From contig JABCZC010000016.1 of NCBI GenBank assembly GCA_013289875.1, forward strand, positions 1 to 64,000: a DNA stretch of 64,000 nucleotides, read 5' to 3'. This DNA is from Acidobacteriota bacterium (GTDB taxonomy: Bacteria; Acidobacteriota; Terriglobia; Terriglobales; Acidobacteriaceae). A program made the translations under genes and the position numbers. Below, piece by piece: positions 1-64,000 of the stretch. How positions within the stretch are numbered: position 1 is the stretch's first letter; the number at the start of each line of letters is the position of its first letter. The notes under the pieces were generated by a model. It was given only the letters and a program-made list of their open reading frames with translations, was not told where the DNA came from and did no database searches.

Positions 1-874
1 GGTTGACCACCGCAGTGTCGCACCCGTTGATGCTAAGGGAAATGCTCTTCGGCGGGCAGGTGTAGAAATAGCCGGCCGCAGAGCCGGAGCTGGTGATCGA
101 AACCGAGGCGTTGATGACCGTGGAGCCCGGCTGGTTGGCCGTTGTGGTTCCGTTTATTCCTGTGCCGGTGGTACTCGTGTTGTTGATGGTGACAATGGTT
201 CCATTCTGAGCGGAGTAGTTTATGGTGCCTACGTAATTCGGAGTGGCGGCGCCACTGGCGGAGGGCCGGCCGTCGGGAATTGGAATGCCGTTCGGCCCCA
301 GGACCGTTGTGTACGCAGTAAGCAGCGGGCCGTTCTGGTTCTGGGATGTGCAGGAAGTCTGTGCCGTTGGATCGATGGTAATGGCCGTGATGGGAGGGTG
401 AACAAAGACAGGCACCGGATTGCTGGTCACGCCGCTGCCGGTCGCCGTGAGTTGCGCAACGCCACAACTTGTTGCGTTGCATTGATTGGTAGTGGACCCC
501 GCAGGAGGCGTACAGATGGTAAAGTCGGCGATACCGCCGGGGCTATTACGGTTCCAGGTTCCACCGCAAACTCCGCCAGTCGGCGAAATATCCGCCAACA
601 GGAGATTCGTGCTGCCGTATGTGTATTTGCTGACGGTGGCGGCAGCACCTTTGCAATTTGTGGCGGTGGGCTGCGATAGTTGCCCGATCTGCCCCCAGGA
701 AAGCGAGATGCCGGTGGTCGCAGGATTAAGAGCGATGAAGTCAACGGCATTGGTTTTGATGCCGTAGCCGAGACCGTTGCAGTAAGCGCCGACGTTCGTG
801 GTGCAGCCTGTGATGGAAAGACCAACGGGAAGAGCAAAAATGAACAACGCAATAAGGGCGAGATACCGCTGCAT
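1..874 (-). CDS. Surface lipoprotein with Ig-like repeats, C-terminal part cut off by window edge
   Basis: The reading frame runs from an ATG at 872-874 on the minus strand to the window edge without a stop (291 codons). The N-terminus MQRYLALIALFIFALPVG is a typical signal sequence, followed by a lipobox-like ITGC, so the mature protein should be a lipoprotein anchored at its first cysteine. A GGGGAGG ribosome-binding site lies just upstream of the ATG. The rest is rich in Thr, Ser, Gly and Asn with scattered cysteines (for example NQCNATSCGVAQL, TSCTSQNQ), as in Acidobacteria secreted proteins made of Ig-like beta-sandwich domains. I infer an extracellular adhesive or structural role; no enzymatic motif is visible. 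The open frame is partial because its 3' end lies outside the window. Confidence 0.75.
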   Translation of the reverse strand, partial: MQRYLALIALFIFALPVGLSITGCTTNVGAYCNGLGYGIKTNAVDFIALNPATTGISLSWGQIGQLSQPTATNCKGAAATVSKYTYGSTNLLLADISPTGGVCGGTWNRNSPGGIADFTICTPPAGSTTNQCNATSCGVAQLTATGSGVTSNPVPVFVHPPITAITIDPTAQTSCTSQNQNGPLLTAYTTVLGPNGIPIPDGRPSASGAATPNYVGTINYSAQNGTIVTINNTSTTGTGINGTTTANQPGSTVINASVSITSSGSAAGYFYTCPPKSISLSINGCDTAVVN

Positions 875-932
875 GAAACCTCCCCGCCCGCACTCAGGTG
901 CGCGAACGGTCTTTCCAGCCAAAGATGTCGAT

Positions 933-950
933 TTGTCCTTGTTTGGACAA
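933..950. repeat. Small inverted repeat in the 875-1104 spacer
   Basis: TTGTCC and GGACAA form a perfect 6-bp inverted repeat with a 6-nt gap, about 60 bp upstream of the lipoprotein start. It could be an operator for that gene or a chance hairpin. Nothing else is recognisable in the 230-bp spacer. Confidence 0.25.
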
Positions 951-1104
951 GGGCTCGAAGCTTGAGTGTAAAAGGTGAAAGAGCCTTCGGCAAGGGACGG
1001 GGCCCACAGCTTACGACTCAGCGATCAGACTTCAGTGTAGAAATTCACTGGATGTGGCGGTCTGCTACGCCACTTTGCCTTTTTCCAAGTCATTGATACT
1101 GCCT

Positions 1105-3144
1105 TTACGGCATGTACTGCTGAAACCAGGCCAGCGCCCTCTCAAGCACGTCGCGGCGGTGGTCAGGGTCGACGAAGCCATGGCCTTCGTTGGAATAAAC
1201 CACAAGCTGCGTAGGGACGCTCTGGTCTCGCAGCGCATGCCAGAACTCGAAGGACTGCGGCGCCGGGCACTCCCCGTCCCGATCGCCGACGACCACTAAG
1301 GTCGGCGTCTTGATGTTTTTGATGAAGTTGATGGCAGAACTCTTCGCGTAGACCGCCGGATCGTCATAGACCGACGCGCCAAAGAAGGGAATCATCCACT
1401 GATCGATGGAGTTCTCGCCGTAATAGCTCTGCCAGTTCGCGATGCCAGCTCCGGCGACGGCAGCGCGGAAGCGATTGGTCTGGGTAACAGCGAACATGGT
1501 CATGAAGCCGCCATAGCTCCAGCCGGTAAGGCCGACCCGCTGCGGATCGACCGGCAGCTTCGCCGTAACCGTGTCCACACCAGCGAGAATGTCCTTGAGG
1601 TCGCCGTAACCGAAGTCCTTGCGATTGGCCTGCGTAAAGCGCTCCCCTTCGCCATAGCTGCCCCGAGGATTTGGCTCGAGGACAAAGTAGCCGAGGGCGG
1701 AGAAGGGTGCGCCGCCGAAGCCGGCTCCGGGCCAGCGAGGTACTACGGCCGAAGACGGTCCGCCGTGGACAACGACGACCATGGGATATTTTTTCGCTGG
1801 GTCATAATTGGCCGGATAAAGCAGCCAGCCCTGCACATCGAAGCCGTCATTCTTCCACTCGACCGACTCGGCTTTGCCCCACGCTGGTTTAAGGCCATCG
1901 TTATAGTGGGTGATCTGCTTCATGTCCATCAATTCGCCGGCCCAGACTTCAGGTGGCTCCGAAAAAGAGCTGCGAACGAAAGCGATGTTGTTGGTGTTCG
2001 AGACGGAGACGCGCATTTCGAGCCCCCCGGCTCCGATGGTGTCGGGGAGGGTGAGGTTGTGCTCGGAGGACTCCTGCTGCGTGGACAGGTCATAAACGAA
2101 GAGGTGTGATGACCCGCCTTTGATCTCCGCGATGCCCAGCTGATGTTCGTCGAGCCACTCGAACCACGCCGGACTGGCATGGCGATCCAGCGTGACGTCC
2201 TTGGGATCGCCGCCGGCAGAAGGGATTAGATAGATGTCGCCGCCCGTCGAGCCCTGGTCGGACATGAGGCCGCCGATAAAGCCGATCTGTGATCCGTTGG
2301 GCGACCAGCGAGGCACGGCAAGCTGGAGGCCGTGGAGTGGACCGGATGCTAGAGCAGGATCGAGAAGAAACTCGGGCTGGCCAGTAAGAGGCTGAGTGTA
2401 GAGCTTGGCTACCCACCAGTTATTCTCTCCTGGCGGAGGCGCGGCAATGTAGGCAAGCTTCTGTGAATCGGGTGACCAGTCGAATTCGTAGACGTGGAGA
2501 TTGGCGGGGGTCAGTTCCCGGATCTGCCCGCTTGCGGGATCGACGGCTGCAACCCGCTGAATCTCCAGCCCTTCGACGCCAATGACGCCAGATGGCGGCT
2601 TCATCGCGGCGAGCGCGCCCGACGGCCGGGTCGCCCCCTCTACGTATAAGAAGCTCAGGAGTTTGCCATCCGGCGACCATTGCAGCTCCCCGGCGAAGCC
2701 GTTGAGTGGCGCGAGTACGCGCGGAGCGGCGTTGGAGGAGGGATCGGCCAAGAAGATGGCGGTCTTCTTATCTGCCGTGCAATCGGAAAAGAAAGCCAGA
2801 TGCTTCGAGTCCGGCGACCATGCCATGCCGCTCTCTCTGCCTTTCGCCCCACCTGTGCACGCGGTGATATCCCTGGGGTGGGCAGGATCATTGAGGGGTG
2901 CGACTTTGATGCCGCCGCCGGGACCGGTCACGTTCCAGGCTATAGAGTTGCCGTCGGGGGAGAGATCGGTTTCGCGAATGGATCGGCCCTGTCCGAGGGT
3001 CTGGATAACGTGGGCGATGCGCGGATCGTGAGCCGGTGGCGCCGGTGTTTGCCCGGAAGCCGGGATAACGACGCAAGCGAATGCGATAATCAGTACAGGA
3101 GTGGCAGCATGAAACAGAAGTCTGGAGAGGCGGCGAAAGCTCAT
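1105..3144 (-). CDS. Secreted S9-family prolyl oligopeptidase / acylaminoacyl-peptidase
   Basis: A 679-residue serine peptidase. Residues 1-32 look like a signal peptide (a hydrophobic run ending in IPASGQ). The next ~400 residues contain WSPD-type motifs (WSPDSKHL, WSPDGKLL, WSPDSQKL, WSPNGSQI), the signature of a WD40-like beta-propeller that gates access to the active site. The C-terminal alpha/beta-hydrolase domain shows the nucleophile elbow GWSYGG (Ser543), the acid in GDRDGECP (Asp623) and the His of NEGHGF (His655), so the catalytic triad is complete and the enzyme should be active. The usual role of the family is cleavage of short peptides or N-acylated residues, here presumably in the periplasm. 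It is monocistronic and divergent from the str operon. The exact S9 subfamily (S9A or S9C) was not settled. Confidence 0.93.
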   Translation of the reverse strand: MSFRRLSRLLFHAATPVLIIAFACVVIPASGQTPAPPAHDPRIAHVIQTLGQGRSIRETDLSPDGNSIAWNVTGPGGGIKVAPLNDPAHPRDITACTGGAKGRESGMAWSPDSKHLAFFSDCTADKKTAIFLADPSSNAAPRVLAPLNGFAGELQWSPDGKLLSFLYVEGATRPSGALAAMKPPSGVIGVEGLEIQRVAAVDPASGQIRELTPANLHVYEFDWSPDSQKLAYIAAPPPGENNWWVAKLYTQPLTGQPEFLLDPALASGPLHGLQLAVPRWSPNGSQIGFIGGLMSDQGSTGGDIYLIPSAGGDPKDVTLDRHASPAWFEWLDEHQLGIAEIKGGSSHLFVYDLSTQQESSEHNLTLPDTIGAGGLEMRVSVSNTNNIAFVRSSFSEPPEVWAGELMDMKQITHYNDGLKPAWGKAESVEWKNDGFDVQGWLLYPANYDPAKKYPMVVVVHGGPSSAVVPRWPGAGFGGAPFSALGYFVLEPNPRGSYGEGERFTQANRKDFGYGDLKDILAGVDTVTAKLPVDPQRVGLTGWSYGGFMTMFAVTQTNRFRAAVAGAGIANWQSYYGENSIDQWMIPFFGASVYDDPAVYAKSSAINFIKNIKTPTLVVVGDRDGECPAPQSFEFWHALRDQSVPTQLVVYSNEGHGFVDPDHRRDVLERALAWFQQYMP

Positions 3145-3255
3145 GGTTACGGATGCTAGCAGATGATTCTGGCACCATGGGCGCTGTTCAGGCTGTCGCG
3201 AAAGTGGTCACGACAGGAGTCCGCCGAAATATTTCTCTGAAGAGAAATACTCTCG

Positions 3256-3284
3256 TTGACGACAGCATCACCTCTTGTTATTCT
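3256..3284 (+). promoter_or_regulatory. Candidate sigma-70-type promoter of the rpsL operon
   Basis: TTGACG (3256-3261), a 17-bp spacer and TATTCT (3279-3284) give a good -35/-10 arrangement in the 566-bp gap between the divergent peptidase gene and rpsL. The same -10 hexamer appears in a second candidate promoter before rpoB. The predicted transcript would have a leader of about 420 nt. Confidence 0.55.
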
Positions 3285-3710
3285 TAAAAGGTTCCACGAG
3301 TGTGCTCATTTTTCCTGTGCGTAATGGGAAATGCAGAGGCTCAAGTAACACAAGTCATAGAACTGGCCTGCGGCAGTAAAGCAGGGCCGGAAAAGTCTGT
3401 GACACCTTGCCGGGCTCGTGCGGCAAGGACTGATCGCATCGGCGCCTGCGACACTCGCCACCTTGGCGGGCTATGCAGGCCGGAACCAGCGAAACGGAGT
3501 TGGCTATTTTCCGAATCCGCCACAAAGCGGGTTTGAACTTACGCTCGGCCACCGTCGGGGTTCTCGTCTGGTACTAAGGCAAGGCGGACGCGAAGCAGGA
3601 AGATTGCGACTTCGCACGGAAACGCTCCTGGAGCGTTTCGATACGTGTGCGAGCAGCATCCTGCATCGTGCTGTGGATTTGAAACGGTTTGGATTGGTAA
3701 GGAGTTTGGT
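3285..3710 (+). promoter_or_regulatory. Long structured 5' leader of rpsL
   Basis: No credible gene lies in this stretch. It contains three strong hairpins: 3405-3428 (CCTTGCCG / CGGCAAGG, 8 bp, 8-nt loop), 3456-3468 (CGCCA / TGGCG, loop CCT) and 3619-3639 (GAAACGCTC / GAGCGTTTC, 9 bp, loop CTG). None is followed by a U-tract, so plain termination is unlikely. A leader of this length and structure suggests ribosomal-protein feedback (S7 and S12 are the classical str-operon regulators in enterobacteria) or an uncharacterised RNA element. This is inference from hand-found helices. Confidence 0.45.
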
Positions 3711-4109
3711 TTGCCTACATTCAGTCAGCTGGTAAGGAAGGGTCGCACCGCACCGCGGTATAAGACGGCCTCCCCTGCACTGCAGGGATCGCCGCAGCGG
3801 CGCGGAGTTTGCACGCGCGTATACACGCAGACGCCCAAGAAGCCGAACTCGGCGCTCCGTAAGGTTGCCCGCGTCCGCCTGACAAACGGCATTGAGGTGA
3901 CGTCGTACATTCCCGGCGAGGGCCACAACCTGCAGGAGCACTCGATTGTGCTCATTCGCGGCGGCCGTGTGAAGGATCTCCCGGGTGTGCGCTATCACAT
4001 CGTTCGCGGAACGCTGGACTCAGTAGGCGTGGTCAAGCGCACGCAGAGTCGCTCGAAGTACGGCGCAAAGCGTGCCAAGGCTGGAGCAGCCGCAGGCGGG
4101 AAGAAGTAG
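3711..4109 (+). CDS. rpsL: 30S ribosomal protein S12
   Basis: The product (132 aa) begins [10 protein letters not shown], like S12 of other phyla. This fixes the start at a TTG codon (3711), because no ATG or GTG fits, and AAGGAG ends 6 nt before it. It contains the universally conserved [20 protein letters not shown] and [13 protein letters not shown] segments that line the decoding centre. Lys43 and Lys88, where substitutions give streptomycin resistance in E. coli, are both the ordinary lysine. It is the first gene of the str cluster, 179 bp before rpsG. The C-terminal tail ([15 protein letters not shown]) is slightly longer than in E. coli S12. Upstream in-frame codons as far as 3645 are open but unsupported by homology or a ribosome-binding site. 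Confidence 0.97.
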
Positions 4110-4124
4110 GACTGCGCGGGACTG

Positions 4125-4166
4125 GCCGTCCAGGCAATAGCGCCTTCGGCGCGATCTGGATTCGGG
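4125..4166 (+). repeat. Intergenic hairpin repeat, copy 1 (after rpsL)
   Basis: An outer stem CCGTCCAG (4126-4133) with CTGGATTCGG (4156-4165) encloses an inner hairpin GCGCC-TTC-GGCGC. Related elements follow rpsG and tuf. There is no U-tract, so this looks like a repeated mRNA hairpin (stabiliser, partial terminator or processing site) rather than an intrinsic terminator. Confidence 0.55.
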
Positions 4167-4288
4167 CAGTCAAGACGAGTTTGTAGTTGGGGTGAATTGC
4201 GGAGCGAGCGCTGGAAAGGCGCGAGCAAAGCAAGAGGGCGAGAGCGGATTTACCGCGAAGCCCTGGAATGAAGAGAGATTAAGGAACT

Positions 4289-4759
4289 ATGCCGAGAAAA
4301 GGTCATATCGCCAAACGTGAGGTCGCTGCCGACCCGGTTTATAACTCGACGCTCGTCACCAAGTTTGTCAACTCCATGATGTGGGGCGGCAAGAAGTCGA
4401 CGGCGCAGGGGATTTTCTATACCGCGATGTCGAACCTGGAAGAGAAGGGCGGCGCGGAAGCGCTGACGCTCTTCAAGAAGGCGGTTGAAAACTGCAAGCC
4501 GCTGCTCGAGGTCAAGACCCGTCGTGTGGGCGGCGCCAACTACCAGGTGCCGATCGAAGTGAATCCGGAACGGCGTACTTCGCTTGCGATTCGCTGGCTG
4601 GTTTCCTACGGTCGCGCCCGTGGCGAGAAGGGCATGATCGACAAGCTGACCAATGAGCTGCTCGATGCAGCCAATGGCCGCGGTGCCGCGATGAAGAAGA
4701 AGGAAGATGTTCATCGCATGGCCGAAGCCAACAAGGCATTCGCGCATTATCGCTGGTGA
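4289..4759 (+). CDS. rpsG: 30S ribosomal protein S7
   Basis: A 156-residue S7 of normal length. It starts [20 protein letters not shown] and holds the conserved [28 protein letters not shown] and [15 protein letters not shown] segments, which bind the 3' major domain of 16S rRNA and nucleate assembly of the 30S head. The start is the ATG at 4289, where homology begins; AGAGAGATTAAGGA lies upstream. It is the second gene of the str cluster. In E. coli S7 also represses its own operon by binding the rpsL-rpsG spacer. The 179-nt spacer here contains a hairpin repeat, but whether S7 binds it is unknown. Confidence 0.98.
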
Positions 4760-4760
4760 A

Positions 4761-4808
4761 CTGGCCGTTCAGGCGGACGCGCGCTTTGTGCGCCAGCTCT
4801 GGGCTGAC
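4761..4808 (+). repeat. Intergenic hairpin repeat, copy 2 (after rpsG)
   Basis: This starts CTGGCCGTTCAGGCGGACGC directly after the rpsG stop and closes with CTCTGGGCTGACG, around an inner GGCGCAC-type stem. It shares the CTGGCCGTYCAGGC core with copy 1 and the CCGTYCAGGCGGACGCG core with copy 3. Pairing of the outer arms is imperfect here. Confidence 0.5.
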
Positions 4809-4903
4809 GAAGGGAATGCATAGATCTGGGAGTGAATAGCTGCTCCCGAAAGAAGTTTGAACCTCGGGTTGTTAAGGCCCGAGAGAAGCAGAGAGAAGAT
4901 ATT

Positions 4904-6985
4904 GTGGCCCGTCAAGTACCGTTAAATCGTTGCCGGAACATCGGAATCATGGCGCATATCGACGCCGGAAAGACGACTACGACCGAGCGCATCCTTTTCT
5001 ATACGGGCATCACGCACCGTATCGGAGAAGTGCACGAAGGTACGGCGACGATGGACTATATGGAGCAGGAGCAGGAGCGCGGCATCACGATTACGTCGGC
5101 TGCGACCACCTGCACCTGGAACAACATCCGCATTAACATCATTGATACGCCCGGCCACGTGGATTTCACCGCTGAGGTCGAGCGATCGCTGCGTGTTCTG
5201 GACGGCGCGGTTGCGCTGTTCGATTCCGTCTCCGGTGTGCAGCCGCAAACGGAAACCGTCTGGCGGCAGGGCGATAAGTACAAGGTTCCGCGCATTTGCT
5301 TCGTCAACAAGATGGACAAGGCCGGAGCCGATTTTGAGCACGTGATCGAGACCATCCGCAAGCGTCTGGGTGCGCGGCCGGTGGCTATTCAGATTCCGAT
5401 TGGCGCGGAAGCGAAGTTCCGTGGCGTGATCGATCTCATCGAGATGCGCGCGATCGTCTGGAACGACGAGACGATGGGCGCGAAGTACACCGTCGAAGAG
5501 ATTCCCGCTGAACTGCGCAAGAAGGCTGAGGCGTTCCGCATGCAGCTGATCGAGACCGTCGCCGAGAACGATGACGACATGCTGCACAAGTTTCTCGAGG
5601 GCGAGACGCCGACTCCTGAGGAGCTGAAGAAGGCTCTGCGCGGCGCCACCATCGGCATGAAGGTCTTCCCCGTTATGTGCGGTTCGGCCTTCAAGAACAA
5701 GGGCGTGCAGACTCTGCTCGACGCGGTAGTAGATTATCTGCCGAGTCCGCTCGATGTTCCTCCGGTCGAGGGCATTGATCCGCACGACACGACGGTTACG
5801 CTGATTCGTGAGGCAAAGGACGAGGCTCCGTTTTCGGCATTAGGCTTCAAGCTGATCAACGATCAGTTCGGCAAGCTGGGCTTTATCCGCGTCTACTCGG
5901 GCGTTCTGAAGACGGGCGACACGGTTCTGAATCCGCGCACGGGCAAGACGGAACGCGTTGGCCGCCTGGTGAAGATGCACGCCGACAAGCGTGAAGACAT
6001 CACCGAGATCTATGCGGGCGACATCTGTGCTTGCGTGGGCCTGAAGGAATTGAAGACAGGCGACACGCTGTGTTCGCCGCAACACCCCATTGCGCTCAGC
6101 GCGATCGATTTCCCGGAGCCCGTCATTTCGGTTGCTGTCGAGCCGAAGACCAAGAGCGATCAGGAAAAGATGGGCATGGCGCTGGCGCGCCTGGCCGACG
6201 AGGATCCGACCTTCAAGGTTCGCACTGACATCGATTCGGGCCAGACCATTATCAGTGGGATGGGCGAGCTCCACCTCGAGATTATCGTCGACCGCATGAA
6301 GCGTGAGCACAAAGTCGAGGCTAATGTGGGCGAGCCGCGGGTTGCGTTCCGCGAGACGATTCGTAAGGCTGCCGAGGCCGAAGGTAAGTACATCCGCCAG
6401 ACGGGTGGCTCGGGTAACTACGGCCACGTAAAGATTCGCCTCGAACCAAACGAGCCGGGCAAGGGCTTCGAATTCATCGATGCCATCAGGGGTGGCGTGG
6501 TTCCGAAGGAATACATCAAGCCTACCGAACAGGGCATTCGCGAGGCGCTGCACAACGGCGTGCTGGCGGGGTACGAAGTGGTAGATTTCAAGGCCACGCT
6601 CTATGACGGCAGCTACCACGATGTCGACTCGAACGAAATGGCTTTCAAGATCGCGGGATCGATGGCTTTCAAGGAAGCTGCGAAGAAGGCAAGTCCTGTG
6701 CTGCTTGAGCCGGTGATGGCCGTCGAAGTCACAGTTCCGGAAGAGCACATGGGCACGATCATCGGCGACATCAACTCACGCCGCGGCCGTATCGAGGGCA
6801 TGGAGCACTCGGGTGGGTCGCAGGTGATTAAGGCGATGGTGCCGCTCAAGGAGATGTTCGGATACGTGAACGATATCCGCTCATCGACACAGGGGCGCGC
6901 CTCCTACAGCATGCAGTTTGCGCGCTATGAAGAAGCTCCGCGCATGATTTCGGAAGAGATCATCAGCAGGAATCAGGGCAAATAA
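4904..6985 (+). CDS. fusA: Elongation factor G
   Basis: Translocation GTPase of 693 aa. Homologues start [24 protein letters not shown], which places the start at the GTG codon 4904. The frame is open 24 codons further upstream (to 4832), but that stretch resembles no EF-G and contains the inverted repeat CTCGGG/CCCGAG. G-domain motifs are complete: P-loop [11 protein letters not shown], switch region [19 protein letters not shown] and [10 protein letters not shown]. Domains II to V follow, with [18 protein letters not shown] in domain III and a normal C-terminus. A 144-nt spacer separates it from rpsG and 102 nt from tuf. It is the only EF-G in the window; the length and uninterrupted family signature argue for the housekeeping copy. 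Confidence 0.97.
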
Positions 6986-6992
6986 GTAAAAC

Positions 6993-7045
6993 AAAACAGA
7001 AATTCTGTTTTTAGAGTTTTGGTTTATCGTGAGCCCGATGGGCTC
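6993..7045 (+). promoter_or_regulatory. Two hairpins between fusA and tuf
   Basis: AAAACAG-AAATT-CTGTTTT (6993-7011) leads into a T-rich stretch (TTAGAGTTTTGGTTT) and could act as a weak attenuator. GAGCCC-GAT-GGGCTC (7031-7045) follows. They could adjust the high tuf:fusA output ratio. No strong promoter is visible in the 102-nt spacer. Confidence 0.35.
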
Positions 7046-7087
7046 GGAACATTAGAGCAGGACCGAAGGAACGAGAGAGGGAACAGT

Positions 7088-8275
<1,188 letters not shown>

Positions 8276-8278
8276 GGA

Positions 8279-8323
8279 CTCGCCGTCCAGGCGGACGCGC
8301 CTTGCGGCGCCAAAGCTGGACGG
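8279..8323 (+). repeat. Intergenic hairpin repeat, copy 3 (after tuf)
   Basis: This is the cleanest of the three copies. CCGTCCAG (8283-8290) pairs perfectly with CTGGACGG (8316-8323), and the interior holds a GCGC-CTTGCG-GCGC helix. The element begins 4 nt after the tuf stop. Relative to copies 1 and 2 the arms change while pairing is largely kept, which suggests selection on structure. Confidence 0.6.
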
Positions 8324-8393
8324 GGAGAGTGACGAGAAAATCAAGTTCTGGGTTGCCGGGGCAGGAGTTCCGGCAATCGGTTAGGATAAAGAG

Positions 8394-8543
8394 ATGCGCG
8401 AAATTGTGACGTTACAATGTCCCGTATGCAAAGAGCGGAATTACTCGACGACGAAGAACAAGAAGACGACCACCGGTCGCCTGGAGTTCTCGAAGTTCTG
8501 TAATCGCTGCCGCAAGCACACGGCACATAAGGAAACTAAGTAG
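8394..8543 (+). CDS. rpmG: 50S ribosomal protein L33
   Basis: A 49-residue frame from ATG 8394 to TAG 8541-8543, read directly from the sequence: [16 protein letters not shown], then [20 protein letters not shown], then [13 protein letters not shown]. This is L33 of the zinc-binding type, with CPVC (C9, C12) and CNRC (C36, C39). Length and order match the family. AGGATAAAG upstream is a plausible ribosome-binding site. L33 binds near the exit site of the 50S subunit. It lies between tuf and tRNA(Trp), directly before secE, as in many bacteria. Zinc-type L33 may be paired with a zinc-free paralogue elsewhere; none is seen here. Confidence 0.95.
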
Positions 8544-8610
8544 TCAGTTGTCAGTCCCCAGTTGCCTGTCGGATTTGCTGAAGATTTTTCACTGGCAACT
8601 GAAAACATAC

Positions 8611-8686
8611 AGGGGCGTAAGCTCAACGGTTAAACTGTCGGTCTCCAAAACCGAACTTGGGGGTTCGAATCCCTCCGCCCCTGCCA
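8611..8686 (+). tRNA. trnW: tRNA-Trp (anticodon CCA), 3' CCA encoded
   Basis: The acceptor stem AGGGGCG (8611-8617) pairs with CGCCCCT, followed by G73 and an encoded CCA. The anticodon arm TCGGT-CTCCAAA-ACCGA has CCA at 8645-8647, and the T-arm is GGGGG-TTCGAAT-CCCTC. The D-arm is weak: AGCT would pair with AACT with one C-A mismatch, and the spacing differs slightly from the usual GCTC/GAGC arm. A tRNA(Trp) between rpmG/tuf and secE is a common arrangement. Confidence 0.92.
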
Positions 8687-8770
8687 GATTTGAAGCGGCG
8701 CGAGCCATTGAGCAGCATCGAAATACGAAGTAAGGAATGGTTCCGACCCGTTCCCGCAGAGAAGGGTGTT

Positions 8771-9040
8771 ATGGCGAAGGCAATCGCAGTACCGGAGAAA
8801 GATCGCGCGCAGCAGGGCATCAACCGTGTGACCGGGTTCTTCTACCGCACCCGCGATTTCCTGAAGGACGTTCGCGGTGAGATGCGCAAGGTGGTTACGC
8901 CCACTCGCGCCGAAGTGCGCGCCACCACCACGGTGGTAATTGTTACGGTCTTCACCTTTGCTGCTTTTTTCTATGTAGTGGATTCCGTGCTTGACCAGGC
9001 GTTGAAGGCGTTATTGCACTCGTTGGGCGGCACGCAGTAA
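8771..9040 (+). CDS. secE: Preprotein translocase subunit SecE
   Basis: An 89-residue protein of the short, single-span SecE type. The start is ATG 8771 (MAKAIAVPEKDRAQQG), with GAGAAGG upstream. The frame is open further upstream, but that part overlaps the tRNA gene. Residues ~20-45 (FFYRTRDFLKDVRGEMRKVVTPTRAEV) form the conserved amphipathic helix with the K-V-x-x-P-x-R-x-E signature. A single membrane span (TTTVVIVTVFTFAAFFYVVD) follows. SecE clamps SecY in the inner-membrane translocon. It is 22 nt ahead of nusG, the standard secE-nusG pair. Confidence 0.95.
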   Translation: MAKAIAVPEKDRAQQGINRVTGFFYRTRDFLKDVRGEMRKVVTPTRAEVRATTTVVIVTVFTFAAFFYVVDSVLDQALKALLHSLGGTQ

Positions 9041-9062
9041 GCGGGGTGCGAAGAGGATGTTG

Positions 9063-9686
9063 ATGGCGGAAGAAATTCAAGACGGAAACACCAGCGAAGC
9101 AGTTGGGACCGCGCCCGAACAGACCGAACAACTGGGACCGGCGGCCAACGAACGCTTCAAGTGGTACATCATCCATGCCTATTCGGGCTTTGAGCGCAAG
9201 GTGCGCGAGTCGCTCGATAGCCGCATTCAGGCATTCGGCCTGCAGAACAAGATTGGTCGGGTGATGATCCCGACGGAGCCAGTCACCGAGATTGTCAACG
9301 GCAAGAAGCGTACCGTCGAGCGTGTTTTTCTGCCCGGCTATGTTCTTGTCGAGATGGATCTCGACAACGACCTGTGGCATGTGATCAAGAACACGCCGCG
9401 GGTAACGGGCTTTCTGGGAACCGGCGATAAGCCGGTTGCGCTGAGCGAAGAAGAAGTCAGCTCGATTCTCTTCCGCAGCGAAACCTCGAAAGACAAGCCG
9501 CGGATCAAGATCAAGTTCGAGAAGAACGAGTCGGTTCGTATCACCGAGGGCCCCTTCGCGAACTTCAACGGCATCGTCGACGAAGTCAACGAAGATCGCG
9601 AAACGGTCAAGGTGATGGTCACTATCTTCGGACGCTCCACTCCGGTGGAACTCGAATTTGGCAAGGTCGAGAAGGTCGAGCAGTAA
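9063..9686 (+). CDS. nusG: Transcription termination/antitermination factor NusG
   Basis: NusG of 207 aa. I chose ATG 9063 over ATG 9057 because GAAGAGG abuts 9057 directly but sits 6 nt before 9063. After a short acidic linker (residues 1-30) the NGN domain begins at [19 protein letters not shown] and includes [13 protein letters not shown], the region that contacts the RNA polymerase clamp. The KOW domain ([23 protein letters not shown]) is at the C-terminus. NusG reduces pausing and couples RNA polymerase to Rho or ribosomal S10. It sits in the canonical place between secE and rplK. Confidence 0.97.
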
Positions 9687-9752
9687 GAAAGCCTGCGCCT
9701 TGTTTGGTTGACCGGCTCAATGTGCGAACAGGGTTCAGGCAGTAAAGAATTT

Positions 9753-9787
9753 GGCTAAGAGCTATTAGCTGGAAGCTGGTAGCTGCC
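9753..9787 (+). repeat. AGCT-type spacer repeat before rplK
   Basis: GGCTAAGAGCTATTAGCT followed by GGAAGCTGGTAGCTGCC is a run of imperfect AGCTNNNAGCT units directly upstream of the rplK ribosome-binding region. Similar runs precede rplJ and rpoC. Confidence 0.5.
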
Positions 9788-9808
9788 CTAAAGAAAGGTC
9801 TTATAGCA

Positions 9809-10246
9809 ATGGCGGTAACGAAAAAGATACAAACGCAAGTCAAGCTCCAGATTGAAGCCGGCAAGGCGACTCCTGCGCCGCCGGTTGGTCCGGCCCTCGG
9901 TCAGGCCCAGGTCAACATCATGGAGTTCTGCAAGCAGTTCAACGCCCGCACGCAGAACAAGGAGATGGCCGGGCTCATTATCCCCGTCGTCATCACCGTC
10001 TACGTCGATCGCTCCTTTACCTTCATCACCAAGACCCCTCCCGCCGCCGTTCTGCTTAAGAAGGCAGCCGGCCTGGCGAAGGGTTCCGGTGTGCCGAATA
10101 AGACCAAGGTTGGTTCGGTGAGCGAAGCCCAGGTGCTCGACATCGCCAAGCAGAAGATGCCCGATCTAAATGCCGCTTCGGTCGAAGCCGCGGTCAAGAG
10201 CATCAAGGGCACGGCGCGCTCGATGGGTATCGACGTCGTAGCGTAG
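9809..10246 (+). CDS. rplK: 50S ribosomal protein L11
   Basis: L11 of 145 aa, close to the usual 141-145. The N-terminal domain carries the [34 protein letters not shown] signature, where thiostrepton-class antibiotics and release/elongation factors meet L11. The C-terminal rRNA-binding domain ([21 protein letters not shown], then [20 protein letters not shown], ending MGIDVV) binds the GTPase-associated centre of 23S rRNA. The start is ATG 9809 with AGAAAGG upstream at a rather long distance. It is followed after 135 nt by rplA, the classical L11-L1 pair. Confidence 0.97.
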
Positions 10247-10256
10247 GCCGTTTGCA

Positions 10257-10321
10257 AGGCATTTCCCGTGGAAATCAGGGGAAATATATGCCATACTTGT
10301 GAATGAGCCTCTTCGTGAGGC
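10257..10321 (+). promoter_or_regulatory. Hairpins in the rplK-rplA spacer
   Basis: GGCATTTCCC pairs loosely with the GGGGAAAT...ATGCC stretch (10257-10292), and a small hairpin GCCTC-TTCGT-GAGGC follows (10307-10321). Both lie in the 135-nt spacer. They could affect coupling of L1 to L11 synthesis. I see no promoter or terminator signal. Confidence 0.3.
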
Positions 10322-10381
10322 GCAGTAACACACACCACGGCCAGCAGGCAGCAGCGACTGAGCGGTGGGAGACGAGGAAGC

Positions 10382-11092
10382 ATGTCGAGAAAAATCAGCA
10401 AAAATGTCGCGAAGGCGCGCGCGACTGTTGAAAATCGCCCGTACGCACTCCAGGACGCGGTTCCGCTCCTGCAAAAAGTGAAATTCGCAAAATTTGACGA
10501 AACCGTCGACCTGACCCTGCGTCTAGGCGTCGATCCCAAGCACGCCGACCAGATGGTTCGCGGCACGGTTGTCCTGCCGCACGGCCTGGGCAAGACCAAG
10601 CGCGTGGCTGTCATCACCTCCGGCGATCGCCTGAAGGAAGCCGAAGCGGCCGGCGCCGAGTTTGTCGGCAGCGAAGATCTGGTCGAGAAGATTCAGAAAG
10701 AAGGCTGGACTGATTTCGACGCCCTGATCGCCACGCCCGACATGATGAAGTCGGTCGGACGCCTGGGCAAGGTCCTTGGTCCTCGCGGGCTCATGCCCAA
10801 CCCGAAGACGGGCACGGTGACCAGCGATGTCGCCGCGGCCGTCCGCGAAATCAAGGCCGGTAAGATCGAGTTCCGCACCGACAAGACGGCGCTGGTGCAC
10901 GTCCCCGTGGGCAAGCTCTCGTTCACGCCGGAGAAGCTGGTTGAGAACGCGCAGACGGTCATCTCGAGCGTGGTTCGCGCCAAGCCTTCGGCGGCCAAGG
11001 GTAAGTACATTCGAGGCATCACCCTTAGCTCGACGATGGGCCCTGGTATTCCGCTCGACAGTGCGATTGCTGACTTAGCAGCCAAGGCGTAA
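10382..11092 (+). CDS. rplA: 50S ribosomal protein L1
   Basis: L1 of 236 aa, normal length. It starts [20 protein letters not shown] at ATG 10382, with GAGGAAGC upstream. It contains [58 protein letters not shown] and [21 protein letters not shown], in the order expected for the two-domain L1 fold. L1 forms the mobile L1 stalk that guides deacylated tRNA out of the E site, and in several bacteria it also represses the L11 operon by binding its mRNA. The gene is spaced by 107 nt from rplJ. Confidence 0.97.
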
Positions 11093-11105
11093 AACTCGGC
11101 TTCCA

Positions 11106-11195
11106 GCTGCCGGCTCCTAGCCGCTCGGCAGCAAAAGAAGCGATTTTTGGGTGTGATTTTTTCAGCTAACGGCTAGTAGCTAGAAGCTAGAGGCT
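11106..11195 (+). promoter_or_regulatory. rplJ leader: hairpin plus AGCTAG repeat
   Basis: GCTGCCG / CGGCAGC (about 11106-11132) encloses GGCT-CCT-AGCC, followed by a purine run and ATTTTT. A run of AGCTAG units (11164-11195: AGCTAACGGCTAGTAGCTAG, then AAGCTAGAGGCT) ends in AGAGG, which serves as the rplJ ribosome-binding site, so the repeat itself may set translation initiation. In other bacteria the mRNA just before rplJ is the target of L10-(L12)4 autoregulation. I could not match the known leader fold by eye. Confidence 0.4.
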
Positions 11196-11199
11196 TTTT

Positions 11200-11901
11200 A
11201 TGGCATTGACCAAAGCAAAGAAGGCGGAGAAGGTCGAGCAGCTCGCGAAAGAGCTTGAGGGCTCGACCAGCGCGATTGTCGGCACCTTCGCGAAACTAAC
11301 GGTTTCACAGGATTTTGAGCTGCGCAAGACGGTTCGCGCGGCGGGTGGCCGTTATCGCGTCCTCAAGAACAAGCTCGCAGCCCGCGCCTCCAAGGGCTCG
11401 CAGATCGAAGCCGCCCTGCAGGGTTTGAAGGGTGTCTCTTCGGTGGCCTACACCAGCGGCGACCCGGTCGCGCTGGCCAAGGCTCTCTCGACCTGGGTGA
11501 CCGAAAACGCGGAGTTTACGTTCAAACTCGGCATCGTTGACGGCAAGGTGATCGACGTTCAAGAGGTCAAGGCTCTGGCGACCATGCCGGGCAAGGAAGA
11601 GCTCTTCGCGAAGCTCCTCTTCCTCATTAATTCCCCGGCGCAGCGTCTGGCGACGGTTATCAATGCGACGGGCCGTGACCTGGCAGTGGTTATCAACCAG
11701 GCGGTCGAGCAAAGCAAGTTTTCAGGCGCGAAGGCTTCGGCGTCAACGCCGGTAGTCGAGCAGTCGCCGGTGGCGGAAGCCGCTGTAGCCGCAGAGTCGG
11801 CTCCTGTAGCCGACGCTGCCCCTGTAGCCGAAGCCGCTCCGGCGGTCGAAGAGCCGGCCGCGCCGGAAGTTTCAGGCGGAGAAGAAGCCGCGAGCGAATA
11901 G
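11200..11901 (+). CDS. rplJ: 50S ribosomal protein L10 with long Ala/Pro/Glu tail
   Basis: Residues 1 to ~175 are a standard L10. They start MALTKAKKAEKVEQLAKELEG, followed by FAKLTVSQDFELRKTVRAAGGRYRVLKNKLA, and include a helix (EELFAKLLFLINSPAQRLATVINA) leading to the L12-binding segment. L10 anchors the L12 dimers of the ribosomal stalk to 23S rRNA. The protein is 233 aa, about 60 longer than the usual 165-175. The extra C-terminus (residues ~178-233) is a low-complexity tail of repeated APVAEAA-like units, acidic and proline-rich, resembling the hinge composition of L7/L12. It is in frame and ends with a normal stop; the same base composition as its neighbours argues for a real extension. 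Confidence 0.96.
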   Translation: MALTKAKKAEKVEQLAKELEGSTSAIVGTFAKLTVSQDFELRKTVRAAGGRYRVLKNKLAARASKGSQIEAALQGLKGVSSVAYTSGDPVALAKALSTWVTENAEFTFKLGIVDGKVIDVQEVKALATMPGKEELFAKLLFLINSPAQRLATVINATGRDLAVVINQAVEQSKFSGAKASASTPVVEQSPVAEAAVAAESAPVADAAPVAEAAPAVEEPAAPEVSGGEEAASE

Positions 11902-12075
11902 CGGGATGCTATTGGCTTAGAGTTGGGAAGTTCAGCCGTAAGCAGGCTTGAGGGGTGCCGGGTCTGGGCACATCGGAAACCTCAGGACGGGCGAGCGGCA
12001 ACCGGAACGCATGTAGTTGAAAGACCTGGCGATCCGGAAGGCAACGCAAAAATTTAGTTACACGTGGAGAAAATC

Positions 12076-12456
12076 ATGGCGGATTTACAGCAATTGGAAG
12101 ATCAGATCGTTGGGCTCAGCCTGCTGGATGCGGCGGCCCTTGTGAAGAAGCTCGAAGAGCGTCTTGGTGTTTCGGCGGCGGCGGCAGCTCCGGTTGTCGT
12201 GGCTGGCGGAGCGGGCGCGGGCGCTGCGGCTCCTGCGGCAGCCGAGCAGACCGAGTTCACCGTCATCCTCAAGGATGCCGGCGCGAACAAGATCAGCACG
12301 ATCAAGGCCGTTCGCGAAGTTACCGCGCTCGGACTGAAGGAAGCCAAGGATCTGGTCGACGGCGCTCCCAAGCCCTTGAAGGAAGGCGTCAGCAAGGAAG
12401 ACGCTGAGAACATCAAGAAGAAGTTCGAAGGCGTCGCGACGGTCGAAATCAAATAG
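12076..12456 (+). CDS. rplL: 50S ribosomal protein L7/L12
   Basis: L7/L12 of 126 aa. The start ATG 12076 ([20 protein letters not shown]) is supported by GTGGAG 6 nt upstream; a GTG 12 nt earlier is in frame but less likely. It has the three expected parts: an N-terminal dimerisation helix pair, a short Ala/Gly/Pro hinge (residues ~37-60), and the C-terminal factor-binding domain with [20 protein letters not shown] and [20 protein letters not shown]. The stalk dimers recruit and activate EF-Tu, EF-G, IF2 and RF3. It is separated from rplJ by 174 nt and from rpoB by an unusually long 892 nt. Confidence 0.97.
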
Positions 12457-12558
12457 CTTCAGTGCCGGTTCCCAGTCCCTTGATGTCCAGCGATGCGGTA
12501 AATCCTCTCGCTAGCGGCAGGTAGGGTGACCGGTGGCTGCCTTTGGTAATAAGGCAAG

Positions 12559-12587
12559 TTGCATGCCAAACCGGAATGCGCTATTCT
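12559..12587 (+). promoter_or_regulatory. Candidate internal promoter for rpoBC
   Basis: TTGCAT (12559-12564), a 17-bp spacer and TATTCT (12582-12587) lie 100 nt after rplL. The -10 is identical to that proposed for the rpsL operon. It would give rpoBC their own transcript with a leader of ~760 nt. Sequence match only. Confidence 0.4.
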
Positions 12588-13348
12588 TATAGAGGTGCGT
12601 TCCGGTCGGCTTTCTCTTGTTGGCTACTCTTTTGGCAAGCGGTCTTCTGGGTTCGGTAAACCGGGCGCGGTCTTTCGAGTTTCAACTCCGACAATTCGCG
12701 ACATGACAGAACATGGACAGGCTCAGGGGCAATTGAGCTTGGCAGTCTGCGCGGGATTTTCGAGAGCATCGGTTCTTAAGTTCATCCGGTAGAGATTCAT
12801 ACCGGCGTATCGACAGGATAATCGGCGGGCCTGTGGATATGATTTGCGATCGGCTGTAAGGCGGCGAACACGCAGTATTGGGATCAGCGGGAATCTAACA
12901 TTCTGTCCATATTCAGTGCACAATTCGGTTGCTGCGCTCGTGAGACGTCCTGTCTCAGCGAGCCTTTCGCCGTTTTGTCGACAGATTCTTCTCGTTCCTT
13001 GAGTGTGTTGCGCTCCTTTCTTTCCGATCCCGCCCGATCTATCGCAGCGCCGGTTTCTTAAGGCCGGTAACTACTCTGCTCGGACGCTGGCCTGTCCGAG
13101 GGGGTTGTCTTGAGCAAAACGGAAGCCTACGCCCCAAGTAGCCTTTCGTGCAAGTGAAAACCGGCGACATTGCAATTCACGATCGCCGGCGGGAACGAAA
13201 CAAACGCGATGTTTTCTCCGAACGAGGCGGAGCGAACACGAATCGCGTGAACCATGCATCACCAGGAGATGCCGCGTGACTCGGGCGGTATCTTTTCTTC
13301 CGGCGAATCCTGCCGGAGCCTCGTATCGACGAGTCTTGAGGAGTGAAC
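12588..13348 (+). promoter_or_regulatory. Long, densely structured leader upstream of rpoB
   Basis: No gene is supported in this 760-nt stretch. Hand-found helices are: 12936-12963 (GCTCG-TGAGAC / GTCTCA-GCGAGC, 11 bp with one bulged G), 13079-13100 (CTCGGAC / GTCCGAG), 13161-13189 (CCGGCGA / TCGCCGG), about 13206-13249 (ACGCGAT / ATCGCGT enclosing CTCCG / CGGAG), 13301-13317 (CCGGC / GCCGG) and CTCG-TATCGA-CGAG just before the rpoB ribosome-binding site. Apart from GTTTTG downstream of the first helix there is no terminator-like U-run. The density of nested helices suggests a functional leader RNA. Confidence 0.45.
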
Positions 13349-17833
<4,485 letters not shown>

Positions 17834-17841
17834 GAGCAGCG

Positions 17842-17987
17842 ATTAGCCATTAGCCACTAGGGATTAACCCGTGGCTAGTGGCTGACGCACAAGATTGAAG
17901 CGGCATTCCCTGAAAAGAGCGCCGCAGGTAAAGAACAAGAAGCAACCGCAGCTGAGAGCGAATAGCTAGAAGCTAAAAGCCAGCTGC
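17842..17987 (+). repeat. AGCTAG-type repeats and hairpin in the rpoB-rpoC spacer
   Basis: AGCCACTAG (17852-17860) pairs perfectly with CTAGTGGCT (17875-17883). About 75 nt later, AATAGCTAGAAGCTAAAAG followed by CCAGCTGC (17961-17987) repeats the AGCTAG motif and runs straight into the AAGGAGG ribosome-binding site of rpoC. This is the same repeat family as before rplK and rplJ. Confidence 0.5.
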
Positions 17988-18000
17988 AAGGAGGAACACC

Positions 18001-22194
<4,194 letters not shown>

Positions 22195-22210
22195 CGCACC
22201 ACCCAAGCAG

Positions 22211-22249
22211 CAAGAAGGGAAGCCCAGCAAACGCTGGGCTTTCTTCTTG
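22211..22249 (+). terminator. Intrinsic terminator of the rpoBC operon
   Basis: AGCCCAGC-AAAC-GCTGGGCT forms a perfect stem, extended by CAAGAAGGGA on the left and TTCTTCTTG on the right, so that TTTCTTCTT follows the core stem. It lies 16 nt after the rpoC stop. The A-rich left arm could also serve the convergent methyltransferase gene. Confidence 0.85.
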
Positions 22250-22266
22250 CCCGGCGCCTTTTTCCA

Positions 22267-23283
22267 TTAGGAACGTAATTCCAGAAGATGATGCCAGCTT
22301 GGAAACGGTCCGTATTTCTGGACGACGGGATCAAGAAATTTAGGCTCCTTCAAAACTGTCCGATACCCGTAACTCTCCAACATCGGTTGAAAGTCCCGGC
22401 CCTCTCTCTCGAGCATGCGGTCGTCGTGGCAGTTGGGAACTATCATCAGGTGTTTCACACGGTGCTTGCTGAGCAACTGGATCCACCACTCGATGGCCTC
22501 CATTTTGCATTCCGGGAAACTGTGCACATTAATGGCAAGGTCGACCGGCTGTTCCTGCAACGTGCTGTCGATCAAATCCAGCGGAACGGCCCGCGCTTTC
22601 TCGAGGCCGCGGAAGCGCAAGTAGTAATCGCACACAAATGTCGAAACAGACACCGCATCTGTGCACGTATATTCAATGTGCGGGAACGCGGTGGTCAGGC
22701 GATGCGCAAGGCGCCCGTAGCCCGCTCCGATGTCGAGAATTCGGAAGCCCGGCCGGGAACCGATGCCAAGATGATGATCCAGAAAATATATTTCCGCGAT
22801 CGAGTCGAGCAAGTCGCGCGAGACGTCCTGGTCTCCAATCCGGAAGGTGAAATTCCCGAAGTTGGCGTCCTCGCCGAGTCTGCCGAGAAGTCCGAGGCGA
22901 TCGATCGATCGCAAATAGTAGAGGCAAAGGGCATATGCAAGTATGTTGGCATTGGTACCGTGGACCTGCCAGACCCACCCATTATCGCCACGAAAATAGG
23001 CCAAGTCCTCTTCGCGCACGTGGCCGTCTTTCCATATGGCTGGGGTGGTTACCCGAGCGTCAAACGCACGGTATCTTTGCTCAAGGTCAAGAAGCTTGGG
23101 ATTGTCGGGCCTGAGATAGCTCTTTGCATCTTCGGCTAAAGGGGCAGCGTTGAATCGCTCCTGATGCGCTTGCATGTGCTGCCAGCCATATAGACTTTCC
23201 GAACGAACAATTTCAAAGCCCCTTGCCAGGAGAGCATCGTTGACACGTTGTCCAACCCATTTTGTCAGGCTCACTGAGCACAC
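22267..23283 (-). CDS. SAM-dependent methyltransferase, putative sugar O-methyltransferase type
   Basis: A 338-residue protein with a Rossmann-type methyltransferase core. Motif I is ILDIGAGYGRLAHRL (residues 182-196), followed by YTCTDAVSVSTFVCDYYL, an acidic motif II region, and INVHSFPECKMEAIEWWIQLL, which matches proteins annotated as putative sugar O-methyltransferases in polysaccharide loci. The N-terminal ~140 residues (ending GTNANILAYALCLYYLRSID) form a separate helical domain typical of that group. I infer methylation of a surface or secreted glycan; the acceptor cannot be read. It stands alone, convergent with rpoC, with no glycosyltransferase next to it. The start is taken at the first Met of the frame; later starts would shorten it little. 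Confidence 0.7.
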   Translation of the reverse strand: MCSVSLTKWVGQRVNDALLARGFEIVRSESLYGWQHMQAHQERFNAAPLAEDAKSYLRPDNPKLLDLEQRYRAFDARVTTPAIWKDGHVREEDLAYFRGDNGWVWQVHGTNANILAYALCLYYLRSIDRLGLLGRLGEDANFGNFTFRIGDQDVSRDLLDSIAEIYFLDHHLGIGSRPGFRILDIGAGYGRLAHRLTTAFPHIEYTCTDAVSVSTFVCDYYLRFRGLEKARAVPLDLIDSTLQEQPVDLAINVHSFPECKMEAIEWWIQLLSKHRVKHLMIVPNCHDDRMLEREGRDFQPMLESYGYRTVLKEPKFLDPVVQKYGPFPSWHHLLELRS

Positions 23284-23643
23284 CCTTTCTCAACTTGGCT
23301 ATCTTCGATTTGTTCCGCGCTCCTCCTGACCGCTGCGCGCTACCACCTACCGCACAATCATCCACGAAGACCTTGAATAATACGTGAACCACTAAAGGCA
23401 CTATCTGCTAAAGATTTTAACTTCTCGGTAACGCATTATAGCTTCCGGGTAACCGGAGCAAAAAAGAGCTTAGCGCCGACCGAAAGATAGCGAGTTACAC
23501 CATTTACGGCCTCCCATTTTTTCTGATCCATCTGGACCACGCTCGCCCGCGTGAAACGAAATCCGCGTCGCCCGCACTATTCCTGCAAGCGAGGCAATAG
23601 AAACAAGAGGCCCTCCCCCGTGCCTCGCAAAAAGGAGCATCAC
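23284..23643. other. Spacer without a supported gene
   Basis: 360 bp between the divergent methyltransferase and the small-protein gene. It is locally AT-richer (23384-23470), which fits promoter DNA for one or both genes. An opposing frame covers 23470-23931 but is a shadow of the small gene. No convincing -35/-10 pair was found. Confidence 0.4.
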
Positions 23644-23886
23644 ATGGGCAATTCCAATCAACACCGACAAATCGTCAAACAGTTGCTGGAATCGAAAGCC
23701 GTCGACTTCAACGCCGTCGGCCGGGTCCTCGCCGAAGTCGGTCCCTCGCTCTCGCTTGCAGAAGAGCCCGGAGACTGGTTCTGCGGCACCAACCGCATCT
23801 TCTTTCACGTTTACCAGGTTTTGCCTCTGAGCACCCCGGTCGAAAACCTTGGCGAACTCGCCGAGAATGCGCAGGAACTCGGCTAA
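23644..23886 (+). CDS. Small protein of unknown function (80 aa)
   Basis: ATG 23644 is preceded by AAAAAGGAG at good spacing, a much better start than the upstream in-frame ATG at 23551. The product begins MGNSNQHRQIVKQLLESKAV and includes the stretch AEEPGDWFCGTNRIFFHVYQ. A helical, charged N-terminal half leads to a short aromatic segment with the only cysteine, then an acidic C-terminus (ENLGELAENAQELG). There is no signal peptide or membrane span. It ends 38 nt before the start of the 453-aa gene, so the two are probably cotranscribed. I recognise no family. It could be a partner subunit of the larger protein or a modified-peptide precursor; both are speculation. Confidence 0.6.
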   Translation: MGNSNQHRQIVKQLLESKAVDFNAVGRVLAEVGPSLSLAEEPGDWFCGTNRIFFHVYQVLPLSTPVENLGELAENAQELG

Positions 23887-23924
23887 ACGCGTTAAGCCAA
23901 ATATCGGGGACATAGCGGGGCGAC

Positions 23925-25286
23925 ATGACACCGGCTCCTTTGCAGACCGAATGCAGTAAGTGGGACGAGCAAGATCTCATCCGCCGTCTTTGCCATGCCC
24001 TCGATATTGCGGGGCTCGCCGTCGAGCATCTGGCCGCCAACGGTTATACCGACGCTCAGAACCCGTCGAAAAACATCCGGCCCGAAAAAATCATTTCCGA
24101 GACGGCCGTCCTGCTGGTCGCCGCCTCGCCCGCCATGATCCATGACAAAGTCGAGACGCGCATCCGCAACGTGGCCGAGCTCCTTATCCCGCATGCGCGC
24201 AATGACCGCGCTTTGCTCGGGCTCTGTCTCGAGCCAGCCGTTGCATGGGATTACGCTCTTCCGCATGTCTGTCTTAGCCGCCTGGATTATCACGACTACC
24301 AGTTCGACAAGCTCCTTCGTGTGAGCCTTGAATCGCAGGCGCGATGCGGCCGCGAGCGTGTCCCGCATCGCATCCTCGAACAGGAGTGGGTAGCTGCGGG
24401 CTGGTATCAGCCGAAGCCGGAGCGCCATCAGACGTCTCCGCCTAGCGCACGACGGTCGATCCTCGCTCAGCCCATGGACCTGCTCGGATGCACCCGTGAC
24501 GATATCTACGCCTTCACGCACGCGATGATGTATGTCACCGACTTCAATCTTGTCCCGGCGCTTCTGCCTCGCCGACGCGCCTTCATCCTGGCAGAAGCGG
24601 AAGCGTTGCTGGCTCATTGTCTCGATGAGCAGGACTACGATCTTAGCGGGGAAGTCTTGCTCAGCTGGCCCCTCACCGGAAAAGTCTGGAGCGCCGCTTC
24701 AGCCTTTGCCTTCCACGTGCTCGCGCATGTTGAAGACAAAGCCGGATTCCTGCCGACTCCCAGCACTCGCATCGGCGAGATCAAGGCGCGGGAAGGCGTG
24801 GAGCGCACGCGGTATCTGGTCGCAACCGCATATCACACCGCGTATGTCATGGGACTGGTCTGCGCAGCGTCGTTACATCCGGGATACGCCCCGCCCAAAT
24901 ATGTCCTCGCAACCGACGCAAATCCCGGCCGCGCAAAACACATCCTGGGGATTCTCGATGGCGACGGCAAACGCCCGCATTGGCGCGACGAACTCAGCCG
25001 CCTCTCAGGACCGGAAGCCGATGCGCTCGCCGGGTTCCTCCTCAACATCGCTCTGCGCAGACGAGTAAAAGACCGCGATTTCGCCGGCCTCTACGATTTG
25101 CTGAGACTTGCTTACGATCTTGATCTTGCCGGCACGCCAGCGGCAGGCCAAGCCGCGGAACTCCTCGAACGTCTCGCGACCTACGCTAAAGTGACCAGCG
25201 AGCCGGAATCAGAGACTGTCTGCGATGCATTCAGAAGCAACACGTCGCTGACAATCTCGAGCGAAGTCTGGTCGACGCACGGATAA
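23925..25286 (+). CDS. Uncharacterised 453-aa protein, possibly DUF6895-like
   Basis: A soluble, largely helical protein with no signal peptide or membrane segment. Recognisable stretches include LGLCLEPAVAWDYALPHVCLSR, MDLLGCTRDDIYAFTHAMMYVTDF and SGEVLLSWPLTGKVWSAASAFAFHVLAHVED. The RDDIYAFTHAMMYVTDF segment, with the ordered Asp/His/Asp, reminds me of actinobacterial proteins labelled DUF6895; this is from memory and unverified. The helical-repeat look and conserved His/Asp residues would fit a scaffold or an unrecognised enzyme. Its short distance to the 80-aa gene upstream suggests a two-gene unit, and it converges on yceI. No function is assigned. Confidence 0.65.
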   Translation: MTPAPLQTECSKWDEQDLIRRLCHALDIAGLAVEHLAANGYTDAQNPSKNIRPEKIISETAVLLVAASPAMIHDKVETRIRNVAELLIPHARNDRALLGLCLEPAVAWDYALPHVCLSRLDYHDYQFDKLLRVSLESQARCGRERVPHRILEQEWVAAGWYQPKPERHQTSPPSARRSILAQPMDLLGCTRDDIYAFTHAMMYVTDFNLVPALLPRRRAFILAEAEALLAHCLDEQDYDLSGEVLLSWPLTGKVWSAASAFAFHVLAHVEDKAGFLPTPSTRIGEIKAREGVERTRYLVATAYHTAYVMGLVCAASLHPGYAPPKYVLATDANPGRAKHILGILDGDGKRPHWRDELSRLSGPEADALAGFLLNIALRRRVKDRDFAGLYDLLRLAYDLDLAGTPAAGQAAELLERLATYAKVTSEPESETVCDAFRSNTSLTISSEVWSTHG

Positions 25287-25322
25287 GTCGCTCAGATTAC
25301 AAAGAGACTCCCGCCCGAACGG

Positions 25323-25931
25323 CTATTGCGTGAGCGCTACCGGAGGCCCGCTGACGCGCTTTGCTTTGAGATCGACAGTCACCTCGACGCGGTCGGCGAT
25401 CTTGATGAAGGGAATGCTCCCATTGATCCCGTAGTCCTTGCGGTCAAAGGCCATGGTGCCCTTGGCCTCGGCGGAACCAGTTCCCGCACCGTTAACTACC
25501 AGCGTCAGCTTCTCCGGTTTGGTCACTCCGCGTATCGTAAAGTCGCCATCGATTTCAAAGTTAACCGGTTGGCCCTTCACCGCCGGACCGGTCTGGATAA
25601 TCTTCGTCGAGTGGAACGTGATGTACGGATCATGCGCTACGTCGAAGAAATCCTTGCTCCTCAGCTTGTCATTCTTCATGCCGCTTCCGGTGTCTACGCT
25701 GGCCGCGTCAATCTTAATGTCCAAAACTCCAGTATTGATATCCGTCGATGTGAACTTGAGAGTGGAGTCCCACTTGTCAAATTTGCCGACTATCGAAACC
25801 GAGGACTTCACGTTGAACACGACCTGGCTTGACACCGGCGCAATTTCGAAAACCGGTGCTTGCGCCAGACTAAGCGGGGTTAACAGAGCGGCGGCAACAA
25901 ACGGCAACAGTGCCAGACATCTCGTCTTCAT
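25323..25931 (-). CDS. YceI-family periplasmic lipid-binding protein
   Basis: 202 aa. Residues 1-24 are a signal peptide (MKTRCLALLPFVAAALLTPL then SLAQ). The mature part is a YceI lipocalin-like beta-barrel, with FEIAPVSSQVVFNVKSSVSIVGKFDKWDSTLKF at the start, DIKIDAASVDTGSGMKNDKLRSKDFFDVAHDPYITFHSTKI in the middle and FTIRGVTKPEKLTLVV near the end. The family binds amphiphilic isoprenoids such as polyprenols in the periplasm; the ligand here is unknown. It is a single gene, convergent with the 453-aa gene, and the tail KRVSGPPVALTQ is normal. Confidence 0.92.
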   Translation of the reverse strand: MKTRCLALLPFVAAALLTPLSLAQAPVFEIAPVSSQVVFNVKSSVSIVGKFDKWDSTLKFTSTDINTGVLDIKIDAASVDTGSGMKNDKLRSKDFFDVAHDPYITFHSTKIIQTGPAVKGQPVNFEIDGDFTIRGVTKPEKLTLVVNGAGTGSAEAKGTMAFDRKDYGINGSIPFIKIADRVEVTVDLKAKRVSGPPVALTQ

Positions 25932-26208
25932 AGGGTGTTCCTTTCGATCTGGTGATGTCTGGAGGTGGCATGATTGCCCCTCGCAGCGGCGATTTCAAAC
26001 GGTTACCGACAACATACTAGTGATTGATCGCCCGCAATGAGACTAGCAAAACTACCAGAGAACTTGCGTATTATTTTAGGACCATTTCAGATTTAAACAA
26101 TTAGCCGCGCCTACTCCAATGAAAACAGGTGGAGACACAACTCTTCCATCCGTGACAAAAGCCGCTACGGCTTGCAGAATCTGATCGAATTTCGCTAATC
26201 TTTGCGGT

Positions 26209-26469
26209 ATGGAAGTCAATATCCATCACGTTCACGCGCATCTCCTCAAACTCATCGAACTCGCCGAGCATGGAGAAGAGGTCGTTATCGCGCGCGGAGG
26301 TGAGGCAGTGGTGAAGATCGTGGCGGTCCCTACCAGGCCCAAGCGGAAACTGATCGGCTCGGCCCGGGGGAAAATCTGGGTATTCGACGACACCAATTCG
26401 CCGGAGATGAACAACGAGATCCAGGAGTTCCTCAACAACAATCCGCTCTTTGCGGACGAAGAACACTGA
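26209..26469 (+). CDS. Phd/YefM-type antitoxin, apparently without toxin
   Basis: 86 aa with the prevent-host-death fold: MEVNIHHVHAHLLKLIELAE is the N-terminal strand-helix, GEEVVIARGGEAVVKIVAV is the family signature that forms the DNA-binding dimer, and the acidic C-terminus (NSPEMNNEIQEFLNNNPLFADEEH) is the part that normally wraps a PIN- or Doc-type toxin. The next gene is 37 nt away on the opposite strand (creatininase), and no toxin-like frame lies on either side. It may be a solitary repressor or the remnant of a toxin-antitoxin pair. The ATG start has only a weak upstream purine signal. Confidence 0.8.
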   Translation: MEVNIHHVHAHLLKLIELAEHGEEVVIARGGEAVVKIVAVPTRPKRKLIGSARGKIWVFDDTNSPEMNNEIQEFLNNNPLFADEEH

Positions 26470-26506
26470 GACCGCTCTTCGATTCCCCCTGCACACCGCG
26501 TGCCGC

Positions 26507-27373
26507 CTACTGCTTCGTCTCCAGCGGATGCTGCGCATCCTTGTAGAACTGGTTCTGCAGCTCGAGACTGACGTTATCCGCCTTGACCGCTTTGATCACG
26601 TTGGCGATTGCATCTTCCCAAGCCTTCATATCGAACTCGCCCAGTTCCTTTGTTGCCAGGCTGCCGTCGCCCGAGTAGTGATTGGGAAACCGCGCATACC
26701 ACCAGATGCCCGTATACACGCCGTCCGGCAGATGCTGCCGGGCTTGGTCCGCGCCTGATTCCTGATTCGCGCGGTCCTGATGCACAAGGTCCGGCCGCGA
26801 TGCCATCGTGTGCGCCGTCTCCGACTCACCGGCATGCATATCGACCTTCGAATGAAGCGGCGGACGCCCAAGCAGGTTCGACGGCGACCAGCGGTAGACG
26901 TAAACCACATAGTCATGCGGAGTTTGTAACTGTGACTGAGCAAAAAATGGAAGCAGGCTTTCGTTTCCGCCGTGCCCGTTGACGATCACGATCTTCTTGC
27001 ATCCGTTGCGTGCCATCTCATCGGTGGTTTCCTGCAGCAGGTCGAGTTGCATGTGCATGCTGTAGGAAACCGTCCCCGGTTGCTGCCGCGCCTCTGCAAT
27101 CTGGCCAAAATAATACGGCGGAAAGATCACTGTGTACTCCTGCTGCGCGGCGTGCTCAACGGCGTAGCGCACGTTGATCAGGTCTGTGCCCAGCGGCAGG
27201 TGCGGACCATGTTTTTCGATAATGCCGAACGGCAGCACGCAAACACCCTGCGCCTGGTGAATGGCCGCGATAAAGTCCGGCCCCGTCAGCTCTTCCCACT
27301 TCGTCGACAATCCGGTCTGGCTCCACGCCGGAGCCACAGCGGCCATCATCAGCAATGCAATCCACCTGCGCAC
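26507..27373 (-). CDS. Exported creatininase-family amidohydrolase
   Basis: 288 aa. Residues 1-18 are a signal peptide (MRRWIALLMMAAVAPAWS). The metal-binding motifs of the creatininase family are present: FGIIEKHGPHLPLGTD (Glu53, His55, Asp64), IVNGHGGNESLL and MHAGESET, enough for a two-metal active site. Family members open cyclic or linear amides (creatinine, formamides in F420/riboflavin and mycofactocin pathways). The substrate here is unknown, and export suggests a periplasmic one. It stands alone between the antitoxin and the divergent membrane-protein operon. Confidence 0.88.
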   Translation of the reverse strand: MRRWIALLMMAAVAPAWSQTGLSTKWEELTGPDFIAAIHQAQGVCVLPFGIIEKHGPHLPLGTDLINVRYAVEHAAQQEYTVIFPPYYFGQIAEARQQPGTVSYSMHMQLDLLQETTDEMARNGCKKIVIVNGHGGNESLLPFFAQSQLQTPHDYVVYVYRWSPSNLLGRPPLHSKVDMHAGESETAHTMASRPDLVHQDRANQESGADQARQHLPDGVYTGIWWYARFPNHYSGDGSLATKELGEFDMKAWEDAIANVIKAVKADNVSLELQNQFYKDAQHPLETKQ

Positions 27374-27458
27374 AAAGCCTCCTCGTCATTCCATGCCATC
27401 ATAACTGGCGCCTGCCTGACGCTGTATCCTATCTTCATCATCGAAGTCTGGAAGGTCC

Positions 27459-28634
27459 ATGGCCACTCTTACCACCGCAAGCCCCTCCGGCACAAACGTC
27501 CGGATTCCCTGGTATCTTTGGTGCGCCGCTCTCGCCGTCACCTCCGTCACCATCGGAGCGCACTGGGATGTCTCGTGGCATCGCTCCATCGGCCGCGACA
27601 CCTTCTGGACCCCGGCCCACATGGCAATCTATCTCTGCGGAGTTCTCGCCGGCATTTGGAGTGGCTATCTGATTCTCTTCACTACGTTCCTTCGGCCGCC
27701 GCAAATGGTCGCCTCTTCCGTCCGCGTCTTCGGCCTGCGAGGACCCTTCGGAGCCTTCCTCGCAGCCTGGGGAGGCGTCGCCATGCTTACCTCCGCGCCC
27801 TTCGATAACTGGTGGCACAACGCCTATGGCCTCGACGTCAAGATAGTGTCGCCGCCGCACGCCGTGCTCATGCTGGGCATCTGGGCCGTGTGCCTTGGTG
27901 CACTCTTCCTACTCGTTGCCGCCATGAACCGCGCAGAGGCCGCCGCCGGCCCTCAGAGCGCACAGTTCCGCCATCTGCAATGGCTCATGATTTATCTCTC
28001 CGGCCTGCTGCTTGTGCTTTCCATGTTTTTCCGTATGGAGTACACCTGGGACGTCTATCTGCACAGCGCCAGCGCCTATATTGTCTGCACTCTGGGTACG
28101 CCGCTTTACTTTGCCGCCATTCACGTCGCCTCGCGCAACCGCTGGGCCGCAACTTCGATCGCCGCCTTCTACACCCTCTTTGTTTGCGGGCTTATCCTCA
28201 TTCTCCCGCTCTTTCCCGCGGAGCCCAAGCTGGGGCCGGTTTATCGGCATCTCACACAATTCATTCCTCCCAAGTTTCCGCTGCTCTTGATCATTCCCGC
28301 CATCGCCATCGACCTGCTGCTCACCTACGCGAAAGAGTGGAAGCCCTGGATCATCGCGATCGCGGCCGGTCCCATCTTCGTGCTGACTCTCGTTGCCGCT
28401 GAGTGGCCTTTTGCCGACTTCCTGATGACCAAAACTGCAGCCAATCGCTTCTTCGGAACTGGCTATGTCGACTACGGCATGCCTCCCACCTCAAAAGATG
28501 TCCTGCGCCAATTTGTTGAGCCCGAACAGGGCATTGTGCTTTGGAAGGGCCTCTTCATGGCGATGCTTTACGCCATGGTCTTCACCTGGTTGGGGCTCGC
28601 ACTGGGCCGCTGGATGAAGAAACTGCAACGATGA
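27459..28634 (+). CDS. Polytopic membrane protein of unknown function
   Basis: 391 aa with about ten hydrophobic segments (for example LWCAALAVTSVTIGAHWDV, HMAIYLCGVLAGIWSGYLIL, AVLMLGIWAVCLGALFLLVA, ALFLLVAAMNR and MAMLYAMVFTWLGLALG at the C-terminus). Conserved-looking His and Trp residues lie near the membrane face (GAHWDVSWHR, TPAHMAIY, DNWWHNAYG). No transporter family is recognised. The stop overlaps the next gene's start in ATGA (28631-28634), so the two are translationally coupled and probably act together. Its downstream partner is His/Met-rich and exported, so I infer a possible metal (copper-like) handling or redox role, without direct proof. Confidence 0.75.
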   Translation: MATLTTASPSGTNVRIPWYLWCAALAVTSVTIGAHWDVSWHRSIGRDTFWTPAHMAIYLCGVLAGIWSGYLILFTTFLRPPQMVASSVRVFGLRGPFGAFLAAWGGVAMLTSAPFDNWWHNAYGLDVKIVSPPHAVLMLGIWAVCLGALFLLVAAMNRAEAAAGPQSAQFRHLQWLMIYLSGLLLVLSMFFRMEYTWDVYLHSASAYIVCTLGTPLYFAAIHVASRNRWAATSIAAFYTLFVCGLILILPLFPAEPKLGPVYRHLTQFIPPKFPLLLIIPAIAIDLLLTYAKEWKPWIIAIAAGPIFVLTLVAAEWPFADFLMTKTAANRFFGTGYVDYGMPPTSKDVLRQFVEPEQGIVLWKGLFMAMLYAMVFTWLGLALGRWMKKLQR

Positions 28635-30175
28635 TAAACAAACGCCGCCTGCCCATACTGGTCCTTCTCGCGATCGCACCGCTGGCTTTCGTTCCGCTGG
28701 CAGCCCGCGCTCATGTAGGCAGCCCCGACGTCTACGTCGAGGGCAATGCTGGTCCTTATAAGCTCTCTGTCGTGGTCCGCCCGCCGCTCGTCATTCCCGG
28801 TGTTGCGGATATCGAGGTGCGGTCCCAGACCTCCGGCATCGACCGCGTCGAGATTACGCCCATTCCGCTCACGGGGGAAGGCTCAAAGCATCCACCGGTG
28901 CCGGACGCGATGCAGCGGCCATCTGCCGATGCTCAATACTTCGCCGGCCATCTTTGGATCATGGCAACCGGTTCATGGCAGATCCGTTTCTTTGTAAGCG
29001 GGAATCAAGGCCCCGGAGTCTTCTCGGTCCCAGTCCCCGCGACGGCGATGGGCACACGCAAAATGGAGCGCGGCCTTGGCACGATCCTCGCCTTCCTCGG
29101 CGTTGTTCTTTTTCTCGGACTGGTCGGCATCATTGGAGCGGCCGCGCGCGAAGCGCAACTCACGCCAGGCGCGGAAGCGCCGTCCGTTCCACGCCGCCGC
29201 GCTTATGTCGCCATGGCGGTTGCATTTGTGGTGCTTCTTGCCGCCATTGTTCTCGGGAACAAGTGGTGGGGCGCGGAAGCCGCGGACTATCGCCACTACA
29301 TCTACAAGCCGCTTGAAATGCAGGCGCAGCTCCAGCCAGGCAATGTCCTCGATCTCAAGTTATCCGACCCCGGCTGGGTCAAACAGCGCCAGTTGGACGA
29401 CTTCATCCCCGACCACAACCACCTTATGCACCTATATATGCTGCGCTGGCCTGCGATGGATGTCGTCTTCCACCTGCATCCCGAGCAAGTTGGCACTGGG
29501 GAATTTCAACTCCTTCTCCCGACTATTCCAAAGGGAGAATACCGGCTCTACGCGGACGTCGTTCACGCTAATGGATTTCCGGAGACGCTCATCTCTTCGA
29601 TCAGGCTGCCCTACATTGCGGGTCGCGCTCTCGCCGGCGACGACGCCGAAGGAACTTCCGTTGCGCTTAAGTATTTGGGCGTGGCGACCCAGACCACCGC
29701 AAGTTATAAGTTGCCCGACGGCTACACAATGACCTGGAAGCGCCCGGATACGCTGGTCGCAAAATCGCCCTACGATTTCACCTTCGAGCTGCTCGATCCC
29801 AATGACCAACCCGCCAGTGATATGGCGCTCTACATGGGCATGCCAGGCCACGCCGCCTTCGTCAAAACCGACGGAAGCGTCTTCGCGCACATCCATCCCT
29901 CAGGTTCGGCCTCCATGGCTGCTCTCATGATTGCCCAATCCCAGAACGACCAGATACAGGGCACTTCGCCATCCCAAGAGATGAAGAGCCTGGATATGAA
30001 GAGCATGCCCGGAATGGGCATGAATCAGGGCGCCCCGCCCAGCACGGTCAGTTTTCCGTATGGATTTCCCAGCGCGGGAACCTATCGGATCTTCGTTCAG
30101 ATGAAGCACGGAAATATGATTGAAACCGGCGTTTTTGACGCCACTGTTCAGGCGTCGTCAGAAAAGAAACAGTAA
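28631..30175 (+). CDS. Exported, membrane-anchored His/Met-rich protein
   Basis: 514 aa. The start is ATG 28631, overlapping the previous stop; an in-frame start at 28541 would lie inside the neighbour. It has an N-terminal signal sequence (RRLPILVLLAIAPLAFVPLA), a first beta-rich extracytoplasmic domain, two membrane spans near residues 140-165 and 185-210 (LGTILAFLGVVLFLGLVGII; VAMAVAFVVLLAAIVLG), and a second large periplasmic part. That part holds DHNHLMHLYM, VVFHLHPEQ, LYMGMPGHAAFV, FAHIHPSG and SMPGMGMNQG, a dense set of His and Met suited to copper or another soft metal. I recognise the MGMPGHAAFV...FAHIHP segment as recurrent in predicted metal-resistance proteins, but the function is unproven. 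Confidence 0.72.
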   Translation: MINKRRLPILVLLAIAPLAFVPLAARAHVGSPDVYVEGNAGPYKLSVVVRPPLVIPGVADIEVRSQTSGIDRVEITPIPLTGEGSKHPPVPDAMQRPSADAQYFAGHLWIMATGSWQIRFFVSGNQGPGVFSVPVPATAMGTRKMERGLGTILAFLGVVLFLGLVGIIGAAAREAQLTPGAEAPSVPRRRAYVAMAVAFVVLLAAIVLGNKWWGAEAADYRHYIYKPLEMQAQLQPGNVLDLKLSDPGWVKQRQLDDFIPDHNHLMHLYMLRWPAMDVVFHLHPEQVGTGEFQLLLPTIPKGEYRLYADVVHANGFPETLISSIRLPYIAGRALAGDDAEGTSVALKYLGVATQTTASYKLPDGYTMTWKRPDTLVAKSPYDFTFELLDPNDQPASDMALYMGMPGHAAFVKTDGSVFAHIHPSGSASMAALMIAQSQNDQIQGTSPSQEMKSLDMKSMPGMGMNQGAPPSTVSFPYGFPSAGTYRIFVQMKHGNMIETGVFDATVQASSEKKQ

Positions 30176-30204
30176 TGGGCACGATCTGGGTCAAAAAAAG
30201 AGAA

Positions 30205-30244
30205 TGTCATCCTGAGCGAAGCGGAGCGGAATCGAAGTATCTGC
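30205..30244 (+). repeat. Dispersed TGTCATCCTGAGCGAAGC repeat, intergenic copy
   Basis: TGTCATCCTGAGCGAAGCGG followed by AGCGGAATCGAAGTATCTGC, 30 nt after the metal-protein operon. It matches a short element I remember as scattered through Acidobacteria intergenic regions. A second copy lies inside nrdJ. No terminal repeats or coding content. Confidence 0.6.
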
Positions 30245-30303
30245 TTTGTATTCTCAAGTACCGCGAGTATCTGACACGTTCCCATCAAACAAATCAACAA
30301 CTG

Positions 30304-31266
30304 TTACGAATTCATGCGGCCAGGCCAGAGCAGGCGCAACCGTCTCTGTGCGACTGTAATCGTTGCCCGTTCTAGGCCAATCACTTCGCCATCCGCCTCG
30401 ATCAACAAGGGGGTTTGATAATCGTAGTCCGGCACCGGACTGCACACCACCATGCTCGCATCGTCAAACTGAGCGTATGGAAGGCTCGAATTGCCATTGC
30501 TCCTGCGTGTCACCAGAGCATGAAAACTGGCGTGCACCAATCCCGCGCGACTCGTCTCGCGCACGCTCGCCACGCGGAGCTGCGGCTTCAACAGATCGCC
30601 CCCGGCTCGCCACAAGTTGACCGCGGGCACCCGCAGGGCAATTGCTTCGTTGGCCCGAAAGCGGCGCACTTCGCCGCCAGTGGTCGTCACTTCGAAATCG
30701 AAAGGTTCGATCGGATGCTGAACCAGCAGCCGCACACCGCCGGCGTAGTAGGCGAACGGACCGCCCACCCGTTTCCCCGTTCCCGTCGGGGCCAGATTCA
30801 TCAGCGCTGCGTGCACACCCATGCCTGCTGCAATCGTGAAGTACCAATTCTTGTCCTTCACGTGGCCGGGAGTTTTGCACACGATCTTGCCCAGCGGTAT
30901 CGACGTCGCGTTCGCGTGCATTTGCGCCAGCGCCGCTGCCAGGGGTTCTCGCGGCAAACGCAGGTTCTGCGCCAGCACGTTGCCTGTGCCGAAAGGAATC
31001 ACGCCGAGGGCAGCCTCAGACCCCGCCACGCCCTGGATCACCTGGAAAATTGTGCCGTCGCCGCCGCAGACGAAGATTGTGTCGAAGCCGCTCGCTACCG
31101 CATCCTGGGCCTGTTCGCCTGCCGAGTGCGCGGAGAGCGTATCCTGCATCTCGACCACGCAGCCCGAGCCTCGCAGCAACTCGGCCACGCGATCGACCGT
31201 CGCGCGCCGGCCACGGCGCTCCATCAGCAGCGGATTGAGAAAGAAAAGAACACGGCGCATGTCCAA
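30304..31266 (-). CDS. Diacylglycerol-kinase-family lipid kinase (YegS/DagK-like)
   Basis: 320 aa with the ATP-binding diacylglycerol kinase catalytic fold: NPLLMERRGRR near the N-terminus, the GGDGT nucleotide motif (residues 68-72), and VIPFGTGNVLAQNLRLP, the usual GTGNxxA signature. The C-terminal half is the beta-sandwich domain with the ADGE motif (LIEADGEVIGL). The family phosphorylates lipids such as diacylglycerol, ceramide or undecaprenol with ATP; specificity cannot be told. It is 109 nt downstream of the nitroreductase on the same strand. Two start Mets (first and third residue) are equally possible. Confidence 0.9.
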   Translation of the reverse strand: MDMRRVLFFLNPLLMERRGRRATVDRVAELLRGSGCVVEMQDTLSAHSAGEQAQDAVASGFDTIFVCGGDGTIFQVIQGVAGSEAALGVIPFGTGNVLAQNLRLPREPLAAALAQMHANATSIPLGKIVCKTPGHVKDKNWYFTIAAGMGVHAALMNLAPTGTGKRVGGPFAYYAGGVRLLVQHPIEPFDFEVTTTGGEVRRFRANEAIALRVPAVNLWRAGGDLLKPQLRVASVRETSRAGLVHASFHALVTRRSNGNSSLPYAQFDDASMVVCSPVPDYDYQTPLLIEADGEVIGLERATITVAQRRLRLLWPGRMNS

Positions 31267-31375
31267 AAGATGAGAGTATGCGCCGGATTCCTCAGTGTGC
31301 GATGAATAAAAGATGAGAAGCTACCCAGGAGAATCCTCAGAGTGAACAGGGCGAATTTCCGAAGGGGAAGTGACC

Positions 31376-31993
31376 TTAGAGCTTCGCCGGCTCTCCCCAC
31401 TCCGCGAGCACAATCTCATGCAGCGGCTTCCGCTGGCGCGGAGACATTTCCTGCTCCAGCAACCCCTCCGGCAGCCCATCAACATCTCCCAGGTGCCCCA
31501 GCGCTGTCACCGCGCCAATCGCATAGTTTTCGGGGATGCCGAAGGCAGCGCGCGCCTTCTCCTGATTGAACCCGGCCATCGAATGCCCATGCAGCCTCAG
31601 CTTGGTCGCCTGCAGCACCAGGTAGGCTGTTGCCGCACCCGTATCGTGGATCGCGAAGTGGTTCGGTGCTCCGTTATGCGCGAACGACTTGCTCGCGACC
31701 GACAAAATCAGCACCGGCGCACTCTTCGCCCATCCCTGGTTGAACTCGACAAGGCTGTCGAAAATCTTCTGGTAGGTCGCATCGCCGCGATGACCGACGA
31801 AAAACCGCCACGGCTGCTCGTTGTACGAAGACGCAGCCCACCGCGCCGCCTCGAAAATCTTCTTGAGATCCTCCGCGGCGACAGGTCTATGAGAAAATGC
31901 CCGCGGACTCCAGCGTGCCAGAATCTCTTCGATCACGCCCGGTATCATAGGCGCATGCTTTATCTGCTCAATCTCTTCCGCTGTATGGGACAA
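31376..31993 (-). CDS. Nitroreductase-family FMN oxidoreductase
   Basis: 205 aa, FMN-dependent. I placed the start at the TTG codon 31991-31993 (SHTAEEIEQIKHAPMIPGVI) because homology begins there and GAGGAG lies 7 nt upstream; the open frame runs on to 32299 without family resemblance. Motifs are ARWSPRAFSHRPV and AARWAASSYNEQPWRFFV (FMN phosphate and ring contacts), DTGAATAYLVLQATKLRLHGHSMAGF, and IGAVTALGHLGD. The family reduces nitroaromatics, quinones or other electron acceptors with NAD(P)H. It is upstream of the lipid kinase on the same strand, possibly cotranscribed. Confidence 0.87.
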   Translation of the reverse strand: MSHTAEEIEQIKHAPMIPGVIEEILARWSPRAFSHRPVAAEDLKKIFEAARWAASSYNEQPWRFFVGHRGDATYQKIFDSLVEFNQGWAKSAPVLILSVASKSFAHNGAPNHFAIHDTGAATAYLVLQATKLRLHGHSMAGFNQEKARAAFGIPENYAIGAVTALGHLGDVDGLPEGLLEQEMSPRQRKPLHEIVLAEWGEPAKL

Positions 31994-32322
31994 GGGATCG
32001 CTCCTCGGGGAAAGTGTTCTCCGCTGCGCCTTTAGATTCACTACATTTCCCGGCGGACGCAAGCGATTCCCGAATTGGGCGTGTTCTCCACATCTCCCAC
32101 AGCCATCCACAGTCACGGCCTGATTTCTGCCTTGCTGCCTCCTCTCCCCGGCGCGTAGCCTGCGAAGAGTGCCAGGGTTTCGCCGTTCAGCGCTTTTCGG
32201 CCCAGAGTTGGCGGAAAATCCGCTCTCCGAACCCTCCTCACCCGCGGCCGGCGCGGCTCCCGGCGATTCTCCACAGCCAATGTCCCAAAAATGAAGCACT
32301 GGGTTACCAATTTGAATCTAAA
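31994..32322. other. Spacer between divergent nitroreductase and nrdJ, no supported gene
   Basis: The open minus-strand frame continues through this stretch but lacks homology and initiates within low-complexity Arg/Gly sequence. I see no RNA gene. The nrdJ regulatory sites begin at 32323. Confidence 0.4.
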
Positions 32323-32338
32323 ATACAAGATATTGTGG
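32323..32338 (+). promoter_or_regulatory. NrdR-like box upstream of nrdJ
   Basis: ATACAAGATATTGTGG matches 13 of 16 positions of the NrdR consensus ACACWATATATWGTGT and lies 7 bp before the -35 of the proposed nrdJ promoter. NrdR is the ATP/dATP-sensing repressor of ribonucleotide reductase genes. Only one clear box is visible, whereas pairs are usual. Confidence 0.6.
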
Positions 32339-32345
32339 TTCTGGC

Positions 32346-32374
32346 TTGACACCCACAACCAAGAGCGGTACTTT
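32346..32374 (+). promoter_or_regulatory. Candidate nrdJ promoter
   Basis: TTGACA (32346-32351), 17-bp spacer, TACTTT (32369-32374). The perfect -35 and the adjoining NrdR-like box support assignment to nrdJ, giving a leader of ~215 nt. I could not find a cobalamin riboswitch in it. Confidence 0.55.
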
Positions 32375-32594
32375 CCCACTTGCGGCCCTATAAATTTACC
32401 GCAGGTTCACAGGGAATTGAGCTCACCTTCCAGCCTCATCCGCAAGTCGCACGTTGACTGGAAGATGACTCCCGCAGACTCACTCTTGTGGAGATTTTCA
32501 AGCGGCAACGGTTCTGATTTTTGCCGCCGAACCAGGACATAAACCCGCCGTTGTGCGGGCATCCCAATTCGTAGCACCCCTGTGAAGGAGCACC

Positions 32595-35500
32595 ATGGCC
32601 GAGGCCACCAGGAAATCCGTTATCACCGCCGCCCCGAGCGCCGGACAAGCCGCCTCCCCGAACGCAGCCCAGACCGTCTCGAAGACCCAGCCGGCCCTGC
32701 GCTTCGAGCGCTTCTTCTCGAAGCCCACGGTTTCGCCCTACGACGAAGTTCAGTGGGAGCGCCGCACTGCCCTCATCACCGACGCCACAGGCAGGGCGAT
32801 CTTCGAGCAGAAGGATGTCGAGGTGCCCATCGACTGGTCCATGACCGCGACCAACATCGTCGCCAGCAAGTATCTCCATGGCCAGCTCGACACGCCGCAG
32901 CGCGAAACCGGAGTTCGCCAGCTCATCGCCCGTGTCGCCGAGACCGTCCGCGACTGGGGCCTAGCCGGCGGATACTTCGCCACCGCTGAAGACGCCGCGA
33001 TATTTCACGACGAACTCGTCCACTTGCTCGTGACGCAGAAGGTCGCCTTCAACTCACCCGTCTGGTTTAACGTGGGATGCGACCGCCTTGAGCCCGAGTC
33101 CGACGCCCAGAACTGGCACTGGAACGCGCATACCTGCGCCGTCGAGTTCTCCGTCACCGGCTACCGCACACCGCAGTGCTCCGCCTGCTTTATCAACGCG
33201 GTCGACGACTCGCTCGACTCCATCCTGACTCTGGCCAAGACCGAAGGCATGCTCTTCAAGTGGGGCTCGGGCACAGGCACGAACCTGTCTACCCTGCGCG
33301 GGTCAATGGAGCAATTGTCAGGTGGTGGCACCGCCTCCGGCCCGCTCAGCTTCATGCGCGGATTCGACGCCTTCGCCGGTGTCATCAAGTCCGGCGGCAA
33401 GACGCGCCGCGCCGCCAAGATGGTCATCCTTAACGTCGACCATCCCGACATCCTCGACTTCGTCGAGTGCAAGATGAAGGAAGAGGCCAAGGCCTGGGCT
33501 CTCATGCGCGAGGGCTACGATGGCTCTTCGGGCCCCGACTCGGAGGCCTACAGCTCCATCTTCTTCCAGAACGCGAATAACTCTGTTCGCGTCACCGACG
33601 AGTTCATGCGGGCGTTTGAGCGCGATGGCGAGTTCACCACGTACACTGTGAAGGACCACAAGCCGGTCGAGACGCGCAAGGCGCGCGAGATCATGCACAA
33701 GATCGCCGAAGCCACCTGGCAGTGCGGCGACCCCGGCATGCAGTACGACACCACCATCAACAAGTGGCACACGTCGAAGAACACGGCGCGCATCAACGCC
33801 TCCAATCCCTGCTCGGAGTACATGTTCCTCGACAACTCGGCCTGCAACCTGGCCAGTTTCAACCTGCTCAAATTCGTAACACCGTCAGGCACATTTGATA
33901 TCGAGGCCTATCGTAACGCTATCGACATCATGATCACGGCCATGGATATCCTGGTCGATAACTCCGGATACCCCACCGAATCGATCGCCAAGAATTCGCA
34001 CGACTACCGTCCGCTCGGCCTGGGATACGCCAACCTCGGCGCGCTGCTCATGTCGTTCGGGCTGCCTTACGACTCGGACGCCGGACGCGACTTCGCCGCC
34101 ACCCTCACCGCTATCATGTGCGGCGAGGCGTACCTGCAGTCCTCGCGTATTGCGGAGAAGTGCCCGCCGCTCGCTTCCGCCACTTCGCTCACCGCCAGCG
34201 TCGATCACGAGGGCGGAGCCTGCCCCGGCTACTACGTCAACCGCGAGCCTTTCCTCGATGTCATCCGCATGCACCGCGCCGAAGTCAACAATATAGGCAA
34301 GTCGAAAACGAGTGCCGAGCCCTTTACCGCGCCCCAACTCGACGCCCTCATCGACGCCAGCCGCGATTGCTGGGACAAGGCTCTCGCCCACGGCGAGAAG
34401 CACGGCTACCGCAACTCACAGGTCACCGTCCTCGCGCCCACCGGCACCATCGGCTTCATGATGGATTGCGACACCACCGGCATCGAGCCCGATCTCGCGC
34501 TCGTGAAGTACAAGAAGCTCGTCGGCGGCGGCATGATCAAGATCGTTAACAACACCGTGCCCGCCGCTCTCTTCAAGCTCGGCTACAACAACGACGAGGT
34601 CGACGCCATCGTCAGCTACATCGACGCCACGGGAACCATTGAGGGCGCGCCCGGCATCAAGCCCGAGCACCTGGCCTGCTTCGATTGCTCCTTCAAACCC
34701 TCCAAGGGCACGCGCTCCATTCACTACATGGGCCACATCAAGATGATGGCCGCCGCGCAGCCATTCCTCTCCGGAGCCATCTCGAAGACCGTCAACCTGC
34801 CCCACGACTGCACCATCGACGACATCGCCGAGGCTTACCTCGAGTCATGGCGTCAGGGGCTGAAGGCCGTCGCCATCTATCGCGACGGATCGAAGGGCGC
34901 GCAGCCGCTCAACGTCTCCGACGGCAAGGGAGCCAAGGCGATCAAGGGCGCGGCAGCCGATGAGACTGTAAATGCCGCTGCGGACCGCGTCCTTGCTGCG
35001 CTCTCCGCCGGCAAGACCGCGCCGGAAGCGGACGTGAAAACCCTCGAAGGCAAGATCTCCGAGAAGATCGAGGTCACGGCGAAGTCCGTCCTCGACGCCA
35101 CTAGCGCTTTCACCACCGTGCTTGGCTCAATCACGCGAAGCACTCCGCCGTCCGCGCAGGACCAGGACCATAGCGCTCCACCGCGCGCCGTGCGTCATCG
35201 CCTGCCCGAAGAGCGCGCCTCGCTCACCCACAAATTCGGCATCGCCGGACATGAGGGCTACATCACCGTCGGTCTCTACCCCAACGGGCAGCCCGGCGAA
35301 ATCTTCATCAAGATGGCCAAGGAAGGCTCGACCGTCTCCGGCCTCATGGACAGTTTCGCCACTGCCGTCTCGCTCGCCCTGCAGCACGGAGTCCCGCTCA
35401 AAGTCCTGTGTGAGAAGTTCGCGCACTCCCGCTTCGAGCCCTCCGGCTGGACCGGCAACGAACACATCGGCTACGCCAAGTCCATTATGGATTACATCTT

Positions 35501-35921
35501 CCGCTGGCTCCAACTGCGCTTCCTCTCCGGCCAGCAGCTCTCGCTCTTCGCCGGACTAGCAGGCCCGGCGGCCAATCTTGAAGCCGCTTCCTCTCAGGGT
35601 GTCATTCTGAGCGAAGCCGCAGACGAGGCGAGGAATCCATACGATGTATCGAGCGCCACAGGTTCCGGTAGCTTTCAGCCAAAGGGCATGGGCTACACCA
35701 GCGCACCGCAGGGAGGAATCCTGCCCGAGCTCGGAGCCGTCAGCCAATCCCGCAGCGAGCTCCACATGGAGGACCGAGGCATCTACCACGCCTCCGACGC
35801 CATGAAAGGCCTCTACGACATGGGCGACGCCCCCAGCTGCCATACCTGCGGGGCCATCATGGTCCGCAATGGAAGCTGCTACCGCTGCATGAGCTGCGGC
35901 AGCACCAGCGGCTGCAGCTAG
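32595..35921 (+). CDS. nrdJ: Adenosylcobalamin-dependent (class II) ribonucleoside-diphosphate reductase
   Basis: 1108 aa; ATG 32595 follows GAAGGAG. It makes deoxyribonucleotides using B12, independent of oxygen. Catalytic motifs are QCSACFIN (Cys198 or Cys195, one of the redox pair), NPCSE (Cys406 the thiyl-radical cysteine, Glu408) and NSACNL (Cys417, the other redox cysteine, 11 residues after Cys406 as in other class II enzymes), and later [27 protein letters not shown]. The C-terminal part holds the TSCPD-type domain ([45 protein letters not shown]) and ends in a zinc-ribbon-like [20 protein letters not shown]. Low-complexity linkers lie at ~775-870 and ~985-1060; the second contains a dispersed DNA repeat translated in frame. 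An NrdR-like box precedes the gene. Confidence 0.96.
   Translation: [1108 protein letters not shown]
35599..35645 (+). repeat. Dispersed GTCATTCTGAGCGAAGC repeat inside nrdJ
   Basis: GGTGTCATTCTGAGCGAAGC is followed by CGCAGACGAGGCGAGGAATC. It matches the intergenic copy at 30205 in 18 of the first 19 bases (TGTCATYCTGAGCGAAGC). It is read in frame as [16 protein letters not shown] (from residue 1003) in a linker between the TSCPD-type domain and the C-terminal zinc ribbon. Confidence 0.65.
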
Positions 35922-36311
35922 AAACGCTAGCGGCGGCAGGAGTTGTTGTTGTGTGGGTGGGTTCACGCATAAGCCTGAATTTGTACCCCATTGAATTCGA
36001 GACCCCATAAGGCTGAATCCGACACCACCACGCACTCAAATCGCCAAGGTCGCGCACTGTAGAAATCGGAGACGGCAAGGTGGGATCCGCGCTTGTCAGG
36101 GCGCGCGCTGCACATCTGCGCAATCAGTCCTTCCGCCGGACCGGATGTGCGGACAATCCAACCGGGCTGAAACCACCTGTCTGGCCTCCATTTGTGCTGC
36201 AGGAACATACGTGGTTTGCTCGCCGGTCACCCGTTACGGAAACGAGGCTCTGCAGGAACAGATTCGCTCGATCTCAATCTAGCTAGAAGTGAAATTTACG
36301 CCGATCGCAGA
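35922..36311. other. Spacer after nrdJ, no supported gene
   Basis: 390 bp between the convergent nrdJ and the anchored hypothetical gene. It contains GTTGTTGTGTGGGTGGGTTC, a GGTGGGATCCGCG segment, and the short inverted pair CTAG-AAACG-CTAG after the nrdJ stop. The segments look like degraded dispersed repeats; I find no open reading frame with recognisable content and no clear terminator. Confidence 0.4.
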
Positions 36312-37322
36312 TTAGAACCGATAACCCGGCTTGAGTTCGCAACGATACACCGTGGTCTTCTCTTTATCCGTGTCAGTCCGGACTGTACAAGTGGCCCAGC
36401 TCAAATTGAGGTCCGGACTCAGAGGGAACACGATGGGAGAGCCGTCGATCTCGGCCTCAAGACTCACACCTTCCTCGGTTGGTGGGAGCGTGAAGTTGAG
36501 CGTCCGGTCAAAGATGACAGGATATGACTCGCGGACATTGGAAATGATCGAATTACGAAAAACCTCAGCCTCGATCAAAAACGTAGCCGTATCCGACCAG
36601 TTCAAGGCCGAAACGTGGATGTTGCGCCCGCCGTGAACAAATCCACTTGAGTCAATACGTGTAAATGGGCACGGCCCTGCAATGCAGGTGGCTCTTACAT
36701 TGCCGAATGTATTGTCCGGTCCGGCATCCATCGACGCCGATGCAGAAGATGCCTTCCACAGGCCATCCGGCGAACATCGGGCCTGGTGGTTGCAGGGCAC
36801 ATTCGCCTTATTGACAACCTGAAAGACTTTGACTGCGCTTCCCACATTCGTGTTTTCACGGGAATTGAGGGTATATCTCACGCGGACGTTGGAGACCACC
36901 GTCTCTCGAAGCCCGGATGCAGCGACGCTCTTGAGCGGGATCGGAATCATTGCAGCAACGTATAACTCGGGGGGCGTCTTTAATCTTCCGGTTTGCACCG
37001 TCAAGTTAAGGGGCTCGTAATTCGGGTATCGAAAGCTCAGAGTGAGAGGGTTTTCGGACAATACGTTTTTTTGCCAGACGAGTTTGAAATATCCCGAAGC
37101 TTCGGAGCGAGTCTCGATGGTCTTCACGCCATCTGTCAGTGTGATCGCTACATCGGCTATCGGCCGCTGTTTGTCGGGGTCAGCATCCTGCCGAATCACT
37201 GCGCCTTGAACCGGTATTTCCTGTCGGACGGAAATCGATCTCCGGTGCAGGTACAGCAGTAGCAGAATGAGCAAGACGGTGGAGACCGCCGCGATGATCG
37301 TCCAGATGTGCTTCTTTCGCAT
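36312..37322 (-). CDS. Membrane-anchored hypothetical protein with carboxypeptidase-regulatory-like domain
   Basis: 336 aa. A single N-terminal span (WTIIAAVSTVLLILLLLYL, residues 7-25) with a positively charged cytoplasmic start anchors the protein. The next ~100 residues (PVQGAVIRQDADPDKQRPIA, then DVAITLTDGV and ETRSEASGYFKLVW) have the pattern of a carboxypeptidase-regulatory beta-sandwich, which often occurs in Acidobacteria surface proteins. The remainder is beta-rich, with four cysteines grouped in PCNHQARC and CIAGPC. No enzymatic motif is visible. It is divergent from the GH144-like gene with an AT-rich 138-bp promoter region between them. Confidence 0.6.
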   Translation of the reverse strand: MRKKHIWTIIAAVSTVLLILLLLYLHRRSISVRQEIPVQGAVIRQDADPDKQRPIADVAITLTDGVKTIETRSEASGYFKLVWQKNVLSENPLTLSFRYPNYEPLNLTVQTGRLKTPPELYVAAMIPIPLKSVAASGLRETVVSNVRVRYTLNSRENTNVGSAVKVFQVVNKANVPCNHQARCSPDGLWKASSASASMDAGPDNTFGNVRATCIAGPCPFTRIDSSGFVHGGRNIHVSALNWSDTATFLIEAEVFRNSIISNVRESYPVIFDRTLNFTLPPTEEGVSLEAEIDGSPIVFPLSPDLNLSWATCTVRTDTDKEKTTVYRCELKPGYRF

Positions 37323-37460
37323 TATTCACCGCTGATCAGCAGTGGACCCATAATTTGGAATACACCCTGCACGGACCGCTCTTACCAAACATCCTTGCAT
37401 ATTATTCAATATAAAGTGTTAATTAGAATGAGTTTCTCCGCAAGTCTCCGGACGGACTGA

Positions 37461-38879
37461 ATGAGCATGAATGGCAGCGCAGACGAACTTGGTGGAAGAA
37501 CCGAAGCGCAAATCCGCAGAATAGTCGATAGACAGCAGAAGCCCAATTCCAGGCGTGAACTGCTGCGTCGAATGGCGGGCGCCTCCCTTGGCATCCCGTT
37601 ATGGAAAGCGCTTCCTGTGTGGGCACTGGCAGCGCAACAGCAGAGAGAATCGGCGCCGGTGAGTTCGCCGACGGGGCTTTCACCTGAGGACGATAAGTTT
37701 TTGGACGATCTTGAACGTGCCAATTTCCTCTTCTTCTGGGAGCAAGCTAATCCAGAGACTGGATTGATCAAAGACCGCTGCAATGTGCGCACAACGGACA
37801 CCACGGTGGCTGCAAGCATCGCGTCCACTGGTTTCGGTCTGACAGCAATCTGCATTGCGGAGAAACGCGGGTTTATCTCCCACGAGGACGCACGTCTGCG
37901 GGTCATCAAAACTCTGGATTTCATCTGGAAGAAGTTGCCCACGCATCGCGGATTTTTCTTTCATTTTGCCAACATGAATACCGGCGAGCGGATGTGGGAT
38001 TCTGAGGTCTCCTCCATCGATACCGCGATCTTGCTTTGCGGCATCCTGACCTGCCGCCAGCACTTTCGGGATCGAGACATTTTCCAACTTTCACACGCAA
38101 TTTTTGACCGTGTGGATTGGTCCTGGATATCAGAAGACATCGCGCTGTTGTCTATGGGATGGACGCCTGAGATGGGCTTCCTGCCATCCAAATGGAACGA
38201 CTACAGCGAATTGATGATGATCTATCTGCTCGGGATGGGTTCTTCCTCTCACCCCCTGAAGCCCGACACGTGGTTCGCATGGAAACGGACAACCTTCGAA
38301 TATGACGGGATGCGCTACATTGGCTCCTTTGCCCCGCTCTTTGTAAATCAATTCTCCCAGGCATGGTTCGACTTCCGGCACAAGCGCGATAAATACGCTG
38401 ATTACTTTCAGAACTCAGTCATCGCCACGGAGGTTCACCGCCTCTTTTGTGTAGGACTGGCCAGGAACTTCCCCGATTACAGTGACGATCTCTGGGGCAT
38501 CACTGCATCTGACTCCGAAAACGGCTATGTGGTCTGGGGCGGCCCACCGGCCACGGGTCCTATCGACGGGACCGTAGTCCCCGCAGCAACTGGAGGCTCG
38601 CTGCCGTTTCTGCCCGAGGCTACCATGCGTGTTCTGAAGAATATCAAAGCTCGTTATCCGCAAGCCTGGAGCCGCTACGGGTTCGTCGATGCCTTCAATC
38701 CGTTGAAACAATGGTATGACAAAGACGTTATCGGTATCGACACCGGAATCACCATGCTCATGGCGGAAAATGTACGCACTTCCTTTGTATGGGAAACCTT
38801 CATGAAGAATCCCGAGGCACAACGTGGAATGGCTAAGGCAGGCTTCACAAGCTATAACCCAGCTGTTCCATCCACTTAA
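37461..38879 (+). CDS. Exported GH144 / glucoamylase-like glycoside hydrolase
   Basis: 472 aa. The N-terminal RREL-LRR segment (NSRRELLRRMAGASLGIPLW) with a hydrophobic run and ALAA resembles a twin-arginine signal followed by a cleavage site. The body carries the glucoamylase-like/GH144 pattern of an alpha/alpha barrel: ERANFLFFWEQANPETGLIKDR at its start, ASIASTGFGLTAICIAEKRG, SSIDTAILLCGILTCRQHF, SELMMIYLLGMGSSSHPL, FAPLFVNQFSQAWFDFRHKRD, WGITASDSENGYVVWGGPP and VDAFNP. Characterised GH144 enzymes cleave beta-1,2-glucan; that specificity is inferred only. Neighbouring genes also concern carbohydrates, but this one lacks the TetR palindrome. Confidence 0.88.
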   Translation: MSMNGSADELGGRTEAQIRRIVDRQQKPNSRRELLRRMAGASLGIPLWKALPVWALAAQQQRESAPVSSPTGLSPEDDKFLDDLERANFLFFWEQANPETGLIKDRCNVRTTDTTVAASIASTGFGLTAICIAEKRGFISHEDARLRVIKTLDFIWKKLPTHRGFFFHFANMNTGERMWDSEVSSIDTAILLCGILTCRQHFRDRDIFQLSHAIFDRVDWSWISEDIALLSMGWTPEMGFLPSKWNDYSELMMIYLLGMGSSSHPLKPDTWFAWKRTTFEYDGMRYIGSFAPLFVNQFSQAWFDFRHKRDKYADYFQNSVIATEVHRLFCVGLARNFPDYSDDLWGITASDSENGYVVWGGPPATGPIDGTVVPAATGGSLPFLPEATMRVLKNIKARYPQAWSRYGFVDAFNPLKQWYDKDVIGIDTGITMLMAENVRTSFVWETFMKNPEAQRGMAKAGFTSYNPAVPST

Positions 38880-39151
38880 TCGGTTGTCGGCAAATCGCCG
38901 TCATATCTCATCGAGGATAATCCTGGGATCGGTGACTTCCCTGAACAGATCTTCTTCCAGATGCCAGTGTTGCGGGACCCATCGACACTCCGCTCTCTAC
39001 TTCGTCACCCGCACCGAAACGACTCAGGAGAGTTCGTCTCCCGCAAACTGGATTTACCTCGCCTCTATCTTGCAGCGCTATATAGACTCCCTGAAGAACG
39101 AGACGATGAACTAGCCGCAATGACTAAGCCGGCGACCGGCGAGAGATCGAT

Positions 39152-40774
39152 CTATCGCGCGACCCGCACCCGCAGCACGGTGGACTTGTCCGGCAGCGAC
39201 ACGTGACGTTCATCTCCGTTGAGGCGGCGGGACGGTATCCATTGCTCGCCTTGAAAAGTGCCCTCCTCAATGGAGATGAGCTGTGCGTCGCGCAGTGGTC
39301 CATCTGTCTCGCGGAACGTCACATCGAACCCAGTGCCCATGATGACGAAATCGTCCGGCGCGAGTTCGATGATCATGCCGCAGGCTCTACCTTTTACCGG
39401 GTCGAAGGTAGCGGTGAAATCGATGTTCGCGGCCAGCCGCTCGCCGACCCGGATCGACTCTTTCCAGTCTTCTCCATTTGCAAGTCCCTGCAGGATAGGG
39501 TGAAGCTTGCCCGTGTATTGGTAGTGAACGATCAGCGGCAGCAGAGGACGCAGCACGCGATAAGTATCCTCAAAGCCGGCGCCGATCGCAGCACCGGTCG
39601 GACTCCTTTGGACATCGTCAATCCCGAAAGGGCTGAAGCCGATCCCGTTGAAGTCGCCGAACGTGGTGTAGGCAAAGCCCACATAGTAAGGATTGAAATT
39701 CGTCTCCGGAACGAAGAGTGGGTTATCCGGCCTGGTGTACTGCGCGGCGACATCGTAGAACTTTGGATAGTAGATATCCGGCGCCAGGATGTCGATGGCT
39801 GGCGCGGCCGCTTTCCAGATGTCGAAGACATTCACCGTTGCGCCACCGCTCGGCCATCGGCCTGCGCGCTCAACGCCCTCGATCAGCCAGACATTCACAT
39901 ACATGGGCAGCGGGTATTCATGCTTGCCGGCAGCTGCAACCGTATTGACGTAATTCGAGACCAGCCATGCGCTGAATGATTCCGGCGCCAGTTCCCCAAA
40001 GACCTGCTTCCAATTGCCCGACTTCGGCGATTTGTCCCATACCCTGATCATCGGGGCAGAGAGCTGGCGGCCATGGCTCTCCAGAAAGCTGAGCAACTCC
40101 TTCGGCACTCGCGCATCGAAGAGGCGATTAGCGGCTTCGGAATAGTCCCGGTCAGTTCCGAGTAGTCCCGGCTCGTTCTCCACCTGAACCATAAGAACGG
40201 TGCGATCTGCTTCATCGACACTCTTCACGTGCTGCAGCAGCGCAGCGAAGGCTCGCGCGTCGGCGTCCATGGCGGCGCGACAAAGCGGAGAGATAATCTC
40301 CGTCTCCTCGCCTCGCGAGCCCAGCACGCGCGTATATTTCTGCTTGTCGCGCTTCACCCACTCGGGCACGTAGTGGCTCTCGCCGTTTTTCCAGGTGCCG
40401 AACCACAGCAGCACGAGGTGCAGGTCGCGCTTCCGCGCTGCCTGGATCGCGCGATCCACCAGGCGAAAATCGAATTGCCCAGGCTTCGGCTCAATGGCTT
40501 CCCAGTAAATGGGCACCTCCGCCGTATTGGCGTGCCAGCCGGCAAGTACATCCAGCGCTTTATCGAGGTCATCCGCATTGGAAGTCGTTGAATTGTGAAT
40601 CTGGCCACTCAGCATCAGGTAAGGGCTGCCATCGACCATCAAGCGAAAAGTCTCGCCCGTCTTCTCGATGCTGGGAATAGGTTTGGAGACGGATTGCGCG
40701 ATGCCCGCGGCCGGCATCACGAGAAAAACGAGCAGGTTGCAAAGGCGAGCGGCTGTACGGAGGGACGCGTTCAT
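39152..40774 (-). CDS. Secreted GH35/GH42-like glycosidase with DUF5597 C-terminus
   Basis: 540 aa with a signal peptide (cleavage near AGIAQS). A TIM-barrel beta-galactosidase-like domain follows: FRLMVDGSPYLMLSGQIHNS near the start, WHANTAEVPIYWEAIEPKPGQFDF, the acid/base motif VQVENEPG (Glu201) and the probable nucleophile in FVPETNF (Glu357). After DIYYPKFYDVA the region FNGIGFSPFGIDD and the tail resemble DUF5597, the module attached to this glycosidase group in Acidobacteria and Bacteroidota. It should act on beta-galactosides or related glycans outside the cytoplasm. A perfect palindrome (40863-40883) in its promoter region, shared with two other promoters, ties it to the TetR locus. 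Confidence 0.9.
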   Translation of the reverse strand: MNASLRTAARLCNLLVFLVMPAAGIAQSVSKPIPSIEKTGETFRLMVDGSPYLMLSGQIHNSTTSNADDLDKALDVLAGWHANTAEVPIYWEAIEPKPGQFDFRLVDRAIQAARKRDLHLVLLWFGTWKNGESHYVPEWVKRDKQKYTRVLGSRGEETEIISPLCRAAMDADARAFAALLQHVKSVDEADRTVLMVQVENEPGLLGTDRDYSEAANRLFDARVPKELLSFLESHGRQLSAPMIRVWDKSPKSGNWKQVFGELAPESFSAWLVSNYVNTVAAAGKHEYPLPMYVNVWLIEGVERAGRWPSGGATVNVFDIWKAAAPAIDILAPDIYYPKFYDVAAQYTRPDNPLFVPETNFNPYYVGFAYTTFGDFNGIGFSPFGIDDVQRSPTGAAIGAGFEDTYRVLRPLLPLIVHYQYTGKLHPILQGLANGEDWKESIRVGERLAANIDFTATFDPVKGRACGMIIELAPDDFVIMGTGFDVTFRETDGPLRDAQLISIEEGTFQGEQWIPSRRLNGDERHVSLPDKSTVLRVRVAR

Positions 40775-40862
40775 ATGATGTCACCGACGGTAATTTTGGG
40801 AGAGAATCGCCACATCTGTGGCTCTCACGAATTTGCAGTTCTCTTTGCCCCGGTTCTACAAT

Positions 40863-40883
40863 AACATGAGCAAAGCTCATGTT
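40863..40883. promoter_or_regulatory. Predicted TetR operator, copy 1 (glycosidase/MFS divergent region)
   Basis: AACATGAGC-AAA-GCTCATGTT is a perfect 9-bp inverted repeat. On the minus strand it is followed directly by TATTGT, a possible -10 for the glycosidase gene. It is 80 bp from the MFS start on the other side. Two near-copies lie before the FGGY kinase and the TonB receptor. Confidence 0.75.
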
Positions 40884-40962
40884 GCGCCACGCGTGATTTT
40901 CAGGCCCACTTTGAGTTGATACCTGACAGGTACGCGCCAATGCTCGTCGAACGGATCGCATC

Positions 40963-42135
40963 GTGCTGAGAAATATCTTGCCGCATAAGCGGGACAGGAT
41001 GATTCTGTTTCCTGCAGCCGGGTCGCAGCTCATCGTTACTACAGCCCTCTTCCTTATGCCTACGCTGATCGATACCCTCCAGGTCGCTGGCATATTTTCC
41101 GCTCGGGGCGCTGGACTGCTCCTGAGCATGGAATTGGCCGTATCGGCGCTGACCACACTCGGCCTTTCGGCATGGTTTCGCACGGAACACCCGCGCGCCT
41201 GGGCGCTATCGGGAGGTTTGCTCACAATTGGCGGCACCGCGCTCACCCTGCTCGCGCCATCGCCTTCGCTGTTCTTTGTATCCCGCCTCATCGCAGGCAT
41301 TGGAGCAGGCATAGTGGCCGCCAATGCAACCAGCGTGCTGTCACGCGGAATCGACCGCGAGAAGATCATCGCTATCCTGACGATGATCTCGATCGTCAAT
41401 GCCGCGCTTTGGCTTGTCGTCATGCCTTACAGCGTCGATCGTTTCGGATACCGTGGCGCATATGCCTGTATTCTGCTTATCTGTCTCGCCGGGACATGCC
41501 TGCTGGCACGTCTGCCCTCATCCCCCGCGCGGCAGCAAGTTAGCAGGCAATCATCGCGGTCGCCTCTTTCGTCGGCCGCCGCGCTGGTCGTGCTCGCGAT
41601 CTTCCTCACACAACTGGGTCAGGGAGCATTCTGGAGCCTCGAAGATTCCTTCGGCAGGCGTGCCGGTTTCAGCAGTCACGGAATCGGGGTCCTGCTTTCG
41701 GCTGCCACGCTCCTGCTGTTACTCGGCGCGATGGGAGCGGCGTGGGCGGGCGATCGTTTCGGCCGATTTCCTTCCATGCAGTCGCTCATTCTGGTCAATG
41801 CCGTGTCGATCGTCTTAATAAGCACTGTGGCGGTTCATTGGGTCTTCATTGCGGCGAATGTTCTGCAAGCGGTCACTAATCTCTCCTCTCTCATTTATCA
41901 ACTCGGACTATCGGCGAGCCTGGACCACACCGGACGGCTGGTTGCGGCAGCTACAGGTCTCGTAACCCTCGGCAACGGACTCGGTCCGAGCCTGTCGACC
42001 AGCCTGAGCGCGGCCTTTGGTGCGTCATCGGTTGGAATCGTCGTCCTCACATTCAACATTTTGGCGTTGATCGCATATAGCGCGATCAGATTTCGTTACG
42101 CTGGAGAGTCGCGCGTTTCGGCTTACCTGACGTGA
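40963..42135 (+). CDS. MFS transporter
   Basis: 390 aa with about twelve hydrophobic segments (LFPAAGSQLIVTTALFLMPTLID, GAGLLLSMELAVSALTTLGL, SGGLLTIGGTALTLLA, FFVSRLIAGIGAGIVAANATSVL, and others), the layout of a major facilitator permease. The loop RLIAGIGAGIV in the second half of the N-terminal bundle fits the family. It uses GTG 40963 as the first possible start; ATG 40999, just before the first span, is an alternative with a GGGACAGG signal. The substrate is unknown; its position between an operator-linked glycosidase and an aldehyde dehydrogenase (55 nt downstream) suggests uptake of a sugar or sugar-derived acid in this regulon. Confidence 0.85.
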   Translation: MLRNILPHKRDRMILFPAAGSQLIVTTALFLMPTLIDTLQVAGIFSARGAGLLLSMELAVSALTTLGLSAWFRTEHPRAWALSGGLLTIGGTALTLLAPSPSLFFVSRLIAGIGAGIVAANATSVLSRGIDREKIIAILTMISIVNAALWLVVMPYSVDRFGYRGAYACILLICLAGTCLLARLPSSPARQQVSRQSSRSPLSSAAALVVLAIFLTQLGQGAFWSLEDSFGRRAGFSSHGIGVLLSAATLLLLLGAMGAAWAGDRFGRFPSMQSLILVNAVSIVLISTVAVHWVFIAANVLQAVTNLSSLIYQLGLSASLDHTGRLVAAATGLVTLGNGLGPSLSTSLSAAFGASSVGIVVLTFNILALIAYSAIRFRYAGESRVSAYLT

Positions 42136-42190
42136 CCGTTCTCTTTCGCCTGCGTGCGAACATCCAAAAGCGGAGAGGCGCTCGAACGCA

Positions 42191-43597
42191 ATGAATCCGA
42201 TGACGATCAAAACAGAAACAGCCGCCATCACTCCGGAGGCCCGGCTTGAAAAATTGCGGAAAGCCGTCGACGAAGGCGCGCATCGCACGCTCTCCTGGCG
42301 GCTGGCTCAGCTCGACGGAGTGTTGCGTTTCGTCTCCGATCACGAAGATGCGATGCTGGCAGCGCTCAAAGCCGATCTCGGCCGCTGCGCTACTGAGGCG
42401 CGGGTTGCAGACACTCTAATGGTGCGTTCTGAGGTACGGCTGATACGGCGCAATCTGCGGCGCTGGCTGCAACCCCGCCGTGTCCATACTCCGATTGCTG
42501 CGCAGCCCGGAAAAAGCTGGGTACAGCAGGAGCCGTTCGGCCTAGCGCTGATTCTTGGGACCTGGAATTATCCTTTTCAGCAAATTCTCATACCGCTTGC
42601 CGGCGCGCTTGCGGCCGGAAACGCCGCGGTCGTGAAATTGTCTGAGGTCGCGCCGCACTCCGCTTCGCTGATGGCCAGATATCTGGAGCATTATGTCGAT
42701 CCGACTTCGGTTATCGTGTTCACCGGAGGTCCGGAAACCGCATCGCGGCTCCTTGGATGCCGATTCGACAAGATCTTCTATACCGGCTCCAGCCGTGTGG
42801 GCCGGATCGTAATGAAGGCGGCGGCTGAGAACTTGACGCCGGTGACGCTCGAGCTCGGCGGGAAGAATCCCGCAATCGTCGCATCGGATGCACCACTTGA
42901 AGTAACCGCCCGCCGCATTGTCTGGGGCCGCTTTATGAATGCCGGCCAGATTTGCGTAGCCCCGGATTATGTCCTCGTCCCGGAGCACATGCGACTCGCG
43001 TTGATCGACTCCTTACGCCGGGCAATTCTGCGATTTTATGGACCCGATCCGCATCGCAGCGAGTCCTACGGGCGCATCGTAAACGAGCAGCATTTTTCAA
43101 GGCTCCTTGCGCTCATGCGGGACGGCAGGGTTGCGATCGGAGGCAACACAGATGCAACGGACCGGTACATTGCGCCAACCGTGCTCACCGATTTGCCGGC
43201 TGGCGCAGCTGTCCTGCAGGAAGAAATCTTCGGTCCGATTTTGCCGGTTGTTGGGTACCAGACAATTGAAGAAGCCCTGGCATTCATCAGGGCGAGGCCC
43301 AAACCTCTGGCGCTTTATCTCTTTACGAAAAATCGCTCGCTGCAAAGACGATCAATTCGCGACATAAGCTCCGGCAGCGTCGTAATAAATGACGTAATAG
43401 TCAATCAGATCGTGCCCGGCCTGCCGTTCGGCGGAGTCGGCAATAGCGGGATGGGGGCCTTCCACGGCCGTTACACCTTCGATGCGTTTTCCCATTCCAA
43501 AGCGGTAGTGCACCGTGAATTATGGGGCGATCTCGACGTGCGCTATCCGCCGTTCAGCAACAGGAAGGATCGGCTTCTGCAGTGGCTCCTCTCCTAG
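42191..43597 (+). CDS. Aldehyde dehydrogenase
   Basis: 468 aa, NAD(P)-dependent aldehyde dehydrogenase of the shorter, class 3-like type. The coenzyme segment ILGTWNYPFQQILIPLAGALAAGNAAVVKLSE, the general base in LELGGKNP (Glu221) and the nucleophile in NAGQICVAPDY (Cys255) are present, with EEIFGPILPV and GGVGNSGMGAFHG near the end. It is 55 nt downstream of the MFS gene, probably cotranscribed. In the regulon it could oxidise an aldehyde released by the class II aldolase (lactaldehyde or glycolaldehyde-like); the substrate is inferred from context only. Its stop codon overlaps that of the convergent tetR gene (CTAG). Confidence 0.93.
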   Translation: MNPMTIKTETAAITPEARLEKLRKAVDEGAHRTLSWRLAQLDGVLRFVSDHEDAMLAALKADLGRCATEARVADTLMVRSEVRLIRRNLRRWLQPRRVHTPIAAQPGKSWVQQEPFGLALILGTWNYPFQQILIPLAGALAAGNAAVVKLSEVAPHSASLMARYLEHYVDPTSVIVFTGGPETASRLLGCRFDKIFYTGSSRVGRIVMKAAAENLTPVTLELGGKNPAIVASDAPLEVTARRIVWGRFMNAGQICVAPDYVLVPEHMRLALIDSLRRAILRFYGPDPHRSESYGRIVNEQHFSRLLALMRDGRVAIGGNTDATDRYIAPTVLTDLPAGAAVLQEEIFGPILPVVGYQTIEEALAFIRARPKPLALYLFTKNRSLQRRSIRDISSGSVVINDVIVNQIVPGLPFGGVGNSGMGAFHGRYTFDAFSHSKAVVHRELWGDLDVRYPPFSNRKDRLLQWLLS

Positions 43598-44328
43598 CGT
43601 TTGCTCCGGAGAGTTGTCTGAGTAGGCGGCGTCTTTTTCCTCGCAGAAGACGAGGCGGCGCGTCTGCCTTTTTCCATCGTCGCCGGCTCAAGAAGCAGAA
43701 AGAGAGCTGATTTCAACGAGAGTAAGACGCGAGCACGGTGTGGTTCCGGCAGAGTCAGAGCAAGACGAGTGGTAGCGCTGGCCGCTTCGATAGCAATCAG
43801 GACGCGGTCATAAACAATCCCGGGATCGATCCCGGGATGCATCTCCTGCAGCGCATCGGCAATTACCCGCGCATTCTGAAGCGTGTCTTCCACATTGAGC
43901 GCGCGCAGTTCCATCGATGCTGTCACGCAACTCCATATCTCGATAAAAGCAGGATTGGATGACTGCAGCTCTGCCATCTTGTCGATGATGATGTCATTAA
44001 GATGTTGCGAGTCATTCCGGCCATTTCTCAGCGCGTCGCGAATCCCCGTCGCCAGCGTCTCCGCAATGGTCGATGTATAACGGGTCCACATCTCCCGCAC
44101 AATGGCCAGCTTCATCGGGAAGTATTGATACACCGTCGCGATAGGCATCCTGGCCTCTCGCGCAATCTCACGCATGGAGACGTTTTCATATCCACGCGCG
44201 GCAAAGAGGCTGAGTGCGGTTTTGAGCACGGCTTCAAAGCGAGCCTGACTGCGTTCCTGTCGAGGTACCCTCTTTATGAGAGTCCTGTTCTCCACCTCAA
44301 GCATCGTTGTCCCCCACCTGTCTTTCAT
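43594..44328 (-). CDS. TetR-family transcriptional regulator, predicted regulator of the locus
   Basis: 244 aa. The N-terminal helix-turn-helix is RFEAVLKTALSLFAARGYENVSMREIAREARMPIATVYQYFPMKLAI, a typical TetR DNA-binding domain, followed by a variable helical ligand domain and a basic tail (EKGRRAASSSARKKTPPTQT). It is divergent from the FGGY kinase and convergent with the aldehyde dehydrogenase. Three copies of a 9-3-9 palindrome surround it, and TetR dimers bind palindromes of this size, so I predict that it represses these promoters until a pathway metabolite binds. The first Met (44328) and the ninth residue Met are alternative starts. Confidence 0.92.
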   Translation of the reverse strand: MKDRWGTTMLEVENRTLIKRVPRQERSQARFEAVLKTALSLFAARGYENVSMREIAREARMPIATVYQYFPMKLAIVREMWTRYTSTIAETLATGIRDALRNGRNDSQHLNDIIIDKMAELQSSNPAFIEIWSCVTASMELRALNVEDTLQNARVIADALQEMHPGIDPGIVYDRVLIAIEAASATTRLALTLPEPHRARVLLSLKSALFLLLEPATMEKGRRAASSSARKKTPPTQTTLRSKR

Positions 44329-44370
44329 CTGTTCACAGCTATGAGGTTAGTGCAATTGGACCTTAAACCT

Positions 44371-44398
44371 GTGTATTGTTCCGATACTGACCATACAC
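44371..44398. promoter_or_regulatory. Imperfect inverted repeat upstream of tetR
   Basis: GTGTATTGTTC and GACCATACAC form an imperfect inverted repeat (GTGTAT arms perfect) about 45 bp before the tetR start, where its promoter would lie. It differs from the AACATGAGC palindrome. It could be an autoregulatory site of lower similarity or the site of another regulator. Confidence 0.3.
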
Positions 44399-44519
44399 TA
44401 TCTTGTTTTGAGAAAAAGAGAGGCCGATCGAACCGGAAATGGCATTTAGACGTCGCTTTCTTGAGCATAGGCCGATTCAGGGCCTGTTCAACTACGTTCA
44501 AAAGGCAATCATCTCCGGT

Positions 44520-44549
44520 TTGACAGAACATGACTAATGCTCATATTAT
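44520..44549 (+). promoter_or_regulatory. FGGY-kinase promoter with operator copy 2 between -35 and -10
   Basis: TTGACA (44520-44525), an 18-bp spacer and TATTAT (44544-44549) make a strong promoter. The palindrome copy AACATGACT-AAT-GCTCATATT (44527-44547; 15 of 18 arm positions match the perfect copy) fills the spacer, the classic position for repression by a TetR protein. It lies 89 nt before the kinase start. Confidence 0.75.
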
Positions 44550-44637
44550 CAGAGGACTAATAGACAGCGGGCAGCGCAAGCATCAGGGCCATCCACCTCA
44601 CCGGGAGAGATGAGCGCACAAGGCAGGAAAGGCCATA

Positions 44638-46236
44638 ATGGCTACACGTCACAACCAATTTGTATTGGCCGTAGACTTGGGAACCTCCGGCTGCAAGTGC
44701 GCCCTCGTGGGCTTCGACGAGATCGTTCATAAGTGGGCGTTCTCTCCCGTTCCGCTTCACATCGTGGACACCGTAGGCGCCGAACAGGATCCTGAGGATT
44801 GGTGGAATGCTTTTCTTGCCGCGGCTCGGGAACTGATCGCGACACTGGGCGACGACAATGGAGAGATTGCCGCCATTTGCTGCTCCTGCCAGGGCGAGTG
44901 CACGGTTCCTGTCGATCGAACCGGGCGGCCGCTTCATCGGGCGATGTCGTGGATCGACATGCGCGGCGCGGAGGCCATTCGCCGTAGATCGAAAGGCCGG
45001 GCATTCTCAGTGGCCGGTTACGATCCCTTCAAATTGGCGCATTGGATCCGGCGCGCTGGCGGGGCGCCGGCTCTTTCCGGTAAAGATCCTGCCGGGCACA
45101 TGGCTTTCATCCAGGAAGCATGGCCCGAGATCTACGACAAAACCTATAAATTCCTGAACGCTCTCGACTACATGAACTTGCGCCTTACAGGCCGGTTTGT
45201 TGCGACGGTGGACTCCATTTTGACGTCATGGGTGACGGACAATCGCGATCCAAACAATATCCGGTATGACAAGAAGCTGATCGCCCAATCCGGCATAGCC
45301 CCGGAAAAATTGCCGGACATTGTGCAATGTACTGACGTGCTCGGCCCCTTATGGTCTTCGGCCGCCCGGGAATTAGGGCTCCCGGCGAATACGCCTGTGG
45401 TTGCAGGCGCCGTGGACAATTCGGCAGCGGCTATTGGATCTGGAGCAGTTCGCGACGGAGAAGCTCACCTCTATATCGGCACATCCTCTTGGATTGGCGC
45501 TCACGTTCCTCGCAAAAAGACAGATATATCCGCGCAAATCGCAGCTGTGCCGTGCGCTATCAAGGGGCGCTATCTGGCGGTTGCCCTGCAGTCGTCGGCC
45601 GGCTCGAATCTTCGATTTCTCTCCGACAAAATCCTTTTCCATCAGGACGAGCTGGCCGCGCCACGGCCTGCAGACATTGATCCCGCTCTGGATAGAATCG
45701 CCGCGTCTGTTCCTGCCGGCGCCCGGGGCTTGCTTTACATGCCCTGGCTTTGCGGTGAACGCAGCCCGGTCGACGAGCCCAGTTTGCGGGCCGGCCTGTT
45801 GAACATGTCCCTGCAGCACACGCGCGAAGACATCATCCGCGCATTCCTGGAAGGTGTGGCGCTGAACACCCGCCGGATGGTTGGCCCAGTCGGCCGCTTT
45901 CTTGGCAAGCCCCTGCATCAGATCACGCTGGTTGGTGGAGGAGCCTCTTCCGATGTGTGGTGCCAGATATTCGCCGACGTGCTCAATCTTCCGGTTCAGC
46001 AAATGGAAGCACCGATTCAGGCGAATGCCGTAGGAGCCGCGCTGATCGGCGGCGTAGGAATCGGCAACCTGTCTTATGACGACATCCCCGGTCTGACACG
46101 CATTCGCCACACTTACCTGCCCGACCCCTCAAGGAAAAGCGTTTACGACGAGGCATTTGAGAATTTCATCTTTGCCTGGCGGCGCCTCGCGCCCTTGTAT
46201 CGCAGGCTAAACCCGATGAATGGAGCGGGCCTATGA
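44638..46236 (+). CDS. FGGY-family carbohydrate kinase
   Basis: 532 aa with the two-domain FGGY/actin-like fold. VLAVDLGTSGCKCALVGFD is the N-terminal phosphate-1 loop, SCQGECTVPVDRTGRPLHRAMSWIDMRG is the family motif region, VVAGAVDNSAAAIGSGAV and LVGGGASSDVWCQIFADVLN are the adenosine and phosphate motifs, and GVALNTRRM precedes the latter. FGGY kinases phosphorylate a pentulose, hexulose or polyol. The order kinase, class II aldolase and aldehyde dehydrogenase recalls L-fucose/L-rhamnose-type pathways, but the exact sugar is not readable. It starts an operon of at least four genes with an ATGA overlap to the next. Confidence 0.92.
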   Translation: MATRHNQFVLAVDLGTSGCKCALVGFDEIVHKWAFSPVPLHIVDTVGAEQDPEDWWNAFLAAARELIATLGDDNGEIAAICCSCQGECTVPVDRTGRPLHRAMSWIDMRGAEAIRRRSKGRAFSVAGYDPFKLAHWIRRAGGAPALSGKDPAGHMAFIQEAWPEIYDKTYKFLNALDYMNLRLTGRFVATVDSILTSWVTDNRDPNNIRYDKKLIAQSGIAPEKLPDIVQCTDVLGPLWSSAARELGLPANTPVVAGAVDNSAAAIGSGAVRDGEAHLYIGTSSWIGAHVPRKKTDISAQIAAVPCAIKGRYLAVALQSSAGSNLRFLSDKILFHQDELAAPRPADIDPALDRIAASVPAGARGLLYMPWLCGERSPVDEPSLRAGLLNMSLQHTREDIIRAFLEGVALNTRRMVGPVGRFLGKPLHQITLVGGGASSDVWCQIFADVLNLPVQQMEAPIQANAVGAALIGGVGIGNLSYDDIPGLTRIRHTYLPDPSRKSVYDEAFENFIFAWRRLAPLYRRLNPMNGAGL

Positions 46237-46895
46237 ACTTCGATCGGGTGCGCAGTGAAGTTGTCTCAACTTGTCTGTCTTTGGCCGACAAGGGATATCT
46301 TGCCGGAACCGGAGGGAACGTCGCCTGCCGTATTGACGACGAGCATTTCGCTGTCACTCCCTCGGCAACCGATTATTACGCGATGCGCCCGGAGGATATC
46401 TGCGTGCTTCGCCTCGACAACCTTGTGCAGGTCGCGGGAAATCATCGGCCTTCTGTCGAGCACCGTTTGCACGCCAATGTTCTGCGCCTTCGCCGCGACT
46501 GCGACGCCAGCATTCACACCCATCAGCCCATTGCCAGCGCTTATACCCTGCTCGGGCGCGAGCTTGAAATTCAAGATCCGCGTCACTGGGCCTTTCTCGG
46601 ATCAACCGCTGCCTTCGTTTCCTATGCGCCTTCGGGCACAACCTGGCTGGCGTCGAAACTGCGGAAGAAGATCCGGCCGGATATTAATGCCTATCTCCTA
46701 CAAAACCACGGTGTGGTTTGCTGCGGCCCGACACTGGACGAGACAGTGAAAATGGGCGAGGTCCTGGAGACGGCCTGCATCGCCTTCTTCCACGACGCGA
46801 TCAGCACTCATATCTCGGCGGGTTGTGAACCCGCGTCATCAAAGGTTCTCACACTACTACTTGCCGCTACCCCTGAAATGGAGCACGTTCAATGA
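46233..46895 (+). CDS. Class II aldolase / adducin-family protein (active-site residues kept)
   Basis: 220 aa, coupled to the kinase by ATGA overlap (46233-46236). It carries the class II aldolase signature: GTGGN (residues 25-29) for phosphate binding, a Glu in SVEHRLHANV, the metal-binding HTH (His95, His97) and a third ligand in NHG (His159). A zinc-dependent retro-aldol reaction on a phosphorylated sugar is expected, as in L-fuculose-1-phosphate, L-rhamnulose-1-phosphate or L-ribulose-5-phosphate family enzymes. The product of the kinase is the likely substrate. The start of the aminotransferase gene overlaps its stop by 4 nt. Confidence 0.92.
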   Translation: MNFDRVRSEVVSTCLSLADKGYLAGTGGNVACRIDDEHFAVTPSATDYYAMRPEDICVLRLDNLVQVAGNHRPSVEHRLHANVLRLRRDCDASIHTHQPIASAYTLLGRELEIQDPRHWAFLGSTAAFVSYAPSGTTWLASKLRKKIRPDINAYLLQNHGVVCCGPTLDETVKMGEVLETACIAFFHDAISTHISAGCEPASSKVLTLLLAATPEMEHVQ

Positions 46896-48376
46896 CTGTC
46901 GCTGCCGTCAACTCGCCACTCGTTAACGAGAGTGCTCCGGAGAACTCATACGGCATCTCCGAATGGCCGGACATGGACGACATCTATGAGCGCCTTGCCG
47001 CACTCATCCGGCAGCCAGTCCGTCCCATTCGCCGCGAAAACATGGAGACCGTGCTCAACTATTTCCACGAGAAATGCACGCGCTCGCAACGGCTTTCCGA
47101 ACAAGCGGCGCGATTCATTCCCGGCGGCGTCCAGCACAACCTGGCCTTTAACTATCCGTTCCCGTTGTCCATCACGGAAGCAAGCGGCGCCTATCTCACC
47201 GACGCAGACGGGAACCGCTACATCGACTTTCTTAAGGCCGGCGGCCCGATCCTGCTCGGTTCCAACGATGACACTGTTCGGCAGCAAGTGCACTCGCTGC
47301 TTGAGTCCTGCGGTCCGGTCACCGGCCTCCTGCATGAGTATGAAGTCAAACTCGCCGAACTGGTGTGCCAGTCCATGCCCGCGATTGAAATGTTCAGAAT
47401 GCTGGGCTCCGGAACCGAGGCCGTGATGGCGGCGCTCCGTTTGGCGCGCGCGTACACTGGCCGCAAATGGGTGATCAAGATCGGCGGAGCGTATCACGGC
47501 TGGAGTGACCAGATGGTCTACGGCATGCGGATTCCCGGCACCGGCCGACGAGAGGCCGTCGGTATACCCAAGGCGTCCACCGCCTATATTCAGGAGCGAT
47601 TCCCGAATGATCTCGATGCGCTCCGCCGAACCCTATGGCTCAACCGCCTGCGTGGCGGAACCGCCGCCATCATCGTCGAACCCCTCGGACCAGAGAGCGG
47701 CACGCGTCCTGTCCAGCGCGACTTCAATCGTGAACTTCAGGCTCTCTGCCGCGAATTTGGAGCCCTGCTTATCTTCGACGAAGTCGTCACTGGATTCCGC
47801 GTGGGCATGGGCGGAGCGCAAGGCTACTTCGGAGTAAAGCCCGACATCACCGTTCTGGGAAAATGCCTGACGGGTGGTTATCCCATGGCCGGCGGCATCG
47901 GTGGACGGCGCGATGTGATGATGCTGCTCGCCGGCGGCATCGGAACTACCTCAAAGCGCGCTTTTGTCGGAGGCACCCTGTCTGCCAATCCGCTCTCTTG
48001 CGCTGCAGGCTATTTCGCCATTCAGGAGATGCGGCGAATCGACGCCGCGGTGAAGGCCGGCCGCGCCGGAGACCGCCTGCGAAAAGGCCTGGATGAAATC
48101 ATCGATCGCCTTGGCTTGCCCTACGTTGCATATAACTTCGGTTCGATCGTTCATCTGCAGACCTCGGGAGTCATGCTCATGAGCATGCGCAATCCCCTCA
48201 AGGTGATGAAAGAGGCTGGCCCTCGCAAACACCTGATGGAAGAGATGGGGGCCGCGTTCAGTGCGCACGGAATCATAACTCTCGCTGGGAGCCGTATCTA
48301 CACTGGTCTCGCCGACACTGATGCAGTCGTTGACGATGCCCTCAACCGCTTCGAAGACGTATTGAAGCTCGTTTAA
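46892..48376 (+). CDS. Class III (glutamate-1-semialdehyde-like) PLP aminotransferase/aminomutase
   Basis: 494 aa; ATG 46892 overlaps the aldolase stop in ATGA. After an unusual ~45-residue N-terminal extension (MTVAAVNSPLVNESAPENSY...) come the fold-I motifs: FIPGGVQHNL and ADGNRYIDFL, GSGTEAVMAALRLARAYTG, AYHGWSDQM (PLP ring stacking His), IVEPLGPESGTRPV, LLIFDEVVTGFR (Asp for PLP N1), and the PLP lysine in LGKCLTGGYP (Lys324). It resembles GSAM/transaminase III members found in catabolic clusters rather than haem biosynthesis. In a kinase-aldolase operon it could transaminate or isomerise a sugar-derived aldehyde or ketone. The substrate is unknown. Confidence 0.9.
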   Translation: MTVAAVNSPLVNESAPENSYGISEWPDMDDIYERLAALIRQPVRPIRRENMETVLNYFHEKCTRSQRLSEQAARFIPGGVQHNLAFNYPFPLSITEASGAYLTDADGNRYIDFLKAGGPILLGSNDDTVRQQVHSLLESCGPVTGLLHEYEVKLAELVCQSMPAIEMFRMLGSGTEAVMAALRLARAYTGRKWVIKIGGAYHGWSDQMVYGMRIPGTGRREAVGIPKASTAYIQERFPNDLDALRRTLWLNRLRGGTAAIIVEPLGPESGTRPVQRDFNRELQALCREFGALLIFDEVVTGFRVGMGGAQGYFGVKPDITVLGKCLTGGYPMAGGIGGRRDVMMLLAGGIGTTSKRAFVGGTLSANPLSCAAGYFAIQEMRRIDAAVKAGRAGDRLRKGLDEIIDRLGLPYVAYNFGSIVHLQTSGVMLMSMRNPLKVMKEAGPRKHLMEEMGAAFSAHGIITLAGSRIYTGLADTDAVVDDALNRFEDVLKLV

Positions 48377-48391
48377 GGAGAGAGGGCGACA

Positions 48392-49051
48392 GTGCAGTGG
48401 ACACAACTTGAATCGCAATTGCTGGAGGGATGCCGCCGTCTTGCCAGGAAAGGCTTCCTGAGCACCCCTGCGGACAGCTTCTCGTTGCGAATCCCCGGAC
48501 ACATGGAAATGATCCTGGTAGCCGGCTCTGATGACTGGGAACGGATCACTTCCAGCGATCTCCGTGCACTCCCCTTTTCTGCACACGACGATTCGGGCAA
48601 GCTCCATGCGTGGATCTACCAGGACCGTGCCGACGTTGGCGCTGTGGCGCTTTCCAGCTCAGAAGGCACGCGTTTGCTTGCAAGCCACGGCGGCGCGTTG
48701 CCGCCCATATTTGATGAGCAAGTGAGGCATATCGGCCGGCCCAGCAAGCCATTGCGTGAGGAGCCAGACCGCGACGAAATCAGAAGAGCCTTCAGCTGGG
48801 GAACTAATGTCGCGCTGCTCGGAGATCGGTTGCTGTGCCTGGGGATGACCTGTGATCGTGTTCTCTTCAATACCGAACTCTTCGAGAAGTGCGCTCAGGC
48901 ATATGTGATCGCCAGAGCAAGCGGCAGCAGCATCACTTTCATTCCGTCGTGGGTTCAGATGATCGCCAATCATCGCCTGCTTAAAGACGAACGCCGCGCC
49001 GCTCTTAGTTACAGCAAAGGCCGTGTCCCTGAAGATCTCCACTCCTATTGA
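48392..49051 (+). CDS. Class II aldolase-like protein lacking the metal ligands
   Basis: 219 aa, starting GTG 48392 after GGAGAGAGGG, 15 nt after the aminotransferase, so in the same operon. The domain order matches class II aldolases (LARKGFLSTPADSFSLRI at the phosphate-loop position, HAWIYQDRADVGAVAL then the metal motif, GTNVALLGDRLLCLGMTCDRVLFNTELFEKCAQAYVIAR near the end). The metal-binding HTH is replaced by Ser88-Ser89-Ser90 and the NHG by Gly144-Asp145-Arg146, and the GTGGN loop is degenerate. A zinc-dependent aldol reaction is therefore unlikely. It may be a structural partner, a ligand-binding regulator or a pseudoenzyme arisen from its active paralogue upstream. Its intact frame and start argue that it is expressed. 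Confidence 0.8.
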   Translation: MQWTQLESQLLEGCRRLARKGFLSTPADSFSLRIPGHMEMILVAGSDDWERITSSDLRALPFSAHDDSGKLHAWIYQDRADVGAVALSSSEGTRLLASHGGALPPIFDEQVRHIGRPSKPLREEPDRDEIRRAFSWGTNVALLGDRLLCLGMTCDRVLFNTELFEKCAQAYVIARASGSSITFIPSWVQMIANHRLLKDERRAALSYSKGRVPEDLHSY

Positions 49052-49202
49052 CGCCAGTACGGCAATTGTCTTCGCCAACTGATTACCTGAGTCATGCTCA
49101 CCTCCAATGGCCGCTTTCCGGATACGCGAGCAGGCAAAATAGGCACCTGATTCAGATTGGCCTAGGAAATATTCAACAGGTGTCCTTTTTTTTGCTCTTG
49201 TC

Positions 49203-49223
49203 AACATGAGCATCGCTCATGTA
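49203..49223 (+). promoter_or_regulatory. Predicted TetR operator, copy 3 (TonB receptor)
   Basis: AACATGAGC-ATC-GCTCATGTA, 17 of 18 arm positions identical to the perfect copy, 66 bp before the receptor start. TTGTCA overlaps its left edge and TAATCT its right edge, so a weak promoter may straddle it as in the kinase copy. Confidence 0.75.
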
Positions 49224-49289
49224 ATCTTTGTTCACATTCAAGCCATAGCCGAAAAGGCGTAAATCGCCGGCGTTAGGGAGGGGTGAGCC

Positions 49290-52200
49290 ATGCGCTCTCT
49301 CGTTCGTTGTTGTGTCAGTTTTTCCTTATTCGCGTTTTTGAGCACGATCCCGCTCACGGCGCAATCCACACAATCCGCCATCCTTGGCACCGTCAAAGAC
49401 GCGAGCGGCGCCGTCATTCCCGCCGCGCGGGTTGTCATCACTGATCTGGATAAGGGAAATCTGGCGAGATATGCCACCGATGCCGCCGGCAATTTCCAGG
49501 CTCAGGACCTGACGCCGGGCAAGTACCGCCTCCAGGTATCGAAGGCTGGCTTTCAAAGCAGGCTGATCGACGAGGTCGGCCTGAGCGCCCGCCAACAGCT
49601 GCATCTCGATGTTGTGCTTTCCGTGGGCGCTACCCAGCAGGAAATCACCGTCGACGCGAGCACTGCGGGCGCAATCGAGACGGAGACGCCATCTATCGCT
49701 TCGACATTGAATGAGCAGAATGTGCTGAGCCTGCCTGCCAACTATCGCGCGAGCGGCAGCACAAGTCCTCTGAATCTCATCCAGGCGCTTCCTGGTGTGC
49801 AGCCCGACACCGGCCCCGGCACCACCACTCCTACCGCCAATGGAACCCCGACGATTAATTTTTCAGTGCAGGGCGGCGCACCATTCCAGACAGAAACTTC
49901 TGTCGATGGTATTTCCACCCAGAACGTCAGAAATAACACGCCGCTTTCCGACGCCTTTCCATCGGCTGAATCGATAGCCGAAATCCGTGTTGAAGGCGTC
50001 AGCAACAATGCCGAATTCGGGCAGGCTGGAGAGGTCACAACCGTGACCAAGAGCGGAACCAATCAACTGCACGGATCCCTTTTCTGGTACTTCCAGAATC
50101 GCGCCCTCGATGCCACAGCCTACGGTACACCTGTGAACGCTGCCGGAAACCCGGAACGGCCGGAGAAAATCGGCAATGACTTCGGACTCAGCGCTGGCGG
50201 TCCTCTCATCATTCCTCATCTCTACAACGGAACCAATAAGACCTTCTTCTTCGGAGCCTACGAAGGGTTTCGCTTTCCCCGGCAAACCACTATTCAGGAC
50301 CTGGTGCCCACCCAGCTGATGCAGCAGGGGAATTTCAGTCAGGAAGTGCCTGCCGGTCAACTGTTTGATCCCTTCACAGGAGGGTTTTACCCGAATAACA
50401 CCATCAACCCGGTCAACCCTTCTGGCCAACCCTTTCTGGGGTTTTTCCCTCTGCCGAATGTCGGCAATTATCAGACCATTGCTGAAGCGGAAGCTGGCGC
50501 CGGTTACAACTACGCTGCCAATCGCGACGCCGGCTATAACTCGAACCAGTTTGACGCCCGCGTCGACCATCGCTTCAATCAGAAATTGCAGGGCTTCGCA
50601 AGATACACCTTCAAGGACCTGACTCTACTCACTCCTCAGGACCTGAACGTCCAGTCGATTACCAACTTTGATAATTACCGCATCCTTGCGAGTTCGCTGG
50701 TCTATGCGTTTACTCCCTCTCTGCTGAATGAATTTCGTTTCGGCTTTACCTCCGAACAAAACGGCATTCGCAACGCCCTCAACGGAGGGCCCTATACGAA
50801 TGCCGCGGGATTTGAGCCGATCGGTCCCACCTATCCTGTGAATGGCGTGACGGCGCTTTACTTCCCCAACCTCACCTCGCTTGAAGCCGGCAATATCAAT
50901 CAGACATCGCAGAGCCATTTGTTCCAGTACACCGACAATCTCACCTGGAGCAAGGGCGTGCACACCATAAAGTTCGGCGGTGACATCCGCAGCCTCCAGT
51001 CTCTGACCACGCTGGGATCTTACGGACTGAACAATGTTTCGGTCTTCGCATTCACCGGGCAAATCACCGGCAATCAGTTCGCGGACTATCTCGCCGGCGT
51101 TCCAGTCGAGACGCAGTATTACACCCTGACCCCTCAAAACGACGGAAAGTCGGTGTATTACGGCTTCTTTGCGCAGGATGAGTGGAAGGCCATGCCGAAT
51201 CTGACCATTTCCTACGGCCTGCGCTACGAATACCACCCCGCATATCACGATCAGGATGGGGCAATCGGTAACTTCGACCCCAGCACTCCGGGGACCGGCT
51301 CGGTCATTTATCCCAACGGCCATCAGAATCTGCTCGATTCATCGTTTCTGGCCAATTTCGACGCGTGCGGATACGGCCCGTCTTCCACTCCCTACGCGAG
51401 CTGCACTCCGGTGCTCTCCAACAGCCAGGCTCATCTGCCGAGCAGCCTGCGCAAGTCGCAAAAGGATCGTATCCTGCCTCGCTTCGGATTCTCCTGGCGC
51501 CCCTACAACAATGACAAAACCGCTGTGCGCGGGGGCTTTGGCGTTTACAACACGACATTGTTGGGCAGCATCTTCTTTGCTCTAACCGACACGCTGCAGG
51601 CGGCGAGTCTTACCTATATAAACTCAGCAACTCCTACCGGTCTTGCTTACGCGTGGCCGCAGACAAGCCCTGGATCCGGATCCAACACGCCCGTTTACGG
51701 TACTGCCGCCTTCAACACCTCCAACCAGATCAATTGGAAAGACCCCTACTCCATGCAGTGGAATCTCTCCGTCGATCACGAATTTTCGGGAAACATTGGT
51801 GCGCGCATTACCTATATCGGCATGAAGACGGACCAACTCGTCTGGGGACCGAACCTCAACGATATGTCCTACTCGACCACCACGCCCGCCCAGTTGCGGC
51901 CTCTCACCGATCGCCCGTTCCCCAATTGGGGTACAGTGAACGCTCACAATCCTGGCGCCCAGGCAACCTATGACGCGCTGCAATTGGAAGCCAACCATCG
52001 CTTCCAGCATGGCTTCACCTTCGAATCCGCATACACGTGGGCCAAAAACCTCGCCGATAATCAGGGACCGCAGGCTACCGGCTTCGCCGGGGAAAACGGC
52101 GGCAATGTCGGACAGGTCTCTACCTATGCCTACAACCGTCAGCTTGATTACGGAAACGTCTATGGCACGCGTCGTCAACGCTGGATCAACACCGGTGTCT

Positions 52201-52808
52201 ACCAGCTTCCATTCGGGCAGGGGGGCAAGTTCGCCACGGACCTCAATCGTTTTGAGAACGCGCTCGTGAGCGGATGGCAATTGAGCAGTATCTTTCTCCT
52301 GCAGACCGGACCATATCTGAACGCATATATTCCCGGCAATGATGCCGACCCTTCCGGCACCGGCTCCGGAATTCTGTATGGGCGCGATCAGCATCCTGAC
52401 GTGATCGGCAAGATTGTTCCCGCCCATCGCGGCAGAAATGAATGGGTCAATCCTGCCGCCTTCGCGTGCCCCAGCAATTCTGGCTACACCGCTGCTTCGT
52501 ACGCGGGCAATCCCTGCAGCGTGGGCGTAACTTCAGCGCCAATCGGCCGCTTCGGCAGTGAAAGCGTGGGCGATATCGAGGGGCCGGGAACGGTGAACTG
52601 GTCGGCGGGACTCAGCAAGCAATTCGCAATTACAGACAACCTGCATTTGCGCACTGAAGCTACCTTCACCAACGTGCTGAATCACACAAATCTGAACGAT
52701 CCACTCCTGGACATCACGAATCCCAACTTTGGAAAAATCACGACCGCTCGCGGATCGGATTTTGGCGGCAATCGCACCGGCCAGCTCTCGCTGCGACTTG
52801 AGTTCTAA
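49290..52808 (+). CDS. Oar-like TonB-dependent receptor with carboxypeptidase-regulatory domain
   Basis: 1172 aa. A signal peptide (to LTAQS, residues 1-25) is followed by a carboxypeptidase-regulatory beta-sandwich (ILGTVKDASGAVIPAARVVI... GNFQAQDLTPGKYRLQV, residues ~27-115). The plug domain contains the TonB-plug-like LIQALPGVQPDTGP, ETSVDGISTQNVRNNTPL and GEVTTVTKSGTNQLHGSLFW segments. A large beta-barrel with outer-membrane strands follows and ends in GQLSLRLEF with a terminal Phe, as required for barrel assembly. Acidobacteria use such receptors for large substrates, probably glycans here. Operator copy 3 in its promoter links it to the TetR regulon. Confidence 0.93.
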   Translation: MRSLVRCCVSFSLFAFLSTIPLTAQSTQSAILGTVKDASGAVIPAARVVITDLDKGNLARYATDAAGNFQAQDLTPGKYRLQVSKAGFQSRLIDEVGLSARQQLHLDVVLSVGATQQEITVDASTAGAIETETPSIASTLNEQNVLSLPANYRASGSTSPLNLIQALPGVQPDTGPGTTTPTANGTPTINFSVQGGAPFQTETSVDGISTQNVRNNTPLSDAFPSAESIAEIRVEGVSNNAEFGQAGEVTTVTKSGTNQLHGSLFWYFQNRALDATAYGTPVNAAGNPERPEKIGNDFGLSAGGPLIIPHLYNGTNKTFFFGAYEGFRFPRQTTIQDLVPTQLMQQGNFSQEVPAGQLFDPFTGGFYPNNTINPVNPSGQPFLGFFPLPNVGNYQTIAEAEAGAGYNYAANRDAGYNSNQFDARVDHRFNQKLQGFARYTFKDLTLLTPQDLNVQSITNFDNYRILASSLVYAFTPSLLNEFRFGFTSEQNGIRNALNGGPYTNAAGFEPIGPTYPVNGVTALYFPNLTSLEAGNINQTSQSHLFQYTDNLTWSKGVHTIKFGGDIRSLQSLTTLGSYGLNNVSVFAFTGQITGNQFADYLAGVPVETQYYTLTPQNDGKSVYYGFFAQDEWKAMPNLTISYGLRYEYHPAYHDQDGAIGNFDPSTPGTGSVIYPNGHQNLLDSSFLANFDACGYGPSSTPYASCTPVLSNSQAHLPSSLRKSQKDRILPRFGFSWRPYNNDKTAVRGGFGVYNTTLLGSIFFALTDTLQAASLTYINSATPTGLAYAWPQTSPGSGSNTPVYGTAAFNTSNQINWKDPYSMQWNLSVDHEFSGNIGARITYIGMKTDQLVWGPNLNDMSYSTTTPAQLRPLTDRPFPNWGTVNAHNPGAQATYDALQLEANHRFQHGFTFESAYTWAKNLADNQGPQATGFAGENGGNVGQVSTYAYNRQLDYGNVYGTRRQRWINTGVYQLPFGQGGKFATDLNRFENALVSGWQLSSIFLLQTGPYLNAYIPGNDADPSGTGSGILYGRDQHPDVIGKIVPAHRGRNEWVNPAAFACPSNSGYTAASYAGNPCSVGVTSAPIGRFGSESVGDIEGPGTVNWSAGLSKQFAITDNLHLRTEATFTNVLNHTNLNDPLLDITNPNFGKITTARGSDFGGNRTGQLSLRLEF

Positions 52809-52832
52809 CGGAGTCACGATGCGTTGCCGAAC

Positions 52833-53068
52833 GAGCAAGAAATCGCTGCTCGGGTGCAGGAGTACTACGAAGCTTCTGCGGCGGACGGCGGAATCTCGCT
52901 CACCACGAAGTTTGGCGATGAACCGCTGATCGCCGAACTGGACTCCACGCTGCTGCAGCGACCGTAGGAAATCTGGTCTCGAATGCAGTGACGCATATGC
53001 TACCGGCGGGATCGGTGGTGCTGGCGACCAGTGCCGAAAGTGTCCCCGCCGCAATCGTCTCTGGCTAA
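52833..53068 (+). pseudogene. Remnant of a sensor histidine kinase
   Basis: From GAG 52833 the frame reads EQEIAARVQEYYEASAADGG...PLIAELDSTLLQRP and then meets a stop. One base earlier or later the same DNA continues as VGNLVSNAVTHMLPAGSVVL then ATSAES, ending at TAA 53066-53068. The LDSTLLQR...NLVSNAVTHMLPAGSVVL stretch is the N-box region of heavy-metal-type sensor kinases. The frameshift and the missing G-boxes mark a broken fragment about 25 nt after the TonB receptor. Confidence 0.7.
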
Positions 53069-53126
53069 AAGGCCCGGGTAGCATATCGACATAAAACCGT
53101 GCGCTTCCGAATCATGGAAAGATCGG

Positions 53127-53261
53127 GATTTTGTCGTCGTCGCATTCTCCGCGGGCCTTCCGCCTACGCCGCTAAATCGGACATCGCCACTGGATCTGAT
53201 TCCTGCCATCCGCGAGGCCCTTCAAGGGCGCACATACGTCTCACGGTCAGTTCCCCAGTAG
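53127..53261 (+). pseudogene. Fragment resembling the end of a response-regulator receiver domain
   Basis: The frame from GAT 53127 reads DFVVVAFSAGLPPTPLNRTS then PLDLIPAIREALQGRTYVSR then SVPQ and stops at TAG 53259. LIPAIREALQGRTYVS is the typical alpha5 helix/linker of NarL-type receivers; what precedes it does not fit a complete domain. I take it as a remnant, lying between the kinase remnant and the intact response regulator. Confidence 0.55.
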
Positions 53262-53564
53262 AGTCAGCTGTCTAGAGGCTGTCGGCTCTGCCTGTCGCAA
53301 GTGACAGTATTCTCCGCCGTCCTCGTGTATTAAAGTAGCAGGGTATTGGCAAATCTGTTCGGCAGGAGTCGAAGGAGCACAATTTGGATTTTGGAGCGGC
53401 AGTTCGGAAGGTGGCCCTAGAGATCCTTCGATTTGCTTTTCGAAACTAAGCACTGCGCCGCTCTTTGATGCCAGTTGAATTCACGGGCGTTGAAGAAGAT
53501 GGCAGGGGAAACTATGGCTAAGGTGACAGCGTAAAAACCGCAATTTGTGACAAGGAGTTTTTGT

Positions 53565-54209
53565 ATGGAACGTAAGCCTGCTGCTCGCATCCTGATTGCC
53601 GATGACCACCGCCTACTGGCAGAAGCATGCAAGGCTTTGCTTGAGCCGGAGTTTCAGGTTATAGACATTGTTACGGATGGGCGAAGCCTGTTGAACGCCG
53701 CAGTAGCGATGAAGCCGGACGTGATCATCCTTGACATATCCATGCCGCATCTGAACGGTCTTGATGCCGGTGAGCAGATTAATCAAAAGATGCCCAAGAT
53801 AGCGCTGATCTACTTAACGATGAACGCTAAACCGGACGTGGCTGCGGAGGCATTCCGCAGAGGAGCTTGCGGGTATGTGCTGAAACAGTCCGCCGCGGAC
53901 GAACTGTTGACCGCGGTGCGCAAAGCAGTGCTCGGGGCATCCTATCTGTCGCCCATGATCGCGAAAGAAACCGTGACTTTCCTCATAAATAAGGGAAAAC
54001 GTCGCGGAGAAGAAGATCACATCACGACGCGGCAGAGAGAGATTCTTCAATTGCTCTCTGAAGGCATGTCGATGAAGGAAGTCGGGGGGATGCTTGACCT
54101 GAAACCGGGGACGGTGGCCTTTCACAAATACCGCATGATGGAGAATCTCGGACTCAAAACGAATGCCGAACTCCTGGAATACGCGATCAAACGCCGGATT
54201 CCCTCATAG
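53565..54209 (+). CDS. NarL/FixJ-family response regulator
   Basis: 214 aa; ATG 53565 follows AAGGAG 8 nt upstream, preferable to the in-frame GTG at 53547. The N-terminal receiver has IADDHR (Asp13, Asp14), phosphoacceptor Asp57 in VIILDISMPHLNG, and the lysine in GYVLKQS. The C-terminal LuxR helix-turn-helix (ITTRQREILQLLSEGMSMKE then VGGMLDLKPGTVAFHKYRMM) binds DNA. It is an orphan, since the nearest kinase sequence (52833) is a frameshifted remnant. The regulated genes are unknown. Confidence 0.93.
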   Translation: MERKPAARILIADDHRLLAEACKALLEPEFQVIDIVTDGRSLLNAAVAMKPDVIILDISMPHLNGLDAGEQINQKMPKIALIYLTMNAKPDVAAEAFRRGACGYVLKQSAADELLTAVRKAVLGASYLSPMIAKETVTFLINKGKRRGEEDHITTRQREILQLLSEGMSMKEVGGMLDLKPGTVAFHKYRMMENLGLKTNAELLEYAIKRRIPS

Positions 54210-54300
54210 TCGCAGACCTTAAGTTTTCTATCCAGAAACAAGGCAGGCGAAGGCGGTTGTTTCCTCGTTTCCTTGAGAATTTTGCGCCTACACGACAAGC

Positions 54301-54477
54301 TTCATCGGATTCACTTGGATATCAGAGACGCCCTATCTGCTCGCCGTCCTCGTCGATACCGGTCACTCTGACGTTGCCTATCGCCTGCTGCTCAATACCG
54401 AGTTCCCCTCATGGCGCTATCTCGTCGGCCACGGAGCTACCACCATGTGGGAGCGCTGGAACGGCGATCAGATGCGT
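54301..54477 (+). pseudogene. Remnant of a GH78 alpha-L-rhamnosidase
   Basis: The frame from TTC 54301 reads FIGFTWISETPYLLAVLVDT, then GHSDVAYRLLLNTEFPSWRY, then LVGHGATTMWERWNGDQM. The YLLAVLVDTGHSDVAYRLLLNTEFPSW...HGATTMWERWNGD signature belongs to the C-terminal barrel of bacterial alpha-L-rhamnosidases. Only ~58 residues remain and no start or stop frames it. It sits beside other decayed genes and an exported MsrB. Confidence 0.75.
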
Positions 54478-54686
54478 AGTCCGAGATGCCCGCGATCTTC
54501 AGCAAATCCAGCATCTCCGGCCACAGCTTTATGCGATTCGTCGTAAGCTGGTCCGGCGTCTTTCTTCAGGCGCAGCAGAAGCGACTCGCGGCATGTCTTT
54601 CTACCTCCCGAACTATCGCGCCATTTCGTGATCGTGCCGCAAGCCGCTCTTCAAGACGATGCGGGACGTGAGGTTCCAACTGACAA

Positions 54687-55271
54687 TCAGGAAGACTTGA
54701 CGAAGTTCAGGGCCACCGAATTCATACAGTATCGAAGACCCGTTGGCCGCGGGCCGTCATCAAAGACATGTCCCAGATGGGCTTCGCACAGGCGGCAGGA
54801 GACTGCGGTTCGAGCGACCTCGAGTGATAAATCGGAGCTCTCACGAAGATTCTCTTTTGCAATGGGCTGCCAGAAGCTGGGCCAGCCTGTGCCAGATTCG
54901 AACTTCGTATCCGAACTGAAGAGAGCAGTGTCGCAGCAGATGCAGCGGTATAGGCCTCTGTCGTGCAAATTCCAATACTGGCCGGAGTAAGCCCGCTCCG
55001 TACCTGCGTGGCGCGTGACCGCGAAGGCATCCGGGGATAACTGTTGTTGCCACTCGGCATCGCTCTTTACGATCATTGGGACCGTCACTGTATCTTCGCG
55101 CTGGCCTGAAGCTGAGAACTGAACAATCTTGACCTCTTTCGGTGTCTTCTCTTTCGCTTCCACAGGTTCTGAAACATGTCGCAAACGAAGCGCTAATCCA
55201 GCGGCCGCCGCGGCACCGGCCATGAGAAAGATCCGGCGCGTTGTTTTTGGTGAGTTTTTTCCCAGACTCAT
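54687..55271 (-). CDS. msrB: Tat-exported peptide-methionine (R)-S-oxide reductase
   Basis: 194 aa. The start has a twin-arginine signal (TRRIFLMAGAAAAAG, residues 11-25), so the enzyme is exported folded. The MsrB catalytic domain (residues ~65-194) has SGTGWPSFWQP, the zinc cysteines Cys110/Cys113 and Cys159/Cys162, HLGHVFDDGP and the catalytic cysteine in RYCMNSVAL (Cys182). It repairs oxidised Met-R-sulfoxide in proteins, here presumably of the envelope. MsrB enzymes are mostly cytoplasmic, so export is a notable adaptation. No MsrA or electron-donor gene is adjacent. It is divergent from unassigned sequence. Confidence 0.93.
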   Translation of the reverse strand: MSLGKNSPKTTRRIFLMAGAAAAAGLALRLRHVSEPVEAKEKTPKEVKIVQFSASGQREDTVTVPMIVKSDAEWQQQLSPDAFAVTRHAGTERAYSGQYWNLHDRGLYRCICCDTALFSSDTKFESGTGWPSFWQPIAKENLRESSDLSLEVARTAVSCRLCEAHLGHVFDDGPRPTGLRYCMNSVALNFVKSS

Positions 55272-55871
55272 GTGGCCCTCCCGGTTGAATTCAGCTTAGG
55301 TCGGTGTCTTGAGAATTCTCTCTTTATCCGAAGGAGTGTCAAAACGCCTGCGCGCTGCCCTTCACAATTCTGCCCCCCTAGCGGCTTCGGAGGTACTGGC
55401 GCTATTCACCCCTGAGCAGATCAGGAAGATTCTGACCCTGTCAAATGTCAGATTGTGCTTAGAGGCCTTCGTCGGACGACGAACAGCGCCAATTTCTGAA
55501 ACTTTCTCCATGAGTCCCACACCAAAGGGATATTGAATGAGCACTTCCCACTTACGGTCGATTTTGTGGATCAGGGGGAACCGCAGAGCGAATACTGGAA
55601 CGACAGCTCACGGAACGGCATCCAGTTCAAGCTCGCTGCTGCCCGTCTGTCTATGTTCGAAATGGATCTGCCGTGATCTTAAAAGAACGACCACGTTCAT
55701 GAGGACGGTTGCGGACTAATTCGTCGAGACCCTTGCAGCAGCCTGCGTCAAACGCGCCAATGGCGTTGTCGGCGACAGTCTGAAGGCAGAACAAGCGCGT
55801 TCGCGGCCAAGAGTAGCATCAACATCGATCGGGACTGCTTCTAATGCTCGGGTTGGCGTTTTCCGATGTGC
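55272..55871. other. Spacer with possible decayed coding sequence, no supported gene
   Basis: 600 bp between msrB and the large Ig gene. Short frames occur, for example one reading TVDFVDQGEPQSEYWNDSSR near 55553-55612 and one starting MRILSLSEGVSKRLRAALHN (GTG/ATG region 55309). They look protein-like in composition but lack supported starts, lengths or families. I see no RNA gene. Confidence 0.4.
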
Positions 55872-58800
55872 TCATTGCTCGAAGTGCAGGACCGTGGGGT
55901 GGGTATTCGACGGGCTGATACTCAGTCCCACCAGCTCTGATTCATTGATGACCCACAGTGCGATTGTTGAAGCGTTTGGCGACGTGAGCAGCATGGTCCC
56001 GCGCCCGTCATTGAGAGATGCGGAGATGTTGTAAGTGCCAGCCAAGGTCTGGCTAGAGGCGAGACTCGATTCCTGGGCAATATCCGCGACGCCAGTGACG
56101 CCGCCCTGTCCCATCACATTCCCTCCATCGAAATCAATGACTCCGGAGAGGAGAGATGTTGCATTAGACAAGGCCTCTCCTGAAGCGAAAATGTAGGTGC
56201 CGAAAGCATCAGAATTAATAAACGGCGGAACTGTTAGTTGGGGATCCAGTTCACCGTCGGAGACGAAAGCGGTGGAAGCGTCGAGGAGAAACGCCTGATT
56301 CGGGGCAATGGCGTAGAAGTACCATACGGTGGTGGAACCGTCGTTGTTATCGAGGTTCAGCGTGCCGCGCCCGTTGATCTGCATATCGAAAGCTCCGGTC
56401 AGCGTTGCGCCGGTCGTTATGGTCCCTCCGCTGTTCTGATCGAGGGTGGCCGTTACGCCCGAAACGCCCTCAAACACAAATTGGCCGACAGTGGCCTGCG
56501 TAGAGCTGCCATTGTTGCCACTGAGGCTGAATACGGATGGCCCCTTGAAGCTCTCGCTTGAGAAAGTTCCGGATTGCAATTCCGCAGGCCCGCTGAACAC
56601 AGGATTGTTGGAGCTAAGCTGATCAATGGAGATCATGAAGTACTCACTCGACGACACAACATAGATCGCGAATGTAAAGGAGCCTCCCTCAAACCCCGGA
56701 ATGTTGAGGCCGACAGTACCGCGCCCGCTGCTCTCCACCCTGTAATCGCCATCAAATGGGGCATACGTCGGTGATACGGCTCCACCATCATTTACATCCA
56801 GGCTTCCTATGGAGATAAAGCCTGCTTTGCAATATATATCTCCTATGGCACCGATACGGTCGCCCTTGGAATCGCTTCCTGTAAGTTTCAAGGCGTAGCT
56901 TCCCGAGAGCGCTGTCGTAGCAAACGCGCTTGGATCCTGACGTTCAATAATGCCGGAGCCATGGATTCCCGATTGATCGAACTCGATGAATTTTCCTTTA
57001 GCTCCCGGCGCATCAAGCACAAACTTGAAACTGTACGAGCCAAGTGTACTTGAGAAAGTCATGAGGCCACGGCCATCACCGCCTACTTGATACGTTCCAG
57101 TGAATGGAATGTTTGTCGCTGGCCCAGTTGAATTGTTCGCGTCCTCCAAGCCGGAGGTCAGGTGACCATTGCCATCCGCAGTGAATGTTCCACCAGCCTG
57201 GTAAACACCGTTGTTCTCAACACCTTTGAAGAGGAAGGCGTATTGCCCAAGCAATCTTGCATTGTTGCTGGCGATGAGGGTGAGCGTTGCAGAACCTGTT
57301 TGAGATGGGTCTGCCTGCGATGCTGCTGTGATCTTGACCGTCGCGGGGCTTGGCAGACTTGCCGGTGCAGTATACAGGCCGCCAGAGGTTATCGTCCCGC
57401 ACTCCGTACCGGAGCAGCCAGGCCCGGTAGCACTCCACGTGACCGCTGTGTTTTGGGTTCCTGAGACAGCGGCCCGGAACTGCTCGGTTCCGTCGACTGC
57501 GACAACGGTGGTCACCGGAGTAACTCTTATCACGAGCGGCACTATGATAGTCACAGTCGCCGACGCCGACTTCGTCTTGTCTGCAACCGAAGTGGCCGTC
57601 AATGTCACCTGTGCAGGGTTAGGCACCGCATCGGGCGCGGTGTACAGACCAGTTTGTGAGATCGTACCGCACGCTGCTCCTGAGCAACCGGCACCCTTCA
57701 GGCTCCACGTCACAGCCGTATCGGATGTGCCGTTTACCGACGCCGTGAATTGCTGCTGGGTGCCGGTAGCAACTTGCGTAGCGCCAGGCGAAACACTCAC
57801 AGTAATCGTCGGCAAAATGGTCACAACAGCGCTGCTGGACTTGGTCGAATCAGCTTTTGAAGTAGCGGTCACCGTGACCTGTGCAGGAGTGGGCACTGCG
57901 GCGGGCGCAGTGTACAGGCCAGTCGACGAGATCGTACCGCAGGTAGCCCCGGAGCAGCCGGTGCCGGCCAAACTCCAGGTTACGGCTGTGTTCGTCGTTC
58001 CTGTCACTGTCGCGGTGAACTGCAGAGTGTTCAGGACGACAAGCTGCACCGTCGTTGGCGAAACATGTACGACGACGGGCGGCAGGATCGTTACGGTTAC
58101 TGACGACGACTTGGTAATATCTGCATTCGCGGTGGCAGTCACAGTTACCTGTGCTGGGTTCGGCACTGCCGCAGGCGCTGTAAACAGACCACTCGCTGAA
58201 ATGGCGCCGCAGGTTGCGCCGGAACAACCCACTCCGCTGAGGCTCCATGTGACGGCGGTATTCGTCGTACCTGTGACGGTAGCTGTGAATTGTTGCGTCT
58301 TCCCGGCGACCACTTGTGCCGTCGTGGGCGAAACGCTTACCGCGACGGGCGGGAGGATGGTCACGGATGCGGATGCCGTCTTTGTGCTGTCGGCGGCTGA
58401 GGTCGCGACCACGGTCACCAGCGCCGGGCTCGGCACCGTACCAGGCGCAGTATATAAACCGCTCGCCGAAATCGTGCCGCAGCCGGCTCCTGAGCAACCC
58501 GCACCATGCAGGCTCCATGTCACAGCGGTGTTCGTTGTATTAGTCACAGTCGCGGTGAACTGTTGTGTCTTTCCGGCAACCACCTTTGCTGTCGTGGGTG
58601 AAATACTTACGATAACCGGGAGGAGAACAGTCACGGTTGCTGATGCCGACTTGGTGGTATCTGCAACTGAGGTTGCCGTGACAGTGACCTGCGGCGGGCT
58701 CGGGACTGCCCCGGGCGCGGTGTATAGGCCGCTCGCCGAAATCGCGCCGCAAGTGGCTCCGGAACAGCCAGTTCCACTCAATTTCCATGTGACGCTGGTA

Positions 58801-60581
58801 TCGGATGTGCCGTCCACCGTTGCGGTGAACTGTTGAGTCTTTCCCGTTACAACCTGCGCGCTTCCAGGCGAAACAGTTATGACGATCGAGTGCAGAATAG
58901 TGACGGACGCAGTGCTCGACTTGGTTGGGTCCGCAACAGATGTGGCCGTCACGGAAACCTGTGCCGGGCTCGGAACTGCAGCGGGAGCAGTGTAGAGACC
59001 GCTTGACGAAACCGTGCCGCAGGTGGCCCCGGAGCAACCTGTACCATTCAAGCTCCATGTAACAGCCGTGTTCGTCGTGTTCTTTACAGTTGCAGTGAAC
59101 TGTTGCGTCTTCCCGGTGACGAGCTCTGCCGTAGCTGGCGAAATGCTCACAGCGACGGGCGGGAGGATGGTCACGGTTGCCGATGCCGTCTTGTTGGTGT
59201 CTGCAACTGAGGTTGCTGTGACGATCACCTGCGCTGGACTGGGCAAGGTGCCTGGCGCCGTATAGAGTCCGCTGGACGAGATTGTGCCGCAGGTATTTCC
59301 GGAGCAACCGGCACCGCTCAGGCTCCATGTTACAGCCGTGTTCGTCGTATTAATTACGCTTGCAGTGAACTGTTGCGTCTTGCCGGCAACCACCCGTGCC
59401 GTCGTCGGTGAAATGCTCACCGCGACGGGCGGCAGAATGGTCACAGTTGCAGATGCCGACTTGCTAGTGTCTGCAACTGAGGCTGCTGTGACGATCACCC
59501 GCGCTGGACTGGGTACGGTGGCGGGCGCCGTATAGAGTCCGCTGGACGAGACTGCGCCGCAGGTATTCCCGGAGCAACCGCTACCGCTGAGGCTCCATGT
59601 CACAGTCGTGTTCGTCGTGTTAATGACGGTTGCGGCGAACTGTTGGGTCTTACCGGCGACCACCTGCGCCGTGGTCGGCGAAATGCTAACCGCGACGGGC
59701 GGAAGGATGGTCACGGTTGCCGATGCCGTCTTGGTGGTGTCTGCAACTGAGGTTGCTGTGACGATCACCTGGGCCGGACTGGGTACGGTGGCGGGCGCCG
59801 TATAGAGTCCGCTGGACGAGACTGTGCCGCAGGCGTTTCCGGAGCAACCCGCGCCGCTCAGGCTCCATGTCACAGCCGTGTTCGTCGTGTTGATTACGAT
59901 CGCGGTGAACTGCTGCGTCTTCCCGGTAACCACCTGAGCTGTCGACGGTGACATGCTCACCGCGACTGGTGGCAGAATCGTCACCGTGGCAGTGCTTGAT
60001 TTTAACGGATTTGCAACCGAAGTTGCAGTTACAGTAACCACTGCCGGAGTCGGAACAGTGCTGGGTGCAGTATAGACACCGCTGGAAGAGATCGACCCAC
60101 ACGCAGTTCCGGAACAGCCGCTGCCCATTACGCCCCATGTGACAGCCGTATTGGTTGCGCCTGTGACGAAGGCGTTAAACAATTGCTGCTGTCCCGCGAC
60201 GACGCCCACGCTTGCCGGCGAAACAGAAACGGTGGCATTCAGAGCTGCGCCGACGAAGACACTTGCGCTCCCGGACTGGCTGAGGTCTGCAAGGGATGTG
60301 GCCGTTACTGTGACAATCGGCGGGTTCGGAGGTGTTGCCGGCGCCAGGTACAAGCCTTGCCCCGTAATTTGGCCACAGGCAATGCCGCTGCATCCGCTGC
60401 CTGAGAGACTCCAGATTACTACGCTGTTGGTAGTTCCACTGACTGTAGCGGTGAACTGCAACTGACCACCTGCCACCACGCCGCCAGGGTTTGGCGATAG
60501 CGAAACCGACACAGCAAAGGCAGCGACATCTGAAACCACAAGCAGAAGCAATAGCGACGCGATTCTAAATGAACGGTTCAT
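55872..60581 (-). CDS. Giant surface protein with twelve tandem Ig-like repeats
   Basis: 1569 aa from ATG 60581 (MNRSFRIASLLLLLVVSDVA, a signal peptide); GGGGAG precedes it, so I rejected the in-frame ATG at 60614. Residues ~25 to ~1115 consist of twelve repeats of about 90 residues (270 nt), each with the pattern SPTTAQVVAGKTQQFTATV, TNTAVTWSLSG, a CSG-x-x-CG pair and GLYTAP. The two cysteines per repeat could form a disulfide inside each domain. The C-terminal ~400 residues contain four related modules beginning GxYAF-type motifs (LLGQYAFLFKG, LSGSYALKLTG, GPSVFSLSGN, GTYIFASG). The role is presumably adhesion or a surface layer. No sortase or PEP motif is seen; export is probably by Sec or an outer-membrane route. 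High DNA identity of repeats makes the region prone to recombination. Confidence 0.9.
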   Translation of the reverse strand: MNRSFRIASLLLLLVVSDVAAFAVSVSLSPNPGGVVAGGQLQFTATVSGTTNSVVIWSLSGSGCSGIACGQITGQGLYLAPATPPNPPIVTVTATSLADLSQSGSASVFVGAALNATVSVSPASVGVVAGQQQLFNAFVTGATNTAVTWGVMGSGCSGTACGSISSSGVYTAPSTVPTPAVVTVTATSVANPLKSSTATVTILPPVAVSMSPSTAQVVTGKTQQFTAIVINTTNTAVTWSLSGAGCSGNACGTVSSSGLYTAPATVPSPAQVIVTATSVADTTKTASATVTILPPVAVSISPTTAQVVAGKTQQFAATVINTTNTTVTWSLSGSGCSGNTCGAVSSSGLYTAPATVPSPARVIVTAASVADTSKSASATVTILPPVAVSISPTTARVVAGKTQQFTASVINTTNTAVTWSLSGAGCSGNTCGTISSSGLYTAPGTLPSPAQVIVTATSVADTNKTASATVTILPPVAVSISPATAELVTGKTQQFTATVKNTTNTAVTWSLNGTGCSGATCGTVSSSGLYTAPAAVPSPAQVSVTATSVADPTKSSTASVTILHSIVITVSPGSAQVVTGKTQQFTATVDGTSDTSVTWKLSGTGCSGATCGAISASGLYTAPGAVPSPPQVTVTATSVADTTKSASATVTVLLPVIVSISPTTAKVVAGKTQQFTATVTNTTNTAVTWSLHGAGCSGAGCGTISASGLYTAPGTVPSPALVTVVATSAADSTKTASASVTILPPVAVSVSPTTAQVVAGKTQQFTATVTGTTNTAVTWSLSGVGCSGATCGAISASGLFTAPAAVPNPAQVTVTATANADITKSSSVTVTILPPVVVHVSPTTVQLVVLNTLQFTATVTGTTNTAVTWSLAGTGCSGATCGTISSTGLYTAPAAVPTPAQVTVTATSKADSTKSSSAVVTILPTITVSVSPGATQVATGTQQQFTASVNGTSDTAVTWSLKGAGCSGAACGTISQTGLYTAPDAVPNPAQVTLTATSVADKTKSASATVTIIVPLVIRVTPVTTVVAVDGTEQFRAAVSGTQNTAVTWSATGPGCSGTECGTITSGGLYTAPASLPSPATVKITAASQADPSQTGSATLTLIASNNARLLGQYAFLFKGVENNGVYQAGGTFTADGNGHLTSGLEDANNSTGPATNIPFTGTYQVGGDGRGLMTFSSTLGSYSFKFVLDAPGAKGKFIEFDQSGIHGSGIIERQDPSAFATTALSGSYALKLTGSDSKGDRIGAIGDIYCKAGFISIGSLDVNDGGAVSPTYAPFDGDYRVESSGRGTVGLNIPGFEGGSFTFAIYVVSSSEYFMISIDQLSSNNPVFSGPAELQSGTFSSESFKGPSVFSLSGNNGSSTQATVGQFVFEGVSGVTATLDQNSGGTITTGATLTGAFDMQINGRGTLNLDNNDGSTTVWYFYAIAPNQAFLLDASTAFVSDGELDPQLTVPPFINSDAFGTYIFASGEALSNATSLLSGVIDFDGGNVMGQGGVTGVADIAQESSLASSQTLAGTYNISASLNDGRGTMLLTSPNASTIALWVINESELVGLSISPSNTHPTVLHFEQ

Positions 60582-60898
60582 GTTCTCCCCGCTTCCAGCG
60601 ACCGCCGCAGCCATTCCGAGTCATCAGAAACAGCCGAAGCGGGATGCTTCTGCCTTTGGCGAAGTAATTTCATCACGGCGATGACTAACCCGCAATCGTG
60701 CAATTGGCTTAGTTCTGTTTGCAGAAGGTGCAGTTTGCGGATAGATGTGTCACCGAAGTTCAGCGCTCCAGATTTTCGGGCGTTGCCTCAATGTCGTGGC
60801 CGCCGCACCGATGGACGGGCAATTTCCTGATGTGCTATGCCTTTGCCCGGTAGTGGATCTTAGCCGGATATCTTAATGTTTTATGAAATCGCTCGCTT
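60582..60898. other. Spacer between the two Ig-repeat genes, nothing recognised
   Basis: 317 bp. I see no gene, RNA or clear promoter. The GATAACGCC-like context near 60870 is not a convincing terminator. Confidence 0.35.
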
Positions 60899-63046
60899 CT
60901 AATCGCCCGCTCCACAACCGCAGATCCCATGCCCTCCGCCAAGCTGCTGGATGAAACTGCATTGAGCTTGCAGCGCGGACGATAAAGTTGAACTTAGAGG
61001 CGTGAACGAAAGTGGCACCTCGGTGGTTGAGGACTGGGGATTCTGCAAATGAGTCGTCCACGCGATCCCTATTCCGGACGGAGTGATTGAGGCAGCATTG
61101 CAATAGGGGTTGCTCATGTGGTCGGCAGTCACGATCATGACTGAACCGGCGACGGGAGATACGCCGGTGAGTGGGTTCCCGAGAAAATCTTTGCTGAGAG
61201 AGAACGTGCGCAGGCCATCTGGTGAAATCACGCAGCCGCAACATTCCGCCATTTGCTGATCCTGATCGAAGACATAGACCATCGCGCATAGGTTTTGTCC
61301 AGTGCTTCCGGTGTTCGTGATGCGAATTGTCGCATCCGCATCCGGCGTTATGTGTGTGAAGTACCCGACTGCGGCCAATGGCTGCACGGTCAGGGTGGCC
61401 GATCCAACGATGTCGCCAAGACTGGATTCCACGCCCGTTGTGCCGATCTGCTCAGCAGTTGCAACGCCCGTGCCGCTGACATTCGCAATTGTTGGATTGT
61501 CCACATTCCAGGTTACGGATTGCGTAACATCATGCGTGCTTCCGTCCGTATACAATCCGGTTGCGGCAAGCTGCTGGCTGCTTCCCAAAGGCATTATTGG
61601 ATTCGCCGGCGAGATGCTGATCGAAGTAAGAGCGGCCGAAGACACCGCGAGAGGCGCACTACCACTGATTGAAGCGGCCGTTGCAGAGACTGTGGTATTT
61701 CCTACAGTGTTCGCCGCTGCCAGGCCGCTCGGGCTAATGCTGACGATATCGGCGGATGCGCTGGCCCAGGCGACGGAAGCTGTCAGGTTGCCGGTGCTGC
61801 CATCGGTGAACGTGCCTATTGCCGTCAGTTGTTGTTTGGTGCCAAGCGGCATGGCCTGAAGGGCCGAAACTACTCCGATCGATGTAAGCACTGCTGCGGA
61901 AACGGTCAACGCGCCCGTGCCGCTAACGGAGCCTGATTTTGCGCTCACGGTCGCTGCACCAATCGCTTTCCCAATAGCCAGGCCAGAACTGTTGAAGCTC
62001 AGAATTCCAGAAGGTAAACTGGTCCAGCTAACGGAGTTGGTGAGGTCCTGCGTGCTGCCATCCGTATAAACTCCCTTTGCCATAAACTGCGCCGTTGTCC
62101 CCAGTGGAATCGTTGCGTGATTTTCGCTCATCACGATGGAAACCAGCCCCGCTGCGGAAACCGTCAATGCACCGGTGCTGCTGACGGATCCTGATGTGGC
62201 GCTGACTGTCGCTGCGCCAACCGCTCTCCCCGTGGCCAGGCCGGAACTGCTGATGCTTACGACCCCAGAAGGTGCAGCGGTCCAGCTAACGGAGTTGGTA
62301 AGATCCTGCTGGCTGCCGTCCGTGTAAACTCCTTTGGCCGTGAACTGCGCTGTTGTCCCCAGTGGAATCGTTGCGTGATTTTCGCTCATCACCAGGGATA
62401 CAAGTACTGCGGGCGATACTGTCAACGGGCTGGAAGCATTGACTGAATCCAGAGTCGCCGTAACGGCAGAGGTGCCTACGGATCGCGAAACCGCTAGCCC
62501 TGAGGAACTGACAAGGGCAACACCCGGCTGCGAACTTGCCCAGGTCACGAGATTCGTCACGTCTTGCGTGCTCTTGTCAGTAAAAGTGCCGGTAGCAGTC
62601 AGTTGGATCTGGTTGCCCAGGGGAATGGATAAACCCGACGGGCTCACAGCGATGGACACCACGGCAGCCTTCGAAATCGAAAGGACCGATGAGCTATTAT
62701 GTCCTTCCATGGCCGCAGCCACATTGGCTATTCCCGTAGAAAGGGACGTTGTAAGCCCCGATGAGTCCACACTCGCTATATCCGGGTTACTGATACTCCA
62801 TCCAACCGACTGAGTCAAATCTTTGCTGCTGCCGTCGCTAAACATTCCGGTTGCTTTGAATTGGGCTGTCTGCCCGAGGGCAATGCTTGAAGTCGTTGGC
62901 GTGACAGTCAGTGCGGTCAACTGCGGGGCTCCGCCACCAGTCATCGGCGGCGTCCCGCATGCAATTAAGAGCAGGATGGAGAAAGTTGCAGCGGCTCCGG
63001 TGACTTTCTTCAGAGCAGCGAATATTTCCTCGCCAGGATTCCGCAT
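60899..63046 (-). CDS. Lipoprotein with six BIG2-type Ig repeats and Cys-rich C-terminus
   Basis: 715 aa. A signal sequence leads to a lipobox LLLIACG. The mature protein begins with six ~85-residue BIG2-like domains, each opening with an L-x-S-x-x-V-S-type strand and containing LGxxxQFxAxGxFTDGSxxDLT and a W-S. Repeats 3 and 4 are nearly identical (MSENHATIPLGTTAQF-x-AKGVYTDGS). The C-terminal ~150 residues carry clusters AECCGCV and GICGCG, which may bind metal or form disulfides. It likely serves adhesion or as a surface-exposed structural protein. It is in the same direction as the twelve-repeat gene but probably a separate unit. Confidence 0.88.
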   Translation of the reverse strand: MRNPGEEIFAALKKVTGAAATFSILLLIACGTPPMTGGGAPQLTALTVTPTTSSIALGQTAQFKATGMFSDGSSKDLTQSVGWSISNPDIASVDSSGLTTSLSTGIANVAAAMEGHNSSSVLSISKAAVVSIAVSPSGLSIPLGNQIQLTATGTFTDKSTQDVTNLVTWASSQPGVALVSSSGLAVSRSVGTSAVTATLDSVNASSPLTVSPAVLVSLVMSENHATIPLGTTAQFTAKGVYTDGSQQDLTNSVSWTAAPSGVVSISSSGLATGRAVGAATVSATSGSVSSTGALTVSAAGLVSIVMSENHATIPLGTTAQFMAKGVYTDGSTQDLTNSVSWTSLPSGILSFNSSGLAIGKAIGAATVSAKSGSVSGTGALTVSAAVLTSIGVVSALQAMPLGTKQQLTAIGTFTDGSTGNLTASVAWASASADIVSISPSGLAAANTVGNTTVSATAASISGSAPLAVSSAALTSISISPANPIMPLGSSQQLAATGLYTDGSTHDVTQSVTWNVDNPTIANVSGTGVATAEQIGTTGVESSLGDIVGSATLTVQPLAAVGYFTHITPDADATIRITNTGSTGQNLCAMVYVFDQDQQMAECCGCVISPDGLRTFSLSKDFLGNPLTGVSPVAGSVMIVTADHMSNPYCNAASITPSGIGIAWTTHLQNPQSSTTEVPLSFTPLSSTLSSALQAQCSFIQQLGGGHGICGCGAGD

Positions 63047-63308
63047 TATGACGTAAACCTCCGTCCGCCGTGACTAATCCTGATGGGCTAGTCAGGCTTC
63101 CGCAGACTGCAATTGGGGGTTGGCAATTGGCAATTCTCTAAGAGGTTTAGGCTGGAGTCAGTAGCAGATATGTGTTAGTGGGGAAGGAGTAATCCATACG
63201 AACTAGTTTGAAGGACCTGGAAGCATTTGGCGGGCTGACGACAGTGTGGTAGAGGTCTATCAAAACGGGGTCGCAGGTCTCATATGTGAAACCACTTCCT
63301 GTACCGAA

Positions 63309-63629
63309 TTAGAGTAGAAACTCAAGGCCGGAAAGATAACCTTCGGGCTGCATGTTTTGCTTTTTAGTCCAGCGAACCTGCATAAGTGTAGCGATCTTCA
63401 GGGGCACGTCGCCAATCGTGATCTCACAACGCAGCACGGAGAATTTTTCAATAGGGCGCGGGGTAATGAGGCAGACGCCGCCGGCACTGATATTTTGAAT
63501 GCGGCCGCGAATAGTAGGAGTTTTCATCTTCCGGCTAGACCCCAGTTCGGGGAGGGGCTGGACCGTCAATTCAAGGCTCTGGGGGAACCGTGGCTCGTGG
63601 CGGCGATCGCTTTGGGTTGCGAGTTTCAC
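63309..63629 (-). CDS. PilZ-domain protein
   Basis: 106 aa, essentially one PilZ domain. The c-di-GMP motif RxxxR is at residues 10-14 (RHEPR) and [D/N]xSxxG at 46-51 (NISAGG, with Asn in place of the usual Asp), so c-di-GMP binding is plausible. The rest, including VRWTKKQ and GLEFLL, follows the PilZ beta-barrel. It is expected to be a small effector for motility, exopolysaccharide or surface behaviour. No diguanylate cyclase is nearby. Divergent or tandem partners are not evident; it precedes a LuxR regulator on the same strand. Confidence 0.88.
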   Translation of the reverse strand: MKLATQSDRRHEPRFPQSLELTVQPLPELGSSRKMKTPTIRGRIQNISAGGVCLITPRPIEKFSVLRCEITIGDVPLKIATLMQVRWTKKQNMQPEGYLSGLEFLL

Positions 63630-63717
63630 GCAAAGCGATCATTACGCAACTATTATCGGCACGTAAATTCCTCAGATGGATTAGTTCGACTCAAAAGAGT
63701 GCAGAGGGCCGTCTCAC

Positions 63718-64000
63718 TTAGTTAAGAGGTCCGACAATCTTGCCTATGATCCCGGATCGGGTAGAGACGTCCATCTTTACCATCACCAGACGCAGAAATG
63801 CCTTTACGGTGTTAGGGCTGATGTGCATTCGATTCGCAATCTCCTTACTTGTGAGCCCTTCGAGGAGCAGAGATACTGTCTCGCTCTCGCGTCCAGTCAA
63901 ATCGAATTGATGCGTCAATTCACTCAAAGCATCGGCACTCGACGTATGGCGCTCCAATAACAGCGCCACTGCGAATGCCGACTTCACGGCTATATTGCAG
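63718..64000 (-). CDS. LuxR-type regulator, 5' end beyond the window
   Basis: The visible 89-94 residues hold a LuxR helix-turn-helix (FDLTGRESETVSLLLEGLTS then KEIANRMHISPNTVKAFLRL). The first start codon in the frame is a GTG at 63987, but the frame is open to the window edge, so the protein is probably longer (a sensor or receiver domain upstream). DNA binding and transcriptional control are the expected role; no receptor domain can be seen. It ends about 90 nt before the PilZ gene, which may share its transcript. Confidence 0.7.
   Translation of the reverse strand, partial: CNIAVKSAFAVALLLERHTSSADALSELTHQFDLTGRESETVSLLLEGLTSKEIANRMHISPNTVKAFLRLVMVKMDVSTRSGIIGKIVGPLN

What the first reader, a model, noticed from the sequence alone, without database searches (positions are those of the whole stretch)
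40863..49223. Three copies of one palindrome define a putative TetR regulon
AACATGAGC-N3-GCTCATGTT occurs at 40863 (perfect), 44527 (15/18 arm positions) and 49203 (17/18), each in the promoter region of a different transcription unit: glycosidase/MFS, FGGY-kinase operon, and TonB receptor. Copy 2 sits exactly between TTGACA and TATTAT. A TetR gene lies in the middle of the locus. This architecture predicts one regulator controlling uptake, depolymerisation and catabolism of one substrate class.
Basis: partly seen in the sequence, partly recalled or inferred. Interest (0 to 1): 0.8.

Follow-up and report, generated by a model that had tools for sequence, protein, structure and literature searches.

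The report
TetR-controlled sphingolipid-base catabolism regulon
A soil bacterium of the Acidobacteria carries three copies of one DNA switch site, apparently read by a neighbouring repressor, and together they seem to control uptake and breakdown of a sphingolipid-type lipid base by an enzyme route that has not been tested in the laboratory.

Summary
AACATGAGC-N3-GCTCATGTT lies at 40863 (0 mismatches), 44527 (3) and 49203 (1), and nowhere else in the 5.05-Mb genome at up to 3 mismatches. The TetR regulon is strongly supported by comparison. Nine of 80 related operon loci carry an orthologue of this TetR; these nine have the site before the FGGY gene, and none of the other 71 does. Nine of 9 Pseudomonas orthologues (>=55% identity) have it; a 31% paralogue does not. 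A palindrome-only search of 399 genomes led to one more acidobacterium with the complete locus. In 5 of 5 acidobacteria the FGGY operator lies between -35 and -10. The substrate is probably not a polysaccharide: in 13 Pseudomonas TetR-type clusters the operon adjoins SphR-like (11), sphBCD-like (9) and neutral ceramidase (6) genes. I propose catabolism of phytosphingosine-type bases: transamination at C2, FGGY phosphorylation, FucA-like cleavage to DHAP plus fatty aldehyde, and ALDH3-type oxidation. Binding and chemistry are untested, and no ceramidase or SphC was found in the five acidobacteria.

The parts
40863..40883 (.). Operator 1, perfect palindrome, in the 188-bp divergent region between GH35 (start 40774, -) and MFS (GTG start 40963, +); directly follows a possible -10 (TACAAT, 40857-40862, by eye only)
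   Evidence: not scored as a promoter by the scan; weaker sites (4 and 5 mismatches) before the MFS gene in L063 and L064
44527..44547 (.). Operator 2 (AACATGACT-AAT-GCTCATATT) inside the promoter spacer of the FGGY operon
   Evidence: same asymmetric variant in 5 of 5 acidobacterial loci
44520..44549 (+). Promoter of the FGGY operon: TTGACA - 18 - TATTAT
   Evidence: 11 of 12, read by eye: TTGACA in 5 of 5 acidobacteria, TATTAT in 4 of 5, TATTCT in 1, spacer 17-18
49203..49223 (.). Operator 3, 66 bp before the ATG of the TonB-dependent receptor gene
   Evidence: a site near the start of the orthologous receptor gene in L063 (4 mismatches), L064 (5), L087 (4) and L165 (2)
43594..44328 (-). TetR-family regulator, proposed to bind operators 1-3; alignment suggests the true start is the second Met (about 44304)
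   Evidence: Pfam TetR_N 51.9 bits, TetR_C_22 42.4 bits; alignment with orthologues
39152..40774 (-). GH35/DUF5597 beta-galactosidase-like protein with an N-terminal signal-like sequence (by eye)
   Evidence: NCBIfam GH35_fam 583 bits, cut-off 500; sequence; best PDB match 8faa, 362 bits
40963..42135 (+). MFS transporter
   Evidence: Pfam MFS_1 62.8 bits
42191..43597 (+). Aldehyde dehydrogenase of the class-3 / fatty-aldehyde-dehydrogenase type
   Evidence: Pfam Aldedh; PDB: dimeric NADP-preferring ALDH 3sza 423 bits, fatty aldehyde dehydrogenase 4qgk 421, class 3 1ad3 416, MdlD 5ucd 287; best NCBIfam model MdlD 369 bits, below its cut-off of 550
44638..46236 (+). FGGY-family kinase
   Evidence: Pfam FGGY_N 113 and FGGY_C 110 bits; below the equivalog cut-offs listed
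46233..46895 (+). Class II aldolase, FucA-like (ALD1), with E76, H95, H97 and H159 conserved
   Evidence: 77 sequences
46892..48376 (+). Class III aminotransferase (AMT), GSAM-like; probable PLP lysine K324 (assignment recalled from the family pattern)
48392..49051 (+). Aldolase_II-like protein lacking the HTH and NHG metal-site motifs (ALD2), probably not an aldolase by itself
   Evidence: Pfam 30.5 bits; no PDB relative at E<0.1; alignment of 45 sequences
49290..52808 (+). TonB-dependent (Oar-type) outer-membrane receptor
   Evidence: Pfam OMP_b-brl_4 629 bits, CarboxypepD_reg 66 bits

Best explanation
The palindrome is the operator of the TetR protein encoded at 43594-44328, which most likely acts as a repressor. 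In the absence of its ligand it sits on three promoters and blocks the FGGY operon (between -35 and -10), the TonB receptor gene and the MFS/GH35 divergent promoter; a ligand derived from the substrate releases it. The regulated genes most likely take up and degrade a long-chain sphingoid base of the phytosphingosine (4-hydroxy) type. AMT replaces the C2 amino group by a ketone, giving a ketose-like head on an alkyl chain. The FGGY kinase phosphorylates C1. The FucA-like aldolase cleaves C3-C4 to DHAP plus a fatty aldehyde (pentadecanal from C18 phytosphingosine). The class-3-type ALDH oxidises the aldehyde to a fatty acid. Shown by computation: the sites, their uniqueness, their cross-phylum association with this TetR, the promoter architecture and the gene neighbourhoods. 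Inferred: binding, repression, ligand, substrate and every enzymatic step. My estimates: one-TetR regulon 0.93; sphingoid-base-type substrate 0.65; the exact C3-C4 aldolase route 0.45.
For: Regulon: 3 sites in 5.05 Mb, all here; 9 of 80 loci have this TetR, and the same 9 have the site before FGGY; 298 Pseudomonas genomes: 10 TetR matches; 9 orthologues all with site and FGGY, 1 paralogue at 31% with neither; palindrome-only search led to a complete orthologous locus in G363; operator inside TTGACA...TATTAT/TATTCT in 5 of 5 acidobacteria; HTH 63-74% identical between the window and six Pseudomonas proteins, rest 33-38%; three other TetR proteins 24-37% in the HTH. Substrate: 13 Pseudomonas TetR-type clusters: SphR-like AraC in 11, SphB/C/D-like in 9, neutral ceramidase in 6, DUF1302 and DUF1329 proteins in 13; genomes of TetR-type strains searched whole: ceramidase in 4 of 11 and SphC in 8 of 12, each time one copy, in this cluster; PMC3900636 and PMC11893366 (passages: sphBCD and cerN answer to sphingosine through SphR); (AMT is related to aminopentol aminotransferase, 6hbs) with (PMC2933618, search listing: such an enzyme removes the C2 amino group of hydrolysed fumonisin B1, a sphinganine analogue; fatty aldehyde dehydrogenase among the nearest structures; FucA-like aldolase with its metal-site residues; PMC11274987, passages: fuculose-1-phosphate aldolase sets 3R,4R, which by my own reasoning is the configuration of the 2-ketone of (2S,3S,4R)-phytosphingosine).
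Against: No binding, expression or enzyme data. The window genome and the four related acidobacteria gave no PF04734 ceramidase (0 of 5) and no SphC at E<=1e-40 (0 of 5), so the sphingolipid link rests on Pseudomonas neighbours. Ceramidase is missing in 7 of the 13 Pseudomonas TetR-type genomes and SphC in 4 of 13, and two of them (L166, L167) have none of the sph genes within the 19.9 kb examined. In Albitalea (L066, G782), which has another TetR type, the ceramidase is on another contig than the operon. The GH35 enzyme's structural relatives include Bgl35A, which I recall as a xyloglucan galactosidase. AMT is closer to GSAM (230 bits) than to the aminopentol enzyme (101 bits). ALD1 is far below the FucA equivalog cut-offs (87-88 bits against 250-264). 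The best NCBIfam model of the ALDH is a benzaldehyde dehydrogenase, below cut-off. An aldolase cut at C3-C4 does not work on sphinganine or sphingosine, which lack a 4-hydroxyl. Single 3-mismatch matches are at background level in the relatives: the reversed control gave 3 in G778 and 1 in G779.
Confidence: 0.6

Rival explanations
1. Same TetR regulon, but the substrate is a sugar or glycan: GH35 releases a sugar, the TonB receptor and MFS import it, FGGY phosphorylates a ketose, the class II aldolase makes DHAP plus a short aldehyde, and ALDH oxidises that aldehyde.
For: GH35 with signal-like sequence; FGGY and FucA-like relatives are mostly sugar enzymes; TonB receptors and MFS import many sugars (recalled).
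Confidence: 0.2
2. Same regulon, but the substrate is another amino-polyol or amino-sugar (for example a 2-amino-2-deoxy alditol), with AMT making the ketose.
For: Fits the aminotransferase-kinase-aldolase order without needing a lipid; AMT and FGGY genes also lie together in Chloroflexi, Actinobacteria and on a Butyrivibrio plasmid, where SphB/C/D/R-like genes were not seen in the stretches held.
Against: Does not explain the ceramidase, SphR-like and sphBCD-like neighbours or the fatty-aldehyde-type ALDH.
Confidence: 0.12
3. The palindrome is an RNA element (hairpin, attenuator or terminator) rather than a DNA operator.
For: Copy 3 also scores as terminator-like.
Against: Copy 2 lies between -35 and -10 and so is not transcribed from that promoter; the four FGGY copies scored pair at only 6-7 of 9 arm positions, so a hairpin is not conserved although the sequence is; the number of terminator-like hits is at chance level (10 against a mean of 8.2).
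Confidence: 0.02
4. A regulator other than this TetR (encoded elsewhere) binds the palindrome.
For: No binding data; the half-sites also fit a LysR-like T-N11-A spacing (my observation, pattern recalled).
Against: The site follows this TetR across two phyla and is absent from the held loci where the operon has other TetR types.
Confidence: 0.04

Closest known systems
P. aeruginosa SphR regulon (sphA, sphBCD, cerN)
   Same: Proteins with the domains of its SphR, SphB, SphC, SphD and neutral ceramidase flank the orthologous TetR/FGGY operon in part of the Pseudomonas clusters
   Different: SphR is an AraC-type, sphingosine-binding activator (PMC3900636, passages); here the regulator is a TetR with another operator. 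[quoted passage not shown] No SphC or PF04734 ceramidase was found in the five acidobacteria
Fumonisin degradation, FumI aminopentol aminotransferase (Sphingopyxis sp. MTA144)
   Same: Class III aminotransferase; the aminopentol aminotransferase 6hbs matches AMT at 101 bits; the Sphingopyxis enzyme removes the C2 amino group of a sphinganine analogue (PMC2933618, search listing; that 6hbs is this enzyme is recalled)
   Different: AMT is closer to GSAM; no FGGY/aldolase step is described in the parts I saw
L-fucose catabolism (FucK FGGY kinase, FucA aldolase, lactaldehyde oxidation; pathway recalled)
   Same: Same order of chemistry: ketose, 1-phosphate, DHAP plus aldehyde, acid; ALD1 keeps the FucA metal-site residues
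   Different: No isomerase in the operon; an aminotransferase would supply the ketone; aldehyde expected to be long-chain; scores below the FucA cut-offs
TetR-family lipid regulators (FasR, PsrA, FadR, KstR)
   Same: These are among the NCBIfam matches of this TetR, by the HTH region; KstR is also among the PDB matches
   Different: 32-38 bits against cut-offs of 200-330; the best NCBIfam match is RefZ (38.6 against 180) and the best PDB match an uncharacterised TetR (3mvp)

Membership tests
TetR/AcrR-family regulator | TetR_N helix-turn-helix domain above the curated cut-off | tested here: met
   PF00440 51.9 bits, cut-off 24
TetR/AcrR-family regulator | Palindromic operator overlapping a promoter near its own gene | tested here: met
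TetR/AcrR-family regulator | Specific binding to the operator, released by a ligand | not testable with these tools
   Inferred from co-occurrence and HTH conservation
Known TetR equivalogs (PsrA, FadR, FasR, KstR, BetI, RefZ) | Score above the NCBIfam equivalog cut-off | tested here: not met
   Best 38.6 bits against 180
[quoted passage not shown]
   PF00596 136.5 bits
[quoted passage not shown]
   E76, H95, H97, H159 at >=97% in 77 sequences; aligned with FucA chains; their role is recalled
[quoted passage not shown]
   87-88 bits against 250-264; described only as FucA-like
SphR/sphBCD/cerN sphingosine regulon | SphC and neutral ceramidase present in the genome | tested here: not met
   None found in G000, an assembly 90% complete; present beside the orthologous operon in part of the Pseudomonas strains
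FumI aminopentol aminotransferase | Deaminates a sphingoid-type base at C2 | not testable with these tools
   Sequence relation only

The most novel reading that the evidence does not exclude
Bacteria of several phyla degrade phytosphingosine-type lipid bases by treating the head group as a sugar: an aminotransferase turns the base into a long-tailed ketose, an FGGY sugar kinase phosphorylates it and a fuculose-phosphate-type aldolase splits it into DHAP and a fatty aldehyde one carbon shorter than in the known sphingosine-1-phosphate lyase route (recalled). A dedicated TetR switch, shared between Acidobacteria and Pseudomonas, controls this route.
Probability: 0.45. Interest if true: 0.82.

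Novelty: new variant of a known kind. Interest (0 to 1): 0.62.

Why it matters
How bacteria degrade sphingoid bases is open: the 2025 paper on sphBC says sphingosine is turned into an unknown product (PMC11893366, passages). This locus offers a complete, testable set of genes with a predicted regulator, operator and inducer class. If right, it would show sugar-catabolic enzymes recruited to a membrane lipid, give a reporter for sphingoid bases, and suggest how soil acidobacteria could use plant and fungal sphingolipids, in which phytosphingosine is abundant (recalled).

Tried and rejected
Repeat or mobile-element origin of the palindrome: rejected, because only three copies exist in the genome at <=3 mismatches, all in this locus.

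Near-matches in other acidobacterial genomes (29 of 399 genomes including the own one): 12 of the 28 other loci contain a reading frame with the motif GESLLMGI, which I recall as IscS, at the site; this is coding conservation, not operators. One of the 28 (L058, genome G363) has the TetR and receptor genes. The remaining 15 showed no related TetR above 29 bits and no other strong match to the locus genes in the 3 kb held. A second match in G111 was not examined.

Mpo1-like (PF06127, DUF962) proteins as extra support for phytosphingosine: a short DUF962 gene lies near the operon on a Burkholderia plasmid and a weak relative (36 bits) about 3 kb from it in L090. But PF06127 occurs in 9 of 15 genomes searched, not in the held operon loci there, and in 0 of 5 acidobacteria; not used as evidence.

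Ceramidase in Chloroflexi: one neighbour in L108 (37.8 bits, above the cut-off of 32.1); three other Chloroflexi genomes have matches that I could not place in the operon loci, and the L108 protein found no relative in the other loci; not used.

Close relatives: in 61 genomes the best TetR match outside the own genome is 26% identical over residues 18-235 (G001), and the FGGY kinase was found only in the own genome among 396 phylum genomes at E<=1e-60. The locus is therefore patchy in the phylum, which suggests horizontal transfer; I did not build a tree.

Literature: ten searches. No title or abstract start in those listings describes an FGGY/class II aldolase/class III aminotransferase route for sphingoid bases; the library holds only openly licensed PMC papers. 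I read passages of four papers and none whole.


Full report
OBSERVATION. The three sites are real and at the stated places. The own genome, 5,050,189 bases in 184 contigs and 90% complete, holds no further match at up to 3 mismatches. By a simple base-composition model with an assumed G+C of 58% one would expect about 1.2 matches at <=3 and 0.07 at <=2 mismatches per 5.05 Mb. Three matches in 8.4 kb, each before a different transcription unit, is far beyond chance.

GENES. Pfam and NCBIfam scans give: GH35/DUF5597 (39152-40774, -), MFS (40963-42135, +), aldehyde dehydrogenase (42191-43597, +), TetR (43594-44328, -), FGGY kinase (44638-46236, +), class II aldolase (46233-46895, +), class III aminotransferase (46892-48376, +), a degenerate aldolase-like protein (48392-49051, +) and an Oar-type TonB receptor (49290-52808, +). 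The four genes of the FGGY group overlap or nearly abut, so one operon is likely.

REGULATOR AND OPERATOR. An orthologue of this TetR (phmmer >=186 bits; next best 41) occurs in 9 of the 80: three acidobacteria (L063, L064, L087) and six Pseudomonas (L083, L089, L093, L098, L100, L101). Exactly these nine have the palindrome (<=4 mismatches) before the FGGY gene. Of the other 71, 59 hold an FGGY gene in the stretch; two of the 71 have one 4-mismatch hit each, neither before FGGY (L097 at 3000; L108 at 12436, inside an MFS frame). Many of these other operons have unrelated TetR types nearby.

A search of 298 Pseudomonas genomes with the Pseudomonas TetR gave 10 matches at E<=1e-25. Nine are 55-100% identical and all nine have the palindrome (1-3 mismatches) next to tetR and FGGY; the tenth (31% identical) has neither. 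Two of the nine were already among the six, so 13 Pseudomonas genomes are known in all. The strains are related, so these are not 13 independent events.

The palindrome alone, searched in 399 genomes of the class at <=2 mismatches, gave matches in 29. Of the 28 other than the window's, 12 are in a conserved coding stretch and one, in G363 of the same family, lies between an orthologous receptor gene and an orthologous tetR. Its surroundings (19.9 kb) hold the whole set: GH35, TBDR, TetR, ALDH, MFS, FGGY, ALD1, AMT, ALD2. This hit did not use the protein sequences.

Whole-genome searches of seven relatives at <=3 mismatches found the FGGY site in six; in the seventh, G780, the FGGY site has 4 mismatches. 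Four of the seven have one other 3-mismatch hit each, none with related genes in the 3 kb held. The reversed control pattern gave 3 hits in G778 and 1 in G779, so a lone 3-mismatch hit means little; the weight lies in position and conservation.

In the acidobacteria the sites also lie at the other units: near the receptor gene start in the window, L063, L064, L087 and L165 (in L087 the site falls inside the longest reading frame, whose start is uncertain), and before MFS in the window, L063 and L064. In L165 the FGGY operator lies in the region shared with the divergent MFS gene. Several of these have 4-5 mismatches and would not stand alone. For the FGGY operon the operator lies between TTGACA (5 of 5) and TATTAT (4 of 5; TATTCT in L063) with a 17-18 base spacer, and its odd left arm (TGACT) is kept in 5 of 5 (read by eye; L165 at 5 mismatches). 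That is the classic place for a repressor.

The TetR DNA-binding domain is 63-74% identical between the window and the six Pseudomonas proteins aligned, while the part after it is 33-38%. Three other TetR proteins in the same alignment are 24-37% identical in that domain. In several Pseudomonas the operator overlaps the first possible tetR start codons, which suggests autoregulation (inference).

SUBSTRATE. In the 13 Pseudomonas TetR-type clusters, DUF1302 and DUF1329 proteins are seen beside tetR in 13, an AraC regulator with an Arabinose_bd domain (SphR-like) in 11, SphB/C/D-like proteins in 9 and neutral ceramidase in 6 (Pfam; counts). Genomes searched whole: ceramidase in 4 of 11 (L093 and L101 not searched, both have it in the cluster) and SphC in 8 of 12 (L101 not searched, has it in the cluster). 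Each time there is one copy, in this cluster, about 4 and 7 kb from tetR. So 7 of 13 lack ceramidase and 4 of 13 lack SphC. SphC-like genes also lie within 10 kb of AMT in seven loci with other regulators (L066, L074, L078, L090, L092, L096, L107). That makes 12 of 80 loci with SphC in all, counting L083, L089, L093, L100 and L101. In P. aeruginosa sphBCD and cerN are sphingosine-induced through SphR (PMC3900636, passages; PMC11893366, passages). The names SphB/C/D/R for the homologues are mine, by domain content and order; I had no P. aeruginosa sequence to compare.

The enzymes fit this. The aminotransferase is related to aminopentol aminotransferase (6hbs, E=5.5e-28), though closer to GSAM. 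Such an enzyme removes the C2 amino group of hydrolysed fumonisin B1 (PMC2933618, search listing). The aldehyde dehydrogenase is nearest to class-3 and fatty aldehyde dehydrogenases in the PDB, though its best NCBIfam model is a benzaldehyde dehydrogenase, below cut-off. The aldolase is FucA-like with its metal-site residues; ALD2 has lost them. Fuculose-1-phosphate aldolase sets 3R,4R (PMC11274987, passages). By my own CIP reasoning, (2S,3S,4R)-phytosphingosine deaminated at C2 becomes (3R,4R). The predicted products are DHAP and pentadecanal.

LIMITS. In the five acidobacteria (G000, G778, G779, G780, G363) no PF04734 ceramidase and no SphC was found, so they would have to receive free or glycosylated bases or use another amidase. 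The GH35 gene is next to an operator in the window and lies downstream of the receptor gene in L063, L064 and L165, but its best PDB relatives are called beta-galactosidases. AMT and FGGY genes also lie together in Chloroflexi and Actinobacteria without visible sph genes, and the operon is on two plasmids, so a wider substrate range is possible.

VERDICT. The palindrome/TetR regulon is as well supported as I could make it from sequence. Its substrate is most likely a sphingoid base, with a sugar-like degradation route that is a definite, testable proposal but not shown.

Noticed in passing
window 44527-44547 and L063:7612, L064:7625, L087:7553, L165:13664: The FGGY operator keeps an asymmetric left arm (TGACT) in 5 of 5 acidobacteria, so one half-site may be tuned for the promoter.
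   Followed up: yes
L083:7622-7642 and similar Pseudomonas loci: The operator overlaps the possible start codons of tetR, suggesting direct autoregulation.
   Followed up: partly
window 48392-49051: A class II aldolase-like protein that has lost the HTH/NHG metal motifs is kept beside the active paralogue (45 sequences aligned); perhaps a partner subunit.
   Followed up: partly
L168 (Burkholderia ambifaria plasmid NZ_CP152372.1): The FGGY/aldolase/aminotransferase operon with SDR and ALDH lies on a conjugative plasmid among IS5 and Tn3 transposases, near a short DUF962 (Mpo1-like) gene.
   Followed up: partly
L169 (Butyrivibrio fibrisolvens plasmid NZ_CP146964.1): FGGY, class II aldolase and the aminotransferase (57% identical) with an ALDH nearby, on a rumen plasmid.
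   Followed up: no
G782 contig C22, about 293-301 kb: A ceramidase gene and an Mpo1-like gene lie about 6 kb from each other, away from the operon.
   Followed up: no
window 55872-63046: Two long minus-strand proteins with Ig-like/Big_2 repeats, apparently unrelated to the regulon.
   Followed up: no
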